Origin: Flavobacteriia bacterium
Lineage (GTDB): Bacteria > Bacteroidota > Bacteroidia > Flavobacteriales_D > Crocinitomicaceae
Direction: 5' to 3'
Length of the DNA: 53,873 nucleotides
Assembly (NCBI GenBank): GCA_947464135.1
Contig: CANHVK010000008.1
Location: 1 to 53,873, forward strand
Made by a program: the position numbers and the translations under genes. Below are positions 1 through 53,873 of this stretch, piece by piece. The notes below the pieces were generated by a model. It was given only the letters and a program-made list of their open reading frames with translations. It did no database searches and was not told the DNA's origin. Within the stretch, counting starts at the first letter, position 1; each line of letters opens with the position of its first letter.

Positions 1-74
1 AAAACTCAATCTATTTATTTACAAATTTAGAATATTTGTAAATTCCTCCCCACGTTTTGCGATTGATCCGTTTT

Positions 75-659
75 TTATTCTAACTCAACTAAGACCTCAT
101 TTTTACGATTAAATATTTCAAATGGCGCATTATAGCCGAAAAAATAAAATTTATTAGAATACTTAATTCCTTCCTTATCTAAAGCAGCTTTTAACTCCTG
201 TTTATACTTTTCTATTTCAGCATCGTTAGCCCAGCCACTGAATGTAATTGCAGCTAGTGTTTTGGCTGGTTCTATTTTAAATTCGATTTGGGATTGATTT
301 GGTATAGGGAGCGTTTCTTTATTTAATTTCTTAGGAACCATAAACATCATTGTCATCGAATCTTCTAATGTCATTGTTACAGGTGAAGTCATTGATATTT
401 TTTCTTTTCTTGCATTATTTCCAAAAATATAACCTGCTAAAATCGAGAAACCCTGACTGGATGCATTTTTATACCCTTTTTGAGAAAGTTTAACAGATGT
501 AAACAATGTTGATGGATAATTTCTTATTTCAAATTGCTCATATTTTTTTTTAACATCATAAGGATATGTTTCAATATTTCGTTGGCCATAAATGAAGTAA
601 AACTGAACTACTATGAATAATACTAAGAATATGACGAGGATGATTGTTATTATTTTCAT
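75..659 (-). CDS. SOUL-family heme-binding-like protein, membrane anchored
   Basis: This 194-residue protein has one hydrophobic N-terminal segment (about residues 3-24, MKIITIILVIFLVLFIVVQF), which suggests a signal anchor or inner-membrane tether. The rest matches the SOUL/heme-binding protein family: the opening IETYPYDVKKKYEQFEIRNY, the central ISMTSPVTM stretch and the closing FYFFGYNAPFEIFNRKNEV are the usual landmarks. Some SOUL proteins bind heme or porphyrin, but the family has no firmly conserved axial ligand, so binding here is inferred and the cellular role is unknown. It lies 242 bases downstream of rlmN on the same strand and is probably transcribed separately. I saw no TAnnTTTG box in front of it. 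The family call is fairly secure and the function is not. Confidence 0.85.
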   Translation of the reverse strand: MKIITIILVIFLVLFIVVQFYFIYGQRNIETYPYDVKKKYEQFEIRNYPSTLFTSVKLSQKGYKNASSQGFSILAGYIFGNNARKEKISMTSPVTMTLEDSMTMMFMVPKKLNKETLPIPNQSQIEFKIEPAKTLAAITFSGWANDAEIEKYKQELKAALDKEGIKYSNKFYFFGYNAPFEIFNRKNEVLVELE

Positions 660-901
660 TTATTTATTGTTAAGGTGAATTTTTGCGACATATCCATGCG
701 CCTAAGTTCTGATTACGGTATTCATACGAAATGATTTATATATAAATATATTCATTTGTAATGAAAATAAATCATTGATTTTAATTTGAGTTATTCTAGC
801 GATTATTGATTTTAAATCACAAGTTTAATAACCCAATCGATTAAAAAAATCCTTTAAAATAAATTTAGACTTATTATATTTATACAATATTGCTAAACCG
901 A
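660..901. other. intergenic stretch with an AT-rich nested inverted repeat
   Basis: This 242-base gap between rlmN and the SOUL gene holds no credible ORF. It contains a nested inverted repeat: AATGATTTAT at 730-739 pairs with ATAAATCATT at 767-776, and inside it TTCAT (751-755) pairs with ATGAA (761-765). No T-run follows on either strand, so it is not a classical terminator. It could be a stem-loop in the rlmN 3' region or a protein-binding palindrome, or it may be chance in very AT-rich DNA. Confidence 0.4.
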
Positions 902-1978
902 TTAATTCTTTAAAATTCTTTTTTCAGCTGAAATTATTTTATTCTTGTTTGCTAATTGACCGCAAGCTGCATCAATGTCTTTTCCTCGGCTTCTTCTAAC
1001 GTTTACAATCAGATTTCTTGATTCAAGATAGCTAGCAAAATTTGAAACTCTTTCATCATCTGCTTTTTGAAACATTTCATCGTCAATTGAATTATATTCA
1101 ATTATATTTATCTTACAAGGAACACATTTACAAAACTCGGCTAATTCTTTTGCATCTAAAAGTGAATCATTAAAATCTTTAAAAATGATATATTCAAAGG
1201 TTGGTCTGGTACTTGTTTTTTCATAGAAATATACCAAAGCATCTTGGAGAATTGCTAAATTATTAGTGTCATTAATCTCCATGATTTTACTTCTTTTTTC
1301 ATCGTTAGCGGCATGGAGAGATAAAGCTAGATTAAAACGAACTTCATCATCCCCTAATTTTTTAATCATTTTCGCAATACCAGCCGTTGATACAGTAATT
1401 CTTCTTGGTGACATATTTAAACCATCTTCAGAAGTAAGAATTTCCACTGAACGCAATACATTTTTGTAATTTAATAAAGGTTCACCCATACCCATGTAAA
1501 CGATATTAGTTAGGGATTGCTGATATTTAGACTCAGCTAATTTTTTTAAATATACCACTTGATCTACTATTTCTCCTGCTGTTAAATTTCGCAACAATTT
1601 TAATTTCCCTGTTGCGCAAAATTTACAAGATAAACTACAACCTACTTGTGACGAAATACAAGCAGTTGTTCTATTAGTTGTCGGTATTAAAACTCCTTCG
1701 ACAACTTTTGTTGGCTCTATTTCAAAGGCACATTTGATTGTTTTATCTTTGCTTATTTGTTGGTCATCTAATTTTATTTTATCAATAAAAAAATGTGCTT
1801 TTAACTTTTCACGCAAGGATAAACTTAGGTTTGACATTTCGTCAAATGAAGAAACATTTTTTTTCCAAAGCCATTCATAAACTTGTTTAGCTCTAAAGCT
1901 TTTTTCGTCTAATTTTTTAAATGATTCTTTAAGTTCATTTATGTTTAGATTTCTAATGTTTTCCAATTTTTCAGGCAT
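902..1978 (-). CDS. rlmN: 23S rRNA/tRNA adenine C2-methyltransferase RlmN
   Basis: This is a radical-SAM enzyme that methylates C2 of A2503 in 23S rRNA, and in many bacteria also A37 of some tRNAs. The 358 residues are the usual family length. The [4Fe-4S]/SAM motif CxxxCxxC is C114, C118 and C121 (CSLSCKFCATG). The two catalytic cysteines of the ping-pong mechanism are present: C107 in TACISSQVGC and C339 in DIDAACGQLA. The glycine-rich YMGMGEPLLNY stretch and the ALSLHAAND motif are also conserved. It starts one base after the stop of the LtaS-like gene, so the two are co-transcribed and probably translationally coupled. It needs Fe-S clusters; the SUF operon in this window would be a plausible supplier. 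Confidence 0.97.
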   Translation of the reverse strand: MPEKLENIRNLNINELKESFKKLDEKSFRAKQVYEWLWKKNVSSFDEMSNLSLSLREKLKAHFFIDKIKLDDQQISKDKTIKCAFEIEPTKVVEGVLIPTTNRTTACISSQVGCSLSCKFCATGKLKLLRNLTAGEIVDQVVYLKKLAESKYQQSLTNIVYMGMGEPLLNYKNVLRSVEILTSEDGLNMSPRRITVSTAGIAKMIKKLGDDEVRFNLALSLHAANDEKRSKIMEINDTNNLAILQDALVYFYEKTSTRPTFEYIIFKDFNDSLLDAKELAEFCKCVPCKINIIEYNSIDDEMFQKADDERVSNFASYLESRNLIVNVRRSRGKDIDAACGQLANKNKIISAEKRILKN

Positions 1979-1979
1979 A

Positions 1980-3848
1980 TTATAATTTTTTATAATAATT
2001 GTAAATGCTATTTAATGTTGCTTCAGCATTTTTTTTCTCTATTTTAAAATCTTTTTCAGTAAAACTTTGTTGAATGTACAGTTTTTCATGTAATTGATAG
2101 GTAAAATTTCCTTTTTTAGTAGCCCATCCAAATCCTTTGTTAATAGTATGAATGGCAAATTCAGGACATTTATTACTTAATAAATTTTTGCTCCAGGGAT
2201 AAGAATTTGTTTTAATTCCCAGTTGACCTAATAGAGTTTTAGGAAAATCACATTGTGCACCTAAAATTGAATTTCTTTTCCCTTTGTATTCTTGTTTTAA
2301 AACAGGTCCCCAAAACATTATTGGAATCTTAAAAAATGGAGATTCATGTGGGGTAGGAGCAGATGGTGTTGTATGACCATGATCTGAAATAAAAATAAAC
2401 AATGTATTTTTAAACCAAGGTTCTTTTTGAATTTTATTAATAAATTTCCCTAAGCACCAATCAGCATATAATACGGAGTTCATATAATCACTTTCAATTC
2501 CTTTGTATTTTTTTGGTGTTTTATTAGGATAATCATAGGGTGAATGTGTACTTCCAGTAAAGACACATTGTAAAAATGGTTTTTTTCTTTTATTAATTTC
2601 TTCCAATAAAAAGGAGTATACATCTTCATCATAGTAACTGAGTTTTCCTCTTTTTTTGGAAGGAAGATTGTTTTCATCTATAATGTTTTCAAATTTATGG
2701 TCCATTAAGAATCCGCCTATATTACCATATTTCAAATCACCACCAAAAAGATATCCAGTTTCGTATCCAATTTGTTGTAAATCTTGGTTGATCGTTCTTA
2801 ATTTTCTGCTTTTTTCTGGCTGCATTGTTATAGAAACTTCTGGTAGTGCTGGAAAGCCACTGAATATTGTAGCATTACCAATTTCAGAAGTTCCACTTGC
2901 AGCATATATGTTATCAAATAGGTAGCCTTTTTTAGTTAACATATTGAAATTTGGAGTTGCACCTTTTGTTTTCCCTATACAATCTATTGCTTCTGAACTC
3001 CATCCTTCAAAAATTACCAATAAAATATTTGGTTTTTTATTTTTAAGTATATAAGTGCTGGTACTGTCGTTGTATTCGTTTAATTTTTTGGTAATCAAAT
3101 TTGCTTCAGTAGTGTCAATTTTGGGTATAATATCATCTAAATTAGATTTGTTGTAAATTAAGTAGCTTTTTGCAAAGTTATAAGGTGTATTTACTGATAA
3201 GTCATTTAAAACTGGCTTATTACTATAAATAGCACTATTTATATTCAATGGAATTTGTTGAATTCCGCCACGTAATAATAAAAAGCTTGTAATTCCTAAT
3301 ACAACAAAACCAAAAAAGGAAGTGATTATTTTAATGAAATGATTTTTTTTATCAGATTCATTTGTAAAAATCAGATTCATTTTTTTCAAAACAAAATATG
3401 AAAATATAAATTCAATATTACCGAAAATAAAAAATAAAAAAGTAGACGTCCAAGACGCTGTTCTAAAAACTTCATCAGGATTTGATAGATGTTTGAAAAC
3501 ACGTGATGTTAATTTATGATTCCATTCTTCATAGATTTGAATTTCTCCACTGTGTATCAAAATCACAAAAGCTAATTCTAAATATAATACTATATAAAAG
3601 ACAATTCTCAATAACTTTTTATTGTAATTGCTTAAAAAACTCAAAATTAGAATTGGTAACACAGATAGTGCAGCAGCCATAGCTATATCTAATCTAAAAG
3701 AATGTAAAAAAGCTTGAATCCATTCTGTGATTGTTGCTTCTTTTAATTTCTGAATATGAAATAAAGAAAAAAGGATTCTATGAAAATCAAAAAGTAAAAC
3801 CCAGAAAAATAAGAAAAGCAGATATCTGTAGAAGATTTTTTTAAACAT
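1980..3848 (-). CDS. LTA-synthase-family membrane sulfatase / phosphoglycerol-type transferase
   Basis: This 622-residue membrane enzyme has about five N-terminal transmembrane segments (roughly residues 5-30, 55-72, 80-100, 135-155 and 172-192) followed by an extracytoplasmic alkaline-phosphatase/sulfatase fold (about 270-560). The LtaS layout is visible: a metal-binding glutamate E281 in ILLVIFEGWSS, the nucleophile T320 in NIYAASGTSEIGN, and D489/H490 in FISDHGHTTPS. LtaS in Gram-positives polymerises glycerol phosphate from phosphatidylglycerol. In Gram-negative Bacteroidota the substrate is generally unknown; transfer of phosphoglycerol or phosphoethanolamine to lipid or glycan is a reasonable inference. 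It is the first gene of a two-gene operon with rlmN. A TAATTTTG box (complement of 3867-3874) lies just upstream. Family call secure, substrate open. Confidence 0.88.
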   Translation of the reverse strand: MFKKIFYRYLLFLFFWVLLFDFHRILFSLFHIQKLKEATITEWIQAFLHSFRLDIAMAAALSVLPILILSFLSNYNKKLLRIVFYIVLYLELAFVILIHSGEIQIYEEWNHKLTSRVFKHLSNPDEVFRTASWTSTFLFFIFGNIEFIFSYFVLKKMNLIFTNESDKKNHFIKIITSFFGFVVLGITSFLLLRGGIQQIPLNINSAIYSNKPVLNDLSVNTPYNFAKSYLIYNKSNLDDIIPKIDTTEANLITKKLNEYNDSTSTYILKNKKPNILLVIFEGWSSEAIDCIGKTKGATPNFNMLTKKGYLFDNIYAASGTSEIGNATIFSGFPALPEVSITMQPEKSRKLRTINQDLQQIGYETGYLFGGDLKYGNIGGFLMDHKFENIIDENNLPSKKRGKLSYYDEDVYSFLLEEINKRKKPFLQCVFTGSTHSPYDYPNKTPKKYKGIESDYMNSVLYADWCLGKFINKIQKEPWFKNTLFIFISDHGHTTPSAPTPHESPFFKIPIMFWGPVLKQEYKGKRNSILGAQCDFPKTLLGQLGIKTNSYPWSKNLLSNKCPEFAIHTINKGFGWATKKGNFTYQLHEKLYIQQSFTEKDFKIEKKNAEATLNSIYNYYKKL

Positions 3849-3866
3849 AAATTCTTTGTTGATTTA

Positions 3867-3874
3867 CAAAATTA
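3867..3874 (-). promoter_or_regulatory. candidate promoter -7 element for the LtaS-like gene/rlmN operon
   Basis: On the minus strand this reads TAATTTTG, matching the Bacteroidota -7 consensus TAnnTTTG. The implied start site is about a dozen bases before the ATG. I do not see a good -33 TTTG partner, so confidence is moderate. Confidence 0.4.
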
Positions 3875-3892
3875 AACAATTACTGTAGATAC

Positions 3893-3921
3893 TTTCTTTC
3901 TTTTTAATTTATCTATCTTTG
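3893..3921 (+). promoter_or_regulatory. candidate folD promoter (TTTC-N17-TATCTTTG)
   Basis: A -7 element TATCTTTG lies at 3914-3921 with a near-consensus -33 element TTTC at 3893-3896, separated by 17 bases. This fits the Bacteroidota sigma-ABfr pattern TTTG-N(17-23)-TAnnTTTG. The predicted start lies about 14 bases before the folD ATG. Confidence 0.6.
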
Positions 3922-3939
3922 TAATAAAAATTAAAATTT

Positions 3940-4818
3940 ATGAATCTTCTTGACGGAAAAGCAACGGCATCACAAATTAAACAAGAACTTGCTTTTGCTG
4001 TTCAACAAAGAAAAGCTCAAGGGAAAAAAATACCCCATTTAGCTGCTGTTTTGGTTGGTAACGATGGTGGGTCATTAACTTATGTAAATGCAAAAGTTAA
4101 GGCCTGTGAAGAATGTGGATTTGAAAGTACTCTCATAAGATATGATGAATCTGTATCTGAAGAGTTGTTGTTAAAAAAAATTGAAACATTAAATAATGAT
4201 CCAAGTATTGATGGATTTATCGTACAGCTACCTTTGCCTCCGCATATCGACGAGATGAAAATTACACAAGCTATTGATCCAAATAAAGATGTTGATGGTT
4301 TTCACCCAGAGAACATTGGTAAAATGGTATTGAATCTTCCTGGTTTTCTATCCGCAACACCTGCTGGTATTTTAGAATTATTAAAGAGAAATAATATAGA
4401 AACAGAAGGTAAAAATTGTGTTATTATAGGAAGATCTAATATCGTAGGAACTCCATTGAGTATTATGCTTACAAGGAATTCAAATCCAGGTAACTGTACT
4501 GTTACTTTAACCCATAGTATGACACAAAATCTCAAAGAAATTTCACTTACTGCTGATATTTTAGTAGCAGCAATTGGTCAACCAAATTTTGTTACAAAAG
4601 ATATGGTAAAACCAGGTGCTGTTGTTATTGATGTAGGTACAACACGCGTAGAAGATCATTCTAAAAAAGCTGGTTGGAGATTAGTTGGTGATGTGAAATT
4701 TGACGATGTTGCTTCTTTAACATCTTTCATTTCTCCTGTACCTGGTGGAGTTGGCCCAATGACAATCGCATCCTTAATGATTAATACTTTAAAAGCAATG
4801 GAATTGAATAATAAATAA
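3940..4818 (+). CDS. folD: bifunctional methylenetetrahydrofolate dehydrogenase / methenyl-THF cyclohydrolase FolD
   Basis: This enzyme interconverts 5,10-methylene-THF, 5,10-methenyl-THF and 10-formyl-THF with NADP, feeding purine and formyl-Met synthesis. The 292 residues match the family. The active-site Tyr and Lys are Y48 and K52 in [16 protein letters not shown]. The conserved QLPLPPHI motif, [11 protein letters not shown], the Rossmann signature [17 protein letters not shown] and the closing [15 protein letters not shown] are all present. It is a single-gene unit with its own promoter, facing waaA. gcvP elsewhere in the window generates methylene-THF through the glycine cleavage system, so the two belong to the same one-carbon pool although they are not adjacent. 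Confidence 0.97.
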
Positions 4819-4820
4819 TC

Positions 4821-6029
4821 TTAATTGTAAATTTCGTTTATTATTTTTTGCGATGCGCCTTTAGATGTTTCAATAATCTTTTCACATTTTCTTTTTACAT
4901 CTTCTAAACGATTTTCATAAAAAGAGAAAGCAATACATAATTCAAATTCGTTAGAAATATTCTTTGCCACTCCTTCTTTAATAAAAAAGTCTGCTTCAGG
5001 AAATTTAGTATGTTTAGGTCCAAATACAGTAGGTAATCCAAATACAATAGGTTCTAATGTATTATGTAAATTCCCTGTGAAACCACCACCAACAAGTGCA
5101 AATTTACCGTATTGATATGCATTGGAAAGCTTACCGATTGAATCAATTAATAATATTTGTTCATTAGAGTATAGGTTGAATTTTGAATAACGTATAATTC
5201 TATTTAAGAATAAAGACTCTATCTGAAGAAGGTGTTTTTCACTTATGTCGTGAGGGGCAATGATGATTTTATCTTTAATTTGATTAGTGTTTAGAACTGC
5301 ATAAAGAATAGATTCTTCATACTGCCAACTACTTCCTAAAATGATTGCTTTTGAATTGTTTAAAAATGATTCAATAATATTATCTTTGGATAGATTTTCT
5401 TTGTTTTCAATTACTTTATCATAGCGAGTGTCTCCTGTAATTATTACCTTCTTAATGCCAATTTTATTTAATAGATTTTTTGTTTCTTCATTTTGAACAA
5501 AAAATAGATTAAAACATTTTAATGCTTTTCTAAAATTCACACCAAAAGGTTTAAAGAAATGTTGGTTTGGCCTTAAAATACAACTGATTGAATATAAAGG
5601 AATATGTAGGTTTTTGGCAATGAAAATATAGTTCAACCAGAATTCATATTTTACAAAAAATATTTTTTTTGGATTGATCGTTTTTATAAATTTTTTTGCG
5701 TTTTGGGGAGTGTCAATTGGAAGATAGAAAACATAATCGGCACAATGATTTCTTTTGTTGTAATTTTCCATACCAGATGGACTAAAAAAGGTAACTAAAA
5801 TTTTACACGATAAATCTCTTTTTTTTAGCAAGTTCATCAACGGGATACCCTGATCAAATTCACCCAATGAAGCACAATGTATCCAAATAATGTTTTTATT
5901 ATCAATGGATTTAAGGTTTTTCCAAATATTTTTTCTCCCTTTTATAAATAATTTTGCTTTTGGATTAAAGAATGAAAATAGAGTTATCAGGAATGAATAA
6001 AATCGAATAGAAATGTTATATATCAACAT
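4821..6029 (-). CDS. waaA: 3-deoxy-D-manno-octulosonic acid (Kdo) transferase WaaA
   Basis: This GT30 glycosyltransferase transfers Kdo from CMP-Kdo to the lipid A precursor at the cytoplasmic face of the inner membrane. The 402-residue protein has an N-terminal hydrophobic anchor (about residues 5-22). The family hallmark IIWIHCASLGEFDQG carries the putative catalytic base E57, and the C-terminal half has the nucleotide-binding FALVGGGFTGNLHNTLEP stretch followed by VFGPKHTKFPEA. Its presence shows that the organism makes LPS with Kdo. It is the second gene of an operon, two bases after the stop of the outer-membrane protein gene at 6032-6790. It converges with folD with only two bases between the stops and no terminator hairpin there. 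Confidence 0.95.
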   Translation of the reverse strand: MLIYNISIRFYSFLITLFSFFNPKAKLFIKGRKNIWKNLKSIDNKNIIWIHCASLGEFDQGIPLMNLLKKRDLSCKILVTFFSPSGMENYNKRNHCADYVFYLPIDTPQNAKKFIKTINPKKIFFVKYEFWLNYIFIAKNLHIPLYSISCILRPNQHFFKPFGVNFRKALKCFNLFFVQNEETKNLLNKIGIKKVIITGDTRYDKVIENKENLSKDNIIESFLNNSKAIILGSSWQYEESILYAVLNTNQIKDKIIIAPHDISEKHLLQIESLFLNRIIRYSKFNLYSNEQILLIDSIGKLSNAYQYGKFALVGGGFTGNLHNTLEPIVFGLPTVFGPKHTKFPEADFFIKEGVAKNISNEFELCIAFSFYENRLEDVKRKCEKIIETSKGASQKIINEIYN

Positions 6030-6031
6030 AA

Positions 6032-6790
6032 TTAATTATAATAGAATTCCTTAGGTTTGTCATTAAAAAAGGGGATATTCCATCCAATCTTTAAACCATA
6101 TGAATTATCATTTCTTAATTTAGTAGAAACTGCTAAATCAGGTTGGTCATAAAATACATTTCTTTGGTTTTTTGTAAATCCTTGTTGCAAATAAAAACCA
6201 ACATAAAAATTATATAAATTTTTTTCTGATACAAATTGATAACCAATGAATTCGGATAAAAACATCCCTTGTGTCAATCTATCATATCCTTTTGTATAGT
6301 CTTTTTCTAATTGTGGGACATTTATGCTGTTTGTTTCGATTCTGTATTTGTAGGATAAAAATCCAAGTCCAATTTTTAGTAACAAACCATTATTATTATT
6401 TTTTAAAGGAATTAATTTCCCTGTAACGTAAGATATACTAAAACCTCTTGTGAAAATTGGTATTGTTGCAATATTACCTTGATCGTCTGTGATGTTACCG
6501 TAGCTGTCCTTCAAATTTTCTAATAAGCTGTTTTCTATGTATTTATTTCCAAATATAAAATCGCAATTAATTAAATAGATCCAATTTTTTTTAGTTTTGT
6601 ATCCAATTTCAGTACCAATAGTATTAAACAAACCAAAACGTGTTTTCCAATCATTTGCAGGATTATTTATTGAATAATTAAAAGCTAACAAAGGATGCCC
6701 AAAATAAGAAGGAGTATTACTATCTCTTTCAACCGAAAAAGAATTCTTGTAAACGAAAAATACAATGAAAATTAAACTGAATACTTTCAT
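6032..6790 (-). CDS. acyloxyacyl-hydrolase/PagL-like outer-membrane beta-barrel protein, tentative
   Basis: This 252-residue protein has an N-terminal signal peptide (about residues 1-19, ending KNSFSVE). The remainder is rich in alternating aromatic and polar residues typical of beta strands (for example LLLKIGLGFLSYKYRI and FYVGFYLQQGF), consistent with an outer-membrane barrel of about eight to ten strands. No catalytic motif can be assigned with certainty. Its tight coupling to waaA (two-base gap) makes a lipid A or LPS modification or transport role plausible; PagL-type deacylases are one candidate, but I cannot confirm a catalytic His-Ser pair. A TATCTTTG box (minus strand, 6824-6831) precedes it, giving a short leader of about 28 bases. 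Treat it as an outer-membrane protein of unknown function. Confidence 0.6.
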   Translation of the reverse strand: MKVFSLIFIVFFVYKNSFSVERDSNTPSYFGHPLLAFNYSINNPANDWKTRFGLFNTIGTEIGYKTKKNWIYLINCDFIFGNKYIENSLLENLKDSYGNITDDQGNIATIPIFTRGFSISYVTGKLIPLKNNNNGLLLKIGLGFLSYKYRIETNSINVPQLEKDYTKGYDRLTQGMFLSEFIGYQFVSEKNLYNFYVGFYLQQGFTKNQRNVFYDQPDLAVSTKLRNDNSYGLKIGWNIPFFNDKPKEFYYN

Positions 6791-6823
6791 TAATCAAACT
6801 ATCATTTTAATAACATTAATATT

Positions 6824-6831
6824 CAAAGATA
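6824..6831 (-). promoter_or_regulatory. candidate -7 element for the barrel protein/waaA operon
   Basis: The minus strand reads TATCTTTG, a perfect TAnnTTTG match about 34 bases before the start codon. No convincing -33 element is seen. Confidence 0.45.
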
Positions 6832-6892
6832 GAATAATATTCAGTAATCCTGATTTAAAAAAAATCAAGTTTTTAATCAATTCAAATTAACT

Positions 6893-6900
6893 ATATTTGT
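6893..6900 (+). promoter_or_regulatory. candidate promoter -7 element of the nucleotide-sugar operon
   Basis: TATATTTG matches TAnnTTTG. A T-rich tract (6871-6875) lies where a -33 box is expected. Transcription would start near 6906, leaving a leader of about 38 bases to the ATG at 6944. This is the only promoter-like site I see for the eight-gene operon. Confidence 0.5.
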
Positions 6901-6943
6901 TAATGATTTTTTGCAAAGTTGTTTAGTGTTTGAATTTACGAGA

Positions 6944-8080
6944 ATGAAAAAAATACAAATGGTTGATTTGCAGTCTCAATATCAGAAAATAAAGTCTGGT
7001 ATTGATGTGGCAATAAACAATGTGATTGAACAGGCAAATTTTATAAATGGACCAGAAGTAGGTGAGTTTAGAATTCAATTAGAAAAATACTTAAATATTT
7101 CTCATGTTATTCCATGTGCAAATGGCACAGACGCTTTACAAATCGCCTTTATGGCATTAGATTTAAAGCCTGGAGATGAAGTTATAACACCTTCTTTTAC
7201 ATACATTGCAACAACTGAAGTAATCGCTTTGTTGGGGCTAACTCCCGTTTTTGTGGATGTATTGCCAGATACTTTTTGCATTGATCCATCAAAAATAGAA
7301 GAAGCGATAACTCCAAAAACAAAAGCAATTGTTCCAGTTCACCTTTATGGTCAATGTGCGGATATGGACTCAATACTTGAAATTGCTAAAAAATATAAAT
7401 TAAAAGTAGTTGAAGATACTGCTCAAGCAATTGGTGCTGAATATTTTCATAAAGATGGAACTGTTTCAAAAGCGGGAACCATTGGAGATATAGGTTGTAC
7501 ATCTTTTTTCCCATCTAAAAATTTAGGGTGTTATGGAGATGGGGGAGCAATTTTTACCAACGATGCATTTCTAGCTTCAAGTTTAAAAAAAATTGCAAAT
7601 CATGGTCAGGTGATAAAGTATCATCATGAGGTCGTTGGATGTAATTCTAGATTAGATACTATTCAAGCTGCAATCTTAAAAGTAAAACTACCCTTATTAG
7701 ATAGTTATTGTGCTGAAAGAAATAAAGTTGCTGAATTTTATAATAATGCTTTTAAGCCAGTGAGTCAAATAACAATACCATATATTTCGACGTACTCAAG
7801 TCATGTATATCATCAATATACAATCAAATTAAATGGAGTAAATAGACAAGAGTTAATTGATTATTTGTCAGATCATGGTATACCCTCGATGATTTACTAC
7901 CCTTTACCTGCGCACAAACAAGGTATGTTTAAATCATTTGGTAAAGAAAATCAATATTTACCGATTACGAACCAACTTACAGAATGTGTATTATCCTTGC
8001 CTATACATACTGAAATGGAGTTAGATCAATTGGAGTACATAACAAAACATATTATTTATTTTATAAATTCTTTTGCATGA
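6944..8080 (+). CDS. DegT/DnrJ/EryC1/StrS-family PLP aminotransferase, WbpE-like
   Basis: This 378-residue PLP-dependent sugar aminotransferase carries its Schiff-base lysine at K192 in TSFFPSKNLGCYGDGGA. Other family marks are the PCANGTDALQIAF loop, the VEDTAQAIGA aspartate motif and the C-terminal YYPLPAHKQ. The ATG at 6944 is chosen over an in-frame TTG at 6911, because homologues begin MxxIxMVDLQxQY and the TTG lies almost at the predicted transcript start. With the WbpB-, WbpD- and WbpA-like genes downstream, the best-supported role is the WbpE step: amination of UDP-2-acetamido-2-deoxy-3-keto-glucuronate at C3 with glutamate as donor. It overlaps ugd by ATGA, which implies translational coupling. 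A different keto-sugar substrate cannot be excluded from sequence. Confidence 0.85.
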   Translation: MKKIQMVDLQSQYQKIKSGIDVAINNVIEQANFINGPEVGEFRIQLEKYLNISHVIPCANGTDALQIAFMALDLKPGDEVITPSFTYIATTEVIALLGLTPVFVDVLPDTFCIDPSKIEEAITPKTKAIVPVHLYGQCADMDSILEIAKKYKLKVVEDTAQAIGAEYFHKDGTVSKAGTIGDIGCTSFFPSKNLGCYGDGGAIFTNDAFLASSLKKIANHGQVIKYHHEVVGCNSRLDTIQAAILKVKLPLLDSYCAERNKVAEFYNNAFKPVSQITIPYISTYSSHVYHQYTIKLNGVNRQELIDYLSDHGIPSMIYYPLPAHKQGMFKSFGKENQYLPITNQLTECVLSLPIHTEMELDQLEYITKHIIYFINSFA

Positions 8081-9390
8081 AAAAAATTGCGGTTATTGGA
8101 ACAGGTTATGTTGGATTAGTGACAGGAACATGTTTTGCTGAAACAGGTAATCAAGTTATATGTGTTGATATAAATGAGGCAAAAGTCAATAAAATGCGAT
8201 ATGGTATTATTCCAATTTATGAACCCCATTTGGATGTGTTATTTGAAAGAAATATCAAAGCAGGAAGGTTAACTTTTACTACAAATATTGAACAAGGGGT
8301 GAAAGATGCGGAAATTATTTTTCTTGCATTACCCACACCTCCTGGTGAAGATGGATCTGCTGATTTATCTTATATTCTTGGTGTTGCGAATCATTTAGGT
8401 AAAATTATAACAGATTATAAGGTTATTGTAGATAAGAGTACTGTTCCGGTTGGAACAGCAGAAAAAGTAACTAATGCAATCAAGGCAAATTCAAAAACTG
8501 ATTTTGATGTTGTATCAAATCCTGAGTTTTTAAGAGAAGGTTTTGCAGTTGATGACTTTATGAAACCAGACAGAGTTGTTATAGGGACATCTTCTGATAG
8601 AGCTAAAAAAGTAATGGAACAATTATATAAACCATTTGTAAGACAAGGGAATCCTATTATTTTTATGGATGAAAAATCTGCAGAATTAACCAAGTATGCA
8701 GCTAATTCATTTTTAGCTACTAAAATTACCTTTATGAATGAGATTGCTAATTTTTGTGAATTAGTAGGGGCAGATGTTGATAAAGTTAGAATTGGAGTTG
8801 GATCTGACGATAGAATTGGTAAAAGATTTCTTTTTCCCGGTATTGGTTATGGAGGATCTTGTTTCCCAAAGGACGTTCAAGCATTAGTAAAGTCAGGCAA
8901 TGAAAATAATTTTTCTTTTCAGATTTTAGATGCAGTAATGAAAGTGAATGAGGAACAAAAAACAGTTCTTATTCCTAAAATTAAAAATTATTTTAGAAGA
9001 GATTTAAAATCTAAAAAAATCGCAATATGGGGATTGGCATTTAAGCCAGATACGGATGATATCAGAGAAGCTCCTGCCTTATACATTATAAAAGCACTTT
9101 TAGAGTTAGGAGCTGAGATTACCGCTTATGACCCTGAAGCTATAGAAAATGTAAAAGAAATTCTAGGTGATACAATTTCCTATTCAAATGACGAGTATAA
9201 TGCTTTAGAAAATGCAGATGCATTGGTGATTTGTACTGAATGGGGTATTTTTAGAAATCCGGATTTCGATAAAATTACATCATTAATGAAAGATCGGGTG
9301 ATTTTTGATGGACGAAATTTATTTGATTTAAATGAAATGAATGAACGAGGATTTTATTACTCTTCAATAGGTAGATCAACAATTTCATAA
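8077..9390 (+). CDS. ugd: UDP-glucose 6-dehydrogenase
   Basis: Ugd oxidises UDP-glucose twice with NAD to give UDP-glucuronic acid. The 437 residues have the expected three parts: the NAD-binding Rossmann fold starting IAVIGTGYVGLVTGTCFAE, the central helix with KYAANSFLATKITFMNE, and the C-terminal UDP-binding domain (IWGLAFKPDTDDIREAPA). The catalytic cysteine is C262 in GIGYGGSCFPKD, and the TVPVGTAE motif is present. The start overlaps the aminotransferase stop by four bases. Its product is the substrate of the UDP-xylose synthase encoded three bases downstream, so the two form a UDP-Glc to UDP-GlcA to UDP-Xyl module. It is clearly distinct from the second dehydrogenase at 11976, which has TviB/WbpA features. 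Confidence 0.96.
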   Translation: MKKIAVIGTGYVGLVTGTCFAETGNQVICVDINEAKVNKMRYGIIPIYEPHLDVLFERNIKAGRLTFTTNIEQGVKDAEIIFLALPTPPGEDGSADLSYILGVANHLGKIITDYKVIVDKSTVPVGTAEKVTNAIKANSKTDFDVVSNPEFLREGFAVDDFMKPDRVVIGTSSDRAKKVMEQLYKPFVRQGNPIIFMDEKSAELTKYAANSFLATKITFMNEIANFCELVGADVDKVRIGVGSDDRIGKRFLFPGIGYGGSCFPKDVQALVKSGNENNFSFQILDAVMKVNEEQKTVLIPKIKNYFRRDLKSKKIAIWGLAFKPDTDDIREAPALYIIKALLELGAEITAYDPEAIENVKEILGDTISYSNDEYNALENADALVICTEWGIFRNPDFDKITSLMKDRVIFDGRNLFDLNEMNERGFYYSSIGRSTIS

Positions 9391-9393
9391 TTT

Positions 9394-10389
9394 ATGCAAA
9401 ATACAAAAAGAATTTTAATTACAGGTGCAGCAGGTTTTTTGGGTTCCCATCTTTGTGATCGTTTTGTCAAAGAAGGGTATCACGTTATTGCAATGGATAA
9501 CCTTATAACCGGTAGATTAAAAAATATTGAACATTTATTTCATTTAGAAAATTTTGAGTTCTATAACCATGACGTTTCAAAATTTATACATGTTCCAGGA
9601 AAACTAGACTATATATTACATTTTGCATCACCTGCAAGTCCGATTGATTATTTAAAAATTCCAATTCAAACATTAAAAGTTGGTTCATTAGGAATTCATA
9701 ATTGCTTAGGTTTGGCAAGAGTTAAAAATGCTAGGGTTTTGATTGCTTCAACTTCTGAGATATATGGTGATCCATTAGTTCATCCCCAAACAGAAGACTA
9801 TTGGGGGAACGTAAATCCAGTTGGTCCAAGAGGAGTCTATGATGAAGCTAAAAGATTTCAAGAAGCTATCACAATGGCATATCATACCTATCATGGTGTA
9901 GAAACAAGAATCGTTAGAATTTTTAATACATATGGACCTAGAATGCGATTGAACGATGGAAGAGTTCTACCTGCTTTCATAGGCCAGGCTTTAAGAGGAG
10001 AAGATCTTACCATTTTTGGTGATGGTTCGCAAACGAGATCATTCTGTTATGTAGATGATTTAGTTGAAGGGATCTATCGTCTTTTATTATCTGATTATGC
10101 TCAACCAGTAAACATTGGAAATCCTGACGAAATTACAATTAAACAATTTGCTGATGAAATAATAAAACTTACAAATACAACTCAAAAAGTTGTTTACCAT
10201 GATTTACCTGTAAATGATCCCAAGCAAAGGCAACCTGATATTACAAAAGCAAAAGAAATACTAAAGTGGGAGCCTAAAGTTAATCGAGCAGAAGGGTTGA
10301 AAATAACTTATGAATATTTTAAAGGTTTATCAAGTGAAGAATTACATCACAAGGAACATAATAATTTCGAAAAGTATATCATAAAATAA
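9394..10389 (+). CDS. uxs: UDP-glucuronate decarboxylase (UDP-xylose synthase)
   Basis: This short-chain dehydrogenase/reductase of 331 residues decarboxylates UDP-glucuronate to UDP-xylose with a tightly bound NAD. The Rossmann motif is GAAGFLG (residues 11-17), the catalytic pair is Y149 and K153 in [11 protein letters not shown], and the substrate-binding landmark [11 protein letters not shown] is typical of UXS rather than of epimerases. [13 protein letters not shown] and [17 protein letters not shown] are also family-typical. It follows ugd by three bases and overlaps the acetyltransferase by one base (TAATG). Xylose in the envelope glycan or in an exopolysaccharide is the inferred use. 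ArnA-type C4 chemistry is less likely because no formyltransferase domain is present. Confidence 0.93.
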
Positions 10390-10964
10390 TGGATTATTTT
10401 GCTCACGAAACAGCTGTTGTTGATTCAGGTTGTAAAATCGGAAAAGGAACTAAAATTTGGCATTTTTCACACTTAATGCCGAATTGTGTTTTAGGTTTGA
10501 ATTGTAATATTGGTCAGAATGTTGTTATTTCTCCTGAAGTTGTTTTAGGTAACAATGTTAAAGTTCAAAATAATGTTTCAATTTATACTGGAGTTATTTG
10601 TGAGGATGATGTTTTTTTAGGCCCTTCAATGGTTTTTACGAATGTTTTAAATCCGAGAAGCGCGATTAACAGAAGAGGTGAATATCTAAAAACAATAGTA
10701 AAAAAAGGAGCATCTATTGGAGCGAATGCTACCATAGTTTGTGGGCATGATATTGGAGAATTTGCATTTATTGGTGCCGGAGCAGTTGTAACGAAAACAG
10801 TATTACCTTATGCTTTAATGGTTGGGAATCCGGCAAGACAATTAGGATGGATGAGCGAATATGGCCATCGATTAGTTTTTGATAATGATGGGGTTGCAAT
10901 ATGTCCTGAAAGTGATGAAAAATACGAATTGAAGAATAATCAAGTTCAAAAAATAAGTAAATGA
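10389..10964 (+). CDS. left-handed beta-helix N-acetyltransferase, WbpD/WlbB-like
   Basis: This 191-residue acyltransferase consists of hexapeptide repeats forming a left-handed beta-helix (from GCKIGKGTKIWHFSHL through IGQNVVISPEVVLGNNVKVQ to GASIGANATIVCG). Family members use acetyl-CoA to N-acetylate the C3 amine of UDP-2-acetamido-3-amino-glucuronate, completing UDP-2,3-diacetamido-2,3-dideoxy-glucuronic acid. The catalytic region N-x-x-x-PRSAINRRGE is recognisable from WbpD/WlbB. It is translationally coupled on both sides (one-base overlap with uxs, ATGA overlap with the oxidoreductase). It acts in the cytosol. Related serine or sugar acetyltransferases share the fold, so the exact substrate rests on the neighbours. 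Confidence 0.88.
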   Translation: MDYFAHETAVVDSGCKIGKGTKIWHFSHLMPNCVLGLNCNIGQNVVISPEVVLGNNVKVQNNVSIYTGVICEDDVFLGPSMVFTNVLNPRSAINRRGEYLKTIVKKGASIGANATIVCGHDIGEFAFIGAGAVVTKTVLPYALMVGNPARQLGWMSEYGHRLVFDNDGVAICPESDEKYELKNNQVQKISK

Positions 10965-12007
10965 TTGTAACGAATGATAAAGTTAAATTTGCAGTTGTTG
11001 GCGCTGGCCATATAGGTAAAAGGCATGCTGAAATGATTGATAGAGATCCTGAAGGCGAACTTGTAGCAATGGTTGATGTGCGTGGTAAGGAAGATTGTGG
11101 ATTTGAAAAAGAAGTACCTTTTTTTAATACAATAGATGATCTCCTAAATTCAAATTCAGAGTTTGATGTTGTAAATATTTGTACACCGAATGGATTACAT
11201 GCCGAACAATCGATAAAAGCATTAGAAGCAAGAAAACATGTGGTTTGTGAGAAACCTATGGGTTTATCTAAAGATGAGTGTGAAAAAGTGATTTTTAAAT
11301 CTCTTCAGATGTCCAAAAATGTATTTTGTGTAATGCAAAATAGATATTCTCCCCCTTCTGAATGGATTAAAAAAATAATTAGTGAAAAAGTATTAGGTGA
11401 TATCTATATGGTTCAATTGAATTGTTACTGGAATCGCGATGCAAGATATTATAAAAAAGGAGGTTGGAAAGGAACAAATGATCTTGATGGTGGAACATTA
11501 TTTACTCAATTTTCCCATTTTATTGATATAATGTACTGGTTATTTGGAGATATTGACAATATTCAAGGTAGTTTTGCAGATTTTGCGCATCAGGATACTA
11601 CTGAATTTGAAGATTCTGGTTTTGTCATTTTTGATTTTTTAAATGGAGGGAAAGGGTGTATCAATTATTCAACTGCAGTAGTAGATAAAAATTTAGAAAG
11701 CTCTATGACTATCATTGGAAGCAAGGGAAGTGTTAAGATTGGTGGTCAATATATGAATGAAGTTGAAGTATGTAATATTCCTGGATATGAAATGCCTGTT
11801 TTGGCTGAATCTAGTCCTGCAAATGATTATGGACCATATAAAGGTTCAGCTGCAAATCACCATTTTTTAATTGCAAATGTAATTGATACTTTAAAAGGTA
11901 GAACATCAATGACAACAAATGCATTAGAAGGTTTAAAAGTAGTAGAAATTATAGAACGTATATACAAAGTAAGAAATGAACAACTCAATTTACCAAAGTT
12001 TAATTAA
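10961..12007 (+). CDS. Gfo/Idh/MocA-family oxidoreductase, WbpB/WlbA-like
   Basis: This 348-residue NAD-dependent dehydrogenase has the nucleotide-binding motif VVGAGHIGKRH (residues 12-22) and the family lysine motif E97-K98-P99. The GGWKGTNDLDGGTLFTQFSH stretch and the following DIMYWLFGD are typical of the WlbA/WbpB group, which oxidises C3 of UDP-N-acetylglucosaminuronic acid and regenerates NAD with 2-oxoglutarate. It therefore fits between the dehydrogenase encoded at 11976 and the aminotransferase encoded at 6944. Its 5' end overlaps the acetyltransferase by ATGA and its 3' end overlaps the next gene by 32 bases. The family call is strong; the pathway step is inferred from the complete neighbouring set. 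Confidence 0.9.
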   Translation: MIVTNDKVKFAVVGAGHIGKRHAEMIDRDPEGELVAMVDVRGKEDCGFEKEVPFFNTIDDLLNSNSEFDVVNICTPNGLHAEQSIKALEARKHVVCEKPMGLSKDECEKVIFKSLQMSKNVFCVMQNRYSPPSEWIKKIISEKVLGDIYMVQLNCYWNRDARYYKKGGWKGTNDLDGGTLFTQFSHFIDIMYWLFGDIDNIQGSFADFAHQDTTEFEDSGFVIFDFLNGGKGCINYSTAVVDKNLESSMTIIGSKGSVKIGGQYMNEVEVCNIPGYEMPVLAESSPANDYGPYKGSAANHHFLIANVIDTLKGRTSMTTNALEGLKVVEIIERIYKVRNEQLNLPKFN

Positions 12008-13280
12008 GAAAAATACCAAATTAGCGGTCATTGGTTTAGGTTATGTTGGATTACCCATTGCACTTGAATTTGCTAAAAAAATAAAGGTAGTAGGGTTTGA
12101 TATAAATCTACAACGTGTTGATCTAATGAGAAATAAAGTCGACCCAAGTAAAGAATTAACTAGTGAAGATTTTGACGGGTGTGATATCCATTTCACTGCT
12201 GATTTAAAAGATTTAAAAGATGTAACTTTCTTTATTGTAGCTGTTCCAACACCAATTGATTCGGCAAATGTACCAGATTTAAAACCACTTATTGCTGCAT
12301 CAAAGACTGTTGGGAAAGTTCTTAAAAAAGGAGATTATGTAGTTTTTGAATCTACGGTATATCCTGGATGTACAGAAGAAGATTGTGTTCCTGTTCTAGA
12401 AAAAGAATCTGGCTTAAAATTTCAAAAAGATTTCTTTTTAGGTTATTCTCCTGAGAGGATTAATCCAGGGGATAAAAATCACACTTTAAGGAATATTGTG
12501 AAGGTGGTTTCTGGTTGTTGTGAAGAATCGTTAGATAATATCGCTAAAACATATGAATTAGTTGTAGATGCAGGAGTACATAGAGCTTCTTCAATTAAGG
12601 TTGCTGAGGCAGCCAAAATTATTGAAAATACTCAAAGGGACGTTAACATAGCATTGATTAATGAGCTTTCTATAATTTTTAATAAATTAGGAATAAATAC
12701 TTTTGATGTATTAGAAGCTGCTGGAACTAAATGGAATTTTTTAAAATTTCAACCTGGATTAGTTGGTGGTCATTGTATTGGTGTTGACCCATATTATCTT
12801 ACGCACAAAGCTGCTCAAGCTGGTTATAACGCAAAGGTAATTACTAGTGGTAGATTTGTAAATGATTCAATGGGTGGGTATGTTGCTAAGCAAATAGTCA
12901 AAAAAATGTTAGCTCAAGGTAAACATCTCCAAGATACAAGAGTTTTAGTAATGGGCGCAACTTTCAAAGAAGATGTCTCAGATATTAGAAATACCAAAGT
13001 AATTGATGTTGTAAAAGAACTACAATCATATCAAGTTATCGTTGATGTGGTTGACCCGCATGCTTCTTCCGATGAGATGATTCATGAGTATGGTATTGGA
13101 TTAAATTCTAACCCTTCGGGTAAATATGATAGTATAATTGTTGCTGTAAACCATAAAGAATATAGTGAATTACCGGAATCATATTTTAAGAATTTATTAG
13201 TGAACGAAAAAGGAGTTTTTGTAGATATTAAAGGTATTTATAGAAACAAGATAAACGAATTGGAATATTGGAGTTTGTAA
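11976..13280 (+). CDS. UDP-N-acetylhexosamine 6-dehydrogenase, WbpA/TviB-type
   Basis: This 434-residue nucleotide-sugar dehydrogenase has the Rossmann motif VIGLGYVGLPIALEF, VAVPTPID, the ESTVYPGCTEE loop and the catalytic C267 in GLVGGHCIGVDPYYL. These match the TviB/WbpA/WbpO branch that oxidises UDP-GlcNAc or UDP-GalNAc to the uronic acid, rather than Ugd. In this operon UDP-GlcNAc is the likeliest substrate because the WbpB, WbpE and WbpD steps are all next to it. The start at 11976 overlaps the oxidoreductase gene by 32 bases; it is the only start that leaves the usual short leader before the Rossmann fold. Twenty bases separate it from rmlB. A UDP-GalNAc substrate remains possible. Confidence 0.9.
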   Translation: MNNSIYQSLIKKNTKLAVIGLGYVGLPIALEFAKKIKVVGFDINLQRVDLMRNKVDPSKELTSEDFDGCDIHFTADLKDLKDVTFFIVAVPTPIDSANVPDLKPLIAASKTVGKVLKKGDYVVFESTVYPGCTEEDCVPVLEKESGLKFQKDFFLGYSPERINPGDKNHTLRNIVKVVSGCCEESLDNIAKTYELVVDAGVHRASSIKVAEAAKIIENTQRDVNIALINELSIIFNKLGINTFDVLEAAGTKWNFLKFQPGLVGGHCIGVDPYYLTHKAAQAGYNAKVITSGRFVNDSMGGYVAKQIVKKMLAQGKHLQDTRVLVMGATFKEDVSDIRNTKVIDVVKELQSYQVIVDVVDPHASSDEMIHEYGIGLNSNPSGKYDSIIVAVNHKEYSELPESYFKNLLVNEKGVFVDIKGIYRNKINELEYWSL

Positions 13281-13300
13281 ATTAACATAAAATTAAAAGT

Positions 13301-14347
13301 ATGAATATACTAGTCACTGGTGGTGCAGGTTTTATAGGGGCACACGTTGTAAGATTACTTGTAAATAAATACCCTGAGCATACTATAGTCAATTTTGATA
13401 AGTTAACTTATGCTGGAAATTTATCTAATCTTAAAGATATCGATCATAAGTCAAATTACAAATTTGTTAAAGGTGATATTTGTTCTTCTTTTGACATAGA
13501 AGAAGTGTTCAAAAACTTCAAAATTACAGACGTAATTCATTTAGCAGCTGAATCCCATGTGGATAGATCGATAGAAGGTCCTATGGAGTTTGCAATGACA
13601 AATGTAATAGGTACTTTAAATCTATTAAATATAGCTAAAAAACATTGGGATTTAAATGAAAAACATACGTTCCATCATGTTTCTACTGATGAGGTATATG
13701 GATCTCTTGGAGAAGAAGGTTTGTTTATGGAGACTACACCTTATGATCCAAGAAGCCCATATTCAGCATCCAAAGCATCATCCGATCATTTTGTTAGCGC
13801 TTTTTTTCATACTTACAATTTCCCTGTAAAAATGTCAAACTGCTCTAATAATTATGGAAGTCATCATTTTCCTGAAAAATTAATTCCATTAATGATTCAA
13901 AATATTATAAATATGAAGCCTTTACCAGTTTATGGGAAGGGTGAAAATATTAGAGATTGGTTGTGGGTCGAAGATCATGCTCGAGCAATTGAAACAATTT
14001 TTTTTAATGGTACATATGGAGAGTCATATAATGTTGGAGGATTAAATGAATGGAAGAATATAGATTTAATTCACTTTTTGTGTGATTTAATGGATAAAAA
14101 ACTAAATAGAGCTTTAGGTACTTCTGCTAGTTTAATAACTTATGTTAAAGATCGTTCAGGACATGATATGCGTTATGCTATAGACGCTACTAAATTAGAA
14201 AAGGAATTAGGATGGAAACCATCAATTACATTTGAGAAAGGTCTTGAAAACACCGTTGATTGGTATCTAAGTAATATGGATTGGGTGAAAGAAGTGACAA
14301 GTGGAGATTATCAAAAATACTATGAATCAATGTATTCTAATAGATAA
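13301..14347 (+). CDS. rmlB: dTDP-glucose 4,6-dehydratase
   Basis: This extended SDR enzyme of 348 residues converts dTDP-glucose to dTDP-4-keto-6-deoxyglucose, the branch point for rhamnose, fucosamine and other deoxysugars. It carries TGGAGFIG (residues 6-13), the LAAESHVDRSIEGP motif, the active-site T129-D130-E131 in VSTDEVYG, Y154 and K158 in SPYSASKAS, and NNYGSHHFPEKLIPL. RmlA, RmlC and RmlD are not in the window, so the downstream deoxysugar is unknown. The gene follows the UDP-HexNAc dehydrogenase by 20 bases and overlaps the phosphatase gene by one base (TAATG), so it belongs to the same operon. Confidence 0.95.
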   Translation: MNILVTGGAGFIGAHVVRLLVNKYPEHTIVNFDKLTYAGNLSNLKDIDHKSNYKFVKGDICSSFDIEEVFKNFKITDVIHLAAESHVDRSIEGPMEFAMTNVIGTLNLLNIAKKHWDLNEKHTFHHVSTDEVYGSLGEEGLFMETTPYDPRSPYSASKASSDHFVSAFFHTYNFPVKMSNCSNNYGSHHFPEKLIPLMIQNIINMKPLPVYGKGENIRDWLWVEDHARAIETIFFNGTYGESYNVGGLNEWKNIDLIHFLCDLMDKKLNRALGTSASLITYVKDRSGHDMRYAIDATKLEKELGWKPSITFEKGLENTVDWYLSNMDWVKEVTSGDYQKYYESMYSNR

Positions 14348-15105
14348 TGGGTGTTTTTTCATTTTTTAAAAATAAAAATAAACAAGAGGTGATTTTACCT
14401 CCTTTTGATTTTGGATATATTGAAGTAGATATGCATAATCATCTTTTGCCAAGTATAGATGATGGAGCTCCTACTATGGAGCATACAATTGGTATGTTAT
14501 TAAAATTTCAAGAATTAGGGTACAAAAAGCTTGTTTTTACTCCACATGTGATGCAAGATTGTTATCCGAATACACCTGAAATAATTTTAGAAAAATTAAA
14601 TGAAGTAAAAACGGAGATTCAGAAACTTGGAATTAAACTTGAAGTAAAAGCTTCGGCTGAATACAATATTGAAGATGTTTTGATGGATAAAATCAAAGAA
14701 AAAAAAATTATACCCCTACCAGGTAATTATCTATTGTTTGAATATTCTTTTTTTTCAAAACCTCAGCAAACAGAAAATTTTATATTTGAAATGATTGTTC
14801 ATGGGTTTAAACCTATTATTGCTCATTTTGAACGATATCCATATTATTTTAACAATGAACAAATAATTAAAAAATATAAAGATAAAGGGGTTTTTATTCA
14901 AATAAATTTACTATCAATTATTGGACATTATGGACCTGAAGTACAAAAACAAGTACATTGGATGATTGATAATGGATGGGTAGATTTTGTAGCTACAGAT
15001 TGTCATAGGATAGATCATCTAGAAATTTTACAAAAGATGTCATCTCATCCTTATTTACATAAATTGAAAGATTTAGATTTATTGAATCAAACTTTTTGGG
15101 AATAA
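14347..15105 (+). CDS. CpsB/YwqE-type PHP-domain tyrosine-protein phosphatase
   Basis: This 252-residue PHP-fold metal-dependent phosphatase shows the metal-binding motifs DMHNHLLPSIDDG (about residues 28-40), FTPHVMQD, AEYNIED and ATDCHR near the C-terminus. Members of this family dephosphorylate the tyrosine-rich tail of the BY-kinase/Wzc-type co-polymerase that controls capsule or exopolysaccharide chain length. No such kinase, Wza or Wzy is in the window, so its partner must be encoded elsewhere. It is the last gene of the nucleotide-sugar operon, overlapping rmlB by one base and followed at once by a strong terminator. Its presence suggests that the operon serves a Wzx/Wzy-type polysaccharide rather than only LPS core. 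Confidence 0.88.
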   Translation: MGVFSFFKNKNKQEVILPPFDFGYIEVDMHNHLLPSIDDGAPTMEHTIGMLLKFQELGYKKLVFTPHVMQDCYPNTPEIILEKLNEVKTEIQKLGIKLEVKASAEYNIEDVLMDKIKEKKIIPLPGNYLLFEYSFFSKPQQTENFIFEMIVHGFKPIIAHFERYPYYFNNEQIIKKYKDKGVFIQINLLSIIGHYGPEVQKQVHWMIDNGWVDFVATDCHRIDHLEILQKMSSHPYLHKLKDLDLLNQTFWE

Positions 15106-15107
15106 AA

Positions 15108-15127
15108 AAAGCCTCTTCCGAGGCTTT
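15108..15127. terminator. bidirectional intrinsic terminator between the sugar operon and glyS
   Basis: A perfect hairpin AAAGCCTC-TTCC-GAGGCTTT is flanked by an A-run upstream and a T-run downstream, so it can terminate both the plus-strand sugar operon and the minus-strand glyS transcript. The two genes converge on it. Confidence 0.9.
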
Positions 15128-15134
15128 AATTTTT

Positions 15135-16673
15135 TTATTTCTTAAGTAAATATTTCATATTAACTTTTTTATCAATATAAAACTGAAGTTCATCAATTGA
15201 AATTCTTATTTGTTCCATTGAATCTCTGTCTCTCAAAGTAACAGAATTGTTTTCTAAAGTTTCGTGGTCAACTGTAATGCAAAAAGGGGTTCCAATTGCA
15301 TCTTGTCGTCTATATCTTTTTCCAATTGAATCTTTTTCATCGTATTGACATTGGAAGTCAAATTTTAAATTATTGATTATTTCTTTTGCTTTTTCAGGTA
15401 AATCATCTTTTTTAGTAAGCGGCAATACAGCTACTTTGTAAGGTGCTAAAGCATAAGGAAGTGATAGTATTACCCTTTCTGATCCATCATTTAATGTTTC
15501 GTTTTTAAGGGAATTGCTTAAAACTGCTAGAAACATTCTATCTAAACCAACAGAAGTTTCTACTACATAGGGTACATAACTTTCATTCAATTCTGGATCA
15601 AAATATTGCATTTTTTTACCGGAATGATTTTCATGTTGTTTTAAATCAAAATCAGTTCTAGAATGTATTCCTTCTAATTCTTTAAATCCCATCGGAAAAT
15701 CAAATTCAATGTCGCAAGCTGCATTAGCATAGTGAGCAAGTTTAATATGGTCATGTAATCTGTAAGCATTGTCTCCTAATCCAAGAGCTTTATGCCATTT
15801 AACACGGGTTTCTTTCCAGTATTCATACCATTTCATTTCTTCTCCAGGTCGAACAAAGAATTGCATTTCCATTTGTTCAAATTCTCGCATACGGAAGATA
15901 AATTGTCTTGCAACAATTTCATTTCTAAATGCTTTACCAATTTGGGCAATTCCGAAAGGAATTTTCATTCTTCCTGACTTTTGAACATTTAAGAAATTAA
16001 CAAAAATTCCTTGTGCTGTTTCTGGTCTTAGGTATATAGTAGAAGCATCACCAGCAACCGATCCTAATTCTGTAGAGAACATTAAGTTAAATTGGCGAAC
16101 TTCAGTCCAGTTTTTTGAACCACTGATAGGGCAAACTATTTCTAAATCGATTATTAGTTGTCTAACTCCTTCCAAATCATTATTCTCAAGAGTAATTCGC
16201 ATCTTTTCTTCTATTTCAGAAATTTTTTGCGAGTTTCTCAAAACATTAGGATTTGTAGCTAAAAATTGAGTTTCATCAAATGAATCGCCAAATTTTTTAG
16301 AAGCCTTTTCGACTTCTTTATTAATCTTTTGTCTGATTTTTTCAATGTGTTCTTCTATTAAAACATCAGCACGATATCTTTTCTTTGAATCTTTGTTATC
16401 AATCAAAGGGTCATTAAAAGCATCAACATGACCTGAAGCTTTCCAAGTCGAAGGGTGCATAAAAATAGCAGCGTCAATGCCAACAATATTTTCATGCATT
16501 TGTGTCATTGATTTCCACCAATATGTTTTTAGATTATTTTTTAATTCAGACCCTAACTGACCATAATCGTATGTAGCAGCTAAACCATCATATATTTCTG
16601 ATGATGGAAATACAAAGCCATACTCTTTTGCGTGGGAAATAACTTCCTTTAATTTGTCTTCTTTTTGTTCCAT
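15135..16673 (-). CDS. glyS: glycyl-tRNA synthetase, single-chain dimeric type
   Basis: This class II aminoacyl-tRNA synthetase of 512 residues charges tRNA-Gly. It is the single-polypeptide alpha2 type (as in eukaryotes, Firmicutes and Bacteroidota), not the separate GlyQ/GlyS type. Motif 2 is in GKAFRNEIVARQFIFRMREF, the glycine-pocket EFEQMEMQFF follows, motif 3 is in ETSVGLDRMFLAVL, and a C-terminal anticodon-binding domain starts near LPYALAPYKVAVLPL. The N-terminal YGFVFPSSEIYDGLAATYDYG is diagnostic. A TAAATTTG box ends only five bases before the ATG, so the mRNA may be leaderless. It converges on the shared terminator with the sugar operon. Confidence 0.97.
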   Translation of the reverse strand: MEQKEDKLKEVISHAKEYGFVFPSSEIYDGLAATYDYGQLGSELKNNLKTYWWKSMTQMHENIVGIDAAIFMHPSTWKASGHVDAFNDPLIDNKDSKKRYRADVLIEEHIEKIRQKINKEVEKASKKFGDSFDETQFLATNPNVLRNSQKISEIEEKMRITLENNDLEGVRQLIIDLEIVCPISGSKNWTEVRQFNLMFSTELGSVAGDASTIYLRPETAQGIFVNFLNVQKSGRMKIPFGIAQIGKAFRNEIVARQFIFRMREFEQMEMQFFVRPGEEMKWYEYWKETRVKWHKALGLGDNAYRLHDHIKLAHYANAACDIEFDFPMGFKELEGIHSRTDFDLKQHENHSGKKMQYFDPELNESYVPYVVETSVGLDRMFLAVLSNSLKNETLNDGSERVILSLPYALAPYKVAVLPLTKKDDLPEKAKEIINNLKFDFQCQYDEKDSIGKRYRRQDAIGTPFCITVDHETLENNSVTLRDRDSMEQIRISIDELQFYIDKKVNMKYLLKK

Positions 16674-16677
16674 AGTA

Positions 16678-16685
16678 CAAATTTA
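16678..16685 (-). promoter_or_regulatory. candidate glyS -7 element next to the start codon
   Basis: The minus strand reads TAAATTTG, ending five bases before the ATG. If used with normal spacing, transcription would begin at or within a base or two of the ATG, giving a leaderless message. Confidence 0.4.
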
Positions 16686-16777
16686 ATCAAGTGTTTTTTA
16701 AATATACTTTAGTTACAAATTTTTCATAAAAAAATCATACGATTTAAGAATATTCTGTGTTTTTCAGATTCTTTATT

Positions 16778-16785
16778 TACTTTTG
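16778..16785 (+). promoter_or_regulatory. candidate -7 element for the FKBP/cyclophilin/GT operon
   Basis: TACTTTTG fits TAnnTTTG. The predicted leader is about 48 bases to the ATG at 16839. A -33 box is not clear. Confidence 0.45.
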
Positions 16786-16838
16786 ATGTGAAATTTAATT
16801 CAATTTATATTAATTAACTAAAAAACATAAGTTTATAA

Positions 16839-17519
16839 ATGAAAAAGTTGGTATGTATTTTCATTTTAAGTAGTTCTGTAACTATTCTAAATGCACAAAA
16901 TAAAGTAAAACAATCTAAAATAAATTTTACTAAAGATGTTGATTCTGTTTCTTATTTGATAGGTAATATGATTGCTGGAAATGTATTAAATGATTTGCCT
17001 GAAGCTAACAAGGAAATGATTATAAAAGGATTGACAGATAAGTTGAATGGAAAACAACCTGCATTATCTGATCCATCAAATGAAGTTTTAAATAGATACT
17101 TTAAGCAAAAACAAGAAAATCAGCACAGTGCAAATAAAGTTGCAGGTGAAAAGTTTTTAGAACAAAATAAAAAAGATCCTTCTATTTTAGTTACTCCTTC
17201 TGGTTTGCAATATAAAATTATTAATATGGGTAACGGTGAAAAACCAGCTTCAACTACACGTGTAAAAGTACATTACCACGGAACAACAATTGAAGGAAAA
17301 GTTTTTGATAGTTCTGTTAATAGAGGAGAGCCTGCTACTTTTGGATTAAATCAAGTAATTCCTGGATGGACAGAAGGATTACAATTAATGCCTGTGGGTT
17401 CCAAATTTAAATTTTTTATTCCTCAAGAACTTGCATATGGTGCGAATGCACCTTCACAAGAAATCAAGCCTTTTTCTGTCTTGATTTTTGATGTTGAACT
17501 TCTTTCTATAGAACAATAA
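16839..17519 (+). CDS. exported FKBP-type peptidyl-prolyl isomerase
   Basis: This 226-residue periplasmic foldase has a signal peptide ending at A19 (VTILNA before QNKV). An FKBP_N helical dimerisation region (about residues 25-100, with [15 protein letters not shown]) is followed by a C-terminal FKBP domain (about 115-226). The FKBP core is intact: [36 protein letters not shown] and [11 protein letters not shown], including the aromatic residues that line the proline pocket. It resembles FkpA/Mip-type proteins that assist outer-membrane and secreted protein folding. It is the first gene of a three-gene operon and ends one base before the cyclophilin-FKBP fusion, a clear functional pairing. 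Confidence 0.94.
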
Positions 17520-17520
17520 T

Positions 17521-18621
17521 ATGCTTAGATTAAGTTTTTTATCGATTTTATTTTTTGCATTTTCTATTTCATTTGCACAAAATCTTTCTGATGGCATATA
17601 TGCGTGTTTTTATACTTCAAAAGGGAAAATTTTGATTAAGTTAGAAGTAGAAAAAGTACCAATGACAGTGGCTAATTTTGTAGCTCTTGCTGAAGGAAAC
17701 GCATTTATTTTAGATAAAGAATTTAAAAAACCATTATATAATGGTGTGAAATTTCATAGGGTAATAAAAGATTTTATGATTCAAGGTGGTGACCCTCAGG
17801 GTACTGGGGAAGGTGGGCCTGGTTATAAATTTTTTGATGAGTTCCATCCTGATCTAAAACATGTTGGACCAGGAATTCTTTCAATGGCAAATTCTGGCCC
17901 AAATACCAATGGAAGTCAGTTTTTTATTACACACGTAAAAACACAATGGTTAGATAATAAACACAGTGTATTTGGAAATGTTATTGAAGGACAAAGTGTA
18001 GTTGATGCTATACAACAAAATGATGTTATAGATAGTATTACTATCTTGCGTTTAGGTAATAAGTATAAAAAATATAATCCTTCAATTGAGTTTGCGAAAA
18101 CATATAAAAAATTTGAAAAAAAGAACTCAATTTTAAGTATCCAACAAGATAAAGCGAAAACTTTGACACAAGATCAGTATAAAAATTATTTTTTGGAATA
18201 TGTAAAAGACAAATTGAAGCATGATAAAAAATCACAAAAATTAAGTAAGCGATTATCTGAAGTTTTTAAATGTTCTCCCAAAATAGTTCAAACTACATCT
18301 GGATTGGTTTATGTTATATATAATCATGGAGATACATTGCGACCGAAAACCGAAAATTTAGTAAAAATACATTACACTGGAAAATTGATTAATGATGAAA
18401 AATTTGATTCTTCATTAGATCGTAATCAATCTTTTGATATCACTTACAAAAAACAATCTGTCATTTCAGGTTTTGAAGAAGGTTTAGGTTTAGTTGGTAA
18501 AGGAGGAAAAGTTTGCTTATTTATCCCTTATTATCTTGGCTATGGTGACAAAGGAGTATCTATTATACCACCTTATTCTGATTTAATATTTGAACTCGAA
18601 ATTTTGGATATCCAAAAATAA
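17521..18621 (+). CDS. dual-family immunophilin: cyclophilin-FKBP fusion
   Basis: This 366-residue exported protein fuses two unrelated prolyl isomerase folds. The signal peptide ends at A19 (SISFA before QNL). A cyclophilin domain (about residues 25-175) keeps the catalytic [28 protein letters not shown] and the drug-pocket Trp in [13 protein letters not shown] lysine-rich helical linker (about 180-262) leads to a C-terminal FKBP domain (about 265-366) with [37 protein letters not shown] and IPYYLGYG. Dual-family immunophilins of this order have been described in flavobacteria. Both active sites look intact, although the FKBP half is more diverged. The gap to the preceding FKBP gene is one base and to the following gene three bases, so all three are co-expressed. 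Confidence 0.93.
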
Positions 18622-18624
18622 AAT

Positions 18625-20091
18625 ATGTTTAATAAGCTAAATATAAACTCATTCAAATCAATCGTTCTTGTTGGTTTGTTTTTTAGGTTAATTGCAGCTG
18701 TCTTTTCTGAGGGATATGGTATGCATGACGACCATTTCTTAACCATTGAAGCATCAGCATCTTGGGCAAATAATTATGATTATAACGGCTGGTTACCTTG
18801 GTCAATTAATTCACATGGAAAACCTGACGGTCATAGTTTCACTTATGTTGGATTGAATTACTTGTTTTTTGCATTTTGTAAATCGATTGGTATTATAAAT
18901 CCTAAACTATTAATGATTTTAAATCGAATACTTCATGCTTTATTATCAACTTTAGTTATATATTTTGGTATAAAAATCACACAGAAATTATCGAATAGAA
19001 ATAATGCAATAACTGTTGGTTGGATATTATCGCTCTTATGGTTAATGCCTTTTATGTCAGTTAGAAATCTTGTTGAAATGGTTGCTATCCCTTTTTTAAT
19101 GTGGGGTATTTGGTATATTTTAAAGAATGAAATTCCAAAAAAAATGGATTTAATATTAGCTGGGATTATGTGTGGAATTGCCATTTCATTAAGATACCAG
19201 ATTGGTATTTTTTCTGTTGGTTTAGCAATTTATTTTTTAATATCTAAAAAATGGATTTATCTTATTTTTTTTAGTTTCGGTAATTTAATTTCTTTTTTGA
19301 TTACTCAGGGAGTTGTAGATTATTTAATTTGGGGATATCCATTTGCCGAATTTAGTAGTTATGTTTCATACAATATGAATCAGGGTACACAATATCTTCC
19401 AAACACGAATTATTTTATGTATTTCTATGTTTTATTTGGAGTATTGTTGTTTCCTTTTGGAATTCTTATAGGTATAGGTTTTTTTAGAAGTTATAAAAAC
19501 ACATTACTTCTATTTATTCCGACAATGTTGTTTTTATTATTTCATACAGTATATCCTAACAGACAGGAGAGATTTATATTATCAATTTTACCTTTTTTTA
19601 TCATACTTGGAGTTATCGGATTTGAAAAGCTAAAGGATCGTAAATTTTGGGTAAAAAGTTGGGATGTTTCTATTAAGATTTTTTGGGCCCTAAATATATT
19701 ATTGGTTTGCTTCTTCTCTATAATGTCTACAAAATATTCTCGTATCAACGCAATGTATTCCTTATTTAATGATAAAAATTATGCTCCAATTATTTTAATG
19801 GAAGGCTCTGGTGATGCATCAATTACACTTATGCCAAAATTTTATTCAAATAAATGGCATGCATCATTTATTGAAAAAACGAGTTTAATTAATGATACGA
19901 TTGTTCCTAAGGTCAATTATGTTTTTTTCTCTGGAAAAGGCAACTTAAAGAATCGTGTTGATTTTTACAAGCAAATTTATCCATCTTTAGCTTTGCACAA
20001 AGTTTGTCAGCCTAGTTTAATAGATAAAATCGTTCATGATTTAAATCCTAGAAATGTGAATGAGTATATTGAAGTATGGAAAGTGAGATAA
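18625..20091 (+). CDS. GT22-like membrane glycosyltransferase (Alg9/PIG-B mannosyltransferase-like)
   Basis: This 488-residue polytopic membrane protein has about ten hydrophobic segments and a small C-terminal soluble part. The first extracytoplasmic loop has the acidic motif M33-H34-D35-D36-H37-F, the position of the catalytic acidic residue in GT-C enzymes. The later motif PNRQERFILSILPFF (about residues 311-325) corresponds to the HKEERF signature of GT22 mannosyltransferases. Family members use polyprenyl-phosphate sugars. The acceptor and sugar here are unknown; protein O-glycosylation or a lipid-linked glycan are possible. Being third in an operon with two exported prolyl isomerases hints at a role in maturing secreted proteins, which is inference only. 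Converges with the gene at 20095. Confidence 0.75.
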   Translation: MFNKLNINSFKSIVLVGLFFRLIAAVFSEGYGMHDDHFLTIEASASWANNYDYNGWLPWSINSHGKPDGHSFTYVGLNYLFFAFCKSIGIINPKLLMILNRILHALLSTLVIYFGIKITQKLSNRNNAITVGWILSLLWLMPFMSVRNLVEMVAIPFLMWGIWYILKNEIPKKMDLILAGIMCGIAISLRYQIGIFSVGLAIYFLISKKWIYLIFFSFGNLISFLITQGVVDYLIWGYPFAEFSSYVSYNMNQGTQYLPNTNYFMYFYVLFGVLLFPFGILIGIGFFRSYKNTLLLFIPTMLFLLFHTVYPNRQERFILSILPFFIILGVIGFEKLKDRKFWVKSWDVSIKIFWALNILLVCFFSIMSTKYSRINAMYSLFNDKNYAPIILMEGSGDASITLMPKFYSNKWHASFIEKTSLINDTIVPKVNYVFFSGKGNLKNRVDFYKQIYPSLALHKVCQPSLIDKIVHDLNPRNVNEYIEVWKVR

Positions 20092-20094
20092 ATT

Positions 20095-20811
20095 TTAAAG
20101 AGTATTTAATAATAATATAAAGTCATTATCATTAAACCATTTTTTTCCTTTTTCTCCAATTGTTTTTCCCCTTTCTGATTGCTTATTTTCCTTTAGGCAT
20201 TTAATTGTTTCCATAATTGAGGTTCTCAAGAACTCTTTTTCTTTGTCATTGTATGAATCAATTGTATTTATTAAATCAATTGCACGTTGATTTTCATTCA
20301 AAACAGTTGTAGCTCCAGGGATATCTTTTAATTGAAATTTACAAGCAACATCCATCAATTTTGCCGATATATCATCAGGAAAAATTGAAAGAAATTTTTT
20401 ACAATAATCTTGTGCCTTTTTGTAATTTTTAGAAGAGTACTCATTAATAGTATTCTCGATAATTGAATTTTTTAATTCAAAAATAAATTCTTTTTCTTTG
20501 TTATATACATCATGAGTTTTATCTTTTTTAATACATTTTGACATAAAACTGATGCAATCTTTATACGCATTTTTATACATTTCATCTTGATCATTCTGTT
20601 GAGAAATTTTATAAAGTGCTTTGGATGTCCATAAATAGGCATATGGATCATTCTTTGTTTCTTCTTTAAGGGTATATTTTTCTGCTTTTGATGCAAGCTT
20701 TTTATAATTACCATCTACATAAAGAATTAATAAGTCATCATATAGAGGTGGTTGTCCGTATATTTTAGATGCACAAAAAATTAGGGTTAAAATCAATAGG
20801 TATTTTTTCAT
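20095..20811 (-). CDS. exported TPR-like protein of unknown function
   Basis: This 238-residue protein has a signal peptide ending near residue 19 (CASKIYG before QPP). The mature part is helical and reads like degenerate tetratricopeptide repeats: LLILYVDGNYKKLASKAEKY, then NAYKDCISFMSKCIKKD and NYKKAQDYCKKFLSIFPDDI, each with the pattern of paired amphipathic helices. No catalytic motif is seen. It probably acts in the periplasm as a scaffold. It lies 51 bases downstream of mutB on the same strand, but a TAATTTTG box four bases before its ATG could give it a separate, possibly leaderless, transcript. I do not recognise a named family. Confidence 0.7.
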   Translation of the reverse strand: MKKYLLILTLIFCASKIYGQPPLYDDLLILYVDGNYKKLASKAEKYTLKEETKNDPYAYLWTSKALYKISQQNDQDEMYKNAYKDCISFMSKCIKKDKTHDVYNKEKEFIFELKNSIIENTINEYSSKNYKKAQDYCKKFLSIFPDDISAKLMDVACKFQLKDIPGATTVLNENQRAIDLINTIDSYNDKEKEFLRTSIMETIKCLKENKQSERGKTIGEKGKKWFNDNDFILLLNTL

Positions 20812-20815
20812 TTCA

Positions 20816-20823
20816 CAAAATTA
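20816..20823 (-). promoter_or_regulatory. candidate -7 element next to the TPR gene start
   Basis: The minus strand reads TAATTTTG, followed by TGAA and then the ATG. With usual spacing, transcription would start at the ATG, so a leaderless message is possible. Confidence 0.4.
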
Positions 20824-20862
20824 TTATTATCTAAATTATAAAATTTATTTTTTGAATAAAAG

Positions 20863-22929
20863 TCATTCTACACTCTTTATTAACAATTTTAATACTCTAA
20901 TTGCTGCTTCTGGAATTTTTGTTCCAGGTCCAAAGACTCCAAACACTCCTTTTTCATATAGAAAATCGTAGTCTTTTGTAGGAATTACCCCACCTGCAAT
21001 CACCATAATATCATCACGTTCATATCTTTTAAGCTCTTCAATTACTGCTGGAATCAATGTTTTATGACCTGCTGCCAACGAACTAACACCTAGAATATGT
21101 ACATCATTTTCAATAGCTTGTTTAGCAACTTCTTCTGGAGTTTGAAATAAGGGGCTAATATCAACATCAAATCCCATGTCTGCAAAAGAAGTAGCGATTA
21201 CTTTTGCTCCTCGATCATGACCATCCTGGCCCATTTTTGCTACCAAAATTCTTGGTCTTCTACCTTCTAATTTTGCAAATTTATTTGCCAATGCGATGGC
21301 TTCTTGAAATGATTCATTTTTCATAATTCCTTTTGCATATACTCCCTGAATGCTATGTATTTTAGCTTGGTATCTTCCGAAAACATTTTCTAATGCTAAA
21401 GATATTTCTCCAAGCGTTGCTCTTCTTTTTGCACATGCTACTGCTGCTTCGAGTAAATTTCCTTCTCCTGTTTTAGCAATATTTTCTAATTCTGATAATG
21501 ATTTATCTACTAATACTTGATTTCTTGATGTTTTGATTTCAGCTAATCTTTTTAGTTGTGAATCTCGAACAGCTGTATTATCAATTTCTAATGTATCAAT
21601 TTCTGTTGTATTATCGTATTGGTATCTGTTTAAACCAACAATAATTTCTTCATAGGAATCAATTTTTGCTTGCTTCGAAGTAGCAGCTTCTTCAATTCTC
21701 ATTTTAGGAATACCAGCTTCTATTGCCTTTGTCATTCCTCCCAAAGATTCAATTTCTTCTATAAGTTTCCATGCTTCTTCGTAAAGTTTTTCCGTTAGTT
21801 TTTCAATTGCATAGCTTCCCTGAGCAGGGTCGATAGTATTAGTAATTCCTATTTCATGTTCGATATATAGTTGCGTATTTCTGGCAATTCGAGCTGAAAA
21901 ATCTGTAGGTAATGCAATCGCTTCATCTAATGAGTTTGTATGTAATGATTGTGTTCCTCCCATTATTGCACTCAATGCTTCGATACATGTTCTAGCCACA
22001 TTGTTAAAAGGGTCTTGTTCCGTTAAAGACCATCCAGAAGTTTGACAATGTGTGCGCAATGCCATTGATTTATCTTTGCTAGGATTAAATTCTTTTACTA
22101 CTGTAGACCACAATAATCTTCCCGCTCTAAGTTTAGCAATTTCAACTAATGAATTCATTCCTATCCCCCAGAAAAAACTTAATCTGGGAGCAAAATCATC
22201 AATGTTTAAACCTACTTTTAATCCTGCACGAATATATTCCATTCCATCAGCAATAGTGTAAGCCAATTCTTGAGCTGCTGTCGCTCCTGCTTCGTGCATA
22301 TGGTATCCCGAAATAGATATAGAATTAAATTTCGGCATTTGTTTGGTTGTATAGGCAAAAATATCCGCGATGATACGCATAGAAGGAGTAGGAGGATAGA
22401 TGTAGGTATTTCGAACCATGAATTCTTTTAGAATATCATTTTGTATCGTACCTGATAACAATTCCTTTGAAACACCTTGTTCTTCTGCAGCAACAATGAA
22501 AAATGCAAGTACCGGGATAACTGCTCCATTCATCGTCATTGAAACACTCATTTGGTCTAAAGGGATTTCGTTGAAAAGAATTTTCATATCTTCAACACTA
22601 TCAATGGCTACACCAGCTTTACCAACATCGCCAATCACCCTAGGATGGTCTGAATCATACCCTCTGTGTGTAGCTAAATCAAAAGCTACAGATAATCCTT
22701 TTTGTCCAGCTGATAAATTTCTTTTGTAAAAAGCATTTGATTCTTCTGCGGTTGAAAACCCTGCATACTGACGAATTGTCCAAGGTTTTGAAGTATACAT
22801 AGATGCATAAGGACCACCTAAATAAGGTGGGTAGCCAGAAACCATTTTGTTTTGTTGATTCGCTTCTAGTTTTACTGAATATGTATTCGTTTTCCAGTCG
22901 ATATTTGTAAAGTCAATTTTCTTCTTCAT
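20863..22929 (-). CDS. mutB: methylmalonyl-CoA mutase, large (catalytic) subunit
   Basis: This enzyme interconverts succinyl-CoA and (R)-methylmalonyl-CoA with adenosylcobalamin, linking propionate or odd-chain and branched amino-acid breakdown to the TCA cycle. I choose the ATG at 22929 (688 residues) over an in-frame TTG nine bases upstream, because the TTG lies inside the mutA stop region. The N-terminal TIM barrel has [20 protein letters not shown] and [17 protein letters not shown]. The C-terminal cobalamin domain has the lower-axial-ligand motif with H571 in [13 protein letters not shown], followed by [16 protein letters not shown]. It starts one base after mutA stops, so the two subunits are translationally coupled. 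MeaB and methylmalonyl-CoA epimerase are not in the window. Confidence 0.96.
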
Positions 22930-22930
22930 T

Positions 22931-24163
22931 TTAATCAAGTTCTTGTTCTAAAATAAGCTGTGGGATAGATAAGAAGTTCTCAAACAAGAATGTATCCCAT
23001 TGGTTGTTGTTTTTACTTTCATTTTGAAAAGCATTAATTCCAATGAGTAATTTCTCATTATTCTTAAATAAGGAGATTCTCTTTTCTCTTGTTGTCAGAA
23101 TGGTGTTTTTTAATTCTTTTAATCCGCCTTCAGAGTTGATTCCACCTTGACTTTCAATCTTATTAAATAATTTCCAGGCAGCATCTGACGCTAGGTGAAT
23201 GTATTGATTAATATATCGAGCTCCTTCGAATGGATTATTGGTTAAGTTTAGTTTCCCTTCTTCCTTGAGCAAGTTCGATATATTGATTGCCATTCTGGAA
23301 GTAAATGATGTCTCTTTTTGAATAAAATACGAATCGTATGGCTTTAAAATCAGTTGGTCTACATTACCTAATATTGCTGAAAATGCTTCGGTAGTTTGTC
23401 TTAATAGATTTGAATGTGGATCAAGACATGATTTATTAACAAATCCAGATTTTGCAGTAAGATATACCGTTGGATTTATTCCATAAGTTTTAAAAAGTTG
23501 ATTGATTAGAATTCGAATGGATTTAAATTTTGCTATTTCTAACATTAAATTATTTCCAATTCCCATTTCTAGATGAATCGATTCGAATTCTTGTTCGGAA
23601 ATAGTTTGATTTATTTTGTTTAATAGATAAGTGATTTCTTCAGTTGCATTTCCTCCAATCTGGTGAATTAGATAACTTGAAATAAAAATTAAGTCATCGA
23701 TACTTTTTTCAGAATTAATAAAAATGCGTTTGTGTTTATTTCCTTTTTTGAAAGAGAGTAGGGATGAATTTTGATTTTCATTTTTGGTATTAAAATGTAA
23801 ATCAATGAATTCAATATTTATTTCGTTCAAAAGGATGTTTAAATCGATTGTTTTTTCAGTTTTTAAATCAAAAGTGATTGAATTTGCTCCAAAATTAAGT
23901 GCCTGTAAAGCGTCTAGATTTGATTCTTTTAAGTTTGATTCTGTAATATCAATACTGTATCCGATTTCCCAGTCACCAGATTGTTTATCATTTTCAATTT
24001 CTATGGCAGTATAGTTTTCAGGTGTAATTGAAAAAGTTAAATTTTCAATCTCATCCCTATATTGAAAGCTTTCTGTGGTATTTTCTTTTTTTAATTCTTT
24101 CGCAATTTGTTCTTTCCATTTTTCAATTGGAATAATTGGGAATGCGTCAAGTTGAATTTTCAT
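22931..24163 (-). CDS. mutA: methylmalonyl-CoA mutase, small subunit
   Basis: This 410-residue protein is homologous to the N-terminal barrel of MutB but lacks the cobalamin-binding domain, as expected for the structural beta subunit of the heterodimer. It opens with [17 protein letters not shown], and shows [20 protein letters not shown] and [14 protein letters not shown], which parallel MutB segments. It is shorter than many small subunits (often 600 or more residues), which is typical of the Bacteroidota form. It is first in the operon, one base ahead of mutB. A TATTTTTG box on the minus strand at 24185-24192 is the likely promoter. gcvP is divergent. Confidence 0.9.
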
Positions 24164-24184
24164 AAAATATAAGTTCTACTAAAT

Positions 24185-24192
24185 CAAAAATA
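24185..24192 (-). promoter_or_regulatory. candidate -7 element for mutAB
   Basis: The minus strand reads TATTTTTG (TAnnTTTG match), about 22 bases before the mutA ATG. No clear -33 element. Confidence 0.4.
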
Positions 24193-24314
24193 CGTTAAAT
24201 AGATATCAGTAATTGATTTATTTATAAAAAATAAGAACAATTTGGTGTTTGAATGGTTAATAAATACCATTAGATTGTTTAGATAAATTCGAAAATAATT
24301 CATCTAAATCATCG

Positions 24315-24322
24315 TATATTTG
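24315..24322 (+). promoter_or_regulatory. candidate gcvP -7 element
   Basis: TATATTTG matches TAnnTTTG and predicts a leader of about 18 bases. No glycine-riboswitch-like tandem structure is visible in the short upstream region. Confidence 0.5.
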
Positions 24323-24345
24323 TCCCACATTTAAAGCAGTATAAA

Positions 24346-27216
24346 ATGAGTGCATTTTCTGAAAGACACATTGGCTCAAATGATGCCGAAAAACAAGCGA
24401 TGTTAGCTAAAATTGGAGCGAGCTCAATTGCAGAATTAATTGATAAAACAATACCCGCACCTATTCGTTTAGGTAGAGAGTTGAACGTTTCTGATGCGTT
24501 AACAGAACAAGAATATTTAACACATGTAAACAAATTAGGTGCTAAAAATAAGGTGTTTAAATCATACATTGGTTTAGGTTACAACGATACAATTACACCT
24601 TCTGTGATTTTGAGAAATGTGTTAGAAAATCCAGGATGGTATACTGCCTATACTCCATATCAAGCAGAAATTTCACAAGGTCGTTTAGAGGCGTTGTTGA
24701 ATTTCCAAACGATGATTTTGGATTTGACAGGAATGGAAATTGCAAATGCATCCTTATTAGATGAAGCTACAGCTGCTTCTGAAGCGATGATTATGTTGTT
24801 CAATTCTCGTTCAAGAAATGATATCAAAGAAGGAAAAAATAAATTTTTTGTTTCTGAATTTTGTTTCCCACAAACAATCGATGTTGTTCAGGGAAGAGCT
24901 GAAAATTTAGGAATTGAATTAGTTATTGCTGACCCTGAAACGTTTGCTTTTGATGCTACTTTCTTTGGGGCTTTAACACAATATCCTGACGTGTTAGGAA
25001 GGGTTCAAGATCTAGGTGCATTTACAACGAAAGCACATGATGCTGGAGTGAAAGTGGCGGTTGCTGCGGATATTTTGTCTTTAGTATTATTAAAATCACC
25101 AGGTGAATTAGGTGCTGATGTAGTGTTGGGTTCTGCTCAACGTTTTGGTGTCCCAATGGGATATGGTGGTCCACACGCAGCTTTCTTTGCTTGTAAAGAT
25201 GAGTTCAAAAGAACTATTCCAGGAAGAATTATCGGTGTGTCTAAAGATGCTGACGATAATTTAGCTTTAAGAATGGCATTACAGACACGTGAACAACATA
25301 TCAAACGTGATAAAGCAACTTCAAATATTTGTACTGCTCAAGCTTTGTTGGCTGTTATGGCAAGTATGTATGCGGTTTACCACGGGCCTAATGGGTTAAA
25401 AGAAATTGCTACTGATATTCATCATAAAGCAGTAACTGTTGCAACTGAATTATCAAAATTAGGATATACCGTTAAATCTAATTCTTATTTTGATACGTTA
25501 TGGGTAGAGTTACCAGAGACTGTTTCTGTGGCTACTTTGAAATACCAAACAGAAGCTAATGAAATAAATTTACGTTATGTAAATGATTCACAAGTTACTA
25601 TTAGTTTTGGAGAATCAATTACAAGTGCTGATTTGAAAACGTTGGTGAATGTTTTTGCTCAAATTGCAGTTAAAACTACACTTGAATTTACTACAGTAGC
25701 TAATACAGTATTAAATTCAAATCAATTACGTTCAACAGCGATTTTAACGCATCCAACATTTAATACTCATCATTCTGAATCTCAAATGATGCGTTATTTG
25801 AAGCGTTTAGAAAATAAAGATTTGTCATTGGTTCATAGCATGATTGCTTTGGGTTCTTGTACTATGAAGTTAAATGCTGCTTCAGAATTAATGCCAATTA
25901 CAAATCCTAATTTTGCGAATATGCACCCTTTCTGCCCAGTTGAACAAGCAGAAGGATACCACGAAATGTTCCGTGAATTAGAAAAAGATTTAAGTGAGTG
26001 TACTGGTTTTGCAGGTGTTTCTTTACAACCGAATTCTGGTGCTCAAGGTGAATATGCAGGATTGATGGTAATCAAAGCATATCATGAATCAAGAGGTGAT
26101 TTTAATCGTAAACATATGATTATTCCTTCATCAGCACATGGTACAAACCCTGCTTCAGCAGTAATGGCTGGATTTGAAGTGGTAGTTACTGGTTGTGATG
26201 AGAACGGAAACATTGATATAGATGCATTAAGAGCGAAAGCAATTGAATTGAAAGAAACATTAGCTGGATTAATGGTAACGTATCCTTCAACTCATGGAGT
26301 ATTCGAAGAAGGTATCCGTGAGATTACTGCAATCATCCACGAAAATGGTGGTCAAGTATATATGGATGGTGCAAATATGAATGCGCAAGTTGGATTAACG
26401 AATCCAGGTAACATTGGTGCTGATGTTTGTCACTTGAACTTACACAAAACATTTGCTATCCCTCATGGTGGTGGTGGTCCTGGTATGGGTCCAATCGGAG
26501 TGGGAGCACATTTAATCCCGTTTTTACCAGGTAGTCCATTAATTAAAGCTGGTGGTGAAAAAGCGATTCATGCAATTTCTGCTGCTCCTTATGGTAGTGC
26601 TTTGATTTTATTGATTTCTTACGGTTATATCAAAATGTTAGGGGCTAAAGGATTGAGAGAATCTACTGAAAATGCAATCTTAAATGCAAATTACATTGCT
26701 GCTGAATTAAAAAATCATTACCCAATTTTATATACAGGAACAAACGGAACGGTAGCACACGAATTGATTTTAGATTGTCGTGAATTCAAGAAAACAGCTG
26801 ACGTTGAAGTGGCAGATATAGCAAAACGTTTAATTGATTTCGGTTTCCATGCTCCTACAGTATCTTTCCCAGTTGCAGGAACATTGATGATTGAACCAAC
26901 GGAAAGTGAAGACAAAGCAGAGTTAGATCGTTTCATTGAAGCAATGATTAAAATCAGAAAAGAAATTGCTGAAATCGAAAATGGACATGCAGATAAAGAA
27001 AACAACTTATTGAAAAATGCACCGCACACTGCGGATTGTATTATCAATAAAAATTGGAATTATCCTTATACGCCACAAGAAGCAGTTTATCCAGTTTCTT
27101 ATTTGAAAGAGTTTAAATATTGGGTGCCTGTTCGCCGTGTTGACAATGCATTTGGAGATAGAAACTTAGTGTGTTCTTGTCCAAGTGTTGAGAGTTATGC
27201 GAATGTGGAAGCGTAA
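24346..27216 (+). CDS. gcvP: glycine dehydrogenase (decarboxylating), glycine cleavage P protein
   Basis: GcvP decarboxylates glycine with PLP and passes the aminomethyl group to lipoyl-GcvH; the complete system makes methylene-THF, CO2 and ammonia. The 956-residue single-chain form has both halves. The N-terminal half starts [16 protein letters not shown] and includes [13 protein letters not shown] and [19 protein letters not shown]. The C-terminal catalytic half has [14 protein letters not shown] and the PLP lysine K701 in [19 protein letters not shown]. The C-terminal [19 protein letters not shown] is intact. It stands alone (GcvT and GcvH are not nearby) with its own promoter and a strong terminator. 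Its codon usage is visibly more optimised than that of its neighbours, suggesting high expression. Confidence 0.98.
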
Positions 27217-27243
27217 ACTTCTACTTTACTTTTTTTAAATACT

Positions 27244-27270
27244 AAAGGGAGAGCTTAAAGTTCTCCCTTT
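27244..27270 (+). terminator. intrinsic terminator after gcvP
   Basis: The stem AAAGGGAGA (27244-27252) pairs with TCTCCCTTT (27262-27270) around a nine-base loop, and the T-run continues to 27273. It lies 28 bases after the gcvP stop. Confidence 0.88.
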
Positions 27271-27420
27271 TTTGTAATATCAAACTAATGTAGTTTGAAT
27301 TTTTTTAAAATAAAAAATTATCAATTTTGGTAGCTTAATTTCAAACCATAATAGTAAGTTTTTATGAATCTCATTGTTAAAATTATCAATTCAATAGCAA
27401 ATAAAAATCAAATAAATACA

Positions 27421-27428
27421 TATATTTG
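27421..27428 (+). promoter_or_regulatory. candidate -7 element for the gene at 27493
   Basis: TATATTTG matches TAnnTTTG. The predicted leader is about 58 bases and shows no recognisable riboswitch. The remainder of the 27271-27420 gap is AT-rich with nothing else I can assign. Confidence 0.45.
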
Positions 27429-27492
27429 TCTCCTGTGATGCGGATTCCGAAAAGCGATAAGAGTAGGATTTTTTTAACTAAATAAATTAATA

Positions 27493-28761
27493 ATGATGAA
27501 TACATTAAAAAATAGTATATACATTCTTTTTGTTATAATATTATTTACTGTTACTTCTTTGGCACAAAACAAAACGAGATTAGATATTTCTCCAGGTGTT
27601 TTAAAAGACACGAATAATAATTTTGGTTTAAACATAAAGTTGTCTAGATTATTAACTAAAAGCCCATTATCTTTTTCTTTAGGTTTAGGTTTTTTTAAAA
27701 CTGTTCATAGAGAAGGGATTAATCAGTTTAATTATGAATATTATCAAAATCAAAATATTGTTCCTGCTTTTAGTTTAAATTATGAGTTTTTTAAATCAGA
27801 TAAATCTTTAAGTTTGGAAGTTTCACCTCGTGTTTCTTATTTTTTGAATAAGAAAGAATTTTATACATCTAAGTATAATGCTAGTAAAAATATAAATGAA
27901 ATTACTGAAAAAAATGTATTGACTAATAACCTATCAATTGGTACAGGATTAAATATTAAGAAGACAAGCAGAAAAGAAGTTTCATTAGTTCTTTCAATGG
28001 GACTAGATTATCTAGTAGGAGACAAATCAAGATGGAATAAAAACTTGCTTCTGGGTATTGAGTTTCCATTAATTGCTAATAAAAATCAAGGTCTGTCTTC
28101 AAAAAAAGTGTATGCACCAAAGGTGATTAAACCAGTTACAGATAATGACTTTGCTAAAAAAGAAATTAATAATTCTTCTGTAAATAAAGTCAAGGATTCC
28201 GTTGTTGAAGCACAGAAAAAAAATATTTCAATTGCTAAAAAAGATACTTTAAAAGTCGTAAGCCAAACTTTAACTGATAATTTAGAAAAACTGTCTAAAG
28301 ACAATGAAAAACAATTATTAGATACATTAATAGCTGAAACGAATAATATTCAAAAGAAACCTAAAGTCATTAGAGAACCGATTGTTATTTCAAAAACTAA
28401 AGAAAACGTAGTAAAGAATGATGACATTGTTAGTACTGAAAAAATCAAAAAAGATACACTGAAGGTTAAAGTTCCCCCTGTAATAAAAATTCCAAAGAAA
28501 GATAGAAAAGTATTGAATGAATCTGTTCAAACAGAAGAAATACAAGCTGTTAAGTTACTCAAAGTTCTTGGTCCATTGAATATTGATGGTATTCAATATG
28601 AATTAGGTGATGACTGGAATTATTGGTTAGGTGAAAATGGTTATTGGTATGCTAAAAAGAAGACTAAAGAGAAGTGGTATGATTTGATAAAATCATTGAA
28701 TGATGATCATTATGATAAAGCCGTACAAACTCTTAGTAGAGATGCTAAAAAAGTAGACTAA
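27493..28761 (+). CDS. secreted/outer-membrane protein: barrel-like N-domain, Lys-rich linker, Trp-rich C-domain; function unknown
   Basis: This 422-residue protein starts with a signal peptide (about residues 1-25, ending TSLAQ). Residues 26-195 look like a small outer-membrane barrel or OmpA-like N-domain (for example LSFSLGLGFFKT and LSLEVSPRVSYFLNKKE). Residues 196-345 form a lysine-, serine- and threonine-rich low-complexity linker in which KKDTLKV occurs twice. The last 75 residues are a compact, aromatic-rich segment (YELGDDWNYWLGENGYWYAK) that recalls a small beta domain. I do not recognise the full architecture. It stands alone between gcvP and fabF with its own promoter and terminator. 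Two adjacent ATGs (27493 and 27496) are possible starts. A role in tethering the outer membrane is speculation. Confidence 0.65.
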   Translation: MMNTLKNSIYILFVIILFTVTSLAQNKTRLDISPGVLKDTNNNFGLNIKLSRLLTKSPLSFSLGLGFFKTVHREGINQFNYEYYQNQNIVPAFSLNYEFFKSDKSLSLEVSPRVSYFLNKKEFYTSKYNASKNINEITEKNVLTNNLSIGTGLNIKKTSRKEVSLVLSMGLDYLVGDKSRWNKNLLLGIEFPLIANKNQGLSSKKVYAPKVIKPVTDNDFAKKEINNSSVNKVKDSVVEAQKKNISIAKKDTLKVVSQTLTDNLEKLSKDNEKQLLDTLIAETNNIQKKPKVIREPIVISKTKENVVKNDDIVSTEKIKKDTLKVKVPPVIKIPKKDRKVLNESVQTEEIQAVKLLKVLGPLNIDGIQYELGDDWNYWLGENGYWYAKKKTKEKWYDLIKSLNDDHYDKAVQTLSRDAKKVD

Positions 28762-28781
28762 ATATATTACTTATCAATCTT

Positions 28782-28811
28782 AAAGGATGTCCGAACTACG
28801 TGACATCCTTT
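28782..28811 (+). terminator. intrinsic terminator after the gene at 27493
   Basis: The perfect ten-base stem AAAGGATGTC (28782-28791) pairs with GACATCCTTT (28802-28811), followed by further Ts. It lies 20 bases after the stop. Confidence 0.9.
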
Positions 28812-29078
28812 TTTATTAAATATAATTTTAAATATTATAAAAAAGTTTTTTTGTTTTACATTATTTTGCTAACGTAATAGATTTATCAATTTTGCAAAAT
28901 ATTTTTCTTTAGAAATATGTAGTCGATTCATTGATTAGTTCAAATCGTATTATTATTTCTTTGAAAATAGATCTTAATCGTGATCTTGGTTTTTTTAGGA
29001 TATTTTGTAAAACTTTCCATTATCGGAAATAATTCATTGGTTTTTAAAAGGTATAATTATTTTTTTATATATAAAAAA
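28812..29078. other. gene-free AT-rich stretch
   Basis: About 270 bases between two convergent transcription units. I see no ORF, RNA gene or convincing repeat in it; it is bounded by the two terminators described here. Confidence 0.5.
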
Positions 29079-29104
29079 AAAGCCTCACAATGATGTAAGG
29101 CTTT
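29079..29104 (-). terminator. intrinsic terminator after fabF
   Basis: AAAGCCT (29079-29085) pairs with AGGCTTT (29098-29104), and ACA/TGT continue the stem after one mismatch around an ATGA loop. A run of As directly before it becomes a U-run on the minus strand, so it terminates the fabF transcript well. Confidence 0.85.
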
Positions 29105-29148
29105 AAATTCGATTCTAATTTTTTAGCGAAAGCTGTTTCTATAATTTT

Positions 29149-29173
29149 AATTATCCTTTAGAAAAGGATAATT
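29149..29173 (-). other. perfect 11-bp stem-loop just after the fabF stop
   Basis: AATTATCCTTT (29149-29159) pairs with AAAGGATAATT (29163-29173) around an AGA loop, beginning five bases after the fabF stop codon (transcript sense). No U-run follows on the minus strand, so it is not a classical terminator. It could stabilise the mRNA 3' end. Confidence 0.65.
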
Positions 29174-29177
29174 TAAT

Positions 29178-30416
29178 CTACACTCTCTTAAATATTACCG
29201 AAGCAATATGTCCACCGAAACCAAATGTATTACTCATTGCGTATGTCATTTGTATTGATTCTCCTTTATGTAGTGGAAAATGAAATATATCCGAAAACTC
29301 AGGTTCTATATTTTCAGTATTGATGGTAGGCGGAACAATTTGTTCTTGCAACGCTTTCACACATGCGATAGCCTCAATTGCCCCAGCTGCTCCTAATAAG
29401 TGACCAGTCATCGATTTGGTTCCTGAAACACTTAATTTTTTATTTTCACCGAACACTCTTTTTGCTGCAATTAACTCACTTACATCTCCTTGTGGAGTAG
29501 AAGTAGCGTGCATATTGATATAGTCAATATCTTGAGCTGATATTCCTGCTTCTTCAATCGCAAGTTCCATTCCTAACACAGCTCCTTCACCTTCTGGGTG
29601 AGTCCCTGTTAAGTGGTAAGCATCAGCTGCCATTCCACCACCAACGATTTCACCCAATATAGTTGCACCACGTTTAACTGCGTGTTCATATTCTTCTAAA
29701 ATCAATGCACCTGCACCTTCACCCATCACAAATCCATCACGTGATACATCGAATGGTCGAGACGCTTTCGCTGCATCATCATTGCGTTTTGATAACGCTT
29801 GTGCTGCCGAGAAACCTCCTATTGCTGCTTGATTAATTGCAGCTTCCGAACCTCCTGAGATAATAATATCTGCTTTGTTCCAACGGATATAATTAAATGC
29901 ATCAATTAAGGCTGTGTTTGATGTAGCACAAGCAGAAACAGGGCAGTAATTCACTCCACGTAATCCATATTTAATAGAAATAATACCAGAAGCGATATCA
30001 ACCAAGATACGGGGAATAAAGAAAGGTGTAAAACGTGGTGTTCCATCACCTTGGCAAAATTCCATCATTTGGTCTTGAAATGTTTGAATACCACCATTTC
30101 CAGATCCCCAAATCACTCCAATACGATTTACGTTTAATTCTTCAAAATTTAGTTGTGCTTGTTTCACAGCTTCATCTACAGCTACCAAAGCATATTGTGT
30201 AAATGGGTCGTATTTACGAATTTCTTTTACATCAAAATGTGCTTTCGGGTCATAATCTTTCAACTCGCAAGCAAAAGTCGTTTTGAACTTTTCCGTTTCA
30301 AATTTCGTAATAGGTCCAGCACCGCTAACCCCATTCTTCATATTTGTCCAATAGGCATCTACCGAATTCCCAATAGGTGTTAAAGCCCCCATTCCAGTGA
30401 TTACAACTCTTCTCAT
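29178..30416 (-). CDS. fabF: beta-ketoacyl-ACP synthase II (FabF)
   Basis: This 412-residue condensing enzyme elongates acyl-ACP with malonyl-ACP in fatty-acid synthesis. It begins RRVVITGMGALTPIGNSVD, and the catalytic triad is complete: C163 in PVSACATSN, the first His in NMHATSTPQGD and the second in TKSMTGHLLGAAGAIEA. The C-terminal NTFGFGGHIASVIF glycine-rich loop is intact. acpP, which often sits next to fabF, is not here. It lies 198 bases downstream of sufT on the same strand with no terminator between, so read-through from the SUF operon is possible. The gap is filled by degenerate interspersed repeats. A second FabF-like paralogue role (polyunsaturated or aryl-polyene synthesis) seems less likely. 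Confidence 0.93.
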   Translation of the reverse strand: MRRVVITGMGALTPIGNSVDAYWTNMKNGVSGAGPITKFETEKFKTTFACELKDYDPKAHFDVKEIRKYDPFTQYALVAVDEAVKQAQLNFEELNVNRIGVIWGSGNGGIQTFQDQMMEFCQGDGTPRFTPFFIPRILVDIASGIISIKYGLRGVNYCPVSACATSNTALIDAFNYIRWNKADIIISGGSEAAINQAAIGGFSAAQALSKRNDDAAKASRPFDVSRDGFVMGEGAGALILEEYEHAVKRGATILGEIVGGGMAADAYHLTGTHPEGEGAVLGMELAIEEAGISAQDIDYINMHATSTPQGDVSELIAAKRVFGENKKLSVSGTKSMTGHLLGAAGAIEAIACVKALQEQIVPPTINTENIEPEFSDIFHFPLHKGESIQMTYAMSNTFGFGGHIASVIFKRV

Positions 30417-30447
30417 AATGCTCTGTTTGTTCTAAGCACATATATGT

Positions 30448-30614
30448 TACACTGATTTTGTCGAAGTGGACATTTTATGTGCAAAGTATCATTCTTAAAT
30501 ATACAAAATATAAATTAAATTTCTAAAGTCTTTTTGTCAGCCTGAGCTCGTCTAAATGGAAATTTATTCTGCAAAGTATCTTAAAGTCTTTTTGTCAGAC
30601 TGAGCTTGTCGAAG
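30448..30614. repeat. three degenerate copies of a flavobacterial interspersed repeat
   Basis: The fabF-sufT gap contains a short element repeated in direct orientation: a 5'-truncated copy at about 30448-30490, a longer one at 30523-30580 and one at 30581-30614. Shared words are AAAGTCTTTTTGTCAG, CTGAGCTTGTCGAAG (CTGAGCTCGTCTAAA in the middle copy) and TGCAAAGTATC. The last copy runs directly into the sufT stop codon. Similar words fill the sufC-sufD gap. Such elements are common between flavobacterial genes; their function is not known to me. Confidence 0.75.
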
Positions 30615-30920
30615 TCACAAAAAGCCTAATTCTAATTTTGCTTCTTCCGACATCATATCTTTATCCCAAGTAGGGTCAAAAACGATATTCACGATGCATG
30701 AATTTACTCCTTCAACTGTTTTTACTTTTTCTTCAACTTCTTTTGGCATCGTTTCTGCAACGGGACAATTAGGTGAAGTTAATGTCATATCAATCGTAAC
30801 ATCATTTTCTTTTGAAATCTTTACTTCATATATCAACCCTAACTCGTATATATCCACAGGGATTTCCGGGTCATAGATTGTCTTCAACATAGAGACAATG
30901 TTATTTTCTAAGTCTACCAT
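30615..30920 (-). CDS. sufT: SufT-like MIP18/DUF59 Fe-S assembly factor
   Basis: This 101-residue DUF59/MIP18-family protein has the conserved core IYDPEIPVDIYELGLIYEV and the Cys-containing loop TLTSPNCPVAETMP. SufT proteins help mature or carry Fe-S clusters, especially under high demand; the exact biochemical step is not settled. It is the last gene of the SUF operon, two bases after sufE. The stop codon abuts an interspersed repeat copy on its 3' side. PaaD and MRP-associated proteins share the domain, but the context settles the assignment. Confidence 0.88.
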   Translation of the reverse strand: MVDLENNIVSMLKTIYDPEIPVDIYELGLIYEVKISKENDVTIDMTLTSPNCPVAETMPKEVEEKVKTVEGVNSCIVNIVFDPTWDKDMMSEEAKLELGFL

Positions 30921-30922
30921 AA

Positions 30923-31345
30923 TTATCCTTTTTGACCAACAGCCATTAATGCAGCCATTTTCATTTTTTTAACCATACTTGCTAAACCATTCGAACGAGT
31001 AGGGGATAAGTGCTCATACAATCCTATTTCGTTGATAAAATGGAAATCACATTTTGCTATTTCTTCCGGTTTTTCGTTATCTAAAACACGAATGAGCATG
31101 GCAATGATTCCTTTAGTAATAATAGCATCTGAATCAGCTTCAAAATGCATTACATTTCCATCGAATGAAGCGTCCAACCAAACTTGAGATTGACATCCTT
31201 CAATAATTCTGTCTTTCGTTCTTTTGGCTTCATCGAATGGAGTAAGTTCGTTTCCTAAATCAATGATATATTGATATTTGTCCATCCAATCATCAAAGAT
31301 TGAAAACTCATCTATCAATTCTATTTGTTTCTCATTTAAGGTCAT
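30923..31345 (-). CDS. sufE: sulfur-acceptor protein SufE
   Basis: SufE (140 residues) accepts persulfide from the SufS cysteine desulfurase and hands it to the SufBCD scaffold. The acceptor is C51 in RIIEGCQSQVWL. The preceding YQYIIDLGNEL and the later LIRVLDNEKPEEI and HLSPTRSNGL are family-typical. It follows sufS by four bases, so desulfurase and acceptor are produced together. Confidence 0.95.
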   Translation of the reverse strand: MTLNEKQIELIDEFSIFDDWMDKYQYIIDLGNELTPFDEAKRTKDRIIEGCQSQVWLDASFDGNVMHFEADSDAIITKGIIAMLIRVLDNEKPEEIAKCDFHFINEIGLYEHLSPTRSNGLASMVKKMKMAALMAVGQKG

Positions 31346-31349
31346 ATCC

Positions 31350-32591
31350 TTATCTTAACATCGTTATCGCTTTATCAAGCGCTGCAATAAAATAATCTAT
31401 TTCTTCCTTTGTATTATAAAAAGCAAAGGATGCTCTCACTGTTCCAGGAATTTTATAAAAATCCATAACTGGTTGTGTACAGTGATGTCCTGTGCGAACT
31501 GCTACCCCTTGTTTATCTAATAAAGTACCTATATCAAAAGGATGTGCTCCATCTACAATAAAGGAAACGACACTTGTTTTTTTCTTTGATTCACCAATTA
31601 TATGAAGCCCTTCAAATGTCAATAACAAATCAGTTGCATAATCTGCTAATTCTAATTCGTGTTTTTCAAGGTCTTCGATGTTGAATTGATTTAGGTATTC
31701 AATTGCTTTTCCTAAACAAATTGCTCCTGCAATATGCGGCGTGCCTGCTTCAAATTTAAAAGGTAGTTCGTTGTATGTTGTTTTTTCGAAAGTTACTTTC
31801 AAAATCATATCTCCACCTCCTTGATAAGGGGGCATTTTATTCAGAATGGCTTCTTTTCCATAAAGAACTCCTATTCCAGTTGGTCCGAAAACTTTGTGAC
31901 CAGAGAACACATAAAAATCACAATCCAGTGCTTGTACATCGATTTTTGTGTGTTGTATACTTTGAGCACCGTCTATAAGCACTTTCGCTCCCACTTTATG
32001 CGCCTCATCAATCATCTTTTTGATAGGGTTGATGGTTCCAAGAGAGTTTGAAATGTGTGAAACGGCAACTAATTTGGTTTTATCGTTTAGGAGTTGTAAA
32101 TATTCATCGTAAATGATTTCTCCTTTTTTGTTAATTGGAATTACTTTCAAAACACAACCTACGCGTTCACATAACATTTGCCAAGGAACGATATTTGAAT
32201 GATGTTCCATTGCCGAAATTATGATTTCATCTCCCTTTTGAAGTAATTGTCCAAATGAAAATGCTACCAGATTAATTCCTTCGGTAGTCCCTTTCGTGAA
32301 AATAATTTCGTGTGTATGTTTTGCATTTAAATAAGTAGCAATTGTTTTACGAGATGCTTCATATTCATTGGTCGCTTTTTGACTTAGATGGTGAACTCCT
32401 CGGTGAATGTTTGCGTTGTCTTTGGAATAATATTTGTTAATTGCATCAATAACATATTGTGGTTTCTGTGAAGTAGCACCATTATCGAAGTAAATCAAAT
32501 TTTTACCATATACCGTTTGACGCAAAGCAGGAAAGTCTTCTCTGATTTCACGTAAATTAAACTTTCTTTTTCCGGTAGTTTCCATTATCAT
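31350..32591 (-). CDS. sufS: cysteine desulfurase SufS
   Basis: SufS is a PLP enzyme that removes sulfur from L-cysteine, giving alanine and an enzyme persulfide for cluster assembly. The Schiff-base lysine is K233 in FSGHKVFGPTGIG and the persulfide cysteine is C371 in VRTGHHCTQPVMD. This short active-site loop is of the SufS (group II) rather than the IscS type. The N-terminal YFDNGATSQKP and SAMEHHSNIVPWQ motifs are intact. Two in-frame ATGs (32591 and 32585) could be used; the second gives 411 residues. It lies three bases after the tlyA stop. Confidence 0.96.
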   Translation of the reverse strand: MIMETTGKRKFNLREIREDFPALRQTVYGKNLIYFDNGATSQKPQYVIDAINKYYSKDNANIHRGVHHLSQKATNEYEASRKTIATYLNAKHTHEIIFTKGTTEGINLVAFSFGQLLQKGDEIIISAMEHHSNIVPWQMLCERVGCVLKVIPINKKGEIIYDEYLQLLNDKTKLVAVSHISNSLGTINPIKKMIDEAHKVGAKVLIDGAQSIQHTKIDVQALDCDFYVFSGHKVFGPTGIGVLYGKEAILNKMPPYQGGGDMILKVTFEKTTYNELPFKFEAGTPHIAGAICLGKAIEYLNQFNIEDLEKHELELADYATDLLLTFEGLHIIGESKKKTSVVSFIVDGAHPFDIGTLLDKQGVAVRTGHHCTQPVMDFYKIPGTVRASFAFYNTKEEIDYFIAALDKAITMLR

Positions 32592-32594
32592 TTA

Positions 32595-33347
32595 TTATAA
32601 AGGCTTTTTGATCAGCCACATTAAAAATTCTTTATTCCCATCTCCTCCAAGTATCGGAGAATCAATGTGCCCCTGAGACACTAAATTACAAAGTTCTCCT
32701 ACTTTTTTGATATTTTCTATTACGGTTGGGTAAAGTTGTTGATTCTTAACAATTCCCCCCTTCGAAATGTTTTCTTTACCGACTTCAAATTGTGGTTTCA
32801 CCAACGTAATTAATTGACCACCTTCTTTTAAGAATGGGTGAATAAATGGAATTACTTTTTCAAGAGATATAAATGATACGTCAATAACCACAAGGTCTAC
32901 TAGTGTAGGAACATGATGTTTGGTTAATTCGCGAATGTGTGTTTTGCTAATGTCAACCACTTTTGGGTTAGACTTTATAGATGGATGAAGTTGATTAGTT
33001 CCTACATCGACACAAAATACTTTTTCTATGCCTTTTGAAAGTAAAACTTCAGTAAATCCTCCTGTAGAAGCACCTAAATCGATTGCTGTTAAACCAGTAA
33101 CGTCTATTTTCCAAGTATCTAAGGCTTGTAGTAATTTAAATGCCCCTCTTGACACCCAAGGAATTTCTTCAGCAAGCATTTCAATATCAATATCTATTGG
33201 AAATTTTTTTCCTGGCTTATTGATTAATTTCCCTGCTACTTTCACACCAGTCTCGAGAATCATTTTTTCTGCTCGAACTCGTGTTGAAATCAAACCGCGT
33301 TGTATGAGAATTTTATCTAAACGCTCTTCCATAGGTATATCGTGCAT
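32595..33347 (-). CDS. tlyA: TlyA/FtsJ-family RNA methyltransferase with S4 domain
   Basis: This gene encodes an N-terminal S4 RNA-binding domain (RLDKILIQRGLISTRVRAE, about residues 8-60) fused to an FtsJ-like SAM-dependent methyltransferase (AIDLGASTGGFTEVLLSKG, then VDLVVIDVSFISLEKVIPF and LVKPQFEVGK). TlyA proteins 2'-O-methylate ribosomal RNA; in mycobacteria the sites are 16S C1409 and 23S C1920. Older annotations call it hemolysin A. I use the ATG at 33347; an ATG at 33332 and a TTG at 33359 are alternatives. It lies inside the SUF operon, 19 bases after sufD and three before sufS, an odd place for an rRNA enzyme with no known Fe-S cluster. Confidence 0.9.
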   Translation of the reverse strand: MHDIPMEERLDKILIQRGLISTRVRAEKMILETGVKVAGKLINKPGKKFPIDIDIEMLAEEIPWVSRGAFKLLQALDTWKIDVTGLTAIDLGASTGGFTEVLLSKGIEKVFCVDVGTNQLHPSIKSNPKVVDISKTHIRELTKHHVPTLVDLVVIDVSFISLEKVIPFIHPFLKEGGQLITLVKPQFEVGKENISKGGIVKNQQLYPTVIENIKKVGELCNLVSQGHIDSPILGGDGNKEFLMWLIKKPL

Positions 33348-33366
33348 CTTTAAATACAAATGAAGC

Positions 33367-34635
33367 TTATTCGAAAGAATAACCTAATTTCTTCGCCATA
33401 AGTTTGGTGATGTGTTCACGAATAATTTCGTTTGAAATTTGTTCCACTACTTCACCAACAAATCCATTTATCATTAAGCTTTTAGCTGATTTTTCAGAAA
33501 TACCCCTTGCACGTAAATAGAAAATGGCTTCTTCATCAATTTGACCTGTTGTTGAACCGTGAGAACATTTTACGTCATCTGCATAGATTTCCAATTCAGG
33601 TTTAGAATTCATTGATGCATTGTCGCTTAATAATACGTTTCCATTGGATTGGAATGCATTAATTTTTTGTGCTTGTTCACGAACAAATACTTTTCCATTA
33701 AAAACACCCGTTGATTGTCCGTCTAATACTCCTTTGTATAATTCATTTGAATTACAATTTGGAACTTTATGGTCTATCACCGTATGGTTGTCTACCAATT
33801 GTTTTTCGTCAGTCAAATACAAACCATATAAGTTTGTTTCCGCATTTTCACCGTCTACATGAACATACACATTGTTACGAACAATAGCACCTGAAAATGT
33901 TGATGTAGATAAGCTAAATCGAGAATCTCTATCCTGACTTACCGTTTCTGTATTGATATGGAAATTTGTATTGTTTTCGTGTTGTATTTTATGGATGGAA
34001 AGTGAAGCGTTTTGTTTCACTTTAATTTCTGTAACTACATTGGTGAAATTTGAATCTGCCCGTTCTCCATAATAACCCATTACAATTGTTGCGTCCGAAT
34101 TTTCATTAGCAACTATGATATTGCGAACAGAAGATAAAACAGCTGTTCCGGTAGTTACATAGATAAGTTGAATTGGTTCTTTGATGATTGCATTTTTCGC
34201 AATTTCGATACTTACACCGTCTGTAGTAAAAGCGGTATTTAACGCGTTAAATACTTCTCCTTCCAATTGTACTTGTTGATTCGAATGAGCATTTATCCAT
34301 TCCTGAGTAGTCTCTGTAAGGGGAGATACAAGTAGTCCTTTCGTATCTTTAATTATTGAAAGTTCTGCTTGATAAAATCCATTTACAAAAACTAGTACAT
34401 TCCCTTGTAATCCTTCAATTAAATAATCTGAAACAGAATTAATTTCCGGTTTTACTAACTGAAAAGTACCATTGCTAATACGAGTAGTACGTGTATATTT
34501 CCACGCTTCTGTTTTCGTTGTTGGAAAAGCAGTTTCGTTTAATATTTCGAATGATTTTTTACGAAGACCTTGAGGTAATACCAAGGTATAACCATCCGTT
34601 GTTATGCGCTCGTGAAATTTTTTTGTTTCTTCCAT
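33367..34635 (-). CDS. sufD: SufD, Fe-S scaffold subunit
   Basis: SufD (422 residues) is a beta-helical partner of SufB in the SufBC2D scaffold complex where clusters are built. The N-terminal helical part has FPTTKTEAWKYTRTTRI, and the C-terminal beta-helix closes with DVKCSHGSTTGQIDEEAIFYLRARG-type residues typical of SufB/SufD, followed by GFVGEVVEQISNE. The conserved cluster-site His lies in KCSHGSTTG. It is 128 bases downstream of sufC; this gap holds interspersed repeats, so the scaffold genes are less tightly coupled than sufD-tlyA-sufS-sufE-sufT. Confidence 0.95.
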   Translation of the reverse strand: MEETKKFHERITTDGYTLVLPQGLRKKSFEILNETAFPTTKTEAWKYTRTTRISNGTFQLVKPEINSVSDYLIEGLQGNVLVFVNGFYQAELSIIKDTKGLLVSPLTETTQEWINAHSNQQVQLEGEVFNALNTAFTTDGVSIEIAKNAIIKEPIQLIYVTTGTAVLSSVRNIIVANENSDATIVMGYYGERADSNFTNVVTEIKVKQNASLSIHKIQHENNTNFHINTETVSQDRDSRFSLSTSTFSGAIVRNNVYVHVDGENAETNLYGLYLTDEKQLVDNHTVIDHKVPNCNSNELYKGVLDGQSTGVFNGKVFVREQAQKINAFQSNGNVLLSDNASMNSKPELEIYADDVKCSHGSTTGQIDEEAIFYLRARGISEKSAKSLMINGFVGEVVEQISNEIIREHITKLMAKKLGYSFE

Positions 34636-34680
34636 GTTAACCTAATTTGGTTATTCTGTAATTTCTGTATTCAATTTTTC

Positions 34681-34762
34681 TTCAGACAGATTGAGATTGA
34701 TTGTAGTCAAAGTCTATCGTAGGCTGATTTTCTCGAAGCCTGTCAAACTGAGCTTGTCGAAG
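34681..34762. repeat. degenerate interspersed repeat copies in the sufC-sufD gap
   Basis: The stretch holds a good copy TGTCAAACTGAGCTTGTCGA (34741-34760, then AG), a diverged one around 34712-34735 (GGCTGATTTTCTCGAAGCC) and a more decayed one at 34681-34710. All are in the same orientation as those at 30448-30614. The best copy ends one base before the sufC stop codon, the same placement as at sufT. Confidence 0.7.
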
Positions 34763-34763
34763 T

Positions 34764-35516
34764 TTACTCCCCAAACTCAGCTTTAATCCAATCGTACCCT
34801 TTTTCTTCTAACTCTAAAGCTAATTCTTTTGGTCCTGTTTTAACAATTCTTCCGTTGTAAAGAACATGAACGTAATCAGGTACGATGTAATCTAATAATC
34901 GTTGGTAATGTGTAATTACAATAGTAGCATTATCTTCTGATTTTAATTTTGTTACGCCTGTTGCAACAATACGTAACGCATCAATATCTAGTCCAGAATC
35001 TGTTTCGTCAAGAATGGCTAATTTAGGCTCTAACATTGCCATTTGGAAAATCTCGTTACGTTTTTTCTCTCCACCAGAGAAACCTTCGTTGACAGATCTA
35101 TTAGCCAATTTAGAATCTAATTCAACAATTTTCGATTTATCACGCACCATTTGCATGAAGTCTTTTGCTGAAATAGGATCTTGACCTAAATATTCACGTT
35201 TTTCGTTTAATGCAGTACGTAAGAAATTTACATTTGAAACACCAGGAATTTCTACTGGATATTGAAATGCTAAAAATAAACCTTCGCGTGCTCTATCTTC
35301 GGTTGAAAGTTCTAATAAATCCTTTCCATCGAAAGTTACATTACCATCAGTAATTTCATATTCTTCACGTCCAGCTAATACAGAAGCTAAGGTGCTTTTA
35401 CCAGCACCATTTGGCCCCATTATCGCGTGAACTTCTCCAGCTTTCACTTCTAAGTTTAAGCCTTTCAATATTTCCTTCCCGTTAATGGAAGTGTGTAAGT
35501 TATCTATTTTAATCAT
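34764..35516 (-). CDS. sufC: SufC, ABC-type ATPase of the Fe-S scaffold
   Basis: SufC (250 residues) is the cytosolic ABC ATPase that drives conformational change in SufBC2D. Walker A is GPNGAGKST (residues 34-42), the ABC signature is FSGGEKKRNE, and Walker B is LAILDETDSGLDID, with the SufC-typical ITHYQRLLDYIVPDYVHVL switch region. It has no membrane partner, as expected. It lies between sufB and sufD, separated from each by about 127 bases of repeat-rich DNA. Confidence 0.97.
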   Translation of the reverse strand: MIKIDNLHTSINGKEILKGLNLEVKAGEVHAIMGPNGAGKSTLASVLAGREEYEITDGNVTFDGKDLLELSTEDRAREGLFLAFQYPVEIPGVSNVNFLRTALNEKREYLGQDPISAKDFMQMVRDKSKIVELDSKLANRSVNEGFSGGEKKRNEIFQMAMLEPKLAILDETDSGLDIDALRIVATGVTKLKSEDNATIVITHYQRLLDYIVPDYVHVLYNGRIVKTGPKELALELEEKGYDWIKAEFGE

Positions 35517-35530
35517 TTTCTTTCTAAATT

Positions 35531-35620
35531 TTCCCCTTTGGAGGGGGAGTAAGGGGGAGGAAACACCCTTCGTTTACTATATTAATTTATCACCTCCCTC
35601 AATCCCTCCTCAAGGAGGGA
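35531..35620. repeat. G/C-rich imperfect inverted repeat in the sufB-sufC gap
   Basis: Two arms in opposite orientation, G-rich at 35531-35560 and C-rich at 35591-35620, are imperfect inverted copies of one element of the kind TCCCCTCCTTTGGAGGGG. Each arm is itself a small palindrome; the second forms a perfect hairpin TCCCTCC-TCAA-GGAGGGA (35603-35620). The base composition is far richer in G and C than the surroundings. This element type also recurs between genes in other Bacteroidota. It would fold strongly in the suf mRNA. Confidence 0.8.
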
Positions 35621-35643
35621 AGTGTAAATAATCTTAAAATCTT

Positions 35644-37095
35644 TTACCCTACTGATCCCTCCAAACTAATCGCTAATAACTTTTGTGCTTCAACAGCAAA
35701 TTCCATAGGTAATTGGTTTAGTACTTCTTTACAATATCCGTTCACAATTAAACTAATCGCTTTTTCTTCACTGATACCTCGTTGTAAACAGTAAAAAATT
35801 TGATCTTCTCCAATTTTAGAAGTTGTCGCTTCGTGCTCGATTTTCGCTGAGCTATTTTTACATTCTATATATGGAAATGTATGTGCTCCACAAGTATCAC
35901 CCATTAACAATGAATCACACTGTGAAAAGTTGCGAGCGTTTGCAGCGTTTTTGTGAATTTGAACCAATCCTCTGTATGAATTGTGTGATTTACCAGCAGA
36001 AATACCTTTAGATATGATGGTACTTTTGGTGTTTTTTCCAAGGTGAATCATTTTTGTTCCAGTGTCAGCTTGTTGATAATTGTTTGTTACTGCTACAGAG
36101 TAAAATTCACCGATTGAATTTTCACCTTTCAATATACACGAAGGATATTTCCAAGTTACCGCTGAACCAGTTTCTACTTGAGTCCAAGAAATTTTTGCGT
36201 TTTTCTCACATAAACCTCGTTTAGTCACAAAATTGAAAACTCCTCCTTTTCCTTCTGCATCACCAGGATACCAGTTTTGAACAGTAGAATATTTGATCTC
36301 TGCATTATCCAAAGCAATTAATTCAACTACCGCTGCGTGTAACTGATTTTCATCACGTTGTGGAGCAGTACATCCTTCTAAGTAAGAAACATATGCACCT
36401 TCATCTGCAACTACCAATGTTCTTTCAAATTGTCCCGTTCCACCTTCGTTTATACGGAAATAAGTAGATAATTCCATTGGACATCTAACTCCTTTAGGAA
36501 TGTAACAGAATGAACCGTCAGTAAATACAGCGCTATTTAGTGCTGCATAAAAATTATCTGTATGTGGTACTACTGTACCCATGTATTTTTTTACCAATTC
36601 AGGGTGCTCTTGAACAGCATCTGAAAAAGAACAAAAAATAATTCCTAGTTCATTTAACTTTGCTTTGAAAGACGTAGCAACAGAAACACTATCCATAACA
36701 AAATCAACGGCTACATTTGTTCCAGTTAATCGTTGTTGCTCATCCATTGAAATCCCCAATTTTTTCATGGTTTCTTTCAATTCAGGTTCAACATCATCCC
36801 AACTTTCGTATTTTTTCTTCTGTTTTGGAGCAGAATAATAGATGATGTCTTGAAAATTTGGTTTTTCGTAATGAACATGTGCCCACTCTGGCTCTGTCAT
36901 TTGTAACCAAGTTTTGAAAGCATTCAATCGATATTCCAACAACCATTCCGGTTCATTTTTCTTTGCAGAAATAAAACGAATAATGTCTTCATTCAACCCT
37001 TTTGGTGCTTGATCTGCTTCAATATTGGTTACAAAACCAAATTTATACTCTTGATTTTGTAAATCTTTGGCTAATTCATTTTCTGTATATGCCAT
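35644..37095 (-). CDS. sufB: SufB, Fe-S scaffold core subunit
   Basis: SufB (483 residues) is the central scaffold on which nascent [4Fe-4S] clusters form with sulfur from SufE and electrons from a flavin or other donor. Conserved parts include [40 protein letters not shown] and the C-terminal [19 protein letters not shown], which holds the cluster-site cysteine. It follows the A-type carrier gene by 12 bases. It is a full-length, family-standard protein. Confidence 0.97.
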
Positions 37096-37107
37096 TGTAG
37101 AAATTTT

Positions 37108-37431
37108 TTAAACGGAGAAACTTTCTCCACAACCACACGTTCTGTCTGCATTTGGATTTTGGAAAACAAATCCTTTTCCATTTAATCCTCCTGAAAAATC
37201 AAGTGTAGTGCCAATTAAATACAAGAAACTTTTTTTATCAACGACCACTTTTATGTCGTTATCAAAAAATTCTTTATCATCTTCTTTCATCTCATTGTCG
37301 AAAGTAAGTTGATACATTAAACCTGAACAACCTCCTCCTTGAACTCCAACACGGATGAAAAAACCTTCCTTGTTTTCGTCTTCCATTAATCTAATGGCTT
37401 GTTTTTTAGCGATATCTGTTACTTTTATCAT
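37108..37431 (-). CDS. sufA: A-type Fe-S carrier (SufA/IscA/ErpA family)
   Basis: This 107-residue HesB/IscA-fold protein transfers Fe-S clusters from the scaffold to target apoproteins. The three ligand cysteines are visible: one in GVQGGGCSGLMYQL and the pair in RTCGCGESFSV at the C-terminus. It heads the SUF operon, as is common in Bacteroidota. SufA, IscA and ErpA cannot be told apart reliably by sequence alone, so the symbol rests on the operon context. Confidence 0.9.
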   Translation of the reverse strand: MIKVTDIAKKQAIRLMEDENKEGFFIRVGVQGGGCSGLMYQLTFDNEMKEDDKEFFDNDIKVVVDKKSFLYLIGTTLDFSGGLNGKGFVFQNPNADRTCGCGESFSV

Positions 37432-37486
37432 GTCGATAATTGCTTATATTTATTTAGACTAATTTTAAATAAACAAAATTATATTG

Positions 37487-37515
37487 CAAAAATACCTATT
37501 TTGTGGTATTGAAAC
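37487..37515 (-). promoter_or_regulatory. candidate suf operon promoter with an embedded palindrome
   Basis: On the minus strand TTTC (37515-37512) is followed after 17 bases by TATTTTTG (37494-37487), matching the same TTTC-N17-TAnnTTTG spacing seen at folD. An inverted repeat AATACC-N8-GGTATT (37491-37510) spans the spacer and overlaps the -7 box, which is a good position for a repressor site. The leader to the sufA ATG is about 50 bases. Confidence 0.55.
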
Positions 37516-37666
37516 AATCAAAAAATGCATTATGTTTCAAGATTTTTTGAAATTGATTCATCTACAATTTTTTCAAATTTTTTGTTGTTCAAATTTTTTA
37601 TAATTAAATTAAAAAATCCATAAACCTTTTTACTTATTCTACGTAATGTTTTTAAATATATAATGT

Positions 37667-37674
37667 TATTTTTG
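37667..37674 (+). promoter_or_regulatory. candidate -7 element for the giant adhesin-like gene
   Basis: TATTTTTG matches TAnnTTTG and gives a leader of about 38 bases, which begins with a small five-base stem (GTATT at 37681-37685 with AATAC at 37691-37695). The rest of the 286-base divergent gap shows nothing further. Confidence 0.45.
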
Positions 37675-37717
37675 AAGGTCGTATTGTAGAAATACAAATT
37701 AATACTTTTTAGTTAAT

Positions 37718-40700
37718 ATGTTGAAAAATAAATACATATTGAATATTGATAACTTTTCATTTAAGTGTTTGATAAGTCTATTATTCGTTCTTTTATTTAC
37801 TTTAAATTCTAATGCACAGGCTGTTAATATTGCAGCAACGGCTTTAACAACTTCTGGAAATACTTACCCTGAAGATGGAATGTGTCCTGACACAAACAGA
37901 ATTATAGAAGTTAAAATAGTTAACAATGGTACTTCTAGCTTAAATGTTTCATCAACACCAGTAACTATCACAGTAAGCATATCAGGTCCAGTTGTAAAAT
38001 CTTTCACTACTATTTTTAATTCAGGTTCTCCAATTAGTCCTGGTGGTTCTAGATATGTAAGTGTTTCATCTAAAGGTGATTTTTCCAAAAAAGGAAAATA
38101 TACAGTTCAAATGTCCGCTACATGTACTGGGGACGCAAGCGTAGGGGTTGATCAAACAGAAACATTTTTAGTTAAGGGAGCTGAAATTTCCCTTTTTTCA
38201 GCTTTACCAACATCTTCACAAATAGTTTGTTTAAATTCACCAATTACTGATATTGTCTATGAAGTTGGAGCAAATGCAATATCAGCCACCGTTAATAATG
38301 ATAGTTTACCTACTGGAGTCACCTGGTCTTTCAATTATCCTAAGCTGACCATTAAAGGCACTCCAAGATCTAATACTAAATCTACTTTTAATTACTATGT
38401 AACAGCCAAATCATCTTGTGTACCTTCTCAAGATTCAATTTTAAAAGGTACAATAACTGTTAAAAGTTTACCTATAATCAAAATTGATGATAAATCGATA
38501 AACAAGCTTACCTGTTTTAACAATACAATTAATCTAAATGCGAGTGGAGGAAATTCATATTCTTGGTCTAATGGAGTAAATACTTCAAATATTTCTATTA
38601 ATTCACCTGATAAATATATAGTTTCTGGTTTTTTAAATGGATGTTCTAATAAAGATAGTATTACTATAACAGAAGATAAAGTCCCCCCACTTGAACCAGT
38701 TGGAAAAGACACGTCTATTTGTGAATCAGGTATTTTAACATTGAAAGTAACTACTACTGCAGGTACAACAGTGACCTGGTATGCATCTGATCAAATTACA
38801 CCTAGAGAATTTGGTTTGACTTATACTACTCCCAGTATATCTTCAAGCACAACTTATTATGTTGAAGCAAAAAATACAGCTACTGGTTGTGTTTCAACAA
38901 AAAAACCTATTAATATAATTGTAAACACTCCTCCAAGTAAACCAATTGCTTCAGATAGTTCTAGATGTGGACCAGGATCTTTAACTTTAAAAGCAACAAC
39001 TGATGTTGGAAATACTATCAATTGGTATGCATCTGACCAAACAAAATTACCTTCTACTGGTGAAACTTACACAACACCACCACTCACAAATACCACCACC
39101 TATTATGTTGAGTCAAAAAACACTTTAACAGGTTGTACTTCAACTTTGAAAACATCAATTTCAGCTATAATAAATACTTTTCCAAATGAGCCTACTGTAA
39201 TAGATAAATCTAGTTGTGGAGCAGGTACGGTAGAACTAAAGGTATCACTAAATGGTGTTGACCAGGTTGCCAGATGGTATACCAACCCTACTGGTGGCAC
39301 ATCAATATTTACTGGAGATACTTATACTACTGGGATTATAAGTAAAGATTCTACTTTTTATGTTGAGTCAGTAAATAGTTTGACAAAATGTACTTCTGTA
39401 AAAAGAGTTCCATTAAAAGTTACAATTAATTCAATTTTGTCTCCACCAACAGCTGCAGATGTGTCAAGGTGTGGCCCCGGAACTGTTACTTTACAAGCCA
39501 CAACTAGCACTGGTAAAGTAATTGATTGGTATGCTCAATCTTCTGGAGGAACTATTTTATCAACTGGAGACACATATACAACGTCAAGTATATCATCATC
39601 AATAAGTTATTTTGCTGAAGCTAGAGATCCATTAACAGGTTGTTTGTCATCATCTCGAAAAGAATTAAAAGTGAATATTATTCCTTTTAATACTTCTACA
39701 TCATTAAACCCTGATCAAACTCTGTGTTTCAATACACCATTAACAAATATTACTCATACAACAACTGGTGCGACTGGAATCGGAATAGCTTCATTTTTAC
39801 CAACAGGGGTAACAGCGCAGTGGTCGAATGATAGAATTACAATAAGTGGGACTCCGACTCAATCTGGTATATTTGATTACATAATACCTTTAACTGGAGG
39901 ATGTGGAACAATAAATGCAACAGGAAAAATTACAGTTAATGCAACTAATACAGTTTCAACAGCGAGCACAAGTCCTACTATATGTGTTAATACTCTTTTA
40001 ACGGATATTACGCATACAACAACCGGAGCAACAGGGATAGGGGCAGCGATTAATCTTCCAATTGGTGTTACAGCAAGATGGTCAAGAAATACGATAATCA
40101 TTAGTGGAACTCCAACACAATCAGGTATTTTTAATTATGAAATACCATTATCTGGTGGATGTGGGATAATAAAAGCAACAGGAAAAATTATTGTCAATGC
40201 TGAGAATACTGTTTCTACACCTAGCTCTAGTCCTTCTATTTGTGAGAATACACCATTAATTGATATAACACATTCAACAACAGGTGCATCAGGGATTGGT
40301 ATAGTTTCAAATTTACCTACGGGTTTGACTGTACTTTGGAGTGGTAATACAATTACAATAAGCGGAACACCAACCCAATTAGGCACTTTTAATTACGTTA
40401 TTCCATTGACTGGTGGATGTGGAACTGTAGCTGCGATTGGAAAAATAATTGTAAATCCTACAAATACTGTAAGTACAGCAAGTTCTAGCCCAACTCTATG
40501 TATTAATACTCCATTAACAAATATAACTCATACAACTACTGGAGCAACAGGGATAGGAGTAGCTACGAATTTGCCTACAGGTCTTACAGCACTTTGGTCT
40601 GGTAATATGATTACAATAAGCGGGACACCATCACAATCAGGTACTTTTGATTATGAAATTCCGTTAATTGGAGGTTGTGGAAATATTAAAGCTATTGGAA

Positions 40701-43700
40701 AAATAATTGTTAATCCTGGTAATACTGTTACTGTAGCAAGTTCTAGTCCTACACTTTGTATTAATACGCCATTAACAGACATAATACATACAACCACTGG
40801 TGCGACAGGAATTGGTAGTGTGTCAAATTTGCCAATAGGTTTAACTGCGCAAAGATCTGGAAATACAATTACAATAAGCGGAACACCAACCCAATTGGGA
40901 ACTTTTGATTACGTTATTACTTTGACTGGTGGATGTGGAACAGTTAGTGCAACCGGAAAAATTATTGTAAACCCTTCAAATACAGTAGGTTCTGCTAGTG
41001 CAACCCCAACACTATGTATTAATACACCATTAACAAATATAACTCACACAACAACTGGAGCAACAGGTATAGGCCCAGCAACGAAATTACCGTTAGGAGT
41101 AACAGCGGATTGGTCAGGGAATAAAATAACTATAAGCGGAACCCCAACACAATCAGGAACTTTTGATTATATTATTCCTTTAACAGGTGGGTGCTCAGGG
41201 GTTAATGCAACTGGAAAAATTATTGTAAATCCTGAAAATACTGTAAGTGCAGCAAGTTCAAGTCCAACTTTGTGTGTGAATACTAATTTAACAAGTATTA
41301 CACATACTACAACAGGTGCAACCGGTATCGGATCAGTTTCCAATTTACCTTCAGGAGTAAGCGCTTCTTGGTCAGGTAATATGATAACAATTAGTGGTAA
41401 GCCAACTCAATCGGGTACTTTTAATTATAGTATACAATTAATAGGGGGGTGTGGTTCTGTATCAGCAACTGGTAAAATAATTGTAAACTCAATACCTGTA
41501 ATATCAAAATTAGAAGGTAAAACTAAAATATGTTTGGGTGATTCAACCATTTTATCTAGTAATACAATTGGGGGAGTATGGTCAAGTGTATCTACAAATG
41601 TTGCAACAATTAATACCTTTACAGGTAAAGTGTTATCAGTAGCTGCTGGTTCCACAAAAATTATTTATTCTTTAACGATTGAAGGCTGTTCAAATTCAGT
41701 AGATACCACAGTAACTATAAATGCGATGCCAGTTGTGGCAGATATTTTAGGGAATTCTACTTTATGTGTCGGTGATAAAACAACATTAACAAATATAACT
41801 TCAGGTGGTATTTGGACGAGTACGTCTCCAACTGTTGCTTCTATTTCTAGTAATGGAGAATTATTAGGTTTGTCAGAAGGTATTACAAAAATTAATTACT
41901 CAGTAACAACTTTAGGTTGTACCACAACTAAAACATTTGATGTAGCAGTAAGTTCTTATCCAATAGTTGCAGACATAGTTGGTTCATCAGATATTTGTGA
42001 AGGTTCAACTGCTACTTTATCTAATACAACAAAACCGGGAGTTTGGTCGTCTCAAAATACAAATATAGTTTCAGTCAATGCTTTTGGTCTTATTACTGGA
42101 TTAGGCGCAGGATCAACAATTATTGATTATACCGTTAAAAACGCAAATTGTATAACTAAAAAATCAATTACAATTACCGTTAAATCAGCATTGTCTGTAT
42201 CCCCAATTATTGGTACTACTGATATTTGTATAGGTGCGACATCTAAACTTACGGATCAGACACCAGGGGGTACTTGGAGCAGTTCTGATCCCACTGTTGC
42301 AACGATTGATGGGACAGGTTTAGTGAAATCTGTAAAAGTTGGTTCAACAATAATTAGATATGATGTTTTAACAAATGGAGTTTGTCCTGAATTCGCCCAA
42401 GTTGTTTTTACCGTAAATCAAATACCAACTGTAAATGCGATTTCTGACATTACAGTTTGTGAAGGATCCAATGTATCAAAAGTTACCTTTACAGGTACAG
42501 GTTCACCAGTTTATCATTGGACTAATAATAATCCATCTATAGGTTTAGTTTCAATAGGTACAGGTGAAATACAATCATTTAAAGCTAAAGGTCCTTCTAT
42601 AGGTAGTTCATCTGAAATAGCAGTAATTAATATAACACCAATAGCAAATGGCTGTTCTGGTAGTTCAAAACAATTTTTAATTACTGTAAATGCTCGAGAT
42701 AATGCAGGATTTAAATACTCATCTAATTCATTTTGTAAATTAGATGCAAATCCTTCTCCAATTATTACTGGTTTAACTGGTGGAACTTTTATTACTTCTT
42801 CTGTAAATTTAAATGTTAATTCATCTTCTGGTATAGTAGATTTAGCATCAAGTACCCCGGGATATTATAAGATCACATATAGAACAAATGGTACATGTCC
42901 AAATGATTCAATTATAGATTTTGCAATTTCTGATTTACCAACAGTAAATCCTTTAGCAGATCAACAAGTTTGTGATGGTACAAACTTTAATCCAATCAAT
43001 TTTTCAGGAGCACCTGGAACAATTTATAATTGGATAAATGACAATTCAAATATTGGATTAGCTTTATCTGGAACCGGAAATATCTCTGCTTTTACAGCTA
43101 AAGGTACTTCTATCGGTGCTTCTTCCATTCAAAGTAAAATAATTGTTACACCTACTTCGGGTTCTTGTGTAGGTATTAAAGATACTTTTTTATTAACCGT
43201 AAATCCGAAAGATAATCCTTCATTTACTTATCCAAGTACATCATTTTGTTCTTCTGGTATAGATCCTAATCCTACAGCTAATATTACGGGTAAATCTGGT
43301 GGAGTTTTCACAATGTCTCCATCAGGTGCGATTTTTAATGCTAATAATGGAACAATTACATTATCAACATCGAATGCTGGTGCATATGCACTTACATATA
43401 CTACAAATGGTTCTTGTGCAAATTCTCAAACCATTAACATTACGATTGGTAGTAACCCTTCTGTTAATTCTGTAACATCTCAGTCCATTTGTTCAGGTAG
43501 CGCATTTGACCCTATAAATTTTACAGGAACTCCTGGTACTACATTTAATTGGACTTCTAGTAATTCTGCTCTAATAGGATTAGCGAATAGCGGAGTTGGA
43601 AGTATTTCTTCTTTCATAGGTTCAGGTGCATCTTTAACTTCACCATTAATTACTTCCGCTATTACTGTTACTCCTAAAATAGGATCGTGTACTGGATCTT

Positions 43701-46700
43701 CAAAAACGTTTAATTTATCCATTAGATACAAAGATGATGTTGCTATTTCATATGCTGAAAAATCATACTGTACTTCTAATTCTAATCCATTACCTTCTCT
43801 AACTGGAACATTAGGTGGTGAATTTACAGCTTTACCAGTCGGTTTAATTATAAATAATACGACAGGCCAGATAAATATTGGTTCTTCAGCAGAAGGTGTG
43901 TATGTTGTTAAATATATTACTACTGGTTTATGTGGTGATACAGCAAGTGTACCAATTGCAATAAATAATTCTCCTTCTGTTAATAATATTCCAGATCAAA
44001 CTGTTTGTTCAGGAAATAGTTTTGCTTCTGTTAATTTTACTGGAACACCAGGAACAATTTATAACTGGACAAATTCTAATTCAGATATTGGATTAGCTTT
44101 ATCAGGTACTGATACTATTCTGTCTTTTATTGGTAAAAATCCAGGAAATACAAAATTAACTTCAACGATAACAGTTACTCCTAAATCAGGTGCTTGTTTT
44201 GGAGCAGTTAAAACATTTCAATTATCTGTAAATCCATCTGAAAATGCTTCATTTAATTATGATTATTCTTCTGTTTGTCAAAATAACCCAAGTTTAAAGC
44301 CAACTTTACAAGGTGCCAAAAATGGAGTTTTTTCATCTTCAGCTGGATTAAATTTAAATCCTAATTCTGGTGAGATAAATGTAGGAGCATCTCTTCCTGG
44401 AACTTACAATATAGTATATAAAACAACAGGTACTTGTTTTGGAATTGAATCTAATTTGTTAACGATAAATCCAATTCCAAATGTAAATAATTTGTCAAAT
44501 TCTCAGAAATGTCAAGGTGAATTATTCGATCCAATAAGTTTCTCAGGTACTATCGGATCTACATATACTTGGATTAATAGTAATACAAATATTGGTTTAG
44601 TTTCTTCTGGATCCGGAAATATTTCTTCATTTAAAGCAAGTGGCACTACGATTGGAAGTAATCCTGTAAGTGCGGTTTTAACTGTAACACCATCAATCAA
44701 TGGTTGTAGTGGTCCTTCTAAATCAATGATTTTAACAACAAATAGCTTGGATAATCCAGGATTTTCCTATTTAAGTAATTCATTTTGTTTAACAGAGCCT
44801 AATCCAACACCAACCTTATCTGGAAATGTTGGTGGGATTTATAGTGTAAATCCAACTTCAGGTTTAACTATAGATCCTTCAACAGGAACTTTAGATTTAT
44901 CTACGGCCATTCCTGGTAATTATATGGTTACTTATAGTACGAATGGGTTTTGTAAAAATGATAGTACGATTTCAATTTCTGTAGGAACTGGCCCAAGTGT
45001 TCAATCAGTTCAAAATCAAGTGAGTTGTCAAAATACACCATTCAATGCTATTAATTTTCAAGGTGCTCCAGGAACAGTGTATGAATGGACAAATTCAAAT
45101 ACTCTAATTGGTTTACAAGCAAGCGGAGTAGGAAATATTAATTCATTTGTAGCAAATGGTACATCAGTTAATGGTTCTAATATTTCTTCTACAATTACTG
45201 TCACGCCTAAGATAGGAGCATGTATCGGAATTCCAATTACATTTAATTATACCGTTAAGCCTTTGGATAATGCCAATTTTTCTTATGCAAATTCTTCATA
45301 TTGTAAAAATCAAATAAATCCTACACCCGTAATTTCTGGAGTACAAAGTGGTACTTTTTCGTCTTCACCTATTGGTTTATCAATGAATTCAATAGGAACA
45401 ATAAATTTAGCAACATCAACTTCTGGAAATTATACAATTACTTATACTACTCACGGTCAATGTCCAAATGTATCATCAATACCAATGTCAATTGGATCAA
45501 GCGCATCTGTAAATCCAATTTCAGACACTACTGTTTGTTTAGGAAATAATTTTTCTAAAATAATTTTTAAAGGTAATCCTGGAACTATATTTAATTGGAC
45601 AAATAACAATCCGAGTATTGGTATAGCAGCATCTGGTGTGGGAGACATTTCTTCATTTCAATCTAAAAATGTTGGAAATGCAATTTTTGTAGTAACCCCT
45701 GTTATTGGTTCTTGTGTAGGAAATCCACAATCATTCACTTTAAATGTAAATTCAGTTCAAAATTCTTCGATTTTATATGGTCAGACTTCCTATTGTAAAT
45801 CGGTGGATTCTGATCCGACACCTATTCAAACAGGTCCTAATAATGGTGTTTTTAGTTCAAGTCCTGCTGGTTTAGATTTAAATTCAACAAGTGGAAAAAT
45901 AAATTTATCTAATTCAAATGCTGGTGATTATGTTATAACTTATTCTTTAACAAGTCAGTGTTCTACTTCATCAAATACAACTGTTTCAATTGGTGCTGGT
46001 CCAAGAGTAAATACTATCAAAGTCGATCCGATTTGTAACGGAGCCACTTTTAATGATATTGATTTCTCAGGGTCACCAGGTACACAATTTACTTGGGTAA
46101 ACAGTAATACTAAGATCGGTTTAGGAGCATCAGGTGTTGGGAATATACCTGGTTTTGTTGGAATTAACAATACTAATTCTTCTATTACTTCGAATATCAC
46201 TGTTACACCAAAAATTGGAACATGTTCTGGTACTCCAATGTCTTTTGATTTAGTAATTAGACCTTCAGATAACCCAGATTTTGAATATACATCTACCAAT
46301 ATTTGTTACAATGCATCTGACTTAACTCCAGATCTTAAAGGTACAAAAGGTGGTGTTTTTTCATCGAATCCATTAGGGTTAAATTTAAATGCATCATCTG
46401 GAAAAGTGAATGTTTCAGTTTCTACACCTGGATCATATAACGTAACATATTTAACAAATGGTATTTGTCCAAAGGCAAAAACAATTGCTATTACATTAAA
46501 TCCATTACCATATGTAAATAATATATCTGTTAATCCTAAATGTCAGGGGTCAACCTTTACATCAATTAGTTTCAATGGTTCTCAAAACACAACTTTTAGT
46601 TGGAAAAACTCAAATACATCAATTGGATTAGGGGCATCTGGAATAGGTATAATACCTTCTTTTATTGCTTCAGGAACATTGAAAAATGGCGCAAGTATAT

Positions 46701-49700
46701 CTGGTATTGTAGTCGTTACTCCTGAAATAAATGGTTGTTTTGGAAGTACGATGTCATTTCCTTTAACAGTTAATTCCTTAGATGACGCATCGTTTAAATA
46801 TGCTAAGTCATCAATTTGTCAAACAGATATTAATCTTACTCCCATTTATAACGGAACAACAGGTGGGATATTTTCATCTTCTCCTTCTGGCCTTTCAATA
46901 AATGATATTACGGGTAGAATTACAATTGCTACATCGACAATTGGTTCTTATAATATTACCTATACAACTAAAGGTTTATGTCCAGATGATACAACAATTT
47001 CTGTTGTAATTAATCCATTGCCTTTAGTGAACAACATTACAAATCAAAGTAGATGTTTTGGAGATTCTTTTAATCCGATAATTTTTAGTGGAAGCTCTAA
47101 TACAACTTTTAATTGGGTAAATTCTAATTCAAATATTGGATTGACTAACTCAGGGGTAGGTAATATAAACGCTTTCATAGCTAAAGGAACTGTCTTTGGT
47201 GGAAATTCAATAGTTGGGAATGTAAGTGTTACTCCTGAAATTAACGGATGTTTTGGATTACCTAAAAGTTTTGATTTAACTGTGAATCCAATCGATAATC
47301 CGGCATTTCATTATGATGATGATTCATATTGTATTATTATTGGTCAAGCAAATCCTACACCAAAAATAGATGGGACTTTAGGTGGTACCTTTACATCCTT
47401 TCCAACAGGTTTAAATATTAATAGTTTATCTGGATTGATAGATTTGAATCTTTCAAATCCTGGTACCTATAAAATAAAATATACTACACCAGGAAATTGT
47501 AAGGATGATTCAACAGTAACGATAGGTGTTGGTAATAATCCTTATGTTGATGATGTTGATGATCAAAGTTATTGTCAGGGAGATATGTTTGATAAAGTAC
47601 TTTTTACAGGTGGTTTAGGAACTATATTTGAATGGACAAATAATAATAGTACTGTAGGGTTATCTTCATCTGGAAAAGGAGATATTTCAGGATTTAAAGC
47701 ATCTGGTACAATTGATGGTGGAAGTGATTTATTTGCGACTATTTCTGTGTTGCCAAGAATTGGTAAATGTCAAGGAAAAATAGTAAATTTCAAATATAAA
47801 GTAAGAGCAAATCCTAAGATCATTGCATCAATTGCAAATACATCCAAACAAGATACGTCGTTTTGTAAGGGTGGAAATGCAATTCTTTCAGCAGTAGGAG
47901 CTTCAAAAAATGATAATTATGTGTGGACCCCTCACACATCTCTTGTAGGAAACTTAGGTATAGGTTCAATTGTTACAACGAAAACAGATAGTACGCAACA
48001 ATATATAGTCAGGGGTCAATCACAATTTGGTTGTTATAATTACGACACTTTGGTTGTCAAAGTATACAATCCTAATGTTGAACAGAAACAAGATACAATT
48101 TTATGCGCTGAATCAAAGGTTAACTCGATTCCATTTGTTTCTAAATTGCCAGGTACAATATTTGAATGGTCAAATTCGAATCCAAATATAGGACTTAGCT
48201 TTAATGGAAATGGAAATATAAATTCTTTTACAGCTAAAAATAATACGAATCTATCAAAACAAACTTCTGTAATATCTGTTACACCTAAATATTTTATTTC
48301 ATCAATAAATAAGATATGTACTGGCACAGTTATGAAGTTTAATATTTCTGTTAATAAATTGGATGATCCTACATTTAGTGGATATTTAGCTCAATACTGC
48401 GCAAATGAAACGGCGAATACGATTCCTGTTATTTCTGGTGTTAAAGGAGGTATTTTTTCAGCATTACCTACAGGTTTAGCATTAAATTCCAATTCAGGAG
48501 AAATATTTCCTATTTCTTCTAAGCCTGGAAGTTATAGTGTTAAATATACTACAAATGGAGCTTGTTCTAAATCAGATTCTATTTTTCTTTTTATTAATCC
48601 ACTAGTTAATGCATCAATTTCAGGAGCTGATACAGTTTGTTTAAATGCTGTTTCTCCACAAATTAAATTTAAAGGAGAAAATGGTGTTGCTCCTTATATT
48701 TTTAAATATAAAATTAACGGAGGTGCCATTCAAACTGTTTCTACAGGCCCAGGTAAAGAAGAAATTTCAGTTTCTGTTCCTACTAATAAAACGGGGGTTT
48801 ATAGTTATCAGTTGATTAGTGTTGAGGAATCTAGTTCATCACGTTGTTTAAATAATAATGTTTTTGGAATACAAAATGTGATTATCAATGACTTACCAAA
48901 GGCTCAAATTACATCTACTAATTCAATCGTTTGTGTTGGAGGGGTAAGTCCTGAAATTAGAATTACAGGTATAAATGGGGTTTCGCCATTTACATTTACT
49001 TATTTCGTCTCAAAAGATGGTAACCCATTTGGACCATCACAAACAATAAGTACAACACAAGGTCAATTTTTGGCTAAAATCCCCGTTAGTACTAATGATC
49101 CTGGAATTTATAATTACACGGTTAATGTTGTAAAAAATGGAGACAATTTATCTTGTTCTAATAATATAAATATTTCTCAAACAGTAACTATTAAGCCTTT
49201 ACCATTAGGAACGTTGACAGCTAGCCCTGTTGGTGTTTGTATGAATGGAGATGCAAATATTGAATTTAAAGCTTCTAATGGTACACCTCCATTTACTTTT
49301 GTTTATTCTATAAATAATACTGGTAGCCAGACAATAAAAACATTAAACAATGTCTACTCTGTTTTATTAAAAGCAAACACTTCAACTTCAGGAATATTAA
49401 ACTACAAATTAATAAGTATTTCTGATGGAGATGTTACAAGTTGTCAAAATAATTCAGTTAATAATTCGGTCGACTTAAATGTTACACCAGGAACAAAAGT
49501 CAATAAAGTACAAGATATAAATGTCTGTGTGAATGAAAAATCTGACACAATTGAGTTTACAGGAGGGATTAGCGGAACAAAATATGATTGGGTTTCAAAT
49601 AATACAACTATTGGTATAGCTGGTTTAGGTTCTGGAAATTTAATGCCATTTGTAGCTAAAAACAATTCTGGTTCAACAACTAATATTGCTAAGATTACTG

Positions 49701-50752
49701 TTACTCCATCAATAGGTCAATGTATAGGTGAAGTAATGAATTTTGATATAGTTGTAAGACCAAAACCAAAAGCCAAAATAAATTCTTCAAATACTGTCTG
49801 TCCGGGTGATTCGGTAAAATTGGAAGGGCTAGGTTCAGAGTTAAAATATGTCTGGACCCCGAATGTTTCATGTATAACTTGTAATCCAGTTTTTGCAAAA
49901 CCAACAGAAAATACAACTTATAAGGCATTTGTTACAGATAAGTATAATTGTTTTGACTCAACAGAATTTGATGTTGTTGTATATAAAAAACCAGAAATAA
50001 AAATTGATGAACCTGTTGTTTGTGGTGAACCAGAATTAGTAACCCTAAAAGGGAAGGGAAATAATACTTACACTTACAATGAAGGAATTGTCGATGGTGT
50101 GCCTTTTATGCCTAAGAAAGGAAAATCATTTTATCTTGTTACTGTCAAAGATAATTTAGGTTGTAAAGCTACTGATACAGTCAATGTTTATGTTGTTGAT
50201 AAACCAGCTTCGAAATTTTCAGCATCGACTGAAACGGGGTTAGCTTCTGATTTGAAACCATTGAATATATTACTTACTAATAAAAGTTTAAATTCTTCAG
50301 AATTTGAGTGGTATTTTAGAAATGGAGATGAGTCACCTATCATAAAAAACACATTGGAACCAGTAACAGCTTTATATAAAAAGCCTGGTATTTATGTAAT
50401 TACGTTAATTTCTAAAAATGGAAAATGTATTGACTCTAGTTCCATTTCAATTAAAATTGATAAATTAGATACTCCTAGAGTAGAAATCGCACCAAATGTA
50501 TTTACCCCAGATAATGATGGAACTAATGATTTTTTCTTTTTGTCAGTTAAAAATGCAAAAAATATATATGTAACTATTTTTAATAGATGGGGAAATCCAG
50601 TATATGAAATGACTGAGACATCACAAACTTGGGATGGCAGTATAAATGGTAAAGATGCTGATGAAGGGGTGTATTATTATCAATACGAGATAGAGGGTAG
50701 TAGTGGAGAAAAAGTGAAAGGTCAAGGGTATGTCCAACTAATACGGAATTAA
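37718..50752 (+). CDS. giant secreted multi-Ig/PKD repeat protein with type IX secretion (CHU_C, type B) sorting domain
   Basis: This uninterrupted 4344-residue protein (estimated near 450 kDa) has a signal peptide ending at A33 (LNSNA before QAV). After an N-terminal CARDB-like segment (about 50-150) come homotypic blocks: four Ig_7-type modules (323-663), seven near-identical 86-residue modules (664-1259), four BIG2-like modules (1260-1569), twelve PKD-like units of mostly about 170 residues (1570-3629), three more Ig-like modules (3630-3925), a thirteenth PKD-like module, a PKD domain and the C-terminal T9SS sorting domain (4257-4344). The last has the diagnostic PNVFTPDNDGTNDFF, IFNRWGNPVYE and WDGSINGKDADEG motifs. 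Such proteins are exported through the outer membrane by T9SS and act as surface adhesins or matrix proteins; that role is inferred. No PorP/SprF partner gene is adjacent. The protein is rich in Ser, Thr, Asn and Gly, with paired cysteines in most modules. Confidence 0.93.
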   Translation: MLKNKYILNIDNFSFKCLISLLFVLLFTLNSNAQAVNIAATALTTSGNTYPEDGMCPDTNRIIEVKIVNNGTSSLNVSSTPVTITVSISGPVVKSFTTIFNSGSPISPGGSRYVSVSSKGDFSKKGKYTVQMSATCTGDASVGVDQTETFLVKGAEISLFSALPTSSQIVCLNSPITDIVYEVGANAISATVNNDSLPTGVTWSFNYPKLTIKGTPRSNTKSTFNYYVTAKSSCVPSQDSILKGTITVKSLPIIKIDDKSINKLTCFNNTINLNASGGNSYSWSNGVNTSNISINSPDKYIVSGFLNGCSNKDSITITEDKVPPLEPVGKDTSICESGILTLKVTTTAGTTVTWYASDQITPREFGLTYTTPSISSSTTYYVEAKNTATGCVSTKKPINIIVNTPPSKPIASDSSRCGPGSLTLKATTDVGNTINWYASDQTKLPSTGETYTTPPLTNTTTYYVESKNTLTGCTSTLKTSISAIINTFPNEPTVIDKSSCGAGTVELKVSLNGVDQVARWYTNPTGGTSIFTGDTYTTGIISKDSTFYVESVNSLTKCTSVKRVPLKVTINSILSPPTAADVSRCGPGTVTLQATTSTGKVIDWYAQSSGGTILSTGDTYTTSSISSSISYFAEARDPLTGCLSSSRKELKVNIIPFNTSTSLNPDQTLCFNTPLTNITHTTTGATGIGIASFLPTGVTAQWSNDRITISGTPTQSGIFDYIIPLTGGCGTINATGKITVNATNTVSTASTSPTICVNTLLTDITHTTTGATGIGAAINLPIGVTARWSRNTIIISGTPTQSGIFNYEIPLSGGCGIIKATGKIIVNAENTVSTPSSSPSICENTPLIDITHSTTGASGIGIVSNLPTGLTVLWSGNTITISGTPTQLGTFNYVIPLTGGCGTVAAIGKIIVNPTNTVSTASSSPTLCINTPLTNITHTTTGATGIGVATNLPTGLTALWSGNMITISGTPSQSGTFDYEIPLIGGCGNIKAIGKIIVNPGNTVTVASSSPTLCINTPLTDIIHTTTGATGIGSVSNLPIGLTAQRSGNTITISGTPTQLGTFDYVITLTGGCGTVSATGKIIVNPSNTVGSASATPTLCINTPLTNITHTTTGATGIGPATKLPLGVTADWSGNKITISGTPTQSGTFDYIIPLTGGCSGVNATGKIIVNPENTVSAASSSPTLCVNTNLTSITHTTTGATGIGSVSNLPSGVSASWSGNMITISGKPTQSGTFNYSIQLIGGCGSVSATGKIIVNSIPVISKLEGKTKICLGDSTILSSNTIGGVWSSVSTNVATINTFTGKVLSVAAGSTKIIYSLTIEGCSNSVDTTVTINAMPVVADILGNSTLCVGDKTTLTNITSGGIWTSTSPTVASISSNGELLGLSEGITKINYSVTTLGCTTTKTFDVAVSSYPIVADIVGSSDICEGSTATLSNTTKPGVWSSQNTNIVSVNAFGLITGLGAGSTIIDYTVKNANCITKKSITITVKSALSVSPIIGTTDICIGATSKLTDQTPGGTWSSSDPTVATIDGTGLVKSVKVGSTIIRYDVLTNGVCPEFAQVVFTVNQIPTVNAISDITVCEGSNVSKVTFTGTGSPVYHWTNNNPSIGLVSIGTGEIQSFKAKGPSIGSSSEIAVINITPIANGCSGSSKQFLITVNARDNAGFKYSSNSFCKLDANPSPIITGLTGGTFITSSVNLNVNSSSGIVDLASSTPGYYKITYRTNGTCPNDSIIDFAISDLPTVNPLADQQVCDGTNFNPINFSGAPGTIYNWINDNSNIGLALSGTGNISAFTAKGTSIGASSIQSKIIVTPTSGSCVGIKDTFLLTVNPKDNPSFTYPSTSFCSSGIDPNPTANITGKSGGVFTMSPSGAIFNANNGTITLSTSNAGAYALTYTTNGSCANSQTINITIGSNPSVNSVTSQSICSGSAFDPINFTGTPGTTFNWTSSNSALIGLANSGVGSISSFIGSGASLTSPLITSAITVTPKIGSCTGSSKTFNLSIRYKDDVAISYAEKSYCTSNSNPLPSLTGTLGGEFTALPVGLIINNTTGQINIGSSAEGVYVVKYITTGLCGDTASVPIAINNSPSVNNIPDQTVCSGNSFASVNFTGTPGTIYNWTNSNSDIGLALSGTDTILSFIGKNPGNTKLTSTITVTPKSGACFGAVKTFQLSVNPSENASFNYDYSSVCQNNPSLKPTLQGAKNGVFSSSAGLNLNPNSGEINVGASLPGTYNIVYKTTGTCFGIESNLLTINPIPNVNNLSNSQKCQGELFDPISFSGTIGSTYTWINSNTNIGLVSSGSGNISSFKASGTTIGSNPVSAVLTVTPSINGCSGPSKSMILTTNSLDNPGFSYLSNSFCLTEPNPTPTLSGNVGGIYSVNPTSGLTIDPSTGTLDLSTAIPGNYMVTYSTNGFCKNDSTISISVGTGPSVQSVQNQVSCQNTPFNAINFQGAPGTVYEWTNSNTLIGLQASGVGNINSFVANGTSVNGSNISSTITVTPKIGACIGIPITFNYTVKPLDNANFSYANSSYCKNQINPTPVISGVQSGTFSSSPIGLSMNSIGTINLATSTSGNYTITYTTHGQCPNVSSIPMSIGSSASVNPISDTTVCLGNNFSKIIFKGNPGTIFNWTNNNPSIGIAASGVGDISSFQSKNVGNAIFVVTPVIGSCVGNPQSFTLNVNSVQNSSILYGQTSYCKSVDSDPTPIQTGPNNGVFSSSPAGLDLNSTSGKINLSNSNAGDYVITYSLTSQCSTSSNTTVSIGAGPRVNTIKVDPICNGATFNDIDFSGSPGTQFTWVNSNTKIGLGASGVGNIPGFVGINNTNSSITSNITVTPKIGTCSGTPMSFDLVIRPSDNPDFEYTSTNICYNASDLTPDLKGTKGGVFSSNPLGLNLNASSGKVNVSVSTPGSYNVTYLTNGICPKAKTIAITLNPLPYVNNISVNPKCQGSTFTSISFNGSQNTTFSWKNSNTSIGLGASGIGIIPSFIASGTLKNGASISGIVVVTPEINGCFGSTMSFPLTVNSLDDASFKYAKSSICQTDINLTPIYNGTTGGIFSSSPSGLSINDITGRITIATSTIGSYNITYTTKGLCPDDTTISVVINPLPLVNNITNQSRCFGDSFNPIIFSGSSNTTFNWVNSNSNIGLTNSGVGNINAFIAKGTVFGGNSIVGNVSVTPEINGCFGLPKSFDLTVNPIDNPAFHYDDDSYCIIIGQANPTPKIDGTLGGTFTSFPTGLNINSLSGLIDLNLSNPGTYKIKYTTPGNCKDDSTVTIGVGNNPYVDDVDDQSYCQGDMFDKVLFTGGLGTIFEWTNNNSTVGLSSSGKGDISGFKASGTIDGGSDLFATISVLPRIGKCQGKIVNFKYKVRANPKIIASIANTSKQDTSFCKGGNAILSAVGASKNDNYVWTPHTSLVGNLGIGSIVTTKTDSTQQYIVRGQSQFGCYNYDTLVVKVYNPNVEQKQDTILCAESKVNSIPFVSKLPGTIFEWSNSNPNIGLSFNGNGNINSFTAKNNTNLSKQTSVISVTPKYFISSINKICTGTVMKFNISVNKLDDPTFSGYLAQYCANETANTIPVISGVKGGIFSALPTGLALNSNSGEIFPISSKPGSYSVKYTTNGACSKSDSIFLFINPLVNASISGADTVCLNAVSPQIKFKGENGVAPYIFKYKINGGAIQTVSTGPGKEEISVSVPTNKTGVYSYQLISVEESSSSRCLNNNVFGIQNVIINDLPKAQITSTNSIVCVGGVSPEIRITGINGVSPFTFTYFVSKDGNPFGPSQTISTTQGQFLAKIPVSTNDPGIYNYTVNVVKNGDNLSCSNNINISQTVTIKPLPLGTLTASPVGVCMNGDANIEFKASNGTPPFTFVYSINNTGSQTIKTLNNVYSVLLKANTSTSGILNYKLISISDGDVTSCQNNSVNNSVDLNVTPGTKVNKVQDINVCVNEKSDTIEFTGGISGTKYDWVSNNTTIGIAGLGSGNLMPFVAKNNSGSTTNIAKITVTPSIGQCIGEVMNFDIVVRPKPKAKINSSNTVCPGDSVKLEGLGSELKYVWTPNVSCITCNPVFAKPTENTTYKAFVTDKYNCFDSTEFDVVVYKKPEIKIDEPVVCGEPELVTLKGKGNNTYTYNEGIVDGVPFMPKKGKSFYLVTVKDNLGCKATDTVNVYVVDKPASKFSASTETGLASDLKPLNILLTNKSLNSSEFEWYFRNGDESPIIKNTLEPVTALYKKPGIYVITLISKNGKCIDSSSISIKIDKLDTPRVEIAPNVFTPDNDGTNDFFFLSVKNAKNIYVTIFNRWGNPVYEMTETSQTWDGSINGKDADEGVYYYQYEIEGSSGEKVKGQGYVQLIRN
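38684..39706 (+). repeat. block of four Ig_7-type modules
   Basis: Four tandem modules of about 80-85 residues share a C-G-x-G-x-x-x-L-x-x-T start, a W-Y-A or W-Y-T core (TINWYASDQ, VIDWYAQSSGG), a GDTYTT strand and a closing YYVE-x-x-N-x-x-T-x-C. They are well diverged from each other at the DNA level, so this is an older expansion than the next block. Confidence 0.85.
39707..41494 (+). repeat. seven tandem copies of an 86-residue (258-bp) module
   Basis: Consecutive copies repeat with a 258-base period. Each has C-x-N-T-P-L-T-x-I-T-H-T-T-T-G-A, LPxGxTAxWSGN, ITISGTPTQSGTF and IPLTGGCG, ending GKIIVNP. Copies 3 and 5 share the variant TPTQLGTF and long runs of identical DNA, and copies 4 and 6 resemble each other, suggesting duplication of a two-unit (516-bp) segment. 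Each copy keeps two cysteines. Confidence 0.93.
41495..42424 (+). repeat. block of four BIG2-like modules
   Basis: Four modules of about 77 residues follow the bacterial Ig-like 2 pattern: a C-x-G-x-x-x-L start, GGxWSSxxxxVAxI, a GxVxxxxxGSTxIxY core and a terminal C before TITV. They are diverged in DNA sequence. Confidence 0.8.
42425..48604 (+). repeat. twelve tandem PKD-like two-part units (mostly about 510 bp)
   Basis: Each unit of about 170 residues has part A (V-N-x-I-x-x-x-x-x-C-x-G, then FxGxPGTxxxWxNSNxxIGL, ASGxGNIxSF and ITVTPxxGxCxG) and part B (DNxxFxY, a C-containing start, GTxGGxFSSxPxGLxxN and GxYxITYTTxGxCP). Unit 11 lacks part B and instead carries another Ig-like module (TSFCKGGNAILSAVG); unit 12 restores the A-B order. 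A thirteenth A part stands alone near residue 3926. Confidence 0.9.
48605..49492 (+). repeat. block of three Ig-like modules of about 98 residues
   Basis: The copies share V-C-x-x-x-x-S-P-x-I-x-x-x-G-x-N-G-x-x-P-F-x-F-x-Y, a central strand and a G-x-x-x-Y-x-x-x-x-V ending with a C-x-N. They interrupt the PKD-like array between units 12 and 13. Confidence 0.8.
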
Positions 50753-50786
50753 CTAATATAAATTAAAAGTATAAAATAGAATAAAA

Positions 50787-51497
50787 ATGGGAAGAGCGTT
50801 TGAATACCGAAGAGCAGCTAAGGAAAAACGTTGGGATAAAATGTCTAAACTATTTCCTAAGTTAGGTAAAGCAATTACAATGGCAGCAAAAGAAGGTGGT
50901 GAGGATCCATCTATGAATGCAAAATTGAGAACAGCAATACAAAATGCAAAAGCTCAAAATATGCCTAAAGACAATATCGATGCTGCAATCAAAAGAGCGA
51001 CACAAAAGGATCTTGCTAGTTTTAGTGAAATTATTTATGAAGGTAAAGGTCCACATGGTGTTTTAGTATATGTAGAATGTGCTACAGATAATCCTACAAG
51101 AACTGTTGCAAATGTAAAATCATATTTTAATAAAGTTGGCGGGACTATTGTTCCAAATGGACAATTGGAATTTATGTTTAGTAGAAAGTCAGTTTTTGAG
51201 CTACATAAAAAAGAAGGTGTAGATCCAGAAGAAATTGAATTAGAATTGATTGACGCTGGTTGTGAGTCTATTGAGGTAGAAGATGAAAAAATGTATGTAT
51301 ATGGTGACTTTACATCTTTTGGTACACTATCTAAGGCTATTGATGATTTGCAATTAGAAGTATTAAAAGCAAATTTACAACGCATACCTACATCACCAGT
51401 TGACCTTAATGAGGAACAAATGGTAGACGTTGAAAAATTATTAGACAAAATTGAAGAAGATGATGATGTTCAACAAGTCTTTACCAATATATCATAA
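50787..51497 (+). CDS. yebC: YebC/PmpR/TACO1-family protein
   Basis: This 236-residue protein belongs to the YebC family. Members have been annotated as DNA-binding regulators, and more recent work links the group to translation of proline-rich or difficult stretches (TACO1-like). It opens with [20 protein letters not shown], includes the helical [19 protein letters not shown] region and [20 protein letters not shown], and ends [13 protein letters not shown]. It starts 34 bases after the giant gene with no terminator between, so it may be partly co-transcribed. A hairpin follows its stop. Confidence 0.95.
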
Positions 51498-51510
51498 TTT
51501 TTAATTCTTG

Positions 51511-51540
51511 AGAGGGTAGTATAGTTATCCTCTTTTTTTA
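51511..51540 (+). terminator. intrinsic terminator after yebC
   Basis: AGAGGGTA (51511-51518) pairs with TTATCCTCT-type bases at 51526-51533 (one G-T wobble), followed directly by seven Ts. It lies just before the rsmI ATG, so rsmI either needs its own start near here or depends on read-through. Confidence 0.7.
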
Positions 51541-51543
51541 TTT

Positions 51544-52215
51544 ATGGGAGAATTAGTTTTAGTACCAACACCGATTGGAAATTTAGAAGATATTACTCTT
51601 CGAGCTATAAATACATTAAAAAATGCAGATTTGATTTTAGCAGAAGATACGAGAGTAACTAAAAAACTTTTAAATCATCTTCAAATTCAAAAAAATGTCC
51701 AATCTTTTCACATTCATAATGAACATAAAGTTCTAAATAATGTGGTTAATCAAATAAATCTAAATACTGTAACAGTACTAGTTTCAGATGCTGGAACTCC
51801 CGCAATATCTGATCCAGGTTTTTTATTAGTTAGGGCTTGTATTGAAAATAATATCAAAACTTCATGTTTACCTGGACCAACTGCTTTTGTTCCTGCTCTA
51901 GTAGCAAGTGGCTTCCCTTGTGACCGTTTTGCATTTGAAGGGTTTCTTCCACACAAAAAAGGAAGACAGACAAAGTTAAAACAGATTGCAGAAGAAGATA
52001 GGACAGTTATCTTGTACGAATCTCCGCATCGTCTTTTAAAAACTTTAGAGCAAATTATTGAGTTTATGGGAGAAACAAAAAAAGTATGTGTGGTAAGAGA
52101 AATCTCTAAGATTTATGAAGAGTTTAAAAGAGGAACAGCATTAGATGTTAAAAATTATTATGTACTTAATCCACCTAAAGGAGAAATAGTATTAATTATT
52201 GAAGGCAAATCTTAA
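51544..52215 (+). CDS. rsmI: 16S rRNA (cytidine1402-2'-O)-methyltransferase RsmI
   Basis: RsmI methylates the ribose of C1402 in 16S rRNA, near the P-site. The 223-residue protein has the tetrapyrrole-methylase fold: LVPTPIGNLEDITLRAINTL, ILAEDTRVTKKLLNHL, VSDAGTPAISDPGFLLVRAC and LPGPTAFVPALVASGFPCDRF, then FLPHKKGRQTKL. It lacks the extended C-terminal region found in the E. coli enzyme, as do many homologues of this size. It is preceded by a terminator and converges with the FAD oxidoreductase gene, the two stop codons overlapping in TTAA. Confidence 0.95.
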   Translation: MGELVLVPTPIGNLEDITLRAINTLKNADLILAEDTRVTKKLLNHLQIQKNVQSFHIHNEHKVLNNVVNQINLNTVTVLVSDAGTPAISDPGFLLVRACIENNIKTSCLPGPTAFVPALVASGFPCDRFAFEGFLPHKKGRQTKLKQIAEEDRTVILYESPHRLLKTLEQIIEFMGETKKVCVVREISKIYEEFKRGTALDVKNYYVLNPPKGEIVLIIEGKS

Positions 52216-53261
52216 TTTATTTTAATACGCTTAATGTCTATTTCTTTATCTAATGAAAGGTTTTCGTACATAAATTTGTATAATTCTTCAGATAATAAAG
52301 GAGCCATTAAATATCCTTTTGTTCCTAAGCCGTTAAAAATGTAACAATTATTGAAAGTAGGATGTTCACCAATTAATGGTCTTCTATCTTTAACTGTTGG
52401 TCTGATTCCTGCTTCTTGATGAATTATTGAGTACTGATTATCAATTAGCTGATCAATATTTTGTTGTAGAGAATTCAATCCAATTTCAGTAATAGACAAA
52501 TCAGTTGTATCCCATTCATATGTAGAACCAACTTTGAAATACTTGGTTCCTTTAATAGGTAAAATAAAACACTTTCGATTTAGTATTTCGTGTGAAGGTA
52601 ATGTATTTGATTCGATCGTTATGGTTTGACCCTTTGTTGTTTGTAGAGGTAAGTAATTAAACCATGGATTATAAATTCCGTGGTATCCCTCACAAAAAAT
52701 AATTTTTTCAAATGTTTCCCCTCTAAATACACAATTTTGAATGTCGAATTCGTTATAATTGTATTTTGTTTTTAGATACAATTCATTTTTAATCAAGAAT
52801 AAGTAAGACTTTTCTAAAAATAAATTTGTATCCACAAATCCTGATTGCATTACTTTTCCTGTTCCATAATTGTTTATAACAGATGTATTTAGCATATCAT
52901 TTTCAGAAATTTGTGTTAGGTAAGAATTATACTCGTCTAAAAATTGTCTAGATTCCCACAATTCAGCTTCTTGTTCATGCGCAAATCCTCTTCTCATTGG
53001 AAGAAAATGGAAAAAAACATCATTTGAATACGCTCCAATTTTATTGTAAAAATCGATTGCATACGGAAGAAAATCATCTACCCTCCAACTTTTAAGCATT
53101 CTACGAAAAACTATTGGATTTATTATTCCAGCTGCAATACTTGAACTATGATTTACACCCTGATCAATCAACAAAAAAGGAATATTTCTTTCGTGTAATT
53201 GATAGGCCATACTAATTCCAGCTAATCCTCCACCTGCTATTAAAACTCTTTTATTTTTCAT
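52212..53261 (-). CDS. FAD-dependent oxidoreductase (DAO family)
   Basis: This 349-residue flavoprotein has an N-terminal dinucleotide-binding motif KRVLIAGGGLAGISMAYQL and the DAO-family signature around AAGIINPIVFRRM. The C-terminal IHQEAGIRPTVKDRRPLIGE followed by GLGTKGYLMAPLL is typical of D-amino-acid oxidase-like enzymes (ThiO, glycine oxidase, sarcosine oxidase, MnmC-type). The substrate cannot be told from sequence; no thiamine genes are near. It overlaps the comF-like gene by ATGA, suggesting coupled translation. It may act on an amine in the cytosol. Confidence 0.85.
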   Translation of the reverse strand: MKNKRVLIAGGGLAGISMAYQLHERNIPFLLIDQGVNHSSSIAAGIINPIVFRRMLKSWRVDDFLPYAIDFYNKIGAYSNDVFFHFLPMRRGFAHEQEAELWESRQFLDEYNSYLTQISENDMLNTSVINNYGTGKVMQSGFVDTNLFLEKSYLFLIKNELYLKTKYNYNEFDIQNCVFRGETFEKIIFCEGYHGIYNPWFNYLPLQTTKGQTITIESNTLPSHEILNRKCFILPIKGTKYFKVGSTYEWDTTDLSITEIGLNSLQQNIDQLIDNQYSIIHQEAGIRPTVKDRRPLIGEHPTFNNCYIFNGLGTKGYLMAPLLSEELYKFMYENLSLDKEIDIKRIKIN

Positions 53262-53873
53262 ACGGCTAATGCTAATGATATTACACTAATCTTTATGTTT
53301 GGATTTGTTTTTAAAATTTCTTGAGAAATAGATTCGATTGTAGATCCAGTAGTTATAACATCATCAATTATTGCTATGTGATTAATTTGTTGATTTATAA
53401 ATTTGGTTGAAATTGAATAAGTGTTTTGAGCGTTTTCCCATCTTAAAAACTTATTTAGTCTTGTTTGACTTTTACTGTTTTTTTTTCTGAATATAAGTTG
53501 ATTATTTGTTTCTATTTTGATAACACTACTTATTCCTTTAGAAAGTAAATAACTTTGATTATATCCACGTTCAAACTTTTTGTTTTTATGTATTGGTACA
53601 GGTATCAAAACATCAATTTCATTTATAAGATTTGTATTTTTTAATTTTTCTCCTATTTTTTTACCCATTTCAAAGGTTAGCTTTTTTTTATTTTCGTATT
53701 TGATATTATGTAAAATTTTTTGTGTCGAATTTCCTTTTTCAAAATATAACAAACTATATCCAATTTCTACTGGTATTCTTCCCCAAAATAACTTCTTTGT
53801 TTTAGAATCAAATTCAGAATTTTCCATTTTAGTATACTCCAAGTCAGTTTCACACAAGTGACAAATAAAATTG
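53258..53873 (-). CDS. comF: ComF-family phosphoribosyltransferase-like protein (partial, runs off the right edge)
   Basis: The reading frame stays open to the end of the window. Residues beyond the first apparent start read NFICHLCETD, which is a zinc-ribbon CxxC pair typical of ComF N-termini, so the true start lies outside. The PRTase core has LIPVPIHKNKKFERGYNQS and the PRPP loop IAIIDDVITTGSTIE. ComF proteins take part in DNA uptake and, more broadly, are phosphoribosyltransferase-like proteins of unknown substrate. It is upstream of the FAD oxidoreductase and overlaps it by four bases. Confidence 0.88.
   Translation of the reverse strand, partial: NFICHLCETDLEYTKMENSEFDSKTKKLFWGRIPVEIGYSLLYFEKGNSTQKILHNIKYENKKKLTFEMGKKIGEKLKNTNLINEIDVLIPVPIHKNKKFERGYNQSYLLSKGISSVIKIETNNQLIFRKKNSKSQTRLNKFLRWENAQNTYSISTKFINQQINHIAIIDDVITTGSTIESISQEILKTNPNIKISVISLALAV

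Follow-up and report, generated by a model that had tools for sequence, protein, structure and literature searches.

The closest described systems are long surface proteins of Bacteroidota. In the available text of one survey, 134 fibrillar adhesin-like proteins with a CHU_C anchor are counted, all of them in Bacteroidetes (PMC8286594). SprB of Flavobacterium johnsoniae, a very large type B substrate of the T9SS, is described as an adhesin of about 200 nm in the excerpted report (PMC12635249), and another, also available in part, places sprF directly downstream of its gene (PMC12618676). As far as that second source goes, 9 of 12 type B genes in F. johnsoniae have a porP/sprF neighbour, and a single unlinked shuttle serves the three that lack one (PMC12618676). 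GhpA of Aureispira sp. CCB-QB1 (PDB 9flp and related), a giant Ig-like chain of 5898 aa that builds a heptameric hook, is reported in the accessible part of its description to be a T9SS-secreted heptamer (PMC11205867).

Here we analyzed a 53,873-nucleotide stretch of DNA from a lake bacterium, called the window below, in which a single 13-kb gene codes for a very long predicted cell-surface fibre. With the CHU_C proteins of the survey, as its available text describes them, this giant has in common a long multidomain build, a repeated Ig-like stalk and a C-terminal CHU_C domain (PMC8286594); it differs in that its tip has no Pfam adhesive domain match, and in the constant stalk and one tip exchange that can be followed across its genus. 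Like SprB it is a very large predicted type B substrate, although SprB has an sprF gene directly downstream and the giant has none. GhpA is the nearest solved structure, likewise a giant Ig-like chain with a matching C-terminal domain. As a predicted T9SS type B surface fibre of giant size it is of an ordinary kind; what is unusually well resolved here is the division into a constant stalk and a changing outer arm.

The giant gene and its locus

The gene is one uninterrupted frame on the forward strand with its ATG at 37718 and its stop at 50752 (Table 1), and the translation of 4344 residues without an internal stop confirms what a sequence-only reading of this DNA had reported. The CHU_C type B sorting domain assigned in that reading also holds up, as the C-terminus matches both CHU_C over residues 4258-4341 (69.4 bits against a cut-off of 27) and TIGR04131 over residues 4259-4341 (53 bits against a cut-off of 35). 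A scan of the giant gene for promoters and terminators gave counts no higher than the shuffle means. A chance frame is disfavoured by the presence of a counterpart of similar length at the same site in relatives.

The order sufA, giant, yebC found in the window recurs in all six genus mates in which the whole locus is assembled, and the other six, represented by partial contigs, show the expected neighbour at whichever end or ends are present. Complete giants measure 4344 aa in G000, the assembly to which the window belongs (2.31 Mb in 104 contigs, 84% complete), 4340 aa in G001 and G003, 4341 aa in G004 and G009, 4356 aa in G008 and 4726 aa in G010, and the partial frame of G011 already reaches 4941 aa. 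Among 20 loci at yebC from the wider family or order, for which re-listing took in only ORFs resembling window genes, we found no comparable giant and no suf cluster (one unrelated-looking 23% sufS match aside).

We dropped the idea that the gene site is confined to the genus because G023, of another genus, has a different CHU_C gene, with PKD modules, directly upstream of yebC (L098, 4039-6105, running off the contig); the cargo site may therefore predate the genus. Near yebC in G025 (L092, 13060-15741), an 893-aa ORF carries one module of the a type that builds the stalk (69 bits), so the a-type module is not confined to the genus. Elsewhere in the window, positions 30615-37431 hold a suf-type iron-sulfur cluster enclosing a tlyA-like rRNA methyltransferase gene (names by resemblance), a gene order that recurs in genus loci L078-L081 within the stretch that each covers, and positions 27493-28761 encode a protein of 422 aa that has a signal-like N-terminus and matches nothing in Pfam.

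Table 1. Features of the giant gene and its neighbours (window positions; residue numbers of the giant in brackets)
Feature	Positions	Strand	Basis or remark
sufA-like gene, divergent neighbour	37108..37431	-	name by resemblance; same place in genus loci reaching there
Whole giant gene	37718..50752	+	ORF with translation, 4344 aa
Signal-peptide-like N-terminus (1-33)	37718..37816	+	hydrophobic stretch ending NSNAQA, judged by eye
Tip domain N (34-152), predicted beta-sandwich	37817..38173	+	counterpart of the tract exchanged between G003 and G004
Modules S (155-250) and W (251-321)	38180..38680	+	module profiles
Four Ig_7 modules (A)	38681..39682	+	Pfam PF19081 and module profiles
Seven 86-aa B modules	39701..41494	+	64-79% protein identity, 64-78% DNA identity among copies
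Four Big_2-like modules (C)	41498..42418	+	PF02368 and module profiles
Stalk (1570-3362): ten alternating a-b pairs and an eleventh a	42425..47803	+	profiles; two-pair model
X-like module (3363-3451), then a-b (3452-3627)	47804..48598	+	X-like call mainly from sequence
Three E modules (3627-3923)	48596..49486	+	module profiles
a (3927-4013), X with four Cys (4014-4096), further module (4097-4164)	49496..50209	+	profiles
PKD-like module P (4165-4245)	50210..50452	+	label from sequence
CHU_C / TIGR04131 type B sorting domain (4254-4344)	50477..50749	+	both models over cut-off
yebC-like gene, downstream neighbour	50787..51497	+	name by resemblance; same place in genus loci reaching there

Secretion genes and candidate shuttles

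The proposal that the protein is a T9SS cargo is supported by its TIGR04131 match and by the machinery found in G000, namely a nearly full-length SprA (2406 bits), PorU, GldJ and seven PorP/SprF genes. On contig C76 (L182), porU (665 bits, cut by the contig end), porP/sprF, gldJ and murF are direct neighbours, with the shuttle gene immediately before gldJ. One core component, GldM, did not turn up in this assembly (84% complete). Since 11 of the 12 genus mates have GldM, the exception being a genome of 59% completeness, and G001 has an intact row of porP-gldK-gldL-gldM-gldN, an assembly gap is the likelier cause of its absence. We regard the assignment of the giant as a predicted T9SS type B cargo as well supported.

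Directly downstream of the giant there is no porP/sprF but the yebC-like gene, and among the listed PorP/SprF matches of the genus none falls on a sequenced giant locus, the nearest on a giant's contig being more than 20 kb off. The earlier reading had remarked on the missing neighbour correctly but had called it unusual, which the rest of the genome contradicts. We retained 17 of 21 CHU_C matches in G000, dropping four under the cut-off; a PorP/SprF match lies within 100 bp of 4 of these 17 genes, and the giant is among the other 13. Three of the 13 have PorP/SprF 5-19 kb off and ten have none on their contig; contig ends could hide a few neighbours in these counts. The orphan share is thus 13 of 17 in G000 versus 3 of 12 in F. 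johnsoniae. Orphan type B cargo that uses an unlinked shuttle is described in the latter, at least in the part of the report at hand (PMC12618676), so a missing adjacent porP/sprF does not disqualify the giant.

Three shuttles of G000 have no cargo gene within 5 kb, those on C76 (beside gldJ), C57 and C10. Together with the linked shuttle on C40 they have a cysteine 4-5 residues from the C-terminus, which those on C7, C61 and C1 do not; the C76 shuttle has two tail cysteines, 12 residues apart. These tails can be compared with that of the track-linked SprF, which is stated in the available portion of one paper to bind GldK through its C-tail cysteines (PMC12635249), and they raise the question of whether the giant is an SprB-like gliding adhesin, a fibre that would ride the GldJ/GldK track via its shuttle and propel the cell. 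GldJ occurs in 13 of 13 genus genomes (12 over the cut-off), which makes gliding possible, and porU, porP and gldJ share one G000 contig. SprF, however, has a Cys-X-Cys pair where these shuttles have one tail cysteine or, in C76, a widely spaced two; the shuttle is a candidate only, with no sprF adjacent to the giant; and proteins that stay in place may also use type B sorting domains, according to the accessible text of PMC12618676. We consider a gliding function unlikely.

Modules of the stalk and arm

Iterated profiles combined with module profiles resolved about 50 beta-sandwich modules in the giant. The blocks of four (Ig_7), seven (B), four (C) and three (E) modules seen in the sequence-only reading proved real by module profiles, but its homotypic block of 12 did not, having counted one member of an alternating a-b pair. 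The largest block is thus heterotypic, an alternation of a (~90 aa) and b (~80 aa) modules with a repeat of about 171 residues, and the giant as a whole contains 13 a and 11 b modules. A Pfam search recovered Ig_7 (PF19081, 171.9 bits) and Big_2 (PF02368, 29.3 bits) besides CHU_C; the PKD-like label of module P comes from the sequence, and its counterpart in G011 reaches Pfam PKD (26.4 bits, cut-off 23.5). All 45 modules of types N, S, W, A, B, C, a, b and E contain exactly two cysteines, from which we infer one disulfide per module and a stalk that is probably disulfide-stapled.

A predicted structure of two a-b pairs (mean pLDDT 94, pTM 0.70) matched cadherins, other Ig chains and GhpA fragments with TM-scores of 0.2-0.4, low values that are expected for bent chains of small domains. 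A fold search with the tip model gave generic beta-sandwich matches, and GhpA had no row among the 50 listed. The likeness to GhpA raises the possibility of a grappling hook that would catch prey before killing (ixotrophy). In PDB sequence searches GhpA alone gave a strong match (E 5.9e-40 with G000, 1.7e-44 with G001), its C-terminal domain matched too (i-Evalue 7.9e-5), and among bacterial structures its fragments came closest in fold to the stalk model (E 6.8e-11, TM 0.3-0.4), ranking second after a protocadherin. These sequence matches nevertheless fall in common Ig_7/Big_2-like arrays with strong composition bias, and PDB searches with the tip profile (best E 0.24) and the a-b profile (best E 0.012) gave nothing significant for GhpA. 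A search for TssD of the T6SS found it in 0 of 13 genomes, with the control likewise silent. We consider a hook improbable; the giant and GhpA appear to be of the same kind, with a likeness in array and C-terminal domain that falls short of showing orthology.

In 9 of the 11 genomes in which this part is complete (G000, G001, G002, G003, G004, G007, G008, G009 and G010), the C-terminal ~2775 residues are alike in module order, module number and length, with 2771-2782 residues from the first a module to the protein end. In G011 the same part measures 2936 residues, and G011 and G012 have about one pair more; G012 is outside the count, its start being ambiguous (3158 aa from a 9-bit b, or about 2947 from a 12-bit a). 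G005 and G006, with no whole stalk, were left out, and weak calls of 9-12 bits at the X-like module appear as an extra a in the stalk-count strings. The earlier claim that each giant has its own block order and copy number therefore stands for the N-terminal arm and fails for this part.

Modules of the constant part also correspond by position, in comparisons that left out those spanning about 60 residues or less. Between G000 and G002 the best partner carried the same number for 13/13 a, 11/11 b and 3/3 E modules. Same-position best partners numbered 8/13 a and 7/11 b between G000 and G001, 6/13 a and 6/11 b with G008, and 6/13 a and 7/11 b with G010, and there was little positional match with G011 and G012, which have other module counts. 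Aligned to G001, residues 1401-3800 of G000 are 48-61% identical with 0-7 unmatched residues per 200, compared with 25-37% identity and 7-28 unmatched residues per 200 before residue 1401; over residues 3801-4200 identity drops to 35-36%.

Ahead of the stalk, the arm is A4-B7-C4 in G000, 17 Big_2-like modules in G001, G003, G004, G008 and G009, and 22 such modules in G010, while the assembled part of the G011 arm holds nine a-b pairs and four C. The first of the 17 C modules in those five giants is weak (24-32 bits) and lies at the position of W in G000. The arm labels come from G000 profiles, and Pfam concurs, with Ig_7 over the cut-off in G000 and none reported in G001. In G010 (L072), modules 5-9 and 10-14 are identical at 80, 57, 88, 88 and 96%, and a five-module tandem duplication, as read from these identities, accounts for the extra 386 residues. 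We had considered conserved total length as a ruler, given that six of seven complete giants have 4340-4356 aa, and kept this idea for the stalk only. The arm of G000 differs in its module types from the arms of the five giants of similar length; as those five share ancestry, and G010 (4726) and the partial G011 (4941) are longer, the length match of G000 may be chance.

The B copies of G000 are 64-79% identical among themselves and 54-70% identical to those of its sister G002 (three copies, one partial), with no positional match. C modules of the same two genomes are 53-72% identical at the same position versus at most 52% elsewhere. B modules also occur outside the giants, at more than 90 bits in other ORFs (646-2611 aa, several contig-cut) of G003, G008, G009, G010 and G012, and at 54-80 bits in other ORFs of G001, G007 and G000. 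The giants of the mates that bear them have no B block in their assembled parts (G007 and G012 being partial). Among nine B-module regions, two ORFs (L185, L191) also end in a CHU_C-type domain; in the remaining regions the ORFs run off contigs or have no such domain. Modules thus appear to be common to several cargo genes.

Another set of large ORFs, marked by an N-terminal WY(V/L)ND-type motif, also contains B modules (L184, L185, L188, L190), and a member of this set in G000 (C50) carries an Ig_7 module; the set is a possible source or sink of modules. A 1187-aa ORF of G007 (C5; L189, 3436-6996) has ten B-like modules.

Tip exchange between relatives

The outermost domain has changed in a different way in a relative of the window's bacterium. 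G004 and G001 are sister species in YebC and RsmI trees (support 99), and their giants are 79-95% identical in DNA per 150-base window over codons 289-4344 versus 49-75% before that, whereas G004 and G003 are 92-95% identical over codons 50-240 and 54-87% elsewhere. We scanned pS in 60-codon windows across the 21 species pairs formed by six complete giants and the G007 giant, of which the 5' part was used. The G003-G004 pair gave values of 0.28, 0.19, 0.17 and 0.14 over codons 1-241, compared with a median of 0.59. No other run of successive low-pS windows occurred in the 21 pairs; other pairs had isolated windows down to 0.37-0.44. G001-G004 was the mirror image (0.52-0.65 over codons 1-241 against a median of 0.28) and showed three further high-pS windows at codons 3425, 3665 and 3725. 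The synonymous difference between G003 and G004 is 0.16 in the outermost domain versus 0.59 in the stalk.

Trees of five species agreed with the scan. The tip tree grouped (G003,G004) at 100/100 and rejected G001+G004 (AU p 1.25e-4), and the stalk tree grouped (G001,G004) at 100/100 and rejected G003+G004 (AU p 2e-42), p values that are descriptive since the groupings were named after the identities had been seen. By these comparisons, the outermost domain of the G004 giant came from another species, in a tract covering about the tip domain and most of the next module. The event belongs to relatives: the window's own tip is at most 48% identical to the others compared (best G005; G002, whose tip is unassembled, was left out). 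G004 sufA and the start of sufB are nearer G003 (90.4 and 93.3%) than the sister G001 (84.3 and 89.2%) (L069), and its yebC and rsmI are nearer G001, so more than one tract may have moved. In G003 (L068), giant residues about 4070-4245 have 51-69% DNA identity to G001, G004 and G009 in most windows; this unusually divergent stretch, which precedes the sorting domain, may be a second exchanged tract. Among the titles and abstract openings listed in a literature search, in which subscription journals were mostly not covered, none described an exchanged tip or a stalk of constant length for a giant T9SS protein.

We found no support for positive selection at the tip, where pairwise dN/dS is 0.19-0.34; values are below 1 in every pair and gene part tested. 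Such values would fit an alternative in which stalk length simply reflects slow insertion-deletion in folded modules and the outer differences are neutral repeat turnover, with no special role for tip or spacer. Modules that are colinear orthologues between near relatives, and a single clear tip exchange, are consistent with such turnover. Yet the distal arm of the same gene changed module type and number and the stalk did not, and the exchanged tract corresponds to about the tip domain and most of the next module. We hold this neutral account to be possible at best.

Our preferred reading, which we think somewhat probable on the sequence evidence, is that the giant is a T9SS-exported fibrillar adhesin with an unlinked PorP/SprF shuttle, a constant stalk and an exchangeable recognition tip. 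After export by Sec into the periplasm, the cysteine pair within each module would form a disulfide, and SprA would pass the protein out of the cell. A PorP/SprF not linked to a cargo gene (that of C76 by gldJ, C57 or C10) would hold the C-terminus at the outer membrane, and the stalk would raise the array and tip perhaps 100-200 nm above the cell, where the tip, and perhaps the array, may bind a surface, particle, alga or cell. The stalk would stay constant as spacer and load-bearer, with the outer part retuned by duplication, by modules common to other cargo genes and by recombination at the tip.

Giant surface proteins of Bacteroidota are often noted singly. Here one genus keeps one at a fixed locus, which makes the constant part (the ~2775 residues of stalk and anchor) separable from the changing part (array and tip). 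Since most type B cargo genes of G000 have no linked shuttle, it may be that a small number of unlinked PorP/SprF proteins handle many cargos each. The G004 giant is a natural tip swap that could be used to test specificity. More tentatively, the fibre of this genus could be a constant-length spacer with an exchangeable recognition cassette, co-occurring species swapping the N-terminal domain by recombination. A single step would then suffice to alter target specificity, or to escape a phage or grazer that exploits the tip, and the stalk and anchor would remain unchanged while the tip switches.
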